A stretch of 43,661 nucleotides of DNA from an uncultured Candidatus Berkelbacteria bacterium (GTDB taxonomy: Bacteria; Patescibacteriota; UBA1384; CAJBMM01). The notes beneath the pieces were generated by a model. It did no database searches and had not been told where the DNA came from. It saw nothing but the letters and a program-made list of their open reading frames with translations. The stretch lies in assembly GCA_903954185.1 (NCBI GenBank), contig CAJBMM010000029.1, positions 1 to 43,661 on the forward strand. The letters run 5' to 3'. Position 1 is the stretch's first letter. Each line of letters opens with the position of its first letter. The translations under genes and the position numbers were made by a program. Of this stretch, positions 1 to 43,661 are shown piece after piece.

Positions 1-1085
1 AATCTACTTTAGAAATGATTGGTAGTCAAATGATTAACGATAGAATTGAGATTGCCGATGCAACAGTTAAAAAAACTACAGCGAGAGTAAAAAAACTAAC
101 CGAGGAACTTGAAAAAAGACGAAATGAAATGAAAACTTTAGAGGTTCAGACTATTGCCGCCAGCGAAAGTGGGTTTATACCACCAGAACTTGAAGAACAA
201 TTCAATAACAGTAAAAAGGCAGTTGAGGAAGCAGAGAAAGAGTTGATTCCAGCAAAACATTCTTTGGCTTTTGCTGAAGAAAATTATGATAATCAACAAG
301 CACAGTTAGAAGAACATGCCAAATTAGTTTTTGATCAAACTGGGGGGAATTTAGAGCTATTAGGTGAACACCAGCGGCCATATTATGCCGAGATTAAAGA
401 TACTAGTGGCAACGTCATTGGATTTAGAGTACGCCACGCCCGCACAGATCCAGATTTAGCAGAGCTAAAACAACGTAAAGAAATTGATAGGGGTATTGGT
501 GAAGTCAAATCCGCGCTGCAGTCAGGCATTTCGGGTTATACAGAGAGTTTTAGCCCAGATGCAATTTTAAATGAGCTTCGTGGAGAAGGTATAGATATTC
601 ATAACAACAGCAAGCAACACGGTGGAGAAGCAGTAAAAGAGCTACTGCGCGGCAATATTCAGCACGGATTATCAATGATTCAAAATGATGCCAGAGACTG
701 GCGTAAAATTGTTAGTTGTATTGGTGCGGCTTTAAACTTAATGCAACGCACAACTAGTGGTGGTAATAATACTATTCGCGTTGCTTGCATCGATGAGATA
801 TTTCCAGATGAACTTATAAAACAAATTTTGTATAGTGTAGCTGATTTTCCAGCCTTTAAAGCCTTGGCTTCTACTGGCAAAGGCAATTCCACAACAGGCG
901 ATGCGGCTACGGTGAGAAAAATTCTTGATATTGCCCAGTCTAACAACCCACCAAATATTCCCGAAGTTAGAAAACTACTAAACTCATTCGTTGTAGATGC
1001 GCCACAAAGACACTTAGCAAACGTAATTAAAGACCAGCCAATATTTGGAAGATTAGTTTCACTGTTAAGCTCTGGCGCTGGTTAG
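1..1085 (+). CDS. Coiled-coil protein of unknown function (5' end probably outside window)
   Basis: I do not recognise this protein. The frame is open to the left edge (the four codons before the ATG at 15 are sense codons and no Shine-Dalgarno sequence precedes that ATG), so the true start probably lies upstream. Residues about 10-110 from the ATG at 15 are rich in Lys, Glu and Ala in heptad-like spacing (KKLTEELEKRRNEMKTLE), which suggests a coiled coil. The remainder looks soluble and helical, with no signal peptide or membrane segment. It ends 8 bases before the next gene, whose ribosome binding site (AGGAGG) overlaps its stop codon, so the two are translationally close. It leads three unknown genes ahead of PrgI and VirB4; a cytoplasmic role linked to the secretion machine is inference from position only. 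Confidence 0.75.
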   Translation, partial: STLEMIGSQMINDRIEIADATVKKTTARVKKLTEELEKRRNEMKTLEVQTIAASESGFIPPELEEQFNNSKKAVEEAEKELIPAKHSLAFAEENYDNQQAQLEEHAKLVFDQTGGNLELLGEHQRPYYAEIKDTSGNVIGFRVRHARTDPDLAELKQRKEIDRGIGEVKSALQSGISGYTESFSPDAILNELRGEGIDIHNNSKQHGGEAVKELLRGNIQHGLSMIQNDARDWRKIVSCIGAALNLMQRTTSGGNNTIRVACIDEIFPDELIKQILYSVADFPAFKALASTGKGNSTTGDAATVRKILDIAQSNNPPNIPEVRKLLNSFVVDAPQRHLANVIKDQPIFGRLVSLLSSGAG

Positions 1086-1093
1086 GAGGATAA

Positions 1094-2008
1094 TTGGCAG
1101 ATTCAACTGACACCCTACAATTAGACAATGAGTTAGAAATGGACGAAATTGTCAACATCGAAAACGTTGATCAGATTATTAATGCTGTCAAAAATTTTGA
1201 CGAGAGCGGGTTAGAAACAGCTCGCGAATCTTTGGGAGATTTAGAATACTTTAAAGCATTAAAGTGGGCGTATAGCTACCAAGTTAACGATATCTATTTT
1301 ATGTGCCGTAGTATACTTTCACCTGTGCCAATAACCAATCCACCTAATCAACTCCTAGAACTTGTCGATGCCTTGTGGGGAAACAAACAACTTAATATAG
1401 AACAGCAACAATTAAAAGACGCTGTATTACCAGAGTTAGTTACGCTTAGAACACTTAGAAAGGGGTACTTAGAAGAAGCGTCAATTAGAAGAGCAATTAA
1501 ATTAGATAAATTAGCTGTAAAATACTTAAACCCCAATATGACATATGGTGAAATCTATAACATTCGCACGATGGTTAAAGCCATGATCGCCTCGTTACCC
1601 GATCTGGCGAATATTAAAGCGCAATTTATATCTGATGCAGAATCTATATTGAACATGCACAAAGATACTGAGGAGTTAGATGAATGGTATTTGGTGCGAA
1701 TAATTGACAGGCTTTATAATTATCAATTATTAATCGATATTATTGGATTAGCTCAAGAATTAACTAATGCAAAAGATGAAGATATGATAAATTTAGAAAC
1801 CGCATCAGAACTTGCCCCTGAATATATTTTAGACATTACAGAATTACAAGATGATAAAATGAGAGTGCTAAGTAGGCTTGTTACGAATTCCGAGGACGTG
1901 ACCACTAGTCAAGCGTCCACCCCTCAACCCCCAGAGAATAATGACGATAATTCATTATTGACAAGCGTGCCCACAGCCAATTATGATAACGATTTAGATA
2001 TAATTTAA
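1094..2008 (+). CDS. Unknown soluble helical protein, second of three ahead of the T4SS genes
   Basis: Unrecognised protein of 304 residues. Translation is taken from TTG at 1094 because a strong AGGAGG lies at 1084-1089; the spacing is short (4 bases), and the next in-frame ATG at 1139 has no comparable site. The product is acidic, leucine-rich and helical, with no signal peptide or transmembrane helix. The last 35 or so residues are Asp/Asn/Pro/Ser-rich and look disordered. It is packed between the coiled-coil gene and the next unknown gene (8-base gaps on both sides), which indicates one transcript. Function is not assignable from sequence; proximity to PrgI/VirB4 suggests an accessory role. 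Confidence 0.75.
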   Translation: MADSTDTLQLDNELEMDEIVNIENVDQIINAVKNFDESGLETARESLGDLEYFKALKWAYSYQVNDIYFMCRSILSPVPITNPPNQLLELVDALWGNKQLNIEQQQLKDAVLPELVTLRTLRKGYLEEASIRRAIKLDKLAVKYLNPNMTYGEIYNIRTMVKAMIASLPDLANIKAQFISDAESILNMHKDTEELDEWYLVRIIDRLYNYQLLIDIIGLAQELTNAKDEDMINLETASELAPEYILDITELQDDKMRVLSRLVTNSEDVTTSQASTPQPPENNDDNSLLTSVPTANYDNDLDII

Positions 2009-2016
2009 GGATATTT

Positions 2017-2874
2017 ATGACAGATGTTAATAGCGAAAATGGAACAGTATCCGCACCCGAAGATATGATCATTCAGGAGTTAAAGGGTGAGCAACAACAG
2101 GTTGTGGCTGAAGATCCTGTCGAGATTGCATCGCGTCAAGAACGTAGAGAAAAAGCAGGAAGAATTGCCAACCGTTATGAGCTTGCGGAGGCTTTTCGTA
2201 TTGCCTTAACCATTGGCGATGCCGATACCAGGCGAAAAGCACTTTCAGATATTTTAGATATTGCCGCCTCTCCAGATAATCAATTCAAATTACTACCTTC
2301 TTTGCCTAGCGAAAAAGAGCGAGTTGCATGTGTTGCATTAGCGGAAGACTGGTTTAAAAATTCTGATAAAAGATATGGGGATATTGATACAGGTATTGCT
2401 ACAGACGAACAGTGCGATAAAGCTCGCGCATATGCAGATATCACAACACTTGGATATTTAATGAAACCCACAAGGGAAATTAGTAATCCAGTCGATTTTG
2501 CACGGCAAAAATATCACAGATTACTTTCACATTTGGTTCAAGGTGGAGAAGACGAAAGTGAATTTGGCGATGATATCGATTTTACAAATGTAGAAGCAAC
2601 ATTAGTCGATTTACCGAATCAAGATGAAGGTTCCGATATGGCTGAGACACTAGGTTCTAGTGGAAGTGCCACAGCCCCAAGCGGCAAAGGCAGTTGGAGC
2701 AGCCTTATTCCAGCCGATACAAAGGGCACCGGATGGGCAATACCTTCGGGGGGGCCAGCCTCTGGCTGGAATATTCCAAGCGATAACAAAGGTGACTGGC
2801 AATCTCTCTCCAAAGGGCGCGCAAACGGTGGGGGTAAAGAAGATAGAACTACCAGTGCTAACGGTGGGAAATAA
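2017..2874 (+). CDS. Unknown protein with a Trp/Gly/Ser-rich repetitive tail
   Basis: Unrecognised protein of 285 residues. It starts at ATG 2017 after a weak AAGGA. Residues about 40-180 are helical and soluble (many Ala, Arg, Asp). From about residue 205 on the sequence becomes low-complexity Gly/Ser/Pro and carries spaced tryptophan motifs that look reiterated: GSWSSLIP, GTGWAIPSG, SGWNIPSDN, GDWQSL. Such Trp-containing disordered tails usually mediate multivalent contacts; that is inference. No membrane segment or signal sequence is visible. It is the last gene of the tight three-gene block; the 109-base gap to PrgI holds no gene I can support. Confidence 0.75.
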   Translation: MTDVNSENGTVSAPEDMIIQELKGEQQQVVAEDPVEIASRQERREKAGRIANRYELAEAFRIALTIGDADTRRKALSDILDIAASPDNQFKLLPSLPSEKERVACVALAEDWFKNSDKRYGDIDTGIATDEQCDKARAYADITTLGYLMKPTREISNPVDFARQKYHRLLSHLVQGGEDESEFGDDIDFTNVEATLVDLPNQDEGSDMAETLGSSGSATAPSGKGSWSSLIPADTKGTGWAIPSGGPASGWNIPSDNKGDWQSLSKGRANGGGKEDRTTSANGGK

Positions 2875-2983
2875 ACAACCAAAGATGATGACGCAGCACC
2901 TCAATCATCAATCAGTCTATTAGAGAATTTACAAATAACGGTTAATATTAAAAAGTTAAAGATAATGAGTTTAGGAGTTATTC

Positions 2984-3433
2984 GTGCAATATAAAGTGCC
3001 GCAAAATATTGATAAACAAGACGAAATTGTTGGGCCGCTAACCATCATTCAATTTAGCTACCTAGCAGTGGCTTTTGCCATAGACTTTTTACTATTTAAA
3101 TCTATGCCACGTTTTACCAGCATTATGTTAATGATTCCTATCTCGCTTGTGGCTCTTGGGTTAGCATTCGTTAAAGTTAACGATAAGCCATTGTTAGAAT
3201 TTTTATTTGCAATGTTTAAGTTTTTCAGGCAACCCAAAATACGTATTTGGCATAAAACTAGCGACGAACCAGTTTTAACCTTAAGCCATGCCAAAGAAGC
3301 TAAGGTTGATGCACCCATGCGCAAAGAATTTAATCAAAATAGAATTAATGAACTATCGCAAACTTTAGACACTGGCGGAGAAGCTACAGCCAAACCCAAA
3401 ATGCCTTTTACGAACATAAAAAGTGAAAAGTGA
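2984..3433 (+). CDS. PrgI family membrane protein
   Basis: A 149-residue inner-membrane protein of the PrgI type (the family named after a conjugative-plasmid protein, found next to VirB4 in Gram-positive and CPR T4SS loci). It begins MQYKVPQNIDKQDEIVGPLT, the usual family opening, then has two hydrophobic helices at about 23-41 and 46-63, a short basic loop, and a KIRIWHK motif near 89. The tail after about residue 100 is polar. The start is GTG at 2984, supported by TAGGAG seven bases upstream. By analogy with VirB3/TraL-like partners it should anchor VirB4 at the membrane. A composite repeat (3431-3539) follows directly, then the TraC-like and VirB4 genes. Confidence 0.85.
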   Translation: MQYKVPQNIDKQDEIVGPLTIIQFSYLAVAFAIDFLLFKSMPRFTSIMLMIPISLVALGLAFVKVNDKPLLEFLFAMFKFFRQPKIRIWHKTSDEPVLTLSHAKEAKVDAPMRKEFNQNRINELSQTLDTGGEATAKPKMPFTNIKSEK

Positions 3434-3539
3434 CAACGTCTAGCTGTCATCCTCGACGCGAGTACAACGAGCAATTATTCGAGGATCCAAGAAAGAATAA
3501 TATTATGTAGATTCCGGATCACAAGTCCGGAATGACAGT
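3431..3539 (+). repeat. Composite palindromic repeat, copy 1
   Basis: Three modules in order: a GACAAC...GTC small hairpin, the TCCTCGA...TCGAGGA palindrome with its 22-base loop, and an ATTCCGGA...TCCGGAAT palindrome at 3511-3533. It starts inside the stop region of the PrgI gene. The same arrangement recurs at 16860-16960 and, inverted, at 21378-21480. Confidence 0.85.
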
Positions 3540-3551
3540 CTAAATTTTCCA

Positions 3552-3579
3552 TCACTTTTCACTTTTCACTTTTCACTAT
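3552..3579. repeat. Short reiterated word (CACTTTT)n
   Basis: Four near-exact copies of a 7-base word in tandem, directly after repeat copy 1. Similar short-word arrays lie beside many of the composite repeats in this window. Confidence 0.7.
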
Positions 3580-3605
3580 ATACTAATGTAGAGAGGGGCT
3601 TTTGT

Positions 3606-4544
3606 ATGCCAGATAAACCAATAAAGCCTAACAGTACACAAGCTCACTTACCGTTTGTAGGTGTAGAAGATGGCATTGTCATTATGCCAGACGGTAGTTA
3701 TAGAGCTGTTTTAGCTGTAGGCGCAACCAATTTTTCATTAAAATCGCAACAAGAGCAAGAAGCGATTATTGTTACCTATCAAAACTTTTTAAACTCTTTA
3801 AATTATTCTATTCAGATTGTAATGCAATCTAGAACGCTAGATTTAGAGCCTTACTTAAAAAAGCTCGAAGATGGCATCCCTAACCAAAGAAACGATTTGA
3901 TTAAACAACAAACAGCTGATTATGCCGCCTATATGCGCGAGCTTATTACTGCTGCAAATATTATGGATAAGCGTTTTTATGTTGTTATCCCGTATTCCCC
4001 CATTCAGGTAAGTAAACAGAGCTTTCTTTCCTCATTATTCCCAAAAGGTAATGCGGGACCAATAAAAATCGATCAAAAGCAGTTTGAGGTACACAGAGAC
4101 GAGCTCAAACAGCGCGCCGCAATTATTGGCAGTGGTCTTTCTACCATGGGGTTAAAGGTTACTGCACTAGATACAGATGATGTAATAAGATTATTTTATA
4201 ATTGCTACAACATAGATTTAGCCGCCGAAGAACGAATTGACGACCCTATGATGATGACAAGTAATATTATTGAGTCTGAGGCGGAGAAAGAGAGCTTGCA
4301 GGGGGCAGGGGGCAGGGGGCAGGCAGAAGGGAACAAGGTGCAGGGTGCAGACGAGACGCAAAAGATAGAGGAGATAAAAACTGTTGCAAATGAGCCACAG
4401 GTTGTACCAGCTGCGCCACCAGCTACATCCGCAGCTAAACCGTTGCCACCACTGCCAACCACAACCATCAACCAAACCCCAATTGCCATGGAGCCACAAA
4501 ACACCCCCATTCAACCCGATGCAAACATAAACAATATTCCATAA
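3606..4544 (+). CDS. TraC-like / VirB4 N-terminal-domain-like T4SS protein
   Basis: A 312-residue cytoplasmic protein that resembles the N-terminal, non-ATPase domain of VirB4/TraC-type proteins and lies between PrgI and VirB4, the usual CPR order. Residues 15-45 (LPFVGVEDGIVIMPDGSYRA) and the segment ending in a long helix with YAAYMRELI, then FYVVIPYSP, are typical; no Walker motif is present. From about residue 225 the protein becomes a low-complexity linker with a Gln/Gly/Ala/Glu stretch and then a Pro/Ala/Thr-rich tail. The linker is encoded by a G-rich reiterated DNA word (4300-4331). Start ATG 3606 is preceded by GAGAGGGG. It probably acts as a separate subunit docking on VirB4; that is inference. 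Confidence 0.75.
   Translation: MPDKPIKPNSTQAHLPFVGVEDGIVIMPDGSYRAVLAVGATNFSLKSQQEQEAIIVTYQNFLNSLNYSIQIVMQSRTLDLEPYLKKLEDGIPNQRNDLIKQQTADYAAYMRELITAANIMDKRFYVVIPYSPIQVSKQSFLSSLFPKGNAGPIKIDQKQFEVHRDELKQRAAIIGSGLSTMGLKVTALDTDDVIRLFYNCYNIDLAAEERIDDPMMMTSNIIESEAEKESLQGAGGRGQAEGNKVQGADETQKIEEIKTVANEPQVVPAAPPATSAAKPLPPLPTTTINQTPIAMEPQNTPIQPDANINNIP
4300..4331 (+). repeat. G-rich reiterated word (GGGGGCA)n inside the TraC-like gene
   Basis: Three G5 runs two bases apart, then GG and GGG runs, all in frame in the linker of the TraC-like protein. Related words (GCAGGGTGCAG) follow at about 4339. The coding strand could form a G-quadruplex in principle. Confidence 0.65.
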
Positions 4545-4587
4545 TTTTGACTTTTGATTTTTGAATTTTGAATTAATAAGGAAAATA

Positions 4588-6441
4588 ATGCCTTCACCAT
4601 TTGAAGAATACAGATTAAAACACGAACAAGCCGAAAAAGAGCAAAAGGCTAAAAAGATTTATAGCGAGGGTATGGCTACCGTTTTAGATATTGTTGCCCC
4701 GGCGCTGTTTTTGGTGACACCAAACGATGTACAAATTGGTGAATTTTACGTTAAAACGCTCTTTACATATACTTATCCACGCTATTTACAGACTAACTGG
4801 CTCTCTACCCTTATCGATTACGATTTGACCATGGATATTTCGATGTTTGTGTACCCATTAGAAACCAGCGAAGTAATGACCGATCTCAAAAAAGAGCTGG
4901 GACAGCTCGGTTCATCTATGACTATCAAACAAGAAAAAGGCCAGGTACGTGACCCAGAGCTAGAAACAGCAGTTGGTGATATTGAAGAGTTGCGCGATGT
5001 TTTACAACGCGGCGAATCTAGGCTTTTTCACTACTCTCTTTACTTCACCATTTATGCCAAATCTAAAGAAGAGCTAAAAACCCTTACCAAACAGCTAGAA
5101 TCTGTGCTAGGTGGCATGCTTACTTACACCAAACAATCGCTTTACCAAATGGAACAAGGTTTTAACTCTTGTCTGCCTATGCACAACGATCAACTTGGGG
5201 TTACGCGCAACTTAGACACTGGCTCATTATCAACTACGTTTCCATTTTCTACCGCCACACTCTCCAGTAATGAGGGAATTCTTTATGGCATTAATCGCCA
5301 TAATAATTCTCTAATTCTGTTCGATAGATTTAAACTAGAAAATGCCAATTCAGTAGTATTTGCCAAAGCTGGCGCTGGTAAATCTTATGTCGTTAAACTC
5401 GAGATTTTGCGCAGTTTAATGCTTGGGTCTGATGTGGTAGTTATCGACCCAGAAGATGAATATCGCAAACTGTGCGATGCAGTTGGTGGTAGCTACTTAG
5501 AAGTAAGCTTGAATTCGGAAAAACGCATTAATCCATTCGATTTACCAAGGCCAGACGACCCAAATAGTAAAGAGAGTGGTGAGGATGTATTACGCTCAAC
5601 CATTACAGATTTACACGGATTAATCTCACTCATGGTTGGTGGGCTAACACCAGAAGAAGATTCACTTTTAGACAAGGCACTTTACGATACATATGCCATC
5701 AAAGATATTAGTGTAGACCCTAAAACCCAAACCAATGAGGCTCCAGTAATGTCTGACCTAGTTTCTGTACTATCTAACATGACTGGCACCGAATCGCTAA
5801 CCAAGAGGCTCTCAAAGTACACAGAGGGCACATATGCAGGCCTATTCAACCAACCTACTAACTTTAAATTAGATGAGGGTTTTGTTGTTTTCTCAATTCG
5901 CGATTTAGAAGAACAATTACGCCCTGTGGCCATGTATGTAATATTAAATTACATCTGGACGCAAATTAGGCTTAACTTTAAAAAGCGCATTATGGTTGTA
6001 GATGAAGCGTGGACAATGATGCAATATGAAGACTCGGCTAGGTTCTTATTTGGGTTAGCTAAAAGATCTCGCAAATACTTCCTTGGTTTAACCATTATTA
6101 GCCAAGATGTAGAAGACTTTTTGGGTAGTCAATACGGCAAAGCGGTTGTTTCCAACTCTTCGCTACAAATTTTGTTAAAACAATCTACCGCATCGATAGA
6201 AAAAATATCGCAAACTTTTGGCTTAACTGAAGGCGAAAAAATGATGCTTTTAGAATCTGATGTTGGCGAAGGTTTGTTTTTTGCTGGGCAAGAGCATGTA
6301 GCTATTCGCATCATTGCTAGTTATAACGAAGACGCGCTTATAACCACCAATCCACAGCAAATTGAAGATCAAGATGAAGAGATGGAAAAATCGACTGCAG
6401 AGAATAATGCCAATTCAACAGAACCACCACAAGGAGTGTGA
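4588..6441 (+). CDS. virB4: VirB4 family type IV secretion ATPase
   Basis: A 617-residue VirB4/TraE-type ATPase, the energising and substrate-handling core of type IV secretion/conjugation machines, at the cytoplasmic face of the membrane. The N-terminal domain (about 1-230) contains the expected LFTYTYPRYLQTNWLSTL segment. The ATPase domain has Walker A AKAGAGKSY near residue 260, a DPEDEYRKL motif near 290, Walker B IMVVDEAWTMM near 467, and SRKYFLGLTIISQDVEDFL after it. The frame is open from a TTG at 4561, but ATG 4588 has the proper site (AAGGAAAATA just before), and the upstream stretch is a short-word repeat, so 4588 is chosen. It follows the TraC-like gene and precedes composite repeat 2. 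Confidence 0.93.
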   Translation: MPSPFEEYRLKHEQAEKEQKAKKIYSEGMATVLDIVAPALFLVTPNDVQIGEFYVKTLFTYTYPRYLQTNWLSTLIDYDLTMDISMFVYPLETSEVMTDLKKELGQLGSSMTIKQEKGQVRDPELETAVGDIEELRDVLQRGESRLFHYSLYFTIYAKSKEELKTLTKQLESVLGGMLTYTKQSLYQMEQGFNSCLPMHNDQLGVTRNLDTGSLSTTFPFSTATLSSNEGILYGINRHNNSLILFDRFKLENANSVVFAKAGAGKSYVVKLEILRSLMLGSDVVVIDPEDEYRKLCDAVGGSYLEVSLNSEKRINPFDLPRPDDPNSKESGEDVLRSTITDLHGLISLMVGGLTPEEDSLLDKALYDTYAIKDISVDPKTQTNEAPVMSDLVSVLSNMTGTESLTKRLSKYTEGTYAGLFNQPTNFKLDEGFVVFSIRDLEEQLRPVAMYVILNYIWTQIRLNFKKRIMVVDEAWTMMQYEDSARFLFGLAKRSRKYFLGLTIISQDVEDFLGSQYGKAVVSNSSLQILLKQSTASIEKISQTFGLTEGEKMMLLESDVGEGLFFAGQEHVAIRIIASYNEDALITTNPQQIEDQDEEMEKSTAENNANSTEPPQGV

Positions 6442-6467
6442 GGTGTTAGAAAGTCAAAATTCAAAAG

Positions 6468-6572
6468 TGACAACGTCGCGTTGTCATCCTCGACGCGAGT
6501 ATAACGAGCAATTATTCGAGGATCCATGAAAGATTTCTGATTATATAGATTCCTGCCTTCGCAGGAATGACA
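6468..6572 (+). repeat. Composite palindromic repeat, copy 2
   Basis: GACAACG-TCG-CGTTGTC hairpin, then TCCTCGA...TCGAGGA with the long loop, then an ATTCCTGC...GCAGGAAT palindrome at the end in place of the CCGGA version. It lies in the gap after virB4. Confidence 0.85.
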
Positions 6573-6611
6573 GCACGCCTTATAAAGGTGAAGAGTGGCG
6601 GAAATAACACT

Positions 6612-6651
6612 CCTGCGATGTGTTCATACGGAGTATGTGGCACATCGGAGG
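6612..6651 (+). other. Nested hairpin upstream of the amidase gene
   Basis: An 11-base stem with one mismatch (CCTGCGATGTG with CACATCGGAGG) encloses a second perfect stem, CATAC-GGA-GTATG. It lies about 50 bases before the amidase start and is not part of the composite repeat. It could be a 5' leader structure; no ligand class is recognised. Confidence 0.5.
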
Positions 6652-6698
6652 TATGAGACGGACTGAGATAGATTAAAGAATGTATAAAGTGAGAAGCG

Positions 6699-7919
6699 GT
6701 GGATGAAAAACCCAACAATTTAATGAAAAATGCCTTAAAGTATGGCGGAATCGTGGTTGCTATCTTGGTTCCGGTAATGCTTTTGGTGTTATTTTTAGCA
6801 GTTTTTTATAACCCTAGTGGTTTATGGGGCCGGCCATCTGGCTCTGCGTTAGCCGCAGATGTATCTTGTGAATTAAAATTTCCCATTGGGGCAGCTAGTG
6901 ACGATATAATTGGCGCGGTTTATGACAGATATATCAAAGAGTTTTCGCCTAAATCTCCATTGATTGGAATGGGTAAATATTTCGCACAATCTGGACGTAA
7001 ATCTGGCATAAATCCGAATGTTATTATGGCAAATGCTCGAAAAGAATCGAATTTTGCCGTAGCAGGTGGAGCAAAAGTTGAGCCACCCTGCTATAACCCA
7101 TTTGGCAGAAAAGGCTCTGGGGACTGTGGTGACAGCAAAGAATTCATGAAATTTTCTTCATACGAAGATGCAATACTGCAACACGGCGACTATATTGTCC
7201 GAGTCTATGTAAAAGAGGGCAAAAACAATATTGCAGAAATGATGGAAAAGTATTGCCCAAGGTCTGATAATTGCGCAACAGACCAGTATATAAAAGAGAT
7301 GCGAGAGTGGAATGCAGATTTAATAAATATGGCTGGCGGCGCATTAGGAACAGGGATCTGTTTAGCTAATATTGCCAAACCAATTCCCCCAGATAAAGGC
7401 ATCTGCCCCAATTCACTATGTACACAAAAACCATTACCTATTACTGCAGAAATGAATCAGGAATATGGTTATCCCGTAGTCATAATTTTACATTACTTAG
7501 GAACGGGGTTAACAGCGCAGGGTGCATACGATTACTTTAAAACTACCGTTACCAATAAAAACCCTTCTGATAATAAGTTTGTCCAATTTGTGGTTGGTAA
7601 AGATGGTACGATTTATCAATTAGCAGCCGAATCTAAAATGGTCGCTGGTGCGCTAAATTATAATAAAACACCAGATGGCGGGATAACGATATCAATAGAA
7701 AATGAAGGGCATTTTGAAAGCTCAAATTCGCAAGAACACGAAACAGCGGCCGAGGTGGCTTCTAACGTAAAATTAGTAAAATATTTAATGCAGAAGTATA
7801 ATATAAACAAAGATCAAGTTATATCACATAAAGAAGCCGATCAAAGAGCCGGAAACGCAGAGGGCAGACGTTCAGATCCTGGTGAAAGATTTATGCAGAA
7901 AGTATTAAACCAATTATGA
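6699..7919 (+). CDS. Membrane-anchored bifunctional peptidoglycan hydrolase (glucosaminidase-like + amidase_2)
   Basis: A 406-residue envelope enzyme. One transmembrane helix (about 16-37, GGIVVAILVPVMLLVLFLAV) anchors it; the rest is extracytoplasmic. Residues about 85-200 resemble a lysozyme/glucosaminidase-type domain (GINPNVIMANARKESNF, with Glu as likely catalytic residue, and YNPFG). Residues about 245-405 are an N-acetylmuramoyl-L-alanine amidase (amidase_2) domain with the zinc-site pattern: IILHYLG (His), QVISHKEAD (His), and SDPGERF near the end. It would cleave glycan and stem peptide to let the secretion apparatus cross the wall. The start is uncertain: GTG 6699 has a weak site; ATG 6723 is an in-frame alternative. 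It overlaps the next gene by four bases (ATGA), so the two are coupled. Confidence 0.85.
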   Translation: MDEKPNNLMKNALKYGGIVVAILVPVMLLVLFLAVFYNPSGLWGRPSGSALAADVSCELKFPIGAASDDIIGAVYDRYIKEFSPKSPLIGMGKYFAQSGRKSGINPNVIMANARKESNFAVAGGAKVEPPCYNPFGRKGSGDCGDSKEFMKFSSYEDAILQHGDYIVRVYVKEGKNNIAEMMEKYCPRSDNCATDQYIKEMREWNADLINMAGGALGTGICLANIAKPIPPDKGICPNSLCTQKPLPITAEMNQEYGYPVVIILHYLGTGLTAQGAYDYFKTTVTNKNPSDNKFVQFVVGKDGTIYQLAAESKMVAGALNYNKTPDGGITISIENEGHFESSNSQEHETAAEVASNVKLVKYLMQKYNINKDQVISHKEADQRAGNAEGRRSDPGERFMQKVLNQL

Positions 7920-9166
7920 AATCATATAAAGTTTTGTTAATTGGAATTTTGATTAGCGCAACAATTTTTACAGCTGCCTTTGCGCTTTATGCCTTTATAT
8001 TAAAATCGCCAACAGTTATTGTGCAATCTAGCCCAGAAAGCGCAACTGTACTTATAAATAAAATTGAACAACCCAGCCATCGTTTAACTTTAAAGCCAGG
8101 AAGTTATGACTTAACTGTCTCTTTTACAGGCTACGTTACTTATCAAGGCTCAATTACACTAAAACGCGGGCAAAAATTAGTCTTGCCCATCTTGCTAAAG
8201 CAAGTACCAACAGCCACACTTTTAACCACAAATTTAAATACAGTACCACAATTTTTTGATGCCACACACGATGTCTATTTTATGGGCACAAATAACACCA
8301 CACTTTATCGCACGCGCAATTTAGTAGGAGAAGCAGGCGTTAAAGTAGAAGCAATGACCTCTAACACGCTATTGGGAGCCGAAAAGGTGGCGGTAAGGCC
8401 TGATGGCGAAGTTGCGCTAATAAAAATGTCCGACGGCATATATTTATACGACTTTAAACGATACGATTTCTTAAATCAATCTAAAACCTTGTGGGGCACC
8501 AATATTGATGATTTTGCTTGGTCGCCAAATAATTTACAAGTTGCCTATACCTATTACGGCGCAAACGGAGAGCAATCATTAATGCTTTCTGATATTCAAA
8601 ATAATAATCAAAGAAGAGAAATAGATTTAACCAAAGATAAAATTGACCACCCTTCTATAGCATGGTCTGATGATTCTAGGCATCTACTACTAGTTGCCAA
8701 AAGCACACAAACCAAAACAAATTATATTTATACTTACGATTTGTTTATTAAAAAGTTTGCCCAGCTAACTGAAGTAGGCGAGGTTGAAGGAGCAAAGTGG
8801 AGCCCAGACGGGGAATATATCGCCTACGTTGCCCCGGGACGAGATAGCGCAGGCTCAACAACCAATATAGCTTGGATTGCTAAATCTGACGGTAGTGGAG
8901 TAACTCCGCTCAACGTGGCGGTATCTAGCATTAGCAAATTATGTTGGGAGAATAATAGTACGGGCGTGATAGTAGCTTCTAACAATACCGACGGTAGTAT
9001 TAAATTGCAAAGTGTCGATTTGTCTGCAAACATTACGCCATACCAATACGCTCCACCGACCAAGTTTAATCCAGATAATATAATGTCTATCCCTAAAGAT
9101 AGCCGCTTACTTTTTACTAATGATGGCCAATTAATGTCATTGGGGCTAATTACCAGCAAATACTAG
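7916..9166 (+). CDS. PEGA-domain, beta-propeller exported protein
   Basis: A 416-residue protein with an N-terminal hydrophobic helix (about 5-27) that anchors or exports it. Residues about 35-100 form a PEGA domain, the surface-layer-associated fold, with the repeated pattern VQSSPESATVLINK...LKPGSYDLTVSFTGYVTYQG. The rest looks like a TolB/WD40-type propeller: repeated blades such as IDDFAWSPNNLQVAYTYY, HPSIAWSDDSRHLLLV and VEGAKWSPDGEYIAYVAP. The start overlaps the amidase stop, so co-translation is likely. Propellers of this type usually bind proteins or glycans, so a structural or wall-binding role at the secretion apparatus is inferred. No catalytic motif is evident. Confidence 0.8.
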   Translation: MKSYKVLLIGILISATIFTAAFALYAFILKSPTVIVQSSPESATVLINKIEQPSHRLTLKPGSYDLTVSFTGYVTYQGSITLKRGQKLVLPILLKQVPTATLLTTNLNTVPQFFDATHDVYFMGTNNTTLYRTRNLVGEAGVKVEAMTSNTLLGAEKVAVRPDGEVALIKMSDGIYLYDFKRYDFLNQSKTLWGTNIDDFAWSPNNLQVAYTYYGANGEQSLMLSDIQNNNQRREIDLTKDKIDHPSIAWSDDSRHLLLVAKSTQTKTNYIYTYDLFIKKFAQLTEVGEVEGAKWSPDGEYIAYVAPGRDSAGSTTNIAWIAKSDGSGVTPLNVAVSSISKLCWENNSTGVIVASNNTDGSIKLQSVDLSANITPYQYAPPTKFNPDNIMSIPKDSRLLFTNDGQLMSLGLITSKY

Positions 9167-9177
9167 TATAAATGGAA

Positions 9178-9203
9178 AATGCAGAGTGCAGAATGCAGAA
9201 TGA
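9178..9203. repeat. Short reiterated word (GCAGAAT)n
   Basis: Three copies of a GCAGAGT/GCAGAAT word just before composite repeat 3; the same word occurs at 41235-41268. Confidence 0.65.
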
Positions 9204-9220
9204 ATTCGATTAAGTTAATA

Positions 9221-9275
9221 GTGACAATGTCGCGTTGTCATCCTCGACCAGCCTATTCGAGGATCCAAGAAAGAA
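9221..9275 (+). repeat. Composite palindromic repeat, copy 3 (short-loop form)
   Basis: GACAATG-TCG-CGTTGTC hairpin followed by TCCTCGA-CCAGCCTAT-TCGAGGA with a 9-base loop instead of the long loop. It ends about 17 bases before the next start codon, so it lies in the 5' untranslated region of that gene if the two are co-transcribed. Confidence 0.8.
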
Positions 9276-9292
9276 TAGCTGAAAGCTAACAA

Positions 9293-10624
9293 ATGCCCGA
9301 AATCCAACCGCCACAATCAGACCCACGCTTCCCTCAAGAAATTCCTGAGGTAGATTTTGATGGTGCAAAGACTGACATAGATTCTGTAAACGACGAGACA
9401 CAACACTTACCCGATATGGTCGACGCAATTCAACAATCTCAAGTTAAGCCTTCCGGAATTCAAAAGTCACCATCATTACCATCCGACCAGCCCGCTGTAC
9501 CCACACCACCCACTCGGACGAATAGATTCTTCGATTCATTTAATAAGTTTATCCAACCGAATAACACGGCAAGGCTAAATGCTTCTAGAGCCAAAGATAC
9601 TTCAATAATTAATAAATCTACTAAAAACGCAGGTAATGCCGCTAAAACAGTTGAAAATAAAGTCAAAACAGCTGTTAAAAATGAGGCTAGACAGCTGGTT
9701 GGAAATGCGGTTAAAACAGGCGCTAAAACAGCCGCATCTTGGGTTAGCAAAACAGTCCTCGCCGCTACCTCTGAAGTATGGCTACCAATTCTTATTATCG
9801 TTTTGATAATTGTCGGAGGAGGTATTGCTATAGCAGCAGCGGTTGCTATTGGTCAAAATGCTGGCTCTAGTACCCACCAAACAAGCGCGGCAGAAACGCA
9901 AAGCTTAACCCTAGCCAATGCTGGAAATTTAATCGCTAGACGCTCGTTAGATAACAACGACAAGACAGAACTCAGCGCTTTATTGACCACTGTTAAACAG
10001 TTAGCCACAAATAACCCTCCTAAAGGCCGCCCCAAACCGGACACTGAAGCAATTGCTTTAATCGACGATATAGCTTCTAAATTGGCAACCTATTCAAGTG
10101 CAGACACTAACGTTGATAAAAAATCGATCGACAGTATTTCTAATAATGTCTTAAAACTCGCCTCATTAGGTTACGACGAAGCAGTGGCTAGCGCAATTGG
10201 TCTTAAAATTGCCACAAAAGCCCGTTATTTTATTACTGATCCTGCAGGGATTCAGGAATTTAACACTTGCGACCAGTCAGACAAAACTGCCTGCAACGCA
10301 TTTGTGATAAAAGTTATGCGAAAAACTGGTATTGATATGGGGTACTCGGGCTCGGCTATAGATCAGTATAAGTACACCAAAAGCCGCCCAGAGTGCTATG
10401 AAACGTTTACCGCCACGGCCCCTACGCAATTTGCACAAGGCGATATCGTCTTTCGCACCAGATTAATGAGTGGCCACGGTCATGTAGGTATTTATGTTGG
10501 AGGCGGTAATTTTGCCGTCGCCTCATTGGGATCATACACACCACAAATTAAATCTTTAAAATCTATGGACAGAGATATGAATCAGGTAGCAAGATTAAAG
10601 GTTGACGTATGCCCCGCAAAATAA
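9293..10624 (+). CDS. Membrane-anchored NlpC/P60-like (CHAP-like) cysteine peptidase
   Basis: A 443-residue protein: Pro-rich cytoplasmic N-terminus (1-80), an Ala/Lys-rich helical region (about 85-155), one transmembrane helix near 163-185 (LPILIIVLIIVGGGIAIAAAV), a helical linker, and a C-terminal peptidase-like domain from about 320. That domain has the expected nucleophile (TACNAFVIKVMRKTG, Cys), the mid-domain AQGDIVF strand and the histidine motif GHGHVGIYVGGG, as in NlpC/P60 or CHAP wall hydrolases. It is therefore a second predicted wall-cutting enzyme of the cluster, with a fold different from the amidase. The gene overlaps the start of the giant gene by 16 bases. The start ATG 9293 has only a weak site (GAAAG). 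Confidence 0.8.
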   Translation: MPEIQPPQSDPRFPQEIPEVDFDGAKTDIDSVNDETQHLPDMVDAIQQSQVKPSGIQKSPSLPSDQPAVPTPPTRTNRFFDSFNKFIQPNNTARLNASRAKDTSIINKSTKNAGNAAKTVENKVKTAVKNEARQLVGNAVKTGAKTAASWVSKTVLAATSEVWLPILIIVLIIVGGGIAIAAAVAIGQNAGSSTHQTSAAETQSLTLANAGNLIARRSLDNNDKTELSALLTTVKQLATNNPPKGRPKPDTEAIALIDDIASKLATYSSADTNVDKKSIDSISNNVLKLASLGYDEAVASAIGLKIATKARYFITDPAGIQEFNTCDQSDKTACNAFVIKVMRKTGIDMGYSGSAIDQYKYTKSRPECYETFTATAPTQFAQGDIVFRTRLMSGHGHVGIYVGGGNFAVASLGSYTPQIKSLKSMDRDMNQVARLKVDVCPAK

Positions 10625-13600
10625 TTATTGTATTGCTAATTTCGATTTTACTATCACCATACTTAAACGTGGGCAATGTTAAAGCCGTCGACGCTCCGCC
10701 AGCTGACGATTCGGCAACGAGCACTGTTACCGCTGACGACGGTAATGGAGAAGAAGACCCGAATGCAACCATGTGGGTAGGATCATTAAGCTCCGATAAG
10801 GAAATTCCGACAATTTCTTCTATAACCGAGCTTATATTAAATATGCAATCACGCCGAATTGGAGGCGAGCGCAAAGAACAAACTCTACCTAGAATTGGCA
10901 TGTCTCAATGCGATCAAAGCCTAGTTACAGCTGGTAAAATTGATGAAAGAGTGCTTGAATCTCTAAATTATTTAGTCAGACCAGTGCAACAAGGCGGCGC
11001 GGGCATGACATATTTGCACGTCACATTTAGCAAAGAGTGCGAAGAAGAAGTGCCCGAATTGCTAAACGGGGCATACCCAGTCATTTTTGATGGAGAAACA
11101 GAAGATCCTAACAACCCCGGATATGCATTACAAAATAGCCAGGAAAACGCACCTGTTACCCCAGGGTCAACTAACACTCCTTCATCGTCTCTATTGAATA
11201 GCGATACAATCAAATCGGTGGTTAATGCATATAGCACGCAAAAGTATAAAGGATTCTCCGAGCTCTCAAAAATTATATCCCCATTGGCAAGTGCTGCTAC
11301 ATTAAAGAATACCGATGTTGAGCCAGATGGAGTAGATAATGTCCATAAGCAAGGCCAGGCCGTAGATATAATGGCCGCAGGATTGTTGATGTGTGTCACC
11401 AAATCAGGTGGATTAAAAAACATCCCAGTAGGTATAGGTAGCGGTGCTGGCTCTAAAAGCACCAGACAAGATCCTCGCCCAATTAAAGTATCGTGGCAAA
11501 CAGATAAGGGCGTTTCTAATGTTAACACGCCATACGGACAGACCTTCGATCAAATGGCAAGTACCATGGGGCTTGATCAATTCTTAGAAGGGTTTGCTGC
11601 ACAAGACGGAACATTTAGAGCTCAAGCTTTGCAAGCAGCTTTTGCACAAATGGGCTTTTCTCTAATTGCCAATCAACTAGGTATAAAAGCAGGTACTTTT
11701 GACCCTGCTACAGCATCATTAAATTATCAAACCATGGGCTATGCAATGTTAGCTGACTTGATGGATTTACCAGACATGTCAGTATTTGATCCTTTTGCAA
11801 ATGATGGAATTTCACAACCAAACCCGCTTCAAACCAGAAGAGACAATGTCGATACTTTATTAAAAACAACACTTTTACGCACAGTTGAGAAAGATCTTAG
11901 CTTGCCCGCCGGCAGCCTAGATGGCGATACGGTAGAAGACGTGATGACCAACGCTGGTAAACGTCGCTTAGAAAAAGACCTTGGGCTAGCGGCTCGGAGT
12001 TTAAACGGATCATTAGAAGACCCGTCGGCTATCTTGCAATCTATTGGGCAAGCTAAAATGGAATCTTCGTTCCATCTACCCATTGGCGCCACCAATGCCT
12101 CTAAAGTTAACAATTCTGGAATTATTAGCGGGATAATAGAAAATACAACTAATTTACTAAAACTTACGTCGGATCAAAAATCGTATGCCGAAAATGTTGT
12201 CCGCGCTTCTTTCAGCTTGCCAAGCAGTGTATCTTTGGCAGATTTAACAAATTCTAATAGCGGTTTCTGGAAAGATGGAAGCAAAAGTCAAACTGTGACA
12301 GACAGACTAAAAGCATACGACAAACAACTATACCCTAAAGATAACACCCCAGATCTTACGTCACCTGGCGCCATAGCTGTTATTGACGATATTCGCAAAG
12401 GTAGTTTTGATGACCTAACTTTTAGAGTCATTACTAATCGCATGTCTTTGACAGATTACCAAAAAGTGATTGGACTTGGCGCATTACTCAATCAATACGG
12501 TATCTACAGCTCCACCTCTGGCTCTTCAAATCGAAATGTCACCACCAATGGTAGAGCTGTCGATTTTCCGCCAGACGAAGCGGGGTATGGCCTAACAGGC
12601 GGTAAACTAGTAGATATAGATCAAAAATCTACCATCTCACAACTTCGCAAAAAATATAACGATCCCCTTGCTGAAATTATAACTATTACAACCAGTCAAA
12701 CTTATGATGGAAGAGCCAATACAACAATCAAGAAAGGCTATATAAACGCCAAAAAGGTGTCTATCCGCAGCACAGAATCTACCGACAGTTTGCGCTCGTT
12801 TTATAACGATCCTAATGCCATAATCGTCACACAAAAAAACAATTTTATTACAAATTTAATAGCAGGAGATAAAAACTACTGGGTTGCACTTGGGGTTAAC
12901 GTCCTTGCTTCCTCTCTGCAAATGAACCCTGACGAACGTTTAAAAATTACACAAAATACCGACAACGTCCTTGGGCAATCTGGCTTTAATGTACCGCTAG
13001 AAACCAGAACTGGCATGGTAGCAGATGCTATTGCAGGCAAACGATCATTTGGCTTCTCTGCAGCCAGTGCTAACTTTAGCATGAGCCTAAGCCCCAGCGA
13101 CTTTCTCAATTTGATCGGCTCTGGGCTAGCCAAAGACAGATCTGACGCTAAGGCAAAGAGCCTAGCCGACCAAAGAGCTGACGCAGTCATAAATATTGCA
13201 AAGCAACGTTTTGGATACAGCTTCGACAGCATGGCTGGCAAAGCGGTGGGCGATAGAGAGCTAGTTAACGTTCTATACGCATATGATCAAAAACGAGAGG
13301 CATCACACGATGCGATAGAAGTATTTACCGTAACCGACCATTCGCAGACGGCCTTCCAATTATCTAATAGAGTCATCGCACTTAAATCTTTTGAAATGAC
13401 AGATAGAGAAGGAGCTCCGTTAGTTGCCCCACAAACAAAAGTCAGCAATGATGGCTACACTGTTTTGGTCCCAGCCGATTCGTTTAAGAACACTCTTGGC
13501 AACATTACGGTTAAAATTACGTACTCTACTTACGCAAAAAAAGCAGGTCAAGCATCGCAAATATCGCCCGATCTTTTCCAATCACTCTTTAATAACCCAA

Positions 13601-16600
13601 GTGCATTATCTGGAATTGCCTTGCAATTAGGCGCAGCTAAAATGAGCTTGGCATTTAACTTACCAACTAACGCTTTGGGGCTTGCAGCACAATTATTAGA
13701 TCCAAAGGCCTCTGGCACTACTGGTCTTGGACAGTCTGCTTTAGAACAAACTGGCGGATTGATCCTTGGATCACTTTCGGGTGGAACAATCGGAGATTTA
13801 ATCAGCTCAGGAAAAATTACCCGAGATCAATTAAATAGGATGTTCTTGTTAGAAGCGGGATGGTACGAAAAAATTGAACAAAATGACACTAACTTTATCG
13901 AAACATATCGAACCGCACTATATGTTACTGACCAATATTATAAAATTGAATTAGGATCAACACTAGAATTATTACTAGGTAGAATTACCTTAGATCAGTA
14001 TAAAAAACTTGTTGGGCAAGCGTCATTGCGTTATAACATGGGCGGTGTATTGGCTGGCACGTTCGATTTACATATCGCTGGATATCGTCTTAATGCTCAA
14101 GACTTTTACGATATTCTTAACGGTGAATGGTATATGACCGGTGAACGCATTGGTGCAAGGCTTCAAGAAAAAAACCATAATTTACCTATTGGTTCGTTAG
14201 CTTTATCTCTAATAAATGGGAAAACGGGTGCAAGCCTCCAAATGCTGGCTACCAATGCCATCGCAACTGCTTTCCATCTTAACTCTCTTAATATTACCGA
14301 TATGACCTCTATAACCCAGATTAAATATGCAATTGGGCAATCTACCATAGAACAGGCTCTCGGTTTTGGTAATCAAACATTTATTGATGGAAATGCACTA
14401 GATGTGGCAGAGCGTGTTGGCGCAGAAAATTTTGCAAATGCTTTTGGTATTACCTTGCCTCAATATGTGTTTGACCAGCTAAACCAAGTGAAATATTCGT
14501 ATCATCAAAGCATGGCGATAAATGATCGCAACAAAATAATTCTCGCCTATTTAAATACAATTCTCGCTAATGGTTTGGGCGTAGCAACCGAACAAGTTTA
14601 CGACGCTAATACAAAAGCTAGGTTTGAAGCGATAGATTATTCACTTGGCATCGAAAAAGGCTCCACGCTTAAATTTATGACCTTGCAAATTAACAGCAGC
14701 GACTATATTAAACTCACTGGCCAAAAAGCTGTTGACGATGGCATAAATTCACAATTAGCCAGTTTGCTTGGCGTACCCGATAGCTATGTTTTTGAAGGCA
14801 AAAAGATTGTTGATGCAATAAAGAGCAATGATTTTACCAAATTAAAAACCGTCGCCGAAGAATGGGGTGGTAAATATTTTGATGCCCAAATTGGTTGGAC
14901 AGACGGAACATTCAAAAACGTACTCGAAAATGTAAATAATACCGCTGTTATTAAGGCAATTATTACTAACGAGGGCTCTAAAATACTAGCCAAAATGACC
15001 AATTTGCCAGAAGACGCCTACAAAGGTTTATTCAGTGGAAATTTAGTGGCATTCGAAGCCAACATGATTGCTTCGCAAGTTAATATTGCGGGTTATACTG
15101 CCGATGATGCCGCGCAACTATTTAACGGCCACTTTACCGCAGGTATGAACTTAATTGGCACCGCTTTAATGTCTAATACCGAAGATATGAAAAAAGCGGG
15201 TATTACTTATAACGAGCTAAGAAATTCTTTATATATCGACCCTACTTCGCTAAGGAGTTCGATTATAGATACATATCTTAAAAGTAATCCTGGAATAAGC
15301 AGGGAAATGATCGAAAACGACCAAGAGTTTGCCTGGATATTTGACGCTGACAAACAAAACTTTAGTGGCAAATCTTGGGCAGAATCAACTAAACAATCTG
15401 TGCAAAAAGAAGCCCGTCAAACTGTTACTTATAAATATCTAGATTTTCAAGCTAAATCACTATTACCCTCAGAATATGCAAAATACATTCAACCAGGATT
15501 TGCCAGAGCGATGGTTGGTGGCAGTTATTCTTATATAGATATTATAACCGGTAAAACCATTTCTTTGTCTGGCGACGAAGCAAGATGGCGATATGCTAAA
15601 GACTTTTTTACCAGCTATGCAGTAGATAACATTCCAATTCTTAAAGAACTTGGCGTATCAGCTAATACTTTAACCATTCTTTCCGATTATGCTCTTGCAC
15701 ACAAAGGTGATGAAAAATGGCTAGAAAGCGCCCTTATGGCCAACAATGGGCAAGGCTTTGCCGATTTGGGACGTAATTTAGATAAACTTACTAAGAGCGT
15801 TTTTGGCTTAGATTTTGCCCCCGGAACTGGCGCCGCTTTAATAACATATTCATTTGATGGCAATGTCTCTGCCCTTGGCAATAATTTATGGAGCTCTTGG
15901 CAAGGCAAAGTATTTAATTGGGCAGATAGCGCGCTAGGCTTTAAATCTGGTACAACCAGCGTCATTTATCAGGGCATTACAGCCTATCAATCGGCCTTAT
16001 CAGCCTATCAAGAAGCAAGTTTTGCCGCTACCAACCTAGTTATGGAAGCTGCTGCTACGGGCGATTTAGCCACATTTGATTCTGCCATGAATCAAGCAGG
16101 TAGCGATATGTCATCGGCGTCTAGGCAATTCAAAACCCAAACAGCGATGATTATTGCCTCTGTTGCCAACATAGTATTCCAAAAGCAAATTGGCCAAATA
16201 GAAACAGCACTTGGCCTTGCCCCCGGAACGCTTATTTACTTGGTACAATATTTAATTAGCCCAGACCCTATTACTCTTGGATTATTTATCTTCTTTAACT
16301 TCTTCTGGGGTGGATCTTCTACCAGATGCGCCATAGATAGGTACCCAGATGGCGATCCATTTAACATGACGAATATAATTCAAAGCCAAGCATCTTTGAT
16401 GCAAAACCTTATCAATTCCGCAGGTTCATCTATTAGCTTAGATGCCGCCGATACCGCCAATGCCACAAATGCAATTGATAAAAAGCTTTTGCCACCGAAA
16501 CCGTTTAAGGGTGATACAAATGACGATTATCGTGCAGGCATCAAAGCAGGTGCCCAATATGAAGTACGTCGCACTATCGGCTCACTCTTAATTATGGGCA

Positions 16601-16806
16601 TTAAAAATACTGCAAGCAGTGGCAAACCATGCCAACCTGGCTCACTCATACCTTGCCAAATTGGAACGCTGAGTGAAGAAGATATAAATATGTTTGAACC
16701 AATTTCTGCCCGCACCGATTTATACGGACCGTTAAGTGCCAGACCAGAAAAGATAGGCCCCGGATGGTTTGAAAAGACCGTGGATAGAGTGCATCTTGGG
16801 TTTTAA
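10609..16806 (+). CDS. Giant exported repeat protein (2065 residues), function unknown
   Basis: Starts at ATG 10609 inside the end of the NlpC-like gene, after AAAGG. Residues 1-26 (MPRKIIIVLLISILLSPYLN, then AVDA) form a signal peptide; the mature protein is extracytoplasmic. I recognise no full domain. Degenerate helical repeats run through it around an LGL-x-x-G-T/S-L core: IANQLGIKAGTF, VEKDLSLPAGSL, LEKDLGLAARSL, MESSFHLPIGAT, MSLAFNLPTNAL, IEQALGFGNQTF, KSVFGLDFAPGT, IETALGLAPGTL. An HKQGQAVDI motif near 246 and NGRAVDF near 650 resemble the zinc/substrate motif of M15 peptidases. A hydrophobic stretch near 1890-1903 (LGLFIFFNFFWGG) may be a membrane segment. Position after two wall hydrolases suggests the secreted or surface component of the T4SS, perhaps for cell-cell contact; that is inference. 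Confidence 0.85.
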   Translation: MPRKIIIVLLISILLSPYLNVGNVKAVDAPPADDSATSTVTADDGNGEEDPNATMWVGSLSSDKEIPTISSITELILNMQSRRIGGERKEQTLPRIGMSQCDQSLVTAGKIDERVLESLNYLVRPVQQGGAGMTYLHVTFSKECEEEVPELLNGAYPVIFDGETEDPNNPGYALQNSQENAPVTPGSTNTPSSSLLNSDTIKSVVNAYSTQKYKGFSELSKIISPLASAATLKNTDVEPDGVDNVHKQGQAVDIMAAGLLMCVTKSGGLKNIPVGIGSGAGSKSTRQDPRPIKVSWQTDKGVSNVNTPYGQTFDQMASTMGLDQFLEGFAAQDGTFRAQALQAAFAQMGFSLIANQLGIKAGTFDPATASLNYQTMGYAMLADLMDLPDMSVFDPFANDGISQPNPLQTRRDNVDTLLKTTLLRTVEKDLSLPAGSLDGDTVEDVMTNAGKRRLEKDLGLAARSLNGSLEDPSAILQSIGQAKMESSFHLPIGATNASKVNNSGIISGIIENTTNLLKLTSDQKSYAENVVRASFSLPSSVSLADLTNSNSGFWKDGSKSQTVTDRLKAYDKQLYPKDNTPDLTSPGAIAVIDDIRKGSFDDLTFRVITNRMSLTDYQKVIGLGALLNQYGIYSSTSGSSNRNVTTNGRAVDFPPDEAGYGLTGGKLVDIDQKSTISQLRKKYNDPLAEIITITTSQTYDGRANTTIKKGYINAKKVSIRSTESTDSLRSFYNDPNAIIVTQKNNFITNLIAGDKNYWVALGVNVLASSLQMNPDERLKITQNTDNVLGQSGFNVPLETRTGMVADAIAGKRSFGFSAASANFSMSLSPSDFLNLIGSGLAKDRSDAKAKSLADQRADAVINIAKQRFGYSFDSMAGKAVGDRELVNVLYAYDQKREASHDAIEVFTVTDHSQTAFQLSNRVIALKSFEMTDREGAPLVAPQTKVSNDGYTVLVPADSFKNTLGNITVKITYSTYAKKAGQASQISPDLFQSLFNNPSALSGIALQLGAAKMSLAFNLPTNALGLAAQLLDPKASGTTGLGQSALEQTGGLILGSLSGGTIGDLISSGKITRDQLNRMFLLEAGWYEKIEQNDTNFIETYRTALYVTDQYYKIELGSTLELLLGRITLDQYKKLVGQASLRYNMGGVLAGTFDLHIAGYRLNAQDFYDILNGEWYMTGERIGARLQEKNHNLPIGSLALSLINGKTGASLQMLATNAIATAFHLNSLNITDMTSITQIKYAIGQSTIEQALGFGNQTFIDGNALDVAERVGAENFANAFGITLPQYVFDQLNQVKYSYHQSMAINDRNKIILAYLNTILANGLGVATEQVYDANTKARFEAIDYSLGIEKGSTLKFMTLQINSSDYIKLTGQKAVDDGINSQLASLLGVPDSYVFEGKKIVDAIKSNDFTKLKTVAEEWGGKYFDAQIGWTDGTFKNVLENVNNTAVIKAIITNEGSKILAKMTNLPEDAYKGLFSGNLVAFEANMIASQVNIAGYTADDAAQLFNGHFTAGMNLIGTALMSNTEDMKKAGITYNELRNSLYIDPTSLRSSIIDTYLKSNPGISREMIENDQEFAWIFDADKQNFSGKSWAESTKQSVQKEARQTVTYKYLDFQAKSLLPSEYAKYIQPGFARAMVGGSYSYIDIITGKTISLSGDEARWRYAKDFFTSYAVDNIPILKELGVSANTLTILSDYALAHKGDEKWLESALMANNGQGFADLGRNLDKLTKSVFGLDFAPGTGAALITYSFDGNVSALGNNLWSSWQGKVFNWADSALGFKSGTTSVIYQGITAYQSALSAYQEASFAATNLVMEAAATGDLATFDSAMNQAGSDMSSASRQFKTQTAMIIASVANIVFQKQIGQIETALGLAPGTLIYLVQYLISPDPITLGLFIFFNFFWGGSSTRCAIDRYPDGDPFNMTNIIQSQASLMQNLINSAGSSISLDAADTANATNAIDKKLLPPKPFKGDTNDDYRAGIKAGAQYEVRRTIGSLLIMGIKNTASSGKPCQPGSLIPCQIGTLSEEDINMFEPISARTDLYGPLSARPEKIGPGWFEKTVDRVHLGF

Positions 16807-16859
16807 GTCAAAAGTCAAAAGACAAAAGTGTTGAATTTTTAATAATAGAAAATTAAAAG

Positions 16860-16960
16860 TGACAACATCTCGTTGTCATCCTCGACGCGAGTATGACGAG
16901 CAATTATTCGAGGATCCACTAAATTATTATGTAGATTCCGGATCAAGAGTCCGGAATGAC
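16860..16960 (+). repeat. Composite palindromic repeat, copy 4
   Basis: Same three-module order as copy 1, ending in ATTCCGGA...TCCGGAAT. It follows the giant gene and a short AAAAGTC word array (16806-16828). The remaining 35 bases to the next gene are GCATTNT-type short words. Confidence 0.85.
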
Positions 16961-16996
16961 AAAATGAATGCCCAATAATTTTGCATTCTGCACTCA

Positions 16997-17287
16997 TCAT
17001 TTTGCATTCTTCTGTTCACTGTTCACTTTAATTATAACCTTATTTATAGGATACGGATTAACTCTTTCGGCTACCCTTTTTTTTATCTGCCAAAGTTCTA
17101 GATGTAGGTTGTTTGCTTGGGCGCTATTAGCCACTACAACGGTTAATATGCCGTTTTTATAACGGTTAGCGATATATTTACCATCGGCAATTAAATTAGC
17201 GTTGTGACAGACTAAGGAGGCAATCGCCTCATCACCTAGTTTATGATCTACCATACGCTTGGCAAGTAAGTTTTTTAATTCATCCAT
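16997..17287 (-). CDS. DciA-like (DUF721) protein
   Basis: About 96 residues, resembling the DUF721/DciA family, the ancestral bacterial loader or activator of the replicative helicase DnaB. It fits the family in size, in the ending strand pattern (GILTVVVANSAQANNLHLELWQIKKRVAER) and in its place beside recF-dnaN-dnaA. An open frame begins at a TTG (17302) and ATG 17293, but those bases are a perfect TATAAT (-10) element, so ATG 17287, exactly six bases after that hexamer, is the likelier start, probably on a leaderless message. It lies downstream of recF on the same strand with a 140-base gap. No catalytic motif is expected in this family. Confidence 0.7.
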   Translation of the reverse strand: MDELKNLLAKRMVDHKLGDEAIASLVCHNANLIADGKYIANRYKNGILTVVVANSAQANNLHLELWQIKKRVAERVNPYPINKVIIKVNSEQKNAK

Positions 17288-17299
17288 GGGCATATTATA
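17288..17299 (-). promoter_or_regulatory. TATAAT -10 element, probable leaderless promoter of the dciA-like gene
   Basis: Read on the minus strand, TATAAT is followed by six bases and then the ATG at 17287, the spacing expected if transcription begins at the start codon. No good -35 is seen 17 bases upstream (TTTCTT). Confidence 0.45.
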
Positions 17300-17359
17300 C
17301 AATGAACAGACAAATGAAGAAATAGAGAATGCAGAATTGTGGATTCATTATTTTATAGG

Positions 17360-17390
17360 TTACTTAAGTTACTTAAGAAACTTAAGATTA
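17360..17390. repeat. CTTAAG-word cluster between recF and dciA
   Basis: Three CTTAAG palindromes 8-10 bases apart (TTACTTAAGTTACTTAAG...). The same cluster appears at 18511-18543, 22100-22131 and 23300-23336, all at gene boundaries near dnaA. Confidence 0.7.
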
Positions 17391-17421
17391 TTTATAATAT
17401 AAAAATATTCCTTAATTTTGA

Positions 17422-17446
17422 GTTTTGCATTTTGCATTTTGCATTC
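17422..17446. repeat. Short reiterated word (GCATTTT)n
   Basis: Three tandem GCATTTT words that run into the last codons of recF. Confidence 0.65.
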
Positions 17447-18512
17447 ACAACCTTACAACCTCTGCTCCTTTTGGTACTTTGCCAACATGGTCTAAATCGG
17501 TAGCGCTAAAAATCATCTGTGCCCCAGGGGCAACCTCAAAAATAGTTTTGCGCCGCACTTCGTCAAACTCCGAAAACACATCATCAAATAATAAAGTTGG
17601 CTCTTTATCGCCCTGCTCTTTAATATAGTCATATTCAAAAAGTTTAAGCGCCACTACCGCTGTGCGCATCTCTCCGCGTGATCCGTAGAGCGAAATTGGC
17701 TTATTGTTAAGCACAAGTTCGATATCGTCACGATGTGGACCAACCAATGTGCGCGCTAATTTAAGCTCGGCCGGCCTTCTGTCTAAAAGCCTTTGATGAA
17801 ATCGATTAGTTAGCTCAATTTCATTCTCAATTTCTGCCCCGTGTTTTTCGACTGAAGAAATATAATGCGGCTCAAAGGTATCTGTATCTTTACTGCTAAC
17901 TCGGCGATAATACATCTCTAAATTAGTGGCCATTAAATTTGTCATCTGTTTACGTGCAGCAATTACGGGTAAAGCAGTTTGCACCAATAGCTCATCCCAC
18001 ATCCCTAAATTATCAGCGACTGAATCGCCTAATTTTATTTGATGCAACAGCCCATTTCTCTGTTTTAAAGCCCGCTGATACTCAATTAAACTTTTGGCAT
18101 ACATTTGGCTGGTTTGAGATAGTAATATATCTACAAACTGACGACGAAGGGCGGGGGAGCCATCTATTAAGGCGATGCTTTCGGGTGTAAACAAAACCGC
18201 TGGTCTGACACCTAGTAAATCAATTAATCGTCCAGATTTTTGATGAATCATCACCTTTTTTTGTACCCGTGCTCCATCTACAAAAGTTAAATCTAATGGA
18301 TCGGATAATATACGAGCAAATGGCTGGCCAAACCGAATCACCTCACCGTCATGAGCTGTTCTAAAAGAGCGCCCACAAGCTAAATAATAAATAGCTTCAA
18401 TAATGTTAGTTTTGCCCTTGCCGTTTGGGCCAACAATTAAAGTTAATGGAGCCAATTCAAAACTAGAATCGACGTAGTTACGAAAGTTAATTAATCTTAT
18501 TTTATCAATCAT
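17445..18512 (-). CDS. recF: RecF, DNA replication/repair ATPase
   Basis: A 355-residue RecF, the SMC/ABC-type ATPase that binds gapped DNA and helps load RecA at stalled forks. It opens with the family sequence MIDKIRLINFRNY. Walker A is GPNGKGKTNIIEAIYYLACG (about 29-48), the FTPESIALIDGSPALRRQF segment follows near 110, and the C-terminal DDVFSEFDEVRR carries Walker B and the D-loop. The length is normal. It lies 32 bases downstream of dnaN, the classic order. The start at 18512 has no Shine-Dalgarno sequence; the space is filled by CTTAAG words, so translation may depend on coupling or another start mechanism. Confidence 0.95.
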   Translation of the reverse strand: MIDKIRLINFRNYVDSSFELAPLTLIVGPNGKGKTNIIEAIYYLACGRSFRTAHDGEVIRFGQPFARILSDPLDLTFVDGARVQKKVMIHQKSGRLIDLLGVRPAVLFTPESIALIDGSPALRRQFVDILLSQTSQMYAKSLIEYQRALKQRNGLLHQIKLGDSVADNLGMWDELLVQTALPVIAARKQMTNLMATNLEMYYRRVSSKDTDTFEPHYISSVEKHGAEIENEIELTNRFHQRLLDRRPAELKLARTLVGPHRDDIELVLNNKPISLYGSRGEMRTAVVALKLFEYDYIKEQGDKEPTLLFDDVFSEFDEVRRKTIFEVAPGAQMIFSATDLDHVGKVPKGAEVVRL

Positions 18513-18543
18513 AAGTTACTTAAGACGCTTAAGCTACTTAATA
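18511..18543. repeat. CTTAAG-word cluster between dnaN and recF
   Basis: CTTAAG/GCTTAAG words fill the whole 32-base dnaN-recF gap and just enter both genes. Confidence 0.65.
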
Positions 18544-18544
18544 T

Positions 18545-19651
18545 CTAATCGGTTTTTAACGGCATTATGATATAACGAAAATCTTTGCTTTTAACACCCT
18601 TCATCATTCCCGGCTGATATTGGCCAGAGAGTCCAAATTCTAGTTTTTCATCACCAATTACACTAACACCGTCTAGCAAATACTTAACATTAAATTTAGC
18701 TTCAGTTTCTTGACCATCAATTTCGGCCGCAACCGAAGTGTTGGAATCGCCTAACGAGCTAGCAACTGCTATTAGTTTAATACTATTTTCTGGACCAAAA
18801 TGTAATGTAGCCACGTTTGATGCCTCACGGGCAAAAATGCTAACTGTGCGAAGCGTACTCTTAAATTCCTCGGTGTCTAAACCAGCCGTAGTAACCATCG
18901 TTTCAGGAATAATTTTTTGATAATCTGGATATTTACCATCTATTAAGCGCGAAACAATTTCTGTATCGGCAAATGCAAATAATGCTTGATTATCTTTTAT
19001 GGTTAATTTTACTAAATCTGGGGATGATGCAGCCACAACCCTAGCAAGTTCATTTATACAGCGCGACGGAATAATTACTTCTTTAGCCTCTGTTGCCGCT
19101 GATTCCAATTCAATCCGTTTTTCGGCTAATCTATAACTATCAGTTGCCGCCATCCGAAGCTGCTTTTCCTTCCAATTAAAATATAGTCCTGCCAACACTG
19201 GACGCGTATCGTCTGTTGCTGCGGCTACAATAGTTTGTTTAATAGCTTGCAAAAAAACTGGAGCGGAAACCACAATATTAGGCTCGCCATCGTTTGTCGG
19301 AACAACTGGAAACTCTTCTGCATCAATGCCTCTAAAGTTAGCTTCTGTGTGATCGGTTTTTACTTTCATTACCAAACTATCCACATCCAAAGTAATTGTT
19401 TGATCGGTGTTAGACGCTACAAATTCAGAAAACGAACGGCTAGGAACTGTAATTGAGCCTTCTTTCTCTACTTTTGCGCCAATCCAAGTAGTTAAACCAA
19501 TCTCTAAATCGGTCGCCGAAATTTTTAATCTTCCGCCTTCTGTCTGCAACAAAACATTACTTAACACTGGCAAACTAACACGACTACCGACTACTCGGCC
19601 AACAGCCACCAAACCCTTATGCAAATTTTCTTGCGTAACCACAACTTTCAT
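18545..19651 (-). CDS. dnaN: DNA polymerase III beta sliding clamp
   Basis: A 368-residue beta clamp, normal length, which forms the ring that tethers the replicative polymerase. It has the three-domain clamp pattern: MKVVVTQENLHKGLVAVGRVV at the start, LPVLSNVLLQTEGG near 28, ATDLEIGL near 47, the middle-domain LAGLYFNWKEKQLRMAATDSYRLAEKRI, and a C-terminus ending in RYIIMPLKTD, where the usual ending is a hydrophobic MPMR/L. The start at 19651 has a good site (AAAGGAGAACACT). It is separated from dnaA by the candidate origin. Confidence 0.96.
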   Translation of the reverse strand: MKVVVTQENLHKGLVAVGRVVGSRVSLPVLSNVLLQTEGGRLKISATDLEIGLTTWIGAKVEKEGSITVPSRSFSEFVASNTDQTITLDVDSLVMKVKTDHTEANFRGIDAEEFPVVPTNDGEPNIVVSAPVFLQAIKQTIVAAATDDTRPVLAGLYFNWKEKQLRMAATDSYRLAEKRIELESAATEAKEVIIPSRCINELARVVAASSPDLVKLTIKDNQALFAFADTEIVSRLIDGKYPDYQKIIPETMVTTAGLDTEEFKSTLRTVSIFAREASNVATLHFGPENSIKLIAVASSLGDSNTSVAAEIDGQETEAKFNVKYLLDGVSVIGDEKLEFGLSGQYQPGMMKGVKSKDFRYIIMPLKTD

Positions 19652-19699
19652 AGTGTTCTCCTTTATTCCCCATCCCCTGTGTATAATTATTTATTTTGT

Positions 19700-19896
19700 G
19701 TTTAATTTTATCCACCGTATTTTACGAGATAAAAGTGGATAACTTTTAAGTGGATAACTCAACGACTTTGTGGCATTTTATCCCCCGTCGATGCAATCTT
19801 TTGCACAACCTTTTACTATCAACATACCACTATATCCACATATTCACAGGTTATATAACTACTACTATTTATCTTAATTACTTATTTACTACTCTA
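19700..19896. other. oriC: Candidate replication origin (oriC) in the dnaA-dnaN gap
   Basis: DnaA-box-like 9-mers (consensus TTATCCACA): 8/9 matches at 19708-19716, 19832-19840 and, inverted, 19734-19742 and 19749-19757; 7/9 at 19778-19786 and 19840-19848. The last pair is followed by an AT-rich stretch and then by CTA-CTA-CTA-type triplets from 19859 to 19896, which read as DnaA-trios on the complementary strand. Boxes followed by trios match the basal unwinding element defined in Bacillus subtilis. Gene context (recF-dnaN-dnaA / rpmH-rnpA-yidC) agrees. Confidence 0.75.
19859..19896. promoter_or_regulatory. DnaA-trio-like triplet array (probable unwinding site)
   Basis: Three perfect CTA triplets followed by degenerate ones (TTT ATC TTA ATT ACT TAT TTA CTA CTC), AT-rich, starting 11 bases after two tandem DnaA-like boxes and ending at the dnaA stop codon. 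Confidence 0.55.
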
Positions 19897-21270
19897 TTAA
19901 GCAACGTTATAAAGTCTTTCTTTGATTGTAATGATTTCTTTTTGCAATCCTTCATCCTTACCTAACTCTTTATCCATCTTCTGACAGGCATGCATTATGG
20001 TTGTATGATCTTTACCGCCAAATTCTTTACCGATTGTGGGATATGAAAGACGTAGCTCTGTTCGAAGCAAATGCATGGCAATGTGCCTTGGGTTTACTAG
20101 CTCTTTATTGCGTTTTTCGCCAATTAAGTTATCCACGGATATGTTGTAATAAGCGGCAACCATTTTTATTATTTTTCCAACGCTAACCTGTTTTTGCTGA
20201 TTGCCAGTTAAAAATTGTTGCAGACATTCATTAATAACATCTTCAGTGGGTTGAATTTGGTTTAAATCACAATGAGCAATTAGCCGATTTACTGCACCTT
20301 CTATTTCGCGGATATTACTTGTTATTCTTGCAGCAATATATTGTACCAAATCGTCATTTAAATTAAATAACTTCTCTGTGCATTTAGATTTAATGATGGC
20401 ACTTCTAGTTTCGATATCTGGGGGGTTTATATCTACAATTAATCCCATTTCAAAACGAGAAGAAAGGCGACTCTCTAGAGTTGGTATAGCTTTTGGAATT
20501 CGATCGGAAGTTATGACAATTTGTTTGTTTTGTTGATGTAATGCATTAAAAGTGTGAAAAAACTCTTCCTGAGTTGTTTCTTTGCCAGCTATAAATTGGA
20601 TATCGTCTAAAAGCAACATATCCACATCTCGGTATACTTGTTTAAATTCGCTTACCATGCCTTTACGCAAAGACTCTACAAAGCTATTTGTAAATTGTTC
20701 GCAAGATGTATATACGATCCTTATTTGTGGATTTTTTTCTAATACCCTGTGCGCAATAGCTTGGATTAAGTGTGTTTTTCCTAACCCTACTCCACCGTAG
20801 ATAAACAAAGGGTTATATGCTTGGCCTAGATTATCAGCGACTGCTTCTGCAGCAGCGTGTGCCATGCGATTTCCACCCCCGACAATAAAATGCTCAAAGG
20901 TGTATTTATCGTTAATTTTAATTTGTTGACGATGGCTATTTTGGGGGTTAACAGGGGTGGCGGAGTTATCCACAGCCTTGTGTATAAGTGGAGAATTCTC
21001 AGGTTCAGAAGTTGCTCCATTCTTAGACGCAACAATATAATCAATACTGAGTACCGTGTTATTGGTAAGTTTGTTTAGTGTCTCAAGAATCTGAGGGTGG
21101 AATTTTTTCTTTAGCCACTCTCTAGAAAAGTTATTTGGCACTCCAATAATAGCCTTGCCATCCGTAATTTCTTGAATGAACGATCCTTTAAACCAAGTGG
21201 TGTAATTAGCCTTACTTAAGCTAACCTCTAGGTCACCAAGCGATGTTTGCCATAATTTTTCGTTGTCCAT
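19897..21270 (-). CDS. dnaA: DnaA, chromosomal replication initiator
   Basis: A 457-residue DnaA, which binds DnaA boxes and opens the origin. The N-terminal domain has LSKANYTTWFKG; the AAA+ domain has YTFEHFIVGGGNRMAHAAA, Walker A GGVGLGKTHL, Walker B LLLDDIQF and sensor motifs; domain IV ends with the DNA-binding signature GGKDHTTIMHACQKM. The longest frame begins at a GTG (21300), but those bases are a perfect DnaA box overlapping a promoter, so ATG 21270, eight bases after GGAG, is taken as the start (ATG 21276 is possible). Two more strong boxes lie inside the gene (20966-20974 perfect; 20129-20137 8/9). It is transcribed away from rpmH, as in most bacteria. Confidence 0.96.
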   Translation of the reverse strand: MDNEKLWQTSLGDLEVSLSKANYTTWFKGSFIQEITDGKAIIGVPNNFSREWLKKKFHPQILETLNKLTNNTVLSIDYIVASKNGATSEPENSPLIHKAVDNSATPVNPQNSHRQQIKINDKYTFEHFIVGGGNRMAHAAAEAVADNLGQAYNPLFIYGGVGLGKTHLIQAIAHRVLEKNPQIRIVYTSCEQFTNSFVESLRKGMVSEFKQVYRDVDMLLLDDIQFIAGKETTQEEFFHTFNALHQQNKQIVITSDRIPKAIPTLESRLSSRFEMGLIVDINPPDIETRSAIIKSKCTEKLFNLNDDLVQYIAARITSNIREIEGAVNRLIAHCDLNQIQPTEDVINECLQQFLTGNQQKQVSVGKIIKMVAAYYNISVDNLIGEKRNKELVNPRHIAMHLLRTELRLSYPTIGKEFGGKDHTTIMHACQKMDKELGKDEGLQKEIITIKERLYNVA

Positions 21271-21291
21271 TGTCATAACTCCACAATAAAA

Positions 21292-21320
21292 GTTATCCAC
21301 AACTTAAGCAAATAAGTCAA
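21292..21320 (-). promoter_or_regulatory. Putative dnaA promoter overlapped by a perfect DnaA box
   Basis: Minus strand: -35 TTGACT (21315-21320), 17-base spacer, -10 GATAAC (21292-21297). A perfect TTATCCACA box covers 21293-21301, so DnaA binding would block the -10. This is the arrangement expected for autoregulation. Confidence 0.5.
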
Positions 21321-21377
21321 TAGGTTGGGCTAGTTTGTAGGTTGTAGCTGGTAGAGGTGATAAGGAATATCTATTTT

Positions 21378-21480
21378 GTCATTCCGGACTCGTGATCCGG
21401 AATCTACATAATAATTTTAGTGGATCCTCGAATAATTGCTCGCCACACTCGCGTCGAGGATGACAACGAGATGTTGTCAC
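21378..21480 (-). repeat. Composite palindromic repeat, copy 5 (inverted)
   Basis: ATTCCGGA...TCCGGAAT, TCCTCGA...TCGAGGA and GACAAC hairpin modules in inverted order. The preceding GGTTGTAGCTGGTAGAGGTG flank (21321-21367) recurs before copy 7 (26164-26208). With the promoters on either side, this accounts for the 331-base dnaA-rpmH gap. Confidence 0.85.
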
Positions 21481-21573
21481 TTTTCACTACTCACTTTCCA
21501 CTTTTAACTATCTTACAAACATTCCTTATTATTTCTATCAGCTATAAGATATCAGCTAAAAGCTAACATTCGC

Positions 21574-21602
21574 TTGTTAAACCATGCGAAATGTGTTATT
21601 CT
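21574..21602 (+). promoter_or_regulatory. rpmH operon promoter
   Basis: -35 TTGTTA (21574-21579), 17-base spacer, extended -10 TGTTATTCT (-10 hexamer 21597-21602). The start of rpmH follows 30 bases downstream. Confidence 0.6.
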
Positions 21603-21631
21603 AAACGAAACGTAATTAACGAGGTCTCCTA

Positions 21632-21766
21632 ATGGATATCAAATTCAAAAGAAAAAAACGCATCACTAATAAAGTTCATGGTTTTTTAAAGCGTATGTCT
21701 TCTAAAGCTGGTGTTGCCGTGCTTAAAAGACGCAGAGCCAGAGGACGCAATAAGCTTACTGCTTAG
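21632..21766 (+). CDS. rpmH: Ribosomal protein L34 (bL34)
   Basis: A 44-residue ribosomal protein L34 of the large subunit. The family core [20 protein letters not shown] followed by ARGRNKLTA is clear; the N-terminus ([10 protein letters not shown]) differs from the common MKRTYQPS opening. The start ATG 21632 is set by length and by the GAGGTCTCCT just upstream. The gene comes six bases before rnpA and opens the rpmH-rnpA-yidD-yidC block, which reads away from dnaA under the promoter at 21574-21602. Confidence 0.95.
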
Positions 21767-21772
21767 GCTAAA

Positions 21773-22099
21773 ATGTTGCCAAAACAATATCGACTAACTA
21801 AAAACCGCGATATTCGTCGGGTTATGCAAAAGGGGCGTAAACTTTCTGTTCCAGACGTTCGTTTGCAGTATTTAATTGGTAATAAACTAAATCATCCACG
21901 CATTACCGTTTTAGTAAGTACTAAAATTAATAAATCTGCAGTAAAACGCAACTTACTTAAAAGACGGATCAAGTCATTATTGATAGAGTATATTAATTCG
22001 AATCAGACCTCTGTCGATGTTGTAATTACACCATTTAGAGAGCTGGAATATTCCAAAATCGCGCCTGCTATTAAAGAGTTATTGTCTAAAGTGAGCTGA
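21773..22099 (+). CDS. rnpA: Ribonuclease P protein component
   Basis: A 108-residue RnpA, the protein subunit that helps RNase P RNA remove 5' leaders from tRNA precursors. It has the opening LPKQYRLTKNRDIRRVMQKG, a central strand region (RITVLVSTKINKSAVKRN) and the RNR-type basic helix KRNLLKRRIKSLL. The length is normal. It starts six bases after rpmH. It ends in TGA, one of several genes showing UGA is a stop here. Confidence 0.93.
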   Translation: MLPKQYRLTKNRDIRRVMQKGRKLSVPDVRLQYLIGNKLNHPRITVLVSTKINKSAVKRNLLKRRIKSLLIEYINSNQTSVDVVITPFRELEYSKIAPAIKELLSKVS

Positions 22100-22131
22100 A
22101 CTTAAGTTGCTTAAGTGTCTTAAGTTACTTG
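22100..22131. repeat. CTTAAG-word cluster between rnpA and yidD
   Basis: CTTAAGTTGCTTAAGTGTCTTAAGTTACTT, the same palindromic words as around recF and yidC. Confidence 0.65.
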
Positions 22132-22139
22132 GGGTAAGA

Positions 22140-22376
22140 ATGATTAAAAAGCCATTTTTGTTATTAATTAGGTTATATCAGCGCACGCTATCACCAGATC
22201 ATGGTTGGCTACGTGTTTTTTATCCAAATGGGTGTTGCATTTATCAACCAACATGCAGCCAATATACATATGAAGCAATCGAAAAGTATGGTATAGTAAA
22301 AGGCATGTGGATGGGTTCTGGACGCATATTGCGCTGTAACCCGCGGCGCGCACCGGGCTTAGACCCAGTAAAATAA
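22140..22376 (+). CDS. yidD: YidD, membrane protein insertion efficiency factor
   Basis: A 78-residue YidD, a small membrane-associated protein that aids YidC. Family motifs are complete: LIRLYQRTLSPDHG, the Cys-rich NGCCIYQPTCSQYTYEAIEKY, and RILRCNPRRAPGLDPV at the end. The open frame extends upstream to a TTG at 22107, but that stretch is the CTTAAG repeat; ATG 22140 with GGGGTAAG in front is the real start. It lies between rnpA and yidC as in most bacteria. Confidence 0.95.
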   Translation: MIKKPFLLLIRLYQRTLSPDHGWLRVFYPNGCCIYQPTCSQYTYEAIEKYGIVKGMWMGSGRILRCNPRRAPGLDPVK

Positions 22377-22378
22377 TT

Positions 22379-22465
22379 TTCAATGAGCAATTTTCAATTA
22401 TCAAACTTGAAAATTGCTACTTGTAAATTTATTGAAAATTGGTAATTGATAATTGGAAATTGAAT
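22379..22465. repeat. GAAAATTG-word array with an 11-base inverted repeat
   Basis: Perfect inverted repeat GCAATTTTCAA (22387-22397) / TTGAAAATTGC (22407-22417), followed by further ATTGAAAATTGG / AATTGGAAATTG words up to the yidC start. Related sequence occurs at 41564-41620. Confidence 0.65.
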
Positions 22466-22468
22466 TAT

Positions 22469-23293
22469 ATGGTCGCATTCTTTAACGCAATTCTTTATAA
22501 CCCCATGTACAATTTATTGATGTGGCTGGTTTATATTACACCAGGGCATCAAGTTGGCTGGGCTATTATCGTTATAACTGTTATTATTCGCTTTGCATTG
22601 CTACCGCTAACCATACACACAGCCAAAATACAAGTAAAAACTCGGCTTTTGCAACCAAAAATAGATGAGTTGCGCAAACAGCACAAAGAAGATAAAACGC
22701 TGCAATCTCAAGCTTTGATGGCTCTTTATAAAGAAGAGGGTGTTAGTCCATTTAGTAGTTGTTTACCAATGATCGTACAACTTATTGTTCTCGTCATTTT
22801 ATATAACGTATTTCGTGACGGGTTAACTACCGAACATTTAAATACGATGTACCGCTTTATGCCTAAGCCAGAAACATTAAATACTAACTTTTTTGGTATA
22901 AATTTGGCTGGCAAAGATTTGTGGGTTTTGCCTATTTTAGCTGGTTTAACCCAAATATGGCTGTCTAAAGTTACGTTTATTCCAAGTACTAATCCAGACG
23001 ATCCAATGGCAGCAGCCTCAAAACAGATGATTTATATTTTCCCAATCATGACGTTCATCTTTGCCCGCAGCATGCCTGCCGCTTTACCGCTTTATTGGAT
23101 AATTACTAACATCTTTAGCATAGTTCAACAGCAATATGTGCTGAAGAAATATGGTTTAGTGCCCTCGGTTATTGAAAAAGAAGCCAAGCGTGCCGAAAAA
23201 ATTATCGATGCAACCGAACATAAAACATTGCCCGCCCCAGTAAAAACAGAGAAGAAAAAGGGCGGCGTAACCGTTTCTGTTCGCAAAAAATAA
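22469..23293 (+). CDS. yidC: YidC/Oxa1 family membrane insertase
   Basis: A 275-residue insertase that places proteins into the cytoplasmic membrane. It is the short form, without the large periplasmic domain of Gram-negative YidC. Membrane segments lie near the N-terminus, at VGWAIIVITVIIRFALLPLT (with the conserved Arg in the groove), near LPMIVQLIVLVILYNVF, LWVLPILAGL, and PIMTFIFARSMPAALPLYWI. The tail after about 235 is strongly basic (KTEKKKGGVTVSVRKK), as expected for ribosome contact. A frame is open from 22439, but ATG 22469 opens the first hydrophobic helix and lies after the AT-rich repeat, so it is preferred. Confidence 0.94.
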   Translation: MVAFFNAILYNPMYNLLMWLVYITPGHQVGWAIIVITVIIRFALLPLTIHTAKIQVKTRLLQPKIDELRKQHKEDKTLQSQALMALYKEEGVSPFSSCLPMIVQLIVLVILYNVFRDGLTTEHLNTMYRFMPKPETLNTNFFGINLAGKDLWVLPILAGLTQIWLSKVTFIPSTNPDDPMAAASKQMIYIFPIMTFIFARSMPAALPLYWIITNIFSIVQQQYVLKKYGLVPSVIEKEAKRAEKIIDATEHKTLPAPVKTEKKKGGVTVSVRKK

Positions 23294-23299
23294 TTAATT

Positions 23300-23336
23300 T
23301 TAAGCATCTTAAGTTACTTAAGAATCTTAAGTTATC
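23300..23336. repeat. CTTAAG-word cluster between yidC and tRNA-Ser
   Basis: TTTTAAGCATCTTAAGTTACTTAAGAATCTTAAG: fourth cluster of the same words. Confidence 0.65.
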
Positions 23337-23341
23337 GATAA

Positions 23342-23431
23342 GGAGAGGTCGCATAGTGGTCTAGTGCGCTGGTTTCGAAAACCAGTAGGGGCGCAAGCTC
23401 CTCGTGGGTCCAAATCCCACCCTCTCCGCCA
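23342..23431 (+). tRNA. tRNA-Ser (anticodon CGA)
   Basis: A 90-base tRNA with a long variable arm. The acceptor stem GGAGAGG pairs with CCTCTCC, the anticodon stem is CTGGT/ACCAG with loop TTCGAAA, the T-loop is in GGTCCAAATCC, discriminator G, and 3' CCA is encoded. It reads UCG codons. Confidence 0.95.
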
Positions 23432-23480
23432 TGATAAATACAGACAAATAAGATCTTATACATATATGTTTTGAATTAAA

Positions 23481-23510
23481 GAAAAATCTCCCTCTATCGG
23501 GAGATTTTTC
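23481..23510. terminator. Bidirectional terminator between tRNA-Ser and the Phd-like gene
   Basis: A perfect 12-base stem (GAAAAATCTCCC / GGGAGATTTTTC) with a 6-base loop, T-rich on both strands, between two convergent transcription units. Confidence 0.85.
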
Positions 23511-23528
23511 TGTCTGTGCCGTTTCTTT

Positions 23529-24278
23529 TTAAAGGATTTCGTCGTCTAAATCGTCATCATCAGCTGGTTTTACCTCGGGTGTGGCGGCAGAAGTGGCTGG
23601 GGTGTCTTCTGCATCGTCTACGCTTAGGTTGCTGAACGGTGAAGAAGGTTTTGGTGCCATAGGAGATGATGGTGGAGTTGGTGCACTAGCCATAGGTGGC
23701 CTTGGTGGCAATGGAGGCAAGCTGTCTGACTTGGGTGTTTCCATTGGTTTTGGTGGCAGTGGAGGTAATGGGGGAAGCGGAGGAAGTGAGTTTGATGACA
23801 TTGGTTTGTTATTATCTTTGGCGGCATCATCAGCTTCTTTTTCGGTAATTAGCGGCCCATTGTCAGCTGGTTTGTAATTAAATGATGGGAGTGGTGGCAA
23901 TGGAGGCAAGCTGTCTGATTTAGGTGTTTCCATTGGTTTTGGTGGCAGTGGAGGAAGATCGTTTGTTTTAAATGAAGGCGGTGTTGGATTGTTTGAAATA
24001 AATGGCTTTGGTGGTAGTGGAGGTAATGGGGGAAGTGGTGGTAAATCCATCGGTTTGGATGGAAGAGGTGACAAAATCGTTGTTTCAGCTTTCTTTTCCA
24101 TTGGGCCGCTTTCTTTTCCCATCATATCTTTATAGTGTTCGATCGAAACTAAAACAGCCGCTGGTTTATCGCCGTGAGTTAAGACAAATAGATCGTCTTT
24201 TCCCATTCCACCAACAATACTGTCTAATTTTTCTTTTGCTTGACCAACTGAAACAATGTTCTCTAATTGAACGTGCAT
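23529..24278 (-). CDS. Phd/YefM antitoxin-like domain fused to a proline-rich tail
   Basis: A 249-residue protein. Residues 1-55 match the Phd/YefM antitoxin fold: VSVGQAKEKLDSIVGG, then LFVLTHGDKPAAVLVSIEHY, the DNA-binding and dimerising part of type II antitoxins. The remaining 195 or so residues are low complexity, built of PPLPP units, and contain a direct repeat (LPPKPMETPKSDSLPPLPP occurs twice; DNA copies at 23704-23765 and 23893-23954), ending in an acidic DDDDLDDEIL. No toxin gene is adjacent: a tRNA lies on one side and pilB on the other. The start has a strong AAGGAGGG and a good promoter. It may be a regulator or scaffold made from an antitoxin domain; function is unknown. Confidence 0.85.
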   Translation of the reverse strand: MHVQLENIVSVGQAKEKLDSIVGGMGKDDLFVLTHGDKPAAVLVSIEHYKDMMGKESGPMEKKAETTILSPLPSKPMDLPPLPPLPPLPPKPFISNNPTPPSFKTNDLPPLPPKPMETPKSDSLPPLPPLPSFNYKPADNGPLITEKEADDAAKDNNKPMSSNSLPPLPPLPPLPPKPMETPKSDSLPPLPPRPPMASAPTPPSSPMAPKPSSPFSNLSVDDAEDTPATSAATPEVKPADDDDLDDEIL

Positions 24279-24304
24279 AAATTCCCTCCTTATTGTCTAA
24301 TATA

Positions 24305-24333
24305 AGTGTAATAAACAACCTATTAAATGTCAA
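24305..24333 (-). promoter_or_regulatory. Promoter of the Phd-like gene
   Basis: Minus strand: perfect -35 TTGACA (24328-24333), 17-base spacer, -10 TACACT (24305-24310), about 27 bases before the start codon. Confidence 0.6.
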
Positions 24334-24360
24334 ACTATTTGGTATTAGTTTAAGTTAAAA

Positions 24361-24485
24361 GTGACAACGCTGCGTTGTCATCCTCGACTAGCCTACCGTG
24401 TCCTTCCGTAGCTTTATGCGAAGGAGGATTCGAGGATCCAAAAAGAGATTTTATTATATAGATTCCTGCTTTCGCAGGAATGACA
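24361..24485 (+). repeat. Composite palindromic repeat, copy 6 (nested-loop form)
   Basis: GACAACG hairpin; TCCTCGA...TCGAGGA whose loop holds a second palindrome, TCCTTCCGTAGC...GCGAAGGA; then ATTCCTGC...GCAGGAAT. It occupies most of the gap between the divergent Phd-like and pilB genes. Confidence 0.85.
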
Positions 24486-24554
24486 ATATAACGGGATGTG
24501 CCACAACTTTGCATTCACGTTGCATTTGCATTAATTTAGATATAAGGAGTAAAT

Positions 24555-26159
24555 ATGTCTGACAAAATTTCTGATAAAATTTTGCAACTAGATAGAAGCC
24601 AAGAAGAAAATGCGACTAAAGGTAAGGCAGCCACGCTTAATATTCAATATTTAGATTTAACTAAAACCGAATTGGATGAAAAAGTTCTTAGGGTGGTACC
24701 AAAACAAGTAGTAGAGGGATCGCAATGTATTGCCATCGTGTTAAATGGATCTAAATTGTTGCTGGGTGTGGTTAATCCCGAGAGCGAAGGGGTTAAAAAA
24801 AGTATTATGGAGCTTGCGCAAACTACAGGCTTTGAAATAAACTTAGCGTTAATATCGCCCAGTAGTTATGCCTATGCTAAGAAAACTTATGATTTGTTGG
24901 TACACCAGAATGTTGGCGAACAGCCAGTTGTTATATCACAACAAAACATTGAGGTGCTTAACTCCATCGCCTTACAAATGGAAACAAACAAACCTTTGGG
25001 CGGTGTAAGCGTGACCGATCAACTCTCAGCTATTTTAGCAAAAGCGGTGGAATTAAAAGCATCAGATATACACCTAGAACCAGCCGAAAAAGATTTAGAA
25101 ATTCGCTTTAGAATTGATGGAGTTTTGCACAAAAAGTTTGAGAGGCCAATCAGTGAGTTTCATGGTTTATCATCTCGCATCAAGTACTTAGCTAAGATGC
25201 CCCTAGTTACTGCCGAAGAGCCACAAGACGGTCGTTTCACCATTAATGTGGTAAATGATACCTTAGATCTTCGCGTAGCCAGTTTGCCGACAGTATACGG
25301 CGATATGATAACTATTCGTATTTTGAATAAAGATAAAGTGATGTTCAATTTAAGTCAGCTTGGGTTGCGTCAAGATTTAGAAGCAATTATGCATGACGCA
25401 ATTAAAAAACCGCACGGTTTGGTTTTGGTTACTGGTCCAACTGGTTCTGGTAAAACCACTACTTTATATGGATTTTTACGTGAGCTAAACTCTGAGGAGC
25501 GAAAAATCATTACAATCGAAGATCCAGTCGAATACAAATTAGAAGGGTTAGAACAAAGCCAGGTAGATAGTGAAAGAGGTTATACCTTTGTAGAAGCGTT
25601 ACGTGGTGCATTACGACAAGATCCAGACGTTATTATGATTGGTGAAATTCGCGATAAAGAAACCGCTGGCATTGGTATTCGGGCAGCTTTAACTGGCCAT
25701 ATTGTGTTGGCAACGATGCATAGCAATAGTGCTCCTTCGGCGTATAACCGTTTGCTAGAGATGGATGTTGAGCCTTTTCTATTCTCGGGAAGCGTAAATA
25801 TAATAATCGCGCAAAGGTTAATTAGGTTGCTCTGTCAAACTTGTAAAAAAGAAAGACATTTAACCAATGAAGAAAGTAAAACATTTGAACATAACTTAGG
25901 CCGAGTTCCAGATAAGATATTTGAACCCAATGGATGCGACGATTGCGATGGCATTGGTTATAGTGGGCGTACGGCTATATTTGAAGCATTAGTGCCCAGT
26001 AGAGCCATGGAGCAACTTGCATTAAATAAGGCATCGATTAATGAATTTGAAGATCAGGCAAATAAAGATGGTATGATTTCGCTGTTTCAAGATGGTTTGC
26101 TTAAGGTAGAGCAAGGCGTTTCATCACTTGCCGAGATTTATAGGGTGACTAGGGAATAA
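24555..26159 (+). CDS. PilB/GspE family type IV pilus assembly ATPase
   Basis: A 534-residue hexameric ATPase of the PilB/GspE type, which drives assembly of type IV pili or type II secretion pseudopili. The N-terminal MshEN-like domain (about 20-150) is followed by the catalytic domain: Walker A GPTGSGKTTT near 294, Asp box IITIEDPVEYKLEG near 318, Walker B RQDPDVIMIGEIRD near 355, and His box TGHIVLATMHSN near 380. Two CxxC pairs (near 427 and 460) form the zinc site. The length is normal. Start ATG 24555 follows ATAAGGAG. No other type IV pilus gene (PilC, PilM-Q) is in the window, so its partners lie elsewhere. Confidence 0.93.
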   Translation: MSDKISDKILQLDRSQEENATKGKAATLNIQYLDLTKTELDEKVLRVVPKQVVEGSQCIAIVLNGSKLLLGVVNPESEGVKKSIMELAQTTGFEINLALISPSSYAYAKKTYDLLVHQNVGEQPVVISQQNIEVLNSIALQMETNKPLGGVSVTDQLSAILAKAVELKASDIHLEPAEKDLEIRFRIDGVLHKKFERPISEFHGLSSRIKYLAKMPLVTAEEPQDGRFTINVVNDTLDLRVASLPTVYGDMITIRILNKDKVMFNLSQLGLRQDLEAIMHDAIKKPHGLVLVTGPTGSGKTTTLYGFLRELNSEERKIITIEDPVEYKLEGLEQSQVDSERGYTFVEALRGALRQDPDVIMIGEIRDKETAGIGIRAALTGHIVLATMHSNSAPSAYNRLLEMDVEPFLFSGSVNIIIAQRLIRLLCQTCKKERHLTNEESKTFEHNLGRVPDKIFEPNGCDDCDGIGYSGRTAIFEALVPSRAMEQLALNKASINEFEDQANKDGMISLFQDGLLKVEQGVSSLAEIYRVTRE

Positions 26160-26217
26160 GGGTTAGGTTGTAGGTTATAGCTGGTAGGTTGTAGAGGTGA
26201 TAAGGAACGTTCAAATT

Positions 26218-26394
26218 GTCATTCCGTACTTGCTGTGCCCTCCGTAGTTTTAACGCAGGATGGGTGATACGGAATCCATATAATTATTTTGTGGATCCTC
26301 GAATAATTGCTCGTCATACTCGCGTCGAGGATGACGACGGGGCTTTTATGAATCCTCGAATAGGCTAGTCGAGGATGACAATGTGACATTGTCA
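26218..26394 (-). repeat. Composite palindromic repeat, copy 7 (inverted, extended)
   Basis: ATTCCGTA...TACGGAAT palindrome with a 39-base loop, then two successive TCCTCGA palindromes, one with the long loop (26292-26333) and one with the short TAGGCTAGT loop (26351-26377), then the GACA hairpin. It lies in the 304-base gap between convergent pilB and pilin genes, which holds no gene. Confidence 0.85.
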
Positions 26395-26463
26395 CTTTTA
26401 ACTTCCTATAACAAAAACGCCCTTACTACAGGACGATTTTGTTTGCAATAAAATTGAAGATGC

Positions 26464-26814
26464 TTACATAAACAATCTGGCGGCGGTTTTTTCAATAACG
26501 AATGCCAAGACAATGATAATTATACCAATAATGGCATTTATTATGCCTTTTCTAGCTGTGCCTGCTTTAGCATCATCGCCACCAGCAGTAATGTAAGAAA
26601 TACCACTCCAGAGTAGGTAAATAACGGCCAAAGCTCCTGCTACAAATAAAATCAAGGAGATTATTTGGTCAAAAATTTGTGACAGGTTTGCATTTCCTGT
26701 TATGGGGCAAAGCCCTGTAAAGAATCTAGAAGTTCCTGTTCCGGTGGTGCCATAACTGGCACTACAATCGGCAGAAAAGAACTGTGCATGTGCTTTTGGA
26801 ATTAATTCGAGCAT
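26464..26814 (-). CDS. T4SS-type pilin (paralog 1)
   Basis: A 116-residue small membrane protein of the T4SS pilin type common in CPR bacteria. The N-terminal MLELIPKAHAQFF resembles a short signal with an AHAQ cleavage-like site. Two hydrophobic helices follow (about 50-69 and 89-107), separated by the signature YITAGGDDAKAGTARKGIIN. VirB2-like pilins have the same two-helix hairpin layout. It is the most downstream of three small tandem pilins on this strand. No other function is suggested. Confidence 0.8.
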   Translation of the reverse strand: MLELIPKAHAQFFSADCSASYGTTGTGTSRFFTGLCPITGNANLSQIFDQIISLILFVAGALAVIYLLWSGISYITAGGDDAKAGTARKGIINAIIGIIIIVLAFVIEKTAARLFM

Positions 26815-26879
26815 TTTATACCCCTTATATTTTTATTTTTATGATTGTTTGTCTAATAATTGATAAACTAAGCAGTGCT

Positions 26880-27269
26880 TTATGCGCCAAAAATTCGGGC
26901 TACAGCAGCTTGAATTACAAACGCTAGAAGAACCAATACTATGCCAATTACCGCATTAATAATAGTTTGGCGCGCTTTAGTGGCTTTAGTATCGTCACCG
27001 GCAGATGTAATATAAGATATGCCACCCCATAACAAGAATACCAAGGCCAAAATTCCCACTAGCCATAGTATTAAGGCAATGACCCTATCAATAATATTTC
27101 CAAGAGTAAGCTGACCTGTTCCAGTAGAGTTAAGAATTGGGATTAACTTTGTAAAATACCCAGCTTTACTCTCTAGCTCTTTATCTATAGAGCTAGACGC
27201 TGATGGTACTTGGGCGTGGGCAATGCCTACATACCAAACTATAAAATTACTCCACAAATTACTTAACAT
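26880..27269 (-). CDS. T4SS-type pilin (paralog 2)
   Basis: A 129-residue paralog of the neighbouring pilins. A hydrophobic N-terminal signal ends in AHAQVPSA; the two helices (about 58-78 and 100-120) flank YITSAGDDTKATKARQTIIN. The loop before the first helix carries KLIPILNSTGTGQLTLGNI. Gaps of 65 and 133 bases separate it from the flanking pilin genes, with no repeat in between. An AGGAGGAAAA site precedes the start. Confidence 0.8.
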   Translation of the reverse strand: MLSNLWSNFIVWYVGIAHAQVPSASSSIDKELESKAGYFTKLIPILNSTGTGQLTLGNIIDRVIALILWLVGILALVFLLWGGISYITSAGDDTKATKARQTIINAVIGIVLVLLAFVIQAAVARIFGA

Positions 27270-27402
27270 ATGCTTTTCCTCCTACAATTTAGTTTAATGA
27301 TAATAACTGTGGTTTGTCAAATAATGTCTTATGTAAGCCACGCTAAAGCGTGTTCTACGCAAATGGATGAAAGCATTACTCTAAAGTGCGCGTCGTTACA
27401 TA

Positions 27403-27711
27403 TTAGGCATTTACAATTCGGCCCACTGCCGCCATTATTGCCCAACTTAACAAAATAATTACCATACCAATTACGCCGTTTATGGCAGACGCTCTGCCTT
27501 TGGCGGCTTTAGCTTCATCGCCTCCAGAGGTAATGTACATTATGCCTCCGTACAGAATGGCGAGTATGGCTGCAATGCCACCAATATATAACATAATATT
27601 AATTACCGTAAAAAGTATGTTATCTAAACATGTATCTCCTACTTGGCCACAAGCATGGTTATGAATAGGGGTAAAAGCATTCAGCAGTTTTCCAAAATCG
27701 ACATCGGCCAT
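27403..27711 (-). CDS. T4SS-type pilin (paralog 3)
   Basis: A 102-residue paralog. Unlike paralogs 1 and 2 it has no clear AHAQ signal; it opens MADVDFGKLLNAFTPIHNHA, with two cysteines (CGQVGDTCLDN) before the first helix. The two helices flank YITSGGDEAKAAKGRASAIN. Start ATG 27711 follows AAAGGATATTA. Composite repeat 8 separates it from the upstream 116-residue gene. Confidence 0.8.
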   Translation of the reverse strand: MADVDFGKLLNAFTPIHNHACGQVGDTCLDNILFTVINIMLYIGGIAAILAILYGGIMYITSGGDEAKAAKGRASAINGVIGMVIILLSWAIMAAVGRIVNA

Positions 27712-27739
27712 ATTAATATCCTTTCAGAATTATCCATAC

Positions 27740-27942
27740 TGTCATTCCGGACTTGTGATCCGGAATTTATATAATTAAATTCTTGCTTTGATCACTGAAC
27801 GCCTTGTTGCTACAGTTTCTTTACTTGGATCCTCGAATAATTGCTCGTTGTACTCGCGTCGAGGATGACAACGCGACGTTTCTGGATCCTCGAATAATTG
27901 CTCGTTGTACTCGCGTCGAGGATGACAACGCGACGTTGTCAC
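27740..27942 (-). repeat. Composite palindromic repeat, copy 8 (with tandem duplication)
   Basis: ATTCCGGA...TCCGGAAT (27744-27766), a unique stretch, then two tandem copies of the TCCTCGA long-loop module plus GACAACGCGACG (27829-27880 and 27884-27942) that are almost identical. It accounts for most of the 250-base gap between two pilin-module genes. Confidence 0.85.
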
Positions 27943-27961
27943 TTTTCGCTTTTAACTATCA

Positions 27962-28312
27962 TTACGGTGTTGTAAACGGATTAATTGAATCTTCTATCTG
28001 CGGAACTTGGTTTTCGTATGCTGGCACAAAGTAATTAAACACCTCGTACAGTAATACTTCTGAGAGGATGACGACAATGGTGCCAACAACAATCCAAAGA
28101 ATGCGATTTTTAGCCTTTTGTGCCTTTGCTTCGTCACCATAGGCTGTAAAGTAATTCATAGCTACTAATAATAACCCAATTATGGCCTCAAATGCAGCAA
28201 AAGCGATTAGCGAATATCTTAAATTTGTCACAACCGTCTCGACAGTTTTAAATGTGAAAGTAGTTGGGTCTCCGCCACCAGTAAGTTTGTCTATCAAAGT
28301 TCTTGTATCCAT
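27962..28312 (-). CDS. Pilin-module membrane protein (paralog 4)
   Basis: A 116-residue membrane protein with the same two-helix module as the pilins but a more divergent sequence: first helix about 34-53 (IAFAAFEAIIGLLLVAMNYF), signature AYGDEAKAQKAKNRIL, second helix about 73-92, then a C-terminal extension (YENQVPQIEDSINPF). No signal sequence. It lies 4 bases after the 389-residue gene, so it is in the same operon. It may be a minor pilin or a channel subunit of the same apparatus. Confidence 0.7.
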   Translation of the reverse strand: MDTRTLIDKLTGGGDPTTFTFKTVETVVTNLRYSLIAFAAFEAIIGLLLVAMNYFTAYGDEAKAQKAKNRILWIVVGTIVVILSEVLLYEVFNYFVPAYENQVPQIEDSINPFTTP

Positions 28313-28316
28313 ACCC

Positions 28317-29465
28317 CTACTTTATCAAATTAACCACTCTGCTAACTACATTAAGAATAATTAAAGCAGAAAGAGCTACTACCGTGCCTGTTACGGCCCA
28401 AACTAAATTCTTTTTAGCTTTTTCTGCTTTGGCTTGGTCTCCAAACGAAAGCGCATAATTGATACCGCTAAATATATAGGCCACGCCTGCAAACATACTT
28501 ACAATAATTATTATCAAGCTAATTACTAAATCAAATACGCCATTCATTAAATCTATACCAGTTAGTCCCTTTAGTTTAGAAAAATCGGGTAAATCAAACT
28601 TAATCGGTTCCAAATTTCCGTTGTTTGTATTATTGTTTCCGTTGCCCGTTCCGTCGTCGGTAACGCCGTCTTTTGAGGTTGTTGTGACTGTTGCATCTTT
28701 ATTTTTATAAAGCGTCAAAGGATCGCTATTAATTACGGTGTTTGTTTCGCTATTCTGATATTGCACGGTTAAGCGATGCGCCCCGTCTGAGCTGCCAGAT
28801 GCATTCCAAATTTTAGTTAAATCGTTATCAAATAGTCCTTTATCGCTGCCATCTACCTGAAGAAAATATTTATACTTACTCGAAGTTGTAGGTAAAAACG
28901 CAGATAATTTACTTTTGTCTAAACCAACTTTTACATTAGCCAAACCATTTCCGCTGATTAGTGATAGTGATAAATCTGATGCAGTTGGGACAGTTTCGTC
29001 ATCTGTAGCTCCACACTTACTTTTGTAATTTAATACCATAAAAGTTTGACGTGCTATTTCGGAAAAATCATTAGGGGCAATAATTGGTGCTCCTTTTAAA
29101 ACTACAGATATTTCTCCAAAAGTATTATCGCGATTTCCGGCGCATAGATCCCAGATATAAGCGTTATTTATCATACTGCTAGCATCACCGGATTTCTTTG
29201 AATATTCACCGCCATTATTGAAAATTGTCAATGAATACGAACTATAAGGGGCGCCGCCATTATTTGTTGGCGTAATAGCAATAGCAGGATGTGAGGTGCT
29301 AGAGAAATCGTATGCATCTTTACCTAAAACTGTTGTGTTTGGGGTGGGCGAAAGTTGCAAACCGTATCCATCGGCCGCAAATGCCAAATTAGCCACAAGA
29401 AGTGATACGAATATTGTGGCGAGCGTAAAACTAGCTATAGAAAGCAGTTTTGTAATAACTTTCAT
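28317..29465 (-). CDS. Exported domain fused to a pilin-type two-helix module (paralog 5)
   Basis: About 382 residues. A signal peptide (MKVITKLLSIASFTLATIFV ... NLAFAADG) leads a 260-residue extracytoplasmic region of beta-rich, Ser/Thr/Asn-rich character (DKSKLSAFLPTTSSKYKYFL and similar, with few cysteines), then a Gly/Asn-rich linker (GTGNGNNNTNNGN). The C-terminal 85 residues contain two helices around the pilin signature SFGDQAKAEKAKKNLVW. The frame extends upstream to 29486 but ATG 29465 begins the signal peptide and comes one base after the stop of the upstream gene. It looks like a large-headed minor or tip pilin; that is inference from architecture. Confidence 0.75.
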   Translation of the reverse strand: MKVITKLLSIASFTLATIFVSLLVANLAFAADGYGLQLSPTPNTTVLGKDAYDFSSTSHPAIAITPTNNGGAPYSSYSLTIFNNGGEYSKKSGDASSMINNAYIWDLCAGNRDNTFGEISVVLKGAPIIAPNDFSEIARQTFMVLNYKSKCGATDDETVPTASDLSLSLISGNGLANVKVGLDKSKLSAFLPTTSSKYKYFLQVDGSDKGLFDNDLTKIWNASGSSDGAHRLTVQYQNSETNTVINSDPLTLYKNKDATVTTTSKDGVTDDGTGNGNNNTNNGNLEPIKFDLPDFSKLKGLTGIDLMNGVFDLVISLIIIIVSMFAGVAYIFSGINYALSFGDQAKAEKAKKNLVWAVTGTVVALSALIILNVVSRVVNLIK

Positions 29466-29466
29466 G

Positions 29467-30855
29467 CTAATCTTTCTGTAATGCATCGGTAGCTAAGGCA
29501 GCGGCTGAATCGATAGCTTGTTGTGGAGGTTGATTATTGGCAACGACATTTGTGATCATATCGCGAAAAATTTTATTCATGTCATCTGGGTATTTACCCA
29601 TGTTCCATGTAAGAGCTGTTTGTACCTGATCTGGGAATACATCGTAGGAAATTGGGATGGTTGGATCTCCTAATAATGCAGAGGATCTTCTAGTAGAGCT
29701 TAAATATGAATTGGGACGCATGGTTATATACTGTAAGAATTTCCATGCTTCCGAAGGGTTTTTGCAGTTATTTGTAACTGTTTCAGTCCAGTAGTTTGCA
29801 AAATTAGTCGTTTCCCCGCCTTTAACTTGAGGCATGTAAGATACTTCGTACATAAGCGTAGGAGCATCTTGTTTAAGTGATTGCACAACATGCTGATACC
29901 CTACTAACATAGCAACTTTACCATTGATGAAAGACTGGTATGCGTTGGGCATAGAACTGCTCCAAGAATAATTACTTTTAGATTTAAGAGCAAAGCTAGT
30001 GTAAAAATCTAAAGCATTAGTACCTGGGTAAACAGGCTTATTGCTTGCGTCTGGAACAAAGTTATTAAAACGAGCCGATTGTCTGGTGTCATCGGTCATT
30101 TTTGTACTGTTTTGCAACATCAACAATGATAATATATCCGCTGAGTTATCGATATTGGTAGATGCGCCCATGGCAATTCCAGATTGGGTGATATTCCCTG
30201 CGCTGTCTTTTTTTGTCAAATACGGAAGTTCCTTGAGTAATTCTTCCCAAGTGCTGGGGTATCTTCTGAATAATGAATCATCAAAATTTGGATCACTATA
30301 AAACTGTTTTCGGTAGTTATTTCTGGCTTCATCCCACAATTGCGTATTAACATACAATGCTAAAGTATCAACATACATTGGCATAGCATAAACTTTGTTA
30401 TCTATTATGCTATCGTTTTGCGCTACCTTAGCGTAAGTTTGTTTATAAAAATCTGTATTAGAGCGACTGTCTTTTTTAGTTTTGATAAAATCTTCAGGCA
30501 TGGGGACAATTTTATCAATATGTCTCGGGATCCATTGGTTATTGATGCTCCAAATGTCTGGACCAGTGCCTGCGGCTAGTGAATTAATGGCCTGTACTTC
30601 GTAATCGGCTAAGTCTTTTTTTACATAATTTATTACAATATTAGGATTATCTATGGCAAAATTTTCGAGAAGTTGTTTAAAAGAAACATCTTCGTCAAAT
30701 GTGCGCCAGACTGTTAGTGTAATTTTATCATTTTTATTGGTTGTTGTTTTGGTTGTAGAAGTAGAATTACCTTTTGACATGGCATAAAAAATAATTACAA
30801 TCACAATCATTAAAGCAAAAAGGGCAATTCCAACTGCAACGAGTTTATTTGTCAT
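29467..30855 (-). CDS. Extracellular solute-binding protein (ABC sugar-binding type)
   Basis: A 462-residue protein of the MalE/UgpB-like solute-binding family. One N-terminal membrane helix (about 5-25) serves as anchor; no lipobox cysteine is present, so it is not a lipoprotein. Then TLTVWRTFDEDVSFKQLLEN, NSLAAGTGPDIWSINNQWIP, YAMPMYVDTLALYVNTQLWD and the C-terminal EAWKFLQYITMRPNSYLS give the typical fold. No ABC permease or ATPase gene is adjacent. It lies between galU and the pilin-module genes with 1-base gaps on both sides, so it is co-transcribed with them and may serve the surface apparatus rather than sugar uptake. Confidence 0.85.
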   Translation of the reverse strand: MTNKLVAVGIALFALMIVIVIIFYAMSKGNSTSTTKTTTNKNDKITLTVWRTFDEDVSFKQLLENFAIDNPNIVINYVKKDLADYEVQAINSLAAGTGPDIWSINNQWIPRHIDKIVPMPEDFIKTKKDSRSNTDFYKQTYAKVAQNDSIIDNKVYAMPMYVDTLALYVNTQLWDEARNNYRKQFYSDPNFDDSLFRRYPSTWEELLKELPYLTKKDSAGNITQSGIAMGASTNIDNSADILSLLMLQNSTKMTDDTRQSARFNNFVPDASNKPVYPGTNALDFYTSFALKSKSNYSWSSSMPNAYQSFINGKVAMLVGYQHVVQSLKQDAPTLMYEVSYMPQVKGGETTNFANYWTETVTNNCKNPSEAWKFLQYITMRPNSYLSSTRRSSALLGDPTIPISYDVFPDQVQTALTWNMGKYPDDMNKIFRDMITNVVANNQPPQQAIDSAAALATDALQKD

Positions 30856-30856
30856 A

Positions 30857-31741
30857 CTAGTCCTTTGATATGGTTGCTAGGTATTTTTTGAGCTGTGGGG
30901 CAATATCTGCTCTTTGCATTCCAAAATCTATATTGGCGCGTAAATAATCGAATTTGTTACCACAATCGTAATGGTGCCCGTTTTGAACGTCTAGAGCGTA
31001 AACAGCTTCGCTTTGCATCATTAGGTTTATAGCATCTATTAACCATATTTCGCCGCCTTTACCAGGCTTAACGTTCTCTAAATATGTAAGCATCTGTGGA
31101 GGAAAAACGTATCCACCAATACTGACTAAGTAAGGCGATATCGCCTTTGCTCCAGGTTTTTCTTCTATTTTGCCAACCTTGGTAATATTGTTGGCGATTC
31201 TTTCGCCGCTGACAATTGCATATTTATCAGGGGCAGTTGGATCTTGGCTGCTGTAAGTGGTTAGGATTGTGCTGTGATATTCATGATATGCATCGACTAA
31301 TTGTTTCATACGGGGTGGGCTAGCGGGGAAAATTTCGTCTCCCCATGCTACTGCAAACGGTTCGTTACCAATAAGTTCTTTAGCTTGTAGGACCGCATGA
31401 CCATTGCCGAGCTGTTCTTTTTGTCGCACATATACAAATCGTGCCATATCGGATATTGCACGAATTTCATGGTATTGTTCCATTTTGTTGGCGCGCTTTA
31501 GAACTTCTTCGAGCTCAAAATTGTAATCGAAATGATCTTCTAATGCTCTTTTGTTACTTCCTGTAATAAGTATAATCTCTTCGATGCCTGCCGCTACGGC
31601 TTCTTCGACAATGTATTGAATAACTGGTTTATCTACAATTGGCAGCATTTCTTTTGGGCTGGCTTTAGTAACTGGTAAAAATCTGGTACCGTAACCTGCT
31701 GCTGGTATAACAATTTTGCGAACTTTTTGACCGTTTAGCAT
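30857..31741 (-). CDS. galU: UTP-glucose-1-phosphate uridylyltransferase
   Basis: A 294-residue GalU that makes UDP-glucose from UTP and glucose 1-phosphate for surface glycans. The nucleotide motif IPAAGYGTRFLPVTKASPKE lies at about 12-31, followed by MLPIVDKPVIQYIVEEA, FVYVRQKEQLGNGHAVLQAK near 107, and a C-terminal NGHHYDCGNKFDYLRANIDF. The length is normal. The start codon follows the stop of the Hsp20 gene directly (TAA-ATG), so the two are coupled. The flanking solute-binding and pilin genes suggest the operon supports the cell surface. Confidence 0.94.
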   Translation of the reverse strand: MLNGQKVRKIVIPAAGYGTRFLPVTKASPKEMLPIVDKPVIQYIVEEAVAAGIEEIILITGSNKRALEDHFDYNFELEEVLKRANKMEQYHEIRAISDMARFVYVRQKEQLGNGHAVLQAKELIGNEPFAVAWGDEIFPASPPRMKQLVDAYHEYHSTILTTYSSQDPTAPDKYAIVSGERIANNITKVGKIEEKPGAKAISPYLVSIGGYVFPPQMLTYLENVKPGKGGEIWLIDAINLMMQSEAVYALDVQNGHHYDCGNKFDYLRANIDFGMQRADIAPQLKKYLATISKD

Positions 31742-32101
31742 TTATTCCGCCTGTACCGTGATAGATTTTGTTCTCGACCGAGCATCTTTGGGAACAGTAA
31801 TTGTTAAAATCCCTTCTTTTAGTGTTGCCACAGCTTTATCGGCAACCACAAGTGCAGGCAGTGTGTAGCTTCGTGAAAATGCTCCCCAATAACACTCTTG
31901 AATTAGATAATCATCATCGGTAACCTTATGCTCGTTACGACGCTCGCCTTTTATAGCAATTGTTTCATCGGTAATAGATATATCTAAATCTTCTGGTCTT
32001 ACTCCAGCAATCGGTGCTTTCACAATTATGTTCTCTACAGTTTGCAAAACATCTATAGCTAACTGTCCTTCATCGTTCTCTGGTGAAGATTGATTATTCA
32101 T
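31742..32101 (-). CDS. Small heat shock protein (Hsp20/alpha-crystallin)
   Basis: A 119-residue member of the Hsp20 family, ATP-independent holdase chaperones. The alpha-crystallin domain spans about 25-115: VKAPIAGVRPEDLDISITDE, IAIKGERR, ECYWGAFSRSYTLPA, and the closing ATLKEGILTITVPKD. The N-terminal arm is short. Start ATG 32101 is preceded by a strong GGAGGTGGA. It is the first gene of the hsp20-galU-solute-binding-pilin string; comF upstream is 44 bases away. Confidence 0.9.
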   Translation of the reverse strand: MNNQSSPENDEGQLAIDVLQTVENIIVKAPIAGVRPEDLDISITDETIAIKGERRNEHKVTDDDYLIQECYWGAFSRSYTLPALVVADKAVATLKEGILTITVPKDARSRTKSITVQAE

Positions 32102-32145
32102 TCCACCTCCATTTATCTAATTCTAACGTAATCATAAAATAATTA

Positions 32146-32856
32146 CTAGAAAGCTCTAGCAACTACAACGCCAATCACCCGCTTCGCGCCAGATTTTTTT
32201 AAAGCAAACGCGCAAGCGTTCAAGGTTGCCCCTGTTGTTGCTATATCATCTATTAGTATAACGCTACTGTTTATGTTCAAGCAAGTTTTTGCTTCAAACG
32301 CTTCGATTAAATTATTAAGCCTATCTTTGCGATGTAATGAGGCTTGTATTTTGGTGTTAAATTTACGTTTTAGTACGCTATTTGTTGTTAGTATCTTTAG
32401 TTTGGCGGAGATTAATTTTGCAATATCTTCGCTTTGATTAAAACCACGCCACCACCTTCGCTTGTAGTGAAGTGGAACGGGGATTATAATTTTTTCTCCC
32501 TTAATAGTATTTAAGCTGTCTATTAAAGCGTGATTATTTTGAACTATTTGCATTAGATCGTTTTTTAAGCTGCGATTACCCTCGTATTTGTAAGCATGGA
32601 TTAGCTCTTTAACTGGTCCGTCTGAATAATAAGTTGCTACTAATAAATTATCTAGTGCCCAAACCTGTTTACATTTTAGGCAAGTTTTTCCGCCTGTCGA
32701 TATCTTTAAGCACCGTCCACATTGTTGTTTTTTAATAAAAACAATTTTTGCAAAGCACTCCGGGCATAAAAAAGTATCAGGCAGCGCACAGCCAACGCAA
32801 TACTTAGGGAATAAAGTATCAATAGACCAGCGAAAGAATTGTTTTAGGTAACTCAT
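32146..32856 (-). CDS. comF: ComF family protein (phosphoribosyltransferase-like)
   Basis: A 236-residue ComF-type protein, linked to DNA uptake in transformable bacteria and common in CPR genomes. The N-terminal zinc-binding region has paired CxxC motifs (YCVGCALPDTFLCPECFA, CGRCLKIS, CLKC). The C-terminal phosphoribosyltransferase domain carries IPVPLHYKRRWWRGFNQSE and the PRPP loop VILIDDIATTGAT. The longest frame begins at 33003 on the opposite side of the next gene; the family start MSYLKQFFRW at 32856 is chosen. It is divergent to the unknown gene at 32932. Confidence 0.9.
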   Translation of the reverse strand: MSYLKQFFRWSIDTLFPKYCVGCALPDTFLCPECFAKIVFIKKQQCGRCLKISTGGKTCLKCKQVWALDNLLVATYYSDGPVKELIHAYKYEGNRSLKNDLMQIVQNNHALIDSLNTIKGEKIIIPVPLHYKRRWWRGFNQSEDIAKLISAKLKILTTNSVLKRKFNTKIQASLHRKDRLNNLIEAFEAKTCLNINSSVILIDDIATTGATLNACAFALKKSGAKRVIGVVVARAF

Positions 32857-32931
32857 AGCCAAATTATTGCAGATAATTGGTACAGATAATATAGTTAAAT
32901 GAGGGTAAGATTTGAGTTGAAAGGAGTGAAA

Positions 32932-33936
32932 ATGAGATTTTTGGGATTTGGTGGTGAGCGCGGTGGCGCCGAGAAAGATGCTGAGGTAATGGATAGAAAG
33001 CAAAAATTTATAGATTATGTTGCGGCGGTAAAAGAAATTGCTACTTTAGATGGCCAAGAGGCAGACGGAGAACGAATTATTCCGTTGGTGCAGAAGATGA
33101 AACAAAGTGGAAATCCGAAAAACGAATTTACGTGGATACGTGGCGATAATGAGTATCAAAAATTACATCAAAGTCCTGAACTAAATAGAGCTGTGCTAGT
33201 CTTAGATAATATTGTGCAAACAAGCCAAAACGAGGCAGCTGTAGAGGCGGCTTATGGAGCATTACATGCCCTTACAATAAGTTTTGATTCAATTCATCCA
33301 GATTATGGTCACTATCGAACTGACACCCTCGAGCAAATTCGTAGTCGTAAAAATCCAATTACAGAAGGATCGATCAAAGGTGTGCATCATATTGATCTAC
33401 CGCCATCACCGCCTCGGTACACAACCAGCACGCAACCGCCAGGGTTTGGCACGGGCATGCCAGTTTTTGATTCAGGGTCTTCGCAACCTACTGCTCAAGG
33501 AGCAAAACTCGAATCTAACGGAAGTACTCAAACAGAACGAGGGGTATCCGCAAATTCCACGCTAATCCCCGATTTTGTCGGAGATTTGCCTTTGGCTTTG
33601 CGCAATAATATTGTTGGGACGTATTCATTTGAAGCGGTGGGAAATAGAAATAACCCCCCAACTCCAGGAACGTTTTCGGAAGTATTGCAAATGCAGTTTG
33701 CATTAATTCTTAATTTGAATAGTCTAGACAATGATGTCAGTGCTTATGCATATGCGCTTTTGCGATACTATATTGATTCTTATGCAGATTATTGTGAAAG
33801 AATTACCGACCCGGATGAAAAAGCATATTATCTTGGTCAAAAAGGAACGCTAGAAGACATTTTAGCTCAAAATGCCTCTAAGGGTGCCGATTATAATAAT
33901 CGCATCAGACCACGTATTAATGCTTCGATAAAATAA
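32932..33936 (+). CDS. Unknown soluble protein with a disordered middle
   Basis: An unrecognised 334-residue protein. Start ATG 32932 is set by AAAGGAG nine bases before it; an upstream in-frame ATG (32899) has no such site. Two helical regions (about 20-145 and about 210-330) are joined by a Pro/Ser/Gly/Thr-rich disordered linker (PPSPPRYTTSTQPPGFGTG). The C-terminal half is rich in Tyr, Leu and Asp (YAYALLRYYIDSYADYCERI). No signal peptide, membrane helix or catalytic motif is seen. Its general build resembles that of the unknown proteins ahead of PrgI, though I see no clear homology. A terminator follows. Confidence 0.75.
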   Translation: MRFLGFGGERGGAEKDAEVMDRKQKFIDYVAAVKEIATLDGQEADGERIIPLVQKMKQSGNPKNEFTWIRGDNEYQKLHQSPELNRAVLVLDNIVQTSQNEAAVEAAYGALHALTISFDSIHPDYGHYRTDTLEQIRSRKNPITEGSIKGVHHIDLPPSPPRYTTSTQPPGFGTGMPVFDSGSSQPTAQGAKLESNGSTQTERGVSANSTLIPDFVGDLPLALRNNIVGTYSFEAVGNRNNPPTPGTFSEVLQMQFALILNLNSLDNDVSAYAYALLRYYIDSYADYCERITDPDEKAYYLGQKGTLEDILAQNASKGADYNNRIRPRINASIK

Positions 33937-33957
33937 AAAAGCCCCTATTGGCTTTTA
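33936..33957 (+). terminator. Short intrinsic terminator
   Basis: AAAAGCC-CCTATT-GGCTTTT hairpin immediately after the stop codon of the unknown gene, with a T run. Confidence 0.6.
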
Positions 33958-34005
33958 ATCAAGGATATTTCACAATTTTTCACTATTAACTACAATTTCT
34001 TTTCT

Positions 34006-34141
34006 TGGATCCTCGAATAATTGCTCGTCATACTCGCGTCGAGGATGACAACCAGACATTTTTGATCCTCGAATCCTCCTTCGCATAAAGCTACGGAAGG
34101 ACACGGTAGGCTAGTCGAGGATGACAACGCGACGTTGTCAC
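34006..34141 (-). repeat. Composite palindromic repeat, copy 9 (inverted, nested-loop form)
   Basis: One long-loop TCCTCGA module, then one whose loop holds the TCCTTCGCATAAAGC...GGAAGGA palindrome, then the GACAACGCGACGTTGTC hairpin. Confidence 0.85.
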
Positions 34142-34177
34142 TTTTGAATTTGGACTTTGCATTTCGCATTATTTATA

Positions 34178-34254
34178 TGGTATGCCTGGGGGGACTTGAA
34201 CCCTCGACCTTCAGATCCGCAATCTGACGCTCTATCCAACTGAGCTACAGGCAC
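34178..34254 (-). tRNA. tRNA-Arg (anticodon GCG)
   Basis: A 77-base tRNA. Acceptor GTGCCTG pairs with CAGGCAT (G-U at 1-72), D-arm GCTC...GAGC, anticodon stem TCAGA/TCTGA with loop TTGCGGA, T-loop TTCAAGT, encoded CCA. G34 is unusual: bacteria normally read CGN with an A34 (inosine) tRNA. The T stem has one A-C mismatch. Confidence 0.88.
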
Positions 34255-34261
34255 CTATAAA

Positions 34262-34294
34262 AAATTCAAAATGCAAAATGCAAAGTCCAAAATT
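34262..34294. repeat. Short reiterated word (AAAATGC)n
   Basis: AAATTCAAAATGCAAAATGCAAAGTCC between two tRNA genes; a near copy is at 34457-34487. Confidence 0.6.
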
Positions 34295-34355
34295 ATGGAT
34301 AATTAGTTTATAAAGTATGGCGTTGCCATAATACCTGAACGAAGTGAATGGTTTA

Positions 34356-34448
34356 TGGCGGAGAGGGAGAGATTCGAACTCTCGCTAAGCCTTACGGCCT
34401 ACTACAGGTTTAGCAAACCCGCCCCTTCAGCCACTTGGGTACCTCTCC
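34356..34448 (-). tRNA. tRNA-Ser (anticodon GCT)
   Basis: A 93-base tRNA with long variable arm: acceptor GGAGAGG/CCTCTCC, anticodon loop TTGCTAA, T-loop in GAGTTCGAATCTC, discriminator G and encoded CCA. It reads AGC and AGU codons. Confidence 0.93.
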
Positions 34449-34456
34449 ATGTGTTA

Positions 34457-34487
34457 ATTCAAAGTCCAAAATGCAAAATGCAAAATT
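34457..34487. repeat. Short reiterated word (AAAATGC)n, second copy
   Basis: AAAGTCCAAAATGCAAAATGC, near-identical to the array on the other side of tRNA-Ser(GCT). A weaker AAAATTC/AAAAGTC array follows at about 34552-34582. Confidence 0.6.
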
Positions 34488-34619
34488 ATGGATTATTCTT
34501 TTTATTGTTCAAGTGCTTTTGCTGCTCAATTTGTTTGCATGTTTCATCGTAAATTCAAAAGGCAAAATTCAAAAGTCAAAAGTGCGAAATATAAACACTG
34601 TCATTCCTATATGATCTTT

Positions 34620-34667
34620 TTGGATTCTCGAATAGGCTTGTCGAGGATGATAACGCAGTGTTGTCGC
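34620..34667 (-). repeat. Composite palindromic repeat, copy 10 (short, degenerate)
   Basis: TTCTCGA-ATAGGCTTG-TCGAGGA short-loop palindrome followed by GATAACGCAGTGTTGTC. A few mismatches suggest decay. Confidence 0.7.
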
Positions 34668-34683
34668 TTTTAACTACCATATT

Positions 34684-35370
34684 CTAACATTTATGAGAGA
34701 TTATAGCAATGTCAGATAAATTATCTTTAATATCTAGAAGGTTATCAAATTGCCGAACACTGTGCTTTAAAGCTATGGTTTTGGGATTTAGGGTATATTT
34801 ATGCGGAACATAAAAACAGTGACATCCAGCTGCAATTGCCGCCGTTATGCCAGATTCGCTATCTTCTACCACTAAACAATCCGCTGGTTTTAATTGCAAT
34901 TTAGTTACCGTCAATAGATAAATTTCAGGATTCGGTTTTTTTGATTGCACATCTTGGCTAGTGATGATTAAATCAAACATTGCCAATATTCCTAAGTGTT
35001 TAGTTTTACGATCTAATTTTTCGCGAGAAGTGTTGGTTGCTAGAGCTAATTTAATATTTTCGCAATGCAAGTATGATAAAAGCTCGCGGGCACCTTTTTT
35101 AAGCACGCAATTTTCGTATGGAGTTTTTCCATGTATGTCTCGATAAAAATGTTTTTTGTCAATTTTTGCATTTAATCTACTTTGGGCAATATTAATAAAA
35201 TCGTCGTCATTAAAACCAATCGTGTGCCCGTGATCTTCTGGGGTATAATCTATGCCAAATTCTTCGCGAAAAGTATCGCGATAAACCAAGTAATTTAACT
35301 CCTCGCTATTAACAAGCGTTCCGTCTAAATCAAATATAACTGCTTTAATATCGTTTAACATTTTATCCAT
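34684..35370 (-). CDS. HAD family phosphatase (beta-phosphoglucomutase-like)
   Basis: A 228-residue haloacid-dehalogenase hydrolase, subfamily with an alpha-helical cap. Motif I is VIFDLDGTLVNSEELNYL (nucleophile and acid/base Asp), motif II is LALATNTSREKL, motif III is SKKPNPEIY (Lys), motif IV is CLVVEDSESGITAA. It should act on a phosphorylated sugar or similar small metabolite; the exact substrate cannot be told. The start may be 35370 or ATG 35361; neither has a good ribosome site. The GHMP kinase gene lies upstream on the same strand, 172 bases away, so a shared small-molecule pathway is possible. Confidence 0.88.
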   Translation of the reverse strand: MDKMLNDIKAVIFDLDGTLVNSEELNYLVYRDTFREEFGIDYTPEDHGHTIGFNDDDFINIAQSRLNAKIDKKHFYRDIHGKTPYENCVLKKGARELLSYLHCENIKLALATNTSREKLDRKTKHLGILAMFDLIITSQDVQSKKPNPEIYLLTVTKLQLKPADCLVVEDSESGITAAIAAGCHCFYVPHKYTLNPKTIALKHSVRQFDNLLDIKDNLSDIAIISHKC

Positions 35371-35390
35371 TTTGCTTTAATCGTTGCTAC

Positions 35391-35475
35391 TTGCACACCC
35401 CGATGTGTTTACGACTATCGTTGGTCCGCCTCGGCGAGTCTGAGACGAGACGGGCTCACGCCGCAGGAGCGCTTT
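35391..35475. other. GC-rich gene-free segment between HAD and GHMP kinase
   Basis: Contains several short palindromes (CTCGGCGAG, GTCTGAGAC) and is much more GC-rich than its surroundings. It is not a copy of the composite repeat. It is followed by a GCATTCT short-word array at 35505-35535. No gene or tRNA is seen. Confidence 0.4.
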
Positions 35476-35542
35476 ATCAAAAGTGATTTATAAATAAGAT
35501 TCCACAATTCTGCATTCTTCACTCTGCATTCTCCATTATTTA

Positions 35543-37189
35543 TCATATTTTACATTCCACAATCCCAATCGAAATGTTTGCTGGATTTAATGATAGGGTG
35601 TAATTATCGTACATGCTACCAGCTATATTAAGCTGTAAATCGCGCCCTGTAATTAATTTTACTTGTTTTATTAGCGGAAGAGTAATTTTACCTTGTAAAT
35701 CGTAGCGGCTGCAGCCATATGAACCATCTATTTGATCGTTCGTGATTTTAAAATTTGGCTGAGCTAAGATTTCGGAAATTATTGAGACTGTAGCTTTTTG
35801 GCTAGGCAGCTCTTTACTTGTTAAATCTTTACCAGCGATAAACAATTTGCCAGTGGTTTTATCTACTAATAAATCAATATTTTGTGTAAATTCGGCAAAA
35901 TTCTCGTTTGCTACTATAGTTTGATGAATTTTTCCTTTTATCAGTAACTTTATATTTCTTGCGTCTTGATCGATAAAATTTGAATGAATATTTTGTTCTA
36001 AATCTTGTTCGATACAGCCTGCTTTTGATCCTACTCCATCTATCCACGATGCGTAATCTAACCAAACATTACGTCCGGTAGCTGTACGCAACTGTGAAAT
36101 CATTTCAAAAATTTCGTTACGGTGAGCACCAAACGGTATGGCAAAAAGCACAGAGCCCCCCTTACCTAAACCAGATATTTTTACACCAGATCCCACATCG
36201 TTAACCTGTTTATTGGCGATAGCATGTATTTTGCTATATAGAATATCTATAGTGCCAGACGAAACATCTAACATTTTTAATAGGTTTTGATACTGATTAA
36301 TGCTACTAAAAAATTTTTCTAGAGCAATATTATCTGTGCCTTTAGTTAAAAGATGGGAAAAAGAGTTTATTGCCAATGCTGTAACCATATTTAACATATC
36401 TATGTATGTGTGCTTAAAATCGGTTTTAATTTTACCACCTAAAAGCTTAGATATGTTCTTTGTTTTTGCATTTAGCTCTTCTATAGTATGCTCTGCAGTC
36501 AATATCATACTGTCTAGTGTAGTTTGCGTGCCTGTAAAAATTAGACCAAAGTCGAGCGGCCACACAGCTTCTGCATTTTTAGGAACTACAGGAGAGGCAA
36601 AATACTCGTTTTCACTAGATTTAAAAACTATGGGTACCGTAGAATCGATAAGCGCTGTATAGGCCGAAACGCCCGATGAATTACCTGCTTGGCTAAAACT
36701 CAATATTTCTCGTGCCAAGTTTAGCGTAGAATCAAAATCTGTTTTATCATTAATCAATTGAGCTAAACAAGCAGCAATAGCTCCGTTACTACCCATGCTA
36801 TGCCCCATGGGGATTTCAGATAAAAAATGTACTTTAATACCGCTAAATCCAGATTTTGTTGCTAATTGCTTTGATAGATAATTCTGATATTTATCACATA
36901 GTTTTTCTTCTGCTAGATATGCTGTGAATTCGCATTTAAACGGTTCAAATGCCATATATTCACGAGATATTGTTACTTTTCCATCAAATGTAGATTCAAA
37001 TCCGACATATGATCTGAGCGGAAGTTTTTGCGAGATTGTTAGCCCGTTATAAAAACCAGCAAACTCACCCATCCAAATGAACGAGTTAGAGGCAGATGCC
37101 ACTTTTTGGCAGATACTAAAAAAATCCCGATAAATATTGGGGAATTTTTTTTGTAATGTATCTGTGTTGGCAGATAGGCGGTTTTTCAT
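35543..37189 (-). CDS. GHMP kinase (mevalonate-kinase-like) with a long C-terminal extension
   Basis: About 548 residues, well over the usual 300-350 of GHMP small-molecule kinases. The ATP loop is EIPMGHSMGSNGAIAACLA (near 123) and the C-terminal GHMP motif is KISGLGKGGSVLFAIPFG (near 330). The last 180 or so residues after LDYASWIDGVG form an added domain with charged strands and a segment that could be a winged helix (SIISEILAQPNFKITNDQID). The substrate could be mevalonate or a sugar; it cannot be told apart here. The frame extends to 37225, but ATG 37189 is chosen; a TATGAT hexamer ends six bases before it, so the message may be leaderless. Confidence 0.8.
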   Translation of the reverse strand: MKNRLSANTDTLQKKFPNIYRDFFSICQKVASASNSFIWMGEFAGFYNGLTISQKLPLRSYVGFESTFDGKVTISREYMAFEPFKCEFTAYLAEEKLCDKYQNYLSKQLATKSGFSGIKVHFLSEIPMGHSMGSNGAIAACLAQLINDKTDFDSTLNLAREILSFSQAGNSSGVSAYTALIDSTVPIVFKSSENEYFASPVVPKNAEAVWPLDFGLIFTGTQTTLDSMILTAEHTIEELNAKTKNISKLLGGKIKTDFKHTYIDMLNMVTALAINSFSHLLTKGTDNIALEKFFSSINQYQNLLKMLDVSSGTIDILYSKIHAIANKQVNDVGSGVKISGLGKGGSVLFAIPFGAHRNEIFEMISQLRTATGRNVWLDYASWIDGVGSKAGCIEQDLEQNIHSNFIDQDARNIKLLIKGKIHQTIVANENFAEFTQNIDLLVDKTTGKLFIAGKDLTSKELPSQKATVSIISEILAQPNFKITNDQIDGSYGCSRYDLQGKITLPLIKQVKLITGRDLQLNIAGSMYDNYTLSLNPANISIGIVECKI

Positions 37190-37245
37190 GCCGTTATCAT
37201 ACCATAATATTAGATTTTGTGCCATATTTATTGACTGTCAATGTA

Positions 37246-37284
37246 TTAAAAAGAAACAGGACGAAAGCGTGTGCTCCCGTCCTG
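37246..37284 (-). terminator. Intrinsic terminator of the methyltransferase/miniprotein unit
   Basis: Minus strand: CAGGACG...CGTCCTG stem followed by TTTCTTTTT. It marks the left edge of the GC-rich block. Confidence 0.75.
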
Positions 37285-37336
37285 GATGCTGCCCGGCAGT
37301 GCCGGTTGAAGGAATGGTCGTGCGCCGATCGACCGC

Positions 37337-37534
37337 TTACTCCGCGTTGAGACAATGCGGCTTGGGCTGCTGCGCCGCGCGTTGAAACCCCCCGCAATCC
37401 TGACAAGGATCCGAGTGGGTTTCAGGATACATCTGGATTGTGGCACAACTGTTTCTGTGCCTACAGTTGCCCCCAACGTAGAGAGGCAGCTTGCGCCCAT
37501 CATTGTGCACCCACGTGCCTTCAGATGATTCCAT
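37337..37534 (-). CDS. Small Cys-rich (zinc-ribbon-like) protein
   Basis: A 65-residue protein with an excellent start (AGGAGGT four bases before ATG). It has cysteines in CRHRNSC and CQDCGG arrangements, suggesting a small zinc-binding knuckle; charged, soluble, no signal peptide. It lies 29 bases downstream of the CheR-like gene on the same strand, before a terminator, so the two form one transcript. GC content is high like its partner. Several longer frames overlap it on both strands but lack ribosome sites. I do not recognise a family; it may be a partner or substrate of the methyltransferase. Confidence 0.6.
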   Translation of the reverse strand: MESSEGTWVHNDGRKLPLYVGGNCRHRNSCATIQMYPETHSDPCQDCGGFQRAAQQPKPHCLNAE

Positions 37535-37563
37535 AACGACCTCCTGTGTGGCCTGTACTTTGT

Positions 37564-38331
37564 TTATAGCCGAATGTACACTGACGGTTCGAGCAGCGTG
37601 AAGCCTTTGTTGATCTCGATGTCTGGCGATGAAACGACAAATGCCCCGCCGGGTTTGAGAGCGTCGTAAGACGCTTGCATTGCCCTTGCTTGGGCGTTCG
37701 GGCTAAGGTAGGTCAACAGATTTCGCATAAGCAAGATGTCCACTGGCTCTCGGATAGGCGAACCAAGTAGAGCATTATGATTACGAAAACTGACTGTTGT
37801 GCGGATTGTATCCGCGACGACACAGTGGCCTTCCCGCCATACCGTATAACGAGGGATCAAACCGAGTGGGTCATCTAGTAGATCGTGGTGCTGGAATGCT
37901 CCTCTCTTGGCGTGCCTGAGTAAGCGCGAATCAATGTCTGTAGCAATGATGTAATGCTTGTTGCGCTTAGTTGCGCTGTTAAGAAGCATGGCCAATGAGT
38001 AAGGCTCGCAACCGAAGGAACACGCAGCACACCAAGCGGTCCATGTTGTAGCAGGACGTGCTGAAACGAAACGACTTAGGGACTCCCAGACAAAGCCGTC
38101 TCGAAAAAAGCCTGTCCTTTCTTGTGTGATGTACTCCATAGAATCATTGATGATCTCTTGGACCGGAATTGCTCCGCGCCGACGAGAAAACCACACTCCA
38201 ACTTGGAGACATTCGCTCGCTACATGCGGTTCGTAGTCCAATAGATCGATGCTCGTGACGGATTTAAACCATCTAACGTATCCGTCGCGGGTACGGCAAA
38301 TTGCATCGAGACTGGCGGCCGATATGTTCAT
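37564..38331 (-). CDS. CheR-like SAM-dependent methyltransferase
   Basis: A 255-residue protein with the CheR (chemoreceptor glutamate methyltransferase) fold. An N-terminal helical domain ends in TQERTGFFRDGFVW (the family TxFFRD). Then come the SAM-binding WCAACSFGCEPYSLAMLL, ATDIDSRLLRHAKRGAF, DILLMRNLLTYLSPNAQA and LKPGGAFVVSSPD. No chemotaxis gene is nearby, and CPR bacteria usually lack chemotaxis, so the substrate is open. TAGGAGC precedes the start. The gene is visibly GC-rich against its AT-rich surroundings, and its codon use matches the lipoprotein gene at 39364 rather than the core genes, which suggests transfer. Confidence 0.85.
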   Translation of the reverse strand: MNISAASLDAICRTRDGYVRWFKSVTSIDLLDYEPHVASECLQVGVWFSRRRGAIPVQEIINDSMEYITQERTGFFRDGFVWESLSRFVSARPATTWTAWCAACSFGCEPYSLAMLLNSATKRNKHYIIATDIDSRLLRHAKRGAFQHHDLLDDPLGLIPRYTVWREGHCVVADTIRTTVSFRNHNALLGSPIREPVDILLMRNLLTYLSPNAQARAMQASYDALKPGGAFVVSSPDIEINKGFTLLEPSVYIRL

Positions 38332-38424
38332 GTACTTGCTCCTAAAAGCAAAAGATGCTTGCTATACAGCTTGCACCTTTATGGTAAAGACAATAACTTT
38401 ACGTACAGATGAAAAAAATGGAAA

Positions 38425-38447
38425 AACAAAAAAAGCCCTTTAGGGGC
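38425..38447 (-). terminator. Terminator downstream of tRNA-Ser(TGA)
   Basis: Minus strand: GCCC-CTAAA-GGGC hairpin followed by TTTTTTTG. It separates the tRNA/nuclease unit from the CheR-like unit. Confidence 0.65.
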
Positions 38448-38491
38448 ACTATAAAATAAATCAAAGTCCAAAATTATGGAATATCTTGTTA

Positions 38492-38575
38492 GCCCTTCGA
38501 CTAACGCTCAGGGCATTCGCCTCGCTTCTCTATCTCGCAGTCGAAGACCATGAGCGAGCGAAGCGAGTCGAATGG
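38492..38575. repeat. CCCTTCGACT / AGTCGAATGGC palindromic repeat
   Basis: A long imperfect inverted repeat (CCCTTCGACTAACGCTCAGGG...CATGAGCGAGCGAAGCGAGTCGAATGG) that reaches the 3' end of tRNA-Ser(TGA). It differs from the composite family and resembles REP-like CTTCGAC elements seen in many genomes. Confidence 0.65.
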
Positions 38576-38662
38576 CGGAGAGGGTGAGATTCGAACTCAC
38601 GGTACCGTTTCCGGCACACTAGTTTTCAAGACTAGCTCCATAAACCGCTCGGACACCTCTCC
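38573..38662 (-). tRNA. tRNA-Ser (anticodon TGA)
   Basis: A 90-base tRNA: acceptor GGAGAGG/CCTCTCC, anticodon stem CTAGT/ACTAG with loop CTTGAAA, long variable arm, GAGTTCGAATCTC T-arm, discriminator G, encoded CCA. Its 5' end is one base after the stop codon of the nuclease gene. Confidence 0.94.
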
Positions 38663-38663
38663 A

Positions 38664-39017
38664 TTAAATATATTTTAATTTATCGTTCTCTGTCGGTTTT
38701 ACCGACCGCCTTCCTGCCAAGCACTCTTTAATTAAGTATTCATTTCCATCAGCTGATAAAATATATAACCAATCATACTCATTTAGCTTAGTTTTTTTTA
38801 TCACATACCCTTTGGAATTAGAGTGAATTCTTCTTAAATCTACTTCAAAAACACTGGTGTATTTTACCTGAATTCTTTTTAAGTCACCGTCTTTATCTAT
38901 TACTAAGTCATAGGGGGCAGACTCTGTCAAAGGAATTAGCACGTCATACCCGATTAAAGTAAAAGACGCGATAGCTTTCGCAACTGCACAGTCGCCTTTT
39001 CTTTGTGTATGTCTCAT
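38664..39017 (-). CDS. PD-(D/E)XK endonuclease of the I-Ssp6803I (group I intron homing) type
   Basis: A 117-residue nuclease-like protein. The core motifs are APYDLVIDKDG (catalytic Asp) and LKRIQVKYTSVF (the Q-x-K version of the PD-(D/E)XK site); the opening GDCAVAKAIASFTLIGYDVL is typical of the family of I-Ssp6803I, a homing enzyme encoded in a tRNA-fMet group I intron of Synechocystis. The size suits a single-domain nuclease. It is AT-rich like the core genome, stops one base before tRNA-Ser(TGA), and a 5' tRNA-Ser fragment lies 23 bases upstream of its start. No group I intron core fits in the available space, so it appears freestanding. Confidence 0.8.
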   Translation of the reverse strand: MRHTQRKGDCAVAKAIASFTLIGYDVLIPLTESAPYDLVIDKDGDLKRIQVKYTSVFEVDLRRIHSNSKGYVIKKTKLNEYDWLYILSADGNEYLIKECLAGRRSVKPTENDKLKYI

Positions 39018-39040
39018 AATAATATTATGAATGGTATGGG

Positions 39041-39085
39041 CAACGGTTTCAAGACCGTTGCACTAATCCACTATGCGAACTCCCC
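39041..39085 (-). pseudogene. 5' fragment of a tRNA-Ser(UGA)-like gene
   Basis: 45 bases matching the acceptor 5' strand, D-arm and anticodon arm of a tRNA-Ser: GGGGAGT, TCGCATAGTGGATTAGTGC (nearly identical to tRNA-Ser(CGA) at 23349-23367), then CAACGGT-CTTGAA-ACCGTTG with the UGA-type anticodon but a 6-base loop. No variable arm, T-arm or 3' acceptor strand follows; the nuclease gene begins instead. Confidence 0.55.
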
Positions 39086-39196
39086 AAGCATTAGTTAAAA
39101 GTTGATAGTGGATGGTGAAAAGTGGTGGAATATTTATTTATAAATAATCATTCCTTAACTTTTAACTCTTAACTTTTCATTTTTAACTATCTTTCT

Positions 39197-39256
39197 TGGA
39201 TCCTCGAATAATTGCTCGTCGTACTCGCGTCGAGGATGACAACGCGATGTTGTCGC
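39197..39256 (-). repeat. Composite palindromic repeat, copy 11 (inverted)
   Basis: Long-loop TCCTCGA module plus GACAACGCGATGTTGTC hairpin; the ATTCC palindrome is missing. The rest of the 39086-39363 gap holds short AACTTTTAACT-type words and the terminator. Confidence 0.8.
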
Positions 39257-39312
39257 CTTTTAACTATTATATTCTAACATAATAACGTTTTGCTGTCGAG
39301 GATTATAAGGCA

Positions 39313-39343
39313 ATGCCCCGCGTTTCGAGTGAAAGCGGGGCAT
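39313..39343 (-). terminator. Strong hairpin after the lipase-like gene
   Basis: Perfect 9-base stem ATGCCCCGC / GCGGGGCAT with a 13-base loop, followed on the minus strand by a weak T-rich tract. A second small hairpin (CCGGT-AAAC-ACCGG) lies between it and the stop codon. Confidence 0.65.
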
Positions 39344-39363
39344 ATGCCGGTAAACACCGGTTA

Positions 39364-41142
39364 CTAAAGGCGCATGAACGGCCCGCCACGGGCAAGTGTC
39401 GGGGAAGTGGTGGAACGTGGTGTCGACGGTCCAGAGCCATCAACATCAAGTAGTTTAAACTGCTCATGCGCGCTAAACGGGCGCCCAAGGTCATCGTGGC
39501 CATGAGCGTACACGTCAGCGGTCTTAGCCCGATCGTTGTATGGTGCGTTAGTGTATAGCGGGTCTGTGTAGTTAAACGCGACCCTTCCGTTAAGAACGAA
39601 CGTTCCGCTCGGCGGAATATTGACCTCGCACCCCTTGCGGGTATCGGGCAGAAAGCCGCAAACGTTGGCATCGTACCATTGCCGAGTGAATTGGGTACCG
39701 TCGCGGCAAGAGTACTTCATGATCATCTCGGTTACAGTGAGAGTGCGGCTGTTTGATGTGTTTCTGAGGCTGGTAGAGACAGCCCAGCCATTGTTTGACG
39801 CGCGGTTGCCGTTGGGCAGTTGTGTGGTGGATGATAAGGAGTCGATCGACTTTTCGTCCTTGACCAGCTGAACAAGATCGGCTATGCGATCTGCTACAAA
39901 GTAGGCGAGGTGGCCGCATTTGAACATTACGTCTGTTTGTCTGCGACCAAGCGTGGCGTTATTGGGCAAGTGGTGCGCGCTCGTTTCCCCAGCAATTACG
40001 TCGTAAAACCCGGCGACGGCCACGTATGGTACGTCGTTTAGGTTGTTCGTTGGGCGATCGAGCAGCTGTAGAAAGCTCGAATTCGGCATTAGCTGCTTAA
40101 CAGATGTTGTTGCCATGCTACCCAGCGCGCCGATCTCCTCCCATGCTTCGCAGCTGGTAGCAGTGTTATTGATCTGCTCGGATTCGAGCATAAACTTAAG
40201 TCCGGCCTCTCCGAGCGCAGTTCCGGTAAACGGCGAGCCAAAGAAGAAGGCGCCTGCCACATGGTGACTGGCTCGATTTTCGGGACTCTCGCTCGGCTCA
40301 TCCATCTGTTCTAGGGCAAAACGCGTTACCGCCCCACCCATCGAGTGCGCAAAGATGTAGCACTTTGTATCGGGTGGTTGGCTCTTGAGCAACTGACGAA
40401 GCGTGCGCCCATTCTCGGCGATGTCGATTACTGATGGGTAGGTGAAGGCGTAGGTGGCGTCGTACTGTATGCCATGCTCGGTGGCGAATCGCGCTGCCGC
40501 TAGGACAAAGTCTGAGGGGTTGCCAATAAAGCCGTGGACATAAAGTGCGACAATCGCTCCAGATGGAAACGCATTGTCTGGCCCGTTGCCCTGCAGCCGC
40601 ATCAACTTTGTCGCCTTAGGTTGGTATGGAGGGCTGTAGGGCACCATCGCCAGCCCAACTCGAAGCAAGAATAGCTCAGCGCTGCTCTTAAGACTCGGGA
40701 CGGTGGTGAATACGGTGATGCGATCACCATTCTTGCTCACCTTCATCGATGAAGCCGAGTCGTCGTCGTTCAACTGTATGCCGAGTGGGCGGCTAACATC
40801 TTCCGATGGGCAATCGAACGTTACAGTAAAACCCTTGCCGGGTACTAGTGGCACGTTCGATTTGAACTCGGCGAGCATTCGCAAGCTGATAACCTTGCGG
40901 TTTATCTGCTTACATCCCCAATCGTCAGTACGACATGTTACGGTAGCCTCGCCGTTGGTTGCCACCAAACCTGGGTCGCCGATGAGGCGCACTCCGTTGG
41001 CCAGCTTCTTATCGAGAAGCTTGTTGGCCTCAAGCGCAATGGTGACCACAGATGGGGGTGGCGGCGGAGCGCTGCTTCCACCTCCACCACAGCCCGTTAA
41101 GGCAAACAGCAGGGGCAAAAGGGCGATAAGTAAGCGGCGCAT
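39364..41142 (-). CDS. Lipase-like alpha/beta-hydrolase lipoprotein
   Basis: A 592-residue exported enzyme. The signal peptide ends in a lipobox, LLFALTGC, followed by GGGGSSAPPPPP, a linker common in proteobacterial lipoproteins. After an N-terminal beta-rich region (about 35-190) comes an alpha/beta-hydrolase: oxyanion region VALYVHGFIGNPSDF, nucleophile elbow YIFAHSMGGAVTRFALEQM (Ser), GFYDVIAG (Asp candidate) and FKCGHLAY (His candidate). The C-terminal 150 or so residues with several cysteines form another domain. It should hydrolyse esters at the cell surface. The gene is clearly GC-rich against its surroundings, has its own AGGAGAAAG ribosome site and terminator, and is probably horizontally acquired. 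Confidence 0.85.
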   Translation of the reverse strand: MRRLLIALLPLLFALTGCGGGGSSAPPPPPSVVTIALEANKLLDKKLANGVRLIGDPGLVATNGEATVTCRTDDWGCKQINRKVISLRMLAEFKSNVPLVPGKGFTVTFDCPSEDVSRPLGIQLNDDDSASSMKVSKNGDRITVFTTVPSLKSSAELFLLRVGLAMVPYSPPYQPKATKLMRLQGNGPDNAFPSGAIVALYVHGFIGNPSDFVLAAARFATEHGIQYDATYAFTYPSVIDIAENGRTLRQLLKSQPPDTKCYIFAHSMGGAVTRFALEQMDEPSESPENRASHHVAGAFFFGSPFTGTALGEAGLKFMLESEQINNTATSCEAWEEIGALGSMATTSVKQLMPNSSFLQLLDRPTNNLNDVPYVAVAGFYDVIAGETSAHHLPNNATLGRRQTDVMFKCGHLAYFVADRIADLVQLVKDEKSIDSLSSTTQLPNGNRASNNGWAVSTSLRNTSNSRTLTVTEMIMKYSCRDGTQFTRQWYDANVCGFLPDTRKGCEVNIPPSGTFVLNGRVAFNYTDPLYTNAPYNDRAKTADVYAHGHDDLGRPFSAHEQFKLLDVDGSGPSTPRSTTSPTLARGGPFMRL

Positions 41143-41234
41143 GTTGCTTTCTCCTAGTAAGTTGTTAGAGGGCTACCGAAACACAGCAGTATCGATCTAA
41201 GTAATACGCTAAATGGGAGAAAAGTAAACATGAG

Positions 41235-41268
41235 TAATGCAAAATGATGAATGCAGAATGCAGAATTA
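41235..41268. repeat. Short reiterated word (GCAGAAT/GCAAAAT)n
   Basis: AATGCAAAATGATGAATGCAGAATGCAGAATT, at the right edge of the GC-rich lipoprotein gene. Confidence 0.6.
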
Positions 41269-41281
41269 AGGAATTTTCACT

Positions 41282-41536
41282 TTGTTATTCAGACTTGCTG
41301 CGCCATGCGTAGTTTCAACGTAGGATAGGTGATTTGGAGTCTACATAATTATATTGTCATTCCTGCGAAAGCAGGAATCTATATAATCAAATTCTTTCTT
41401 GGATCCTCGAATAATTGCTCGTCGTACTCGCGTCGAGGATGACAATGTTACGTTTCAAGATCCTCCAATCCTCCTTCACTCAAAGCTAAGGAAGGACACG
41501 GCAGGCTAGTCGAGGATGACAACGCGGCGTTATCAC
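41282..41536 (-). repeat. Composite palindromic repeat, copy 12 (inverted, longest form)
   Basis: A decayed relative of the ATTCCGTA palindrome (41285-41342), an intact ATTCCTGC...GCAGGAAT (41357-41378), a long-loop TCCTCGA module (41402-41443), a nested-loop module with AAGGAAGGA (41459-41519), and the GACAACGCGGCG hairpin. It makes up half of the 522-base gap between lipoprotein and GT2 genes. Confidence 0.8.
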
Positions 41537-41563
41537 TTTTCACTATTTACCATCTATAAAATG

Positions 41564-41620
41564 TTTTGAAAATTGCTCATTCATTGATAATTGAAAATTG
41601 TTAATTGAAAATTAATTTTT
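41564..41620. repeat. GAAAATTG-word array, second locus
   Basis: TTGAAAATTGCTCATTCATTG..., then GATAATTGAAAATTGTTAATTGAAAATT. The first part is the reverse complement of 22381-22397, upstream of yidC. Confidence 0.6.
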
Positions 41621-41664
41621 ATATGGGGCTTTAATTCCAACCCATATTCTGGCATTATAAAGTA

Positions 41665-42378
41665 ATGAAAATCGCAGTAGTCATCCCAGCATACAACGAA
41701 GCATTACGTATTGGTTCGGTACTTAAAGATATACCGCCTGTTTTAGATGGGCACGATGTAATAAAAGTCGTGGTAGACGATGGCTCTAAAGATCAAACAT
41801 CTAAAATAGCCAAATCTATCGAGGGGGTGTTGGTTTTTCGACATCGCACTAATTTAGGAAAAGGTGCTGCGGCAAAAACTGGTTGCGATGCTGCAATTAA
41901 ATTAAAAGTAGACGCAATTGTATTAATGGATGGTGATGGTCAGCACTGTCCAAGCGAAATAATTAAAATAGCAAGACCTGTGATAGGTAGCAAAAAACCA
42001 TTGCTCGTGGTTGGAAAAAGATCTAAAAGCAAAGAAATGCCGTTAACAATGCGTTTTGGAAACGCAACGCTTAGTAAATTAACAAAAGTATTTTTTAAAA
42101 TTAACGTAGAAGATACGCAATCTGGTTTTCGCTGTTTTCATACCTCAATTTATCCTCATATTCGCTGGAATTCGGCCGATTACGGCATGGAAACGGAAAT
42201 GCTAATACTAGCTTCCCATAATAAAATTGCGCACAAAGAAGTAAAAATAAAAACCATTTATCACGATAGCTATAAAGGTACTACGGCAGTAGATGGGTTA
42301 CGCGTATTAATTACGTTGTTAAAATGGAGGTTACTATGGTCTCGGGAATACAAACGGTTGGAATCTTATTCAGCCTAA
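41665..42378 (+). CDS. Family 2 glycosyltransferase (dolichyl-phosphate-mannose-synthase-like)
   Basis: A 237-residue GT-A fold enzyme that transfers a sugar from a nucleotide sugar to a lipid or other carrier at the cytoplasmic face. It has VVIPAYNEALRIGSVL, VVVDDGSKDQTSKIA, NLGKGAAAKTG, the metal motif LMDGDGQHCPSEI, and DTQSGFRCFH with DYGMETEML. No membrane anchor of its own is present; the overlapping DUF2304 protein probably supplies it. There is no Shine-Dalgarno sequence; CATTATAAAGTAATG suggests the promoter -10 lies very close to the start codon. Confidence 0.9.
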   Translation: MKIAVVIPAYNEALRIGSVLKDIPPVLDGHDVIKVVVDDGSKDQTSKIAKSIEGVLVFRHRTNLGKGAAAKTGCDAAIKLKVDAIVLMDGDGQHCPSEIIKIARPVIGSKKPLLVVGKRSKSKEMPLTMRFGNATLSKLTKVFFKINVEDTQSGFRCFHTSIYPHIRWNSADYGMETEMLILASHNKIAHKEVKIKTIYHDSYKGTTAVDGLRVLITLLKWRLLWSREYKRLESYSA

Positions 42379-42704
42379 TTTTAAGTTACTTTACATTCTT
42401 AAATTATAAACGTGGTCAATTCACTATTAGAGAAATGATAGGCTGGGAAGTTGTGTGGGTTGGCTTTGCACTTGTGACTTTGTATCCAAATATGTTTACT
42501 GTGTTTAGCGGTAATTTAGGAGCGGCTAGAGTTTTTGATTTATTCTCTATACTTGGGTTTGTTGTTGTTTTATCAATATCGTTCTATTCCTACACTTCGT
42601 TAGATCATCTAAGAAAAAAATTTGAAAGCTCGCTAAGGGATCAATCGTTGAATGGCATTGATAGAGTTAATAATACGTCGGCAAAAACCGAAAAGAAAAA
42701 ATAA
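42336..42704 (+). CDS. DUF2304 family small membrane protein
   Basis: A 122-residue protein with three hydrophobic helices (about 4-21, 36-54, 69-88) and a basic, polar tail. DUF2304 proteins are commonly found next to GT2 glycosyltransferases and are thought to be their membrane partners. ATG 42336 follows GGAGGTTACT and overlaps the end of the GT2 gene by 43 bases, so translation is coupled; an ATG at 42324 is in frame but precedes the ribosome site. The next glycosyltransferase starts three bases after its stop. Confidence 0.8.
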   Translation: MVSGIQTVGILFSLILSYFTFLNYKRGQFTIREMIGWEVVWVGFALVTLYPNMFTVFSGNLGAARVFDLFSILGFVVVLSISFYSYTSLDHLRKKFESSLRDQSLNGIDRVNNTSAKTEKKK

Positions 42705-42706
42705 TT

Positions 42707-43661
42707 GTGAATCATTTTGTAACTAACAAGCGACATCCCAAGGTGGCTGTCATTGTACTTGGATATAATAATCTAGTCTACCTAGATGATTGCTTTTCGA
42801 GTTTGACAAAGTTGGATTATAAGGAATATGAGGTTTACTATATTGATAATAATTCTAAAGATGAATCCATCAATTTTATAAAATCGAATTATCCTAGCGT
42901 AAAAATAATCGTCAATGATAAAAATTACGGCTTTGCAAAAGGTAACAATATTGGGATAAAAGAGGCGTTTAAGAACAATAATGATGTTTTTATGTTGTTA
43001 AACCCAGACACAATAATTGATAATAAATGTTTAAGCAATCTATCTAAAAACTACGCGCCGAACACTATCCTACAGCCCCTTGTGCTTCTTTTTGATAAGG
43101 CAAAGACAGATAGGGTTAACACGAGTGGAAATCATCTACAGTTTTTGGGAGTAAGCTATTGTAATGAATTAAATTCAGCCAGAAAACAGATTCAAGAAAA
43201 AGAGATTGCTTCTGCTAGCGGCGCTGCGATGTATATTCCTAAAGAAATTATTGAACAAGTTGGGATGCTTGACGAGAGTTTTTTTATGTACAACGAGGAT
43301 TTGGATTTTTGTTGGAGAGCGAGGCTTAGTGGTTTCTCGATCAAATTAATTCCAGAAGCTGTGGTATGGCATAAATATAAATTTTCAAAAAATGCAAGAA
43401 AATACTTCTATATCGAAAAAAATAGGTTGTTATTCATAGTTAAGAACTATCAATTCCTCACATTGGTATTAATATTTCCCGCATTAATTGTTCATGAAAT
43501 CGCTTCTGTAATAATCTCATTATGTAGCGGGTGGTTTATCCAAAAAATTAAAGCATATTTAATGTTTATATTGCAATTACCTGAAGTTTTAATGAAGAGA
43601 ATGCATAATAAACGAGTTAAGAATGATTATGAGCTTAGCCAATATATTGATGCAGAGATAA
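42707..43661 (+). CDS. Family 2 glycosyltransferase (rhamnosyltransferase-like), 3' end outside window
   Basis: A GT2 enzyme open to the end of the window (318 codons visible). It starts at GTG 42707, two bases after the DUF2304 stop. Visible motifs: VAVIVLGYNNLVYLDDCFSS, YYIDNNSKDESINF, NYGFAKGNNIGIKEA, LLNPDTII (metal site), and ASGAAMYIPKEI...MLDESFFMYNEDLDFCWRAR, all typical of WbbL/rhamnosyl-type transferases that build surface polysaccharide. A hydrophobic region (LTLVLIFPALIVHEIASVII) near 245 suggests membrane association. With galU and the preceding GT2 it points to surface glycan synthesis. Confidence 0.88.
   Translation, partial: MNHFVTNKRHPKVAVIVLGYNNLVYLDDCFSSLTKLDYKEYEVYYIDNNSKDESINFIKSNYPSVKIIVNDKNYGFAKGNNIGIKEAFKNNNDVFMLLNPDTIIDNKCLSNLSKNYAPNTILQPLVLLFDKAKTDRVNTSGNHLQFLGVSYCNELNSARKQIQEKEIASASGAAMYIPKEIIEQVGMLDESFFMYNEDLDFCWRARLSGFSIKLIPEAVVWHKYKFSKNARKYFYIEKNRLLFIVKNYQFLTLVLIFPALIVHEIASVIISLCSGWFIQKIKAYLMFILQLPEVLMKRMHNKRVKNDYELSQYIDAEI

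What the first reader, a model, noticed from the sequence alone, without database searches (positions are those of the whole stretch)
10609..16806. 2065-residue exported protein built from a degenerate LGL-xx-G-T/S-L helical repeat, in a T4SS locus
Seen: signal peptide, no recognisable full domain, and at least eight spaced variants of one motif (LGIKAGTF, LSLPAGSL, LGLAARSL, FHLPIGAT, FNLPTNAL, LGFGNQTF, LDFAPGT, LGLAPGTL). It directly overlaps an NlpC-like wall hydrolase and follows VirB4. Inference: it is the secreted, surface or tip component of a CPR secretion machine, perhaps the part that contacts a host or partner cell. This is the largest unexplained gene in the window.
Basis: partly seen in the sequence, partly recalled or inferred. 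Interest (0 to 1): 0.72.

Follow-up and report, generated by a model that had tools for sequence, protein, structure and literature searches.

The report
Giant repeat inside a split wall-peptidase domain
In tiny, probably host-dependent Berkelbacteria, a 2,065-residue exported protein in the type IV secretion gene cluster looks like a cell-wall peptidase domain cut in two by a huge helical repeat, so it is probably a wall-spanning part of the secretion machine rather than a loose toxin or adhesin.

Summary
The 2065-aa ORF (10609-16806, +) has a signal peptide, no full known domain, and a degenerate repeat of about 28 residues (consensus GxxxIExxLGLPxGSL) far above chance. It sits in a type IV secretion (T4SS) cluster (PrgI, TrsD-like, VirB4, amidase, PEGA, NlpC), convergent with recF-dnaN-dnaA. 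The class is Candidatus Berkelbacteria. The family's N-terminal signature was found in 46 of 55 class genomes; VirB4/PrgI genes lie upstream in 26 of 27 testable class loci. New here: the repeat is an insert. The two ends of the protein are halves of one domain resembling M15 peptidases (MepK/DUF882): HxxGxAVD near the N-terminus and DxxHxGF as the last residues. Inserts range from about 150 to 2400 aa, and one paralogue carries the domain uncut. M15 kinship of the N half is supported by profiles; that of the C half is inferred. Structure prediction was too weak to test it. Most likely this is a wall-anchored, VirB1-like structural part of the Patescibacteria T4SS, with a helical arm looped out of a peptidoglycan-binding domain. 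Enzymatic activity is unproven. The T4SS near dnaA is already known; I found no description of this protein family.

The parts
10609..10686 (+). signal peptide (residues 1-26, MPRKIIIVLLISILLSPYLNVGNVKA)
   Evidence: sequence; hydropathy peak residues 1-19
10891..11523 (+). N-half of the split M15-like domain (residues 95-305), with invariant D112 and Q297, nearly invariant R114 and G130/G132
   Evidence: alignment A1 of 27 relatives; profile match to MepK family
11344..11367 (+). HKQGQAVD (residues 246-253), equivalent of the M15 H-x6-D zinc-ligand motif
11524..16485 (+). about 1650-residue helical insert (residues 306-1959) between the two halves
   Evidence: helix-rich low-confidence models
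11878..12087 (+). best-preserved tandem repeat units (residues 424-493), one helix per about 28-30 residues
   Evidence: repeat HMM from relatives only; helices at pLDDT 70-83
16486..16803 (+). C-half of the split domain (residues 1960-2065), ending at the C-terminus with D-x-x-H2062-L-G-F; Q2017, G2050 and H2062 invariant
   Evidence: alignment A2 of 24 relatives
2984..3433 (+). PrgI (VirB3-like)
   Evidence: PF12666 E 1.9e-11
3606..4544 (+). TrsD-like protein, homologous to the N-terminal part of VirB4
4561..6441 (+). VirB4 ATPase, CD1110 (MPF_FATA) family
   Evidence: NF045971 359 bits, cut-off 325
6699..7919 (+). membrane-anchored glucosaminidase plus amidase_2
   Evidence: PF01832, PF01510; TM 18-36
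7916..9166 (+). PEGA plus beta-propeller-like protein, N-terminal TM
   Evidence: PF08308
9293..10624 (+). membrane-anchored NlpC/P60 protein; its TM anchor module is shared with TM-anchored split-M15 proteins
   Evidence: PF00877

Best explanation
The protein is a class-wide structural component of the Berkelbacteria type IV secretion system that works in the cell wall. It is exported by Sec (inferred from the signal peptide). Its N-terminal block (residues 95-305) and its last about 105 residues fold together (shown indirectly) into one domain related to M15 peptidoglycan peptidases of the MepK/DUF882 kind, with His246, Asp253 and His2062 as the likely zinc ligands (inferred). The domain binds, and in some members may cleave, peptide stems of peptidoglycan (inferred). 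The about 1650-residue alpha-helical repeat leaves and re-enters this domain through a loop, so it forms a long arm or closed loop pinned to the wall at both ends. I propose that this arm scaffolds the T4SS channel or its VirB2-like pilus through the wall, with the neighbouring amidase/glucosaminidase and NlpC protein opening the mesh: a VirB1-like role with a structural arm added.
For: Both halves are the most conserved parts: D112, D253, Q297 and Q2017, G2050, H2062 are invariant in the alignments. Of 35 relatives with both halves, 32 end within one residue of the C-half, while the gap between halves runs from none to 2384 aa. A 584-aa paralogue in genome G030 (L102) carries both halves contiguously in about 165 aa, and its two parts match the two ends of that genome's giant protein at 41% and 50% identity. 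The N-half profile aligns with E. coli MepK and five relatives at score 36.5 against a maximum of 19 in 60 column shuffles, with SxHxxGQAxDI in register. Individual N halves hit Pfam families of the M15 clan and little else: M15_4 in 3 members, M15_2 in 2 (best 3e-4), Extensin-like_C in 2, out of 10 weak hits. T4SS linkage. Presence: N-half in 46 of 55 class genomes. TM-anchored relatives and the NlpC neighbour share an anchor module. A VirB2-like pilin array lies in the same window.
Against: The C-half alone does not match MepK significantly (8 of 200 shuffles as good; a global alignment did not help), so its M15 assignment rests on the uncut paralogue and on motif position. The AlphaFold models were poor (pLDDT 48 and 60.5) and fold searches found nothing. 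The acidic residue three before the last His is present in 18 of 34 proteins only, and relatives in two other families of the phylum lost H and D of the N motif, so activity is doubtful for many members. In family f37 the giant protein is not next to VirB4. No experiment links the protein to the T4SS.
Confidence: 0.6

Rival explanations
1. It is a surface or tip protein that contacts the host or partner cell; the repeat arm reaches outwards and the M15-like domain anchors it or attacks the partner's wall.
For: Export signal, very large size and fast-varying insert length; T4SS linkage; monoderm T4SSs use adhesins for contact and no PrgB-like adhesin is known in Patescibacteria (PMC12102498).
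Against: No adhesin domain or beta-rich stalk; the insert begins and ends in the same wall domain; TM-anchored forms exist with small inserts.
Confidence: 0.22
2. It is a substrate (effector) delivered by the T4SS into a neighbouring cell.
For: The gene lies in the T4SS cluster; effector delivery has been speculated for the Saccharibacteria system (PMC11665869).
Against: It has its own Sec-type signal; relatives are membrane-anchored; it is found in 46 of 55 class genomes at a conserved place, unlike variable effectors; no toxin domain found.
Confidence: 0.06
3. The ends do not form an M15-like domain; HxxGxAVD and the terminal H-x-G-F are a different, family-specific fold with no link to peptidoglycan.
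For: No whole-protein Pfam hit; C-half not significant against MepK; H/D lost in some relatives; no PDB profile hit.
Against: Hits of separate N halves to three Pfam families of one peptidase clan and the MepK profile match would have to be coincidence.
Confidence: 0.15

Closest known systems
MepK / DUF882 (Peptidase_M15_2, MEROPS M15) murein endopeptidases
   Same: D-x-x-L/V helix, central strand, SxHxxGxAxD motif, and a terminal Gly-rich strand with His
   Different: MepK is a compact 182-aa protein; here the domain is cut by a 1650-aa repeat, has an extra PIKVxWQ strand, ends HxGF instead of HxD, and about half the relatives lack an acid at His minus 3
VirB1-like wall hydrolases of monoderm T4SS (PrgK, TrsG/CD419 type)
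   Same: exported or bitopic wall-active protein in the VirB4 cluster
   Different: no transglycosylase or CHAP domain in the giant protein (wall-cleaving domains sit in its neighbours); giant helical insert
Patescibacteria T4SS near dnaA (PMC12102498; essential in Southlakia epibionticum, PMC10633639)
   Same: PrgI, TrsD, VirB4, wall hydrolases downstream of virB4, VirB2-like pilin array, origin-proximal position
   Different: the giant split-domain protein is not described in the main texts I could read; Berkelbacteria are not named in PMC12102498
Extended VirB6 and CagY-type giant T4SS proteins (lead from reviews and general knowledge)
   Same: very large T4SS subunits that grow by insertion of repeats or extra domains
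   Different: no polytopic VirB6 core and no VirB10 domain found; no sequence similarity found

Membership tests
M15 peptidases (MepK/DUF882-like) | H-x6-D zinc-ligand motif in SxHxxGxAxD context | tested here: met
   NVHKQGQAVD at residues 244-253; exact spacing with H in 26 of 34 relatives, D in 33 by a simple motif extractor
M15 peptidases (MepK/DUF882-like) | profile similarity above chance, N-half | tested here: met
   hhalign 36.5 against shuffled maximum 19; Pfam M15_2 E 3e-4 on one relative, below the curated cut-off
M15 peptidases (MepK/DUF882-like) | profile similarity above chance, C-half | tested here: inconclusive
   best place is the MepK His strand, but 8 of 200 shuffles score as high
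M15 peptidases (MepK/DUF882-like) | third zinc ligand His in the last strand | tested here: inconclusive
   H2062 is invariant in A2 and a His lies in the last 16 residues of 33 of 34, but its equivalence to the M15 His is inferred from motif position only
M15 peptidases (MepK/DUF882-like) | M15 fold | tested here: inconclusive
   models of separate pieces only, pLDDT 48 and 60.5; no fold match
M15 peptidases (MepK/DUF882-like) | zinc-dependent peptidoglycan cleavage | not testable with these tools
   needs biochemistry
T4SS component of the MPF_FATA-like Patescibacteria system | conserved linkage to VirB4/PrgI | tested here: met
   26 of 27 class loci with at least 5 genes upstream; not so in family f37 outside the class
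T4SS component of the MPF_FATA-like Patescibacteria system | required for T4SS function | not testable with these tools
   needs mutants
VirB1 family | transglycosylase (SLT) or CHAP domain | tested here: not met
   no Pfam hit in the giant protein
PrgB-type adhesins | known adhesin domains or wall-sorting signal | tested here: not met
   no Pfam or NCBIfam hit; no LPxTG at the C-terminus

The most novel reading that the evidence does not exclude
The repeat insert, pinned at both ends to one peptidoglycan-binding domain, closes into a ring or collar that threads the T4SS pilus through the wall: a new structural principle in which a peptidase domain became a clasp for a giant solenoid loop, evolving by change of insert length between about 150 and 2400 residues.
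Probability: 0.12. Interest if true: 0.82.

Novelty: new variant of a known kind. Interest (0 to 1): 0.55.

Why it matters
The T4SS is essential for the only Patescibacterium in which it was tested (PMC10633639), its role is stated to be unknown (PMC11665869), and many of its parts are unannotated. A conserved giant protein whose two ends build a wall-peptidase-like domain gives a concrete candidate for how this machine crosses the wall. It also explains why domain searches miss the protein: neither half alone reaches a family cut-off in the window protein. The split-domain logic (a short N signature and the last 20 residues) offers a way to find such proteins in other dark-matter genomes.

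Tried and rejected
A single-sequence scan of genome contigs with the window protein found nothing; an alignment was needed. PDB searches by sequence or profile with the whole protein, both halves, the uncut paralogue and the broader N profile gave only chance hits. PF08291 in 192 phylum genomes found one unrelated short hit. PF05951 across ten genomes found only G014's giant protein, below the cut-off. AlphaFold of window residues 85-640 and 1640-2065 gave low confidence and no fold matches. A weak ADP-ribosyltransferase hit to one C-half (E 0.0099) was dismissed: one member of 24. The motif NVTTNGRAVDF at about residue 648 lies in a poorly conserved stretch and is taken as chance.

Full report
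What is there. The ORF at 10609-16806 (+) encodes 2065 residues and starts inside the last 16 bases of an NlpC/P60 gene. Upstream on the same strand are PrgI, a TrsD-like protein, VirB4 of the CD1110/MPF_FATA family (359 bits, cut-off 325), a membrane-anchored glucosaminidase/amidase and a PEGA/beta-propeller protein. Downstream and convergent lie recF, dnaN and dnaA. The window is a contig of a 1.0 Mb genome, 97% complete. Named relatives are mostly Candidatus Berkelbacteria.

The repeat. A repeat HMM trained only on relatives finds 8 units in the window protein; 500 shuffles give 17 units in total and never more than one each. Over 49 proteins there are 327 units, against 5 in five shuffles of every protein (this model was trained partly on these proteins). 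The consensus is DDILENIGRAKIEQELGLPPGSLQGNS. Spacings of 28 and 53-58 residues indicate a period of about 28. The profile self-alignment is significant. In the best-predicted stretch each unit is one helix plus an LPxGSL loop (pLDDT 70-83). Over most of the insert the repeat is strongly degenerate.

The ends. An alignment of 30 proteins, 1300-2965 aa, showed strong conservation at the two ends. The N-terminal block reads D.R.L..LVTP..GGAG..IKV ... SAHxxGQAVDIS ... PIKVxWQ; the C-terminal block ends in HIGF or similar at or near the last residue. D112, D253 and Q297, and Q2017, G2050 and H2062, are invariant in the two alignments. Of 35 proteins with both blocks, 32 end within one residue of the C block, while the gap between blocks ranges from none to 2384 aa.

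One domain, cut in two. In genome G030 a separate 584-aa protein (PHP domain plus tail; L102) carries both blocks contiguously in about 165 residues. That tail matches the two ends of the same genome's giant protein at 41% and 50% identity. So the blocks are best read as halves of one domain and the repeat as an insertion. The high identity to the giant protein of the same genome suggests that L102 may have lost the insert rather than preserve the ancestral state. Smaller inserts (about 150-450 aa) occur in L099, L101, L103 and L109.

Which domain. N halves of relatives hit Pfam Peptidase_M15_2, Peptidase_M15_4 and Extensin-like_C, which are families of one peptidase clan (clan membership from general knowledge), and little else. 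Profile comparison with E. coli MepK and five relatives places SAHxxGQAVDIS on SYHTKGQAMDFH with score 36.5, against at most 19 in 60 column shuffles. The C half's best place is MepK GGVGYYPRSNFVHID, but with no significance of its own. The window protein keeps H246, D253, D2059 and H2062. Aspartate or glutamate at the 2059 position is kept in 18 of 34 relatives. In short relatives of two other families of the phylum the N motif reads SAFxTGQAxxI or SAYGTGQALGI, so the metal site is lost there. I therefore claim M15-like ancestry with moderate confidence and leave catalysis open.

Linkage and spread. In 26 of 27 class loci with at least five genes visible upstream, VirB4/TrsD/PrgI lie upstream on the same strand within seven genes; the exception starts at a contig end but has amidase and PEGA homologues (counted without the L102 paralogue). 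The N half was found in 46 of 55 class genomes. Eight of the nine others have VirB4, and two of these show marginal N-half hits with the broader profile, so divergence is as likely as absence. Outside the class, family f37 has 2231-2709-aa members without VirB4 nearby, and families f49/f59 have about 620-820-aa members, beside the T4SS genes in the three loci read.

Topology. Most long members start with a signal peptide. Others have a soluble N-terminal region and one strong transmembrane helix before the N half. That anchor region is homologous to the anchor of the window's NlpC protein (E 1.7e-9 with L107). So wall-active proteins of this cluster share and swap anchors, as expected of parts that work at one place in the envelope.

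Mechanism. Shown: export-type N-terminus, T4SS linkage, split domain, helical repeat insert. Inferred: M15-like zinc site, peptidoglycan binding, scaffold function. Because the insert begins and ends in one domain, it must be a loop, whatever its shape. With a glucosaminidase/amidase and an NlpC protein encoded next door and a VirB2-like pilin array 10 kb away, the simplest role is to hold or guide the T4SS channel or pilus in the wall.

Known background. PMC12102498 describes the Patescibacteria T4SS as MPF_FATA-like, often near dnaA, and notes peptidase and lysozyme genes downstream of virB4 that are essential in Southlakia epibionticum. PMC10633639 shows that the cluster is essential there. 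PMC11665869 states that its role is unknown. None of the main texts I searched mentions this protein; supplementary tables could not be read.

Limits. Structure prediction of separate window pieces was poor and fold searches were empty. Genomes are mostly MAGs; several members are truncated by contig ends. Signal peptides and TM segments were judged by hydropathy alone.

Noticed in passing
window 26464-28312 (-) and 28317-29486 (-): An array of four VirB2-like T4SS pilins, followed by a 389-aa protein with a leader and a C-terminal T4SS_pilin domain and then an extracellular solute-binding protein (29467-30855).
   Followed up: partly
L036, L039, L044, L050, L052, L067 (VirB4 ORFs of 868-906 aa): In family f15 the TrsD-like protein and VirB4 are one ORF (TrsD-like part about 1-225, VirB4 from about 285), so the window's separate 312-aa gene corresponds to the VirB4 N-terminal domain.
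   Followed up: yes
G030:C12 (L102:7655-9406:-): A PHP-domain protein carries an uncut copy of the split M15-like domain, away from the T4SS locus.
   Followed up: partly
G000:C39 and C42: A second VirB4 (599 aa) with pilins, and a VirD4-like gene on C39, occur elsewhere in the window's genome; C39 and C42 look like near-duplicate contigs or a repeated element.
   Followed up: no
L131, L133 (plasmids of Methylobacterium and Phaeobacter): DUF882 M15 genes lie directly next to VirB11-type ATPase genes on plasmids, one typed MPF_I, a hint that M15 hydrolases are recruited to T4SS elsewhere.
   Followed up: no
window 23529-24278 (-): A 249-aa protein with a Phd/YefM antitoxin-like N-terminus next to a PilB/T2SSE ATPase gene (24555-26159).
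   Followed up: no
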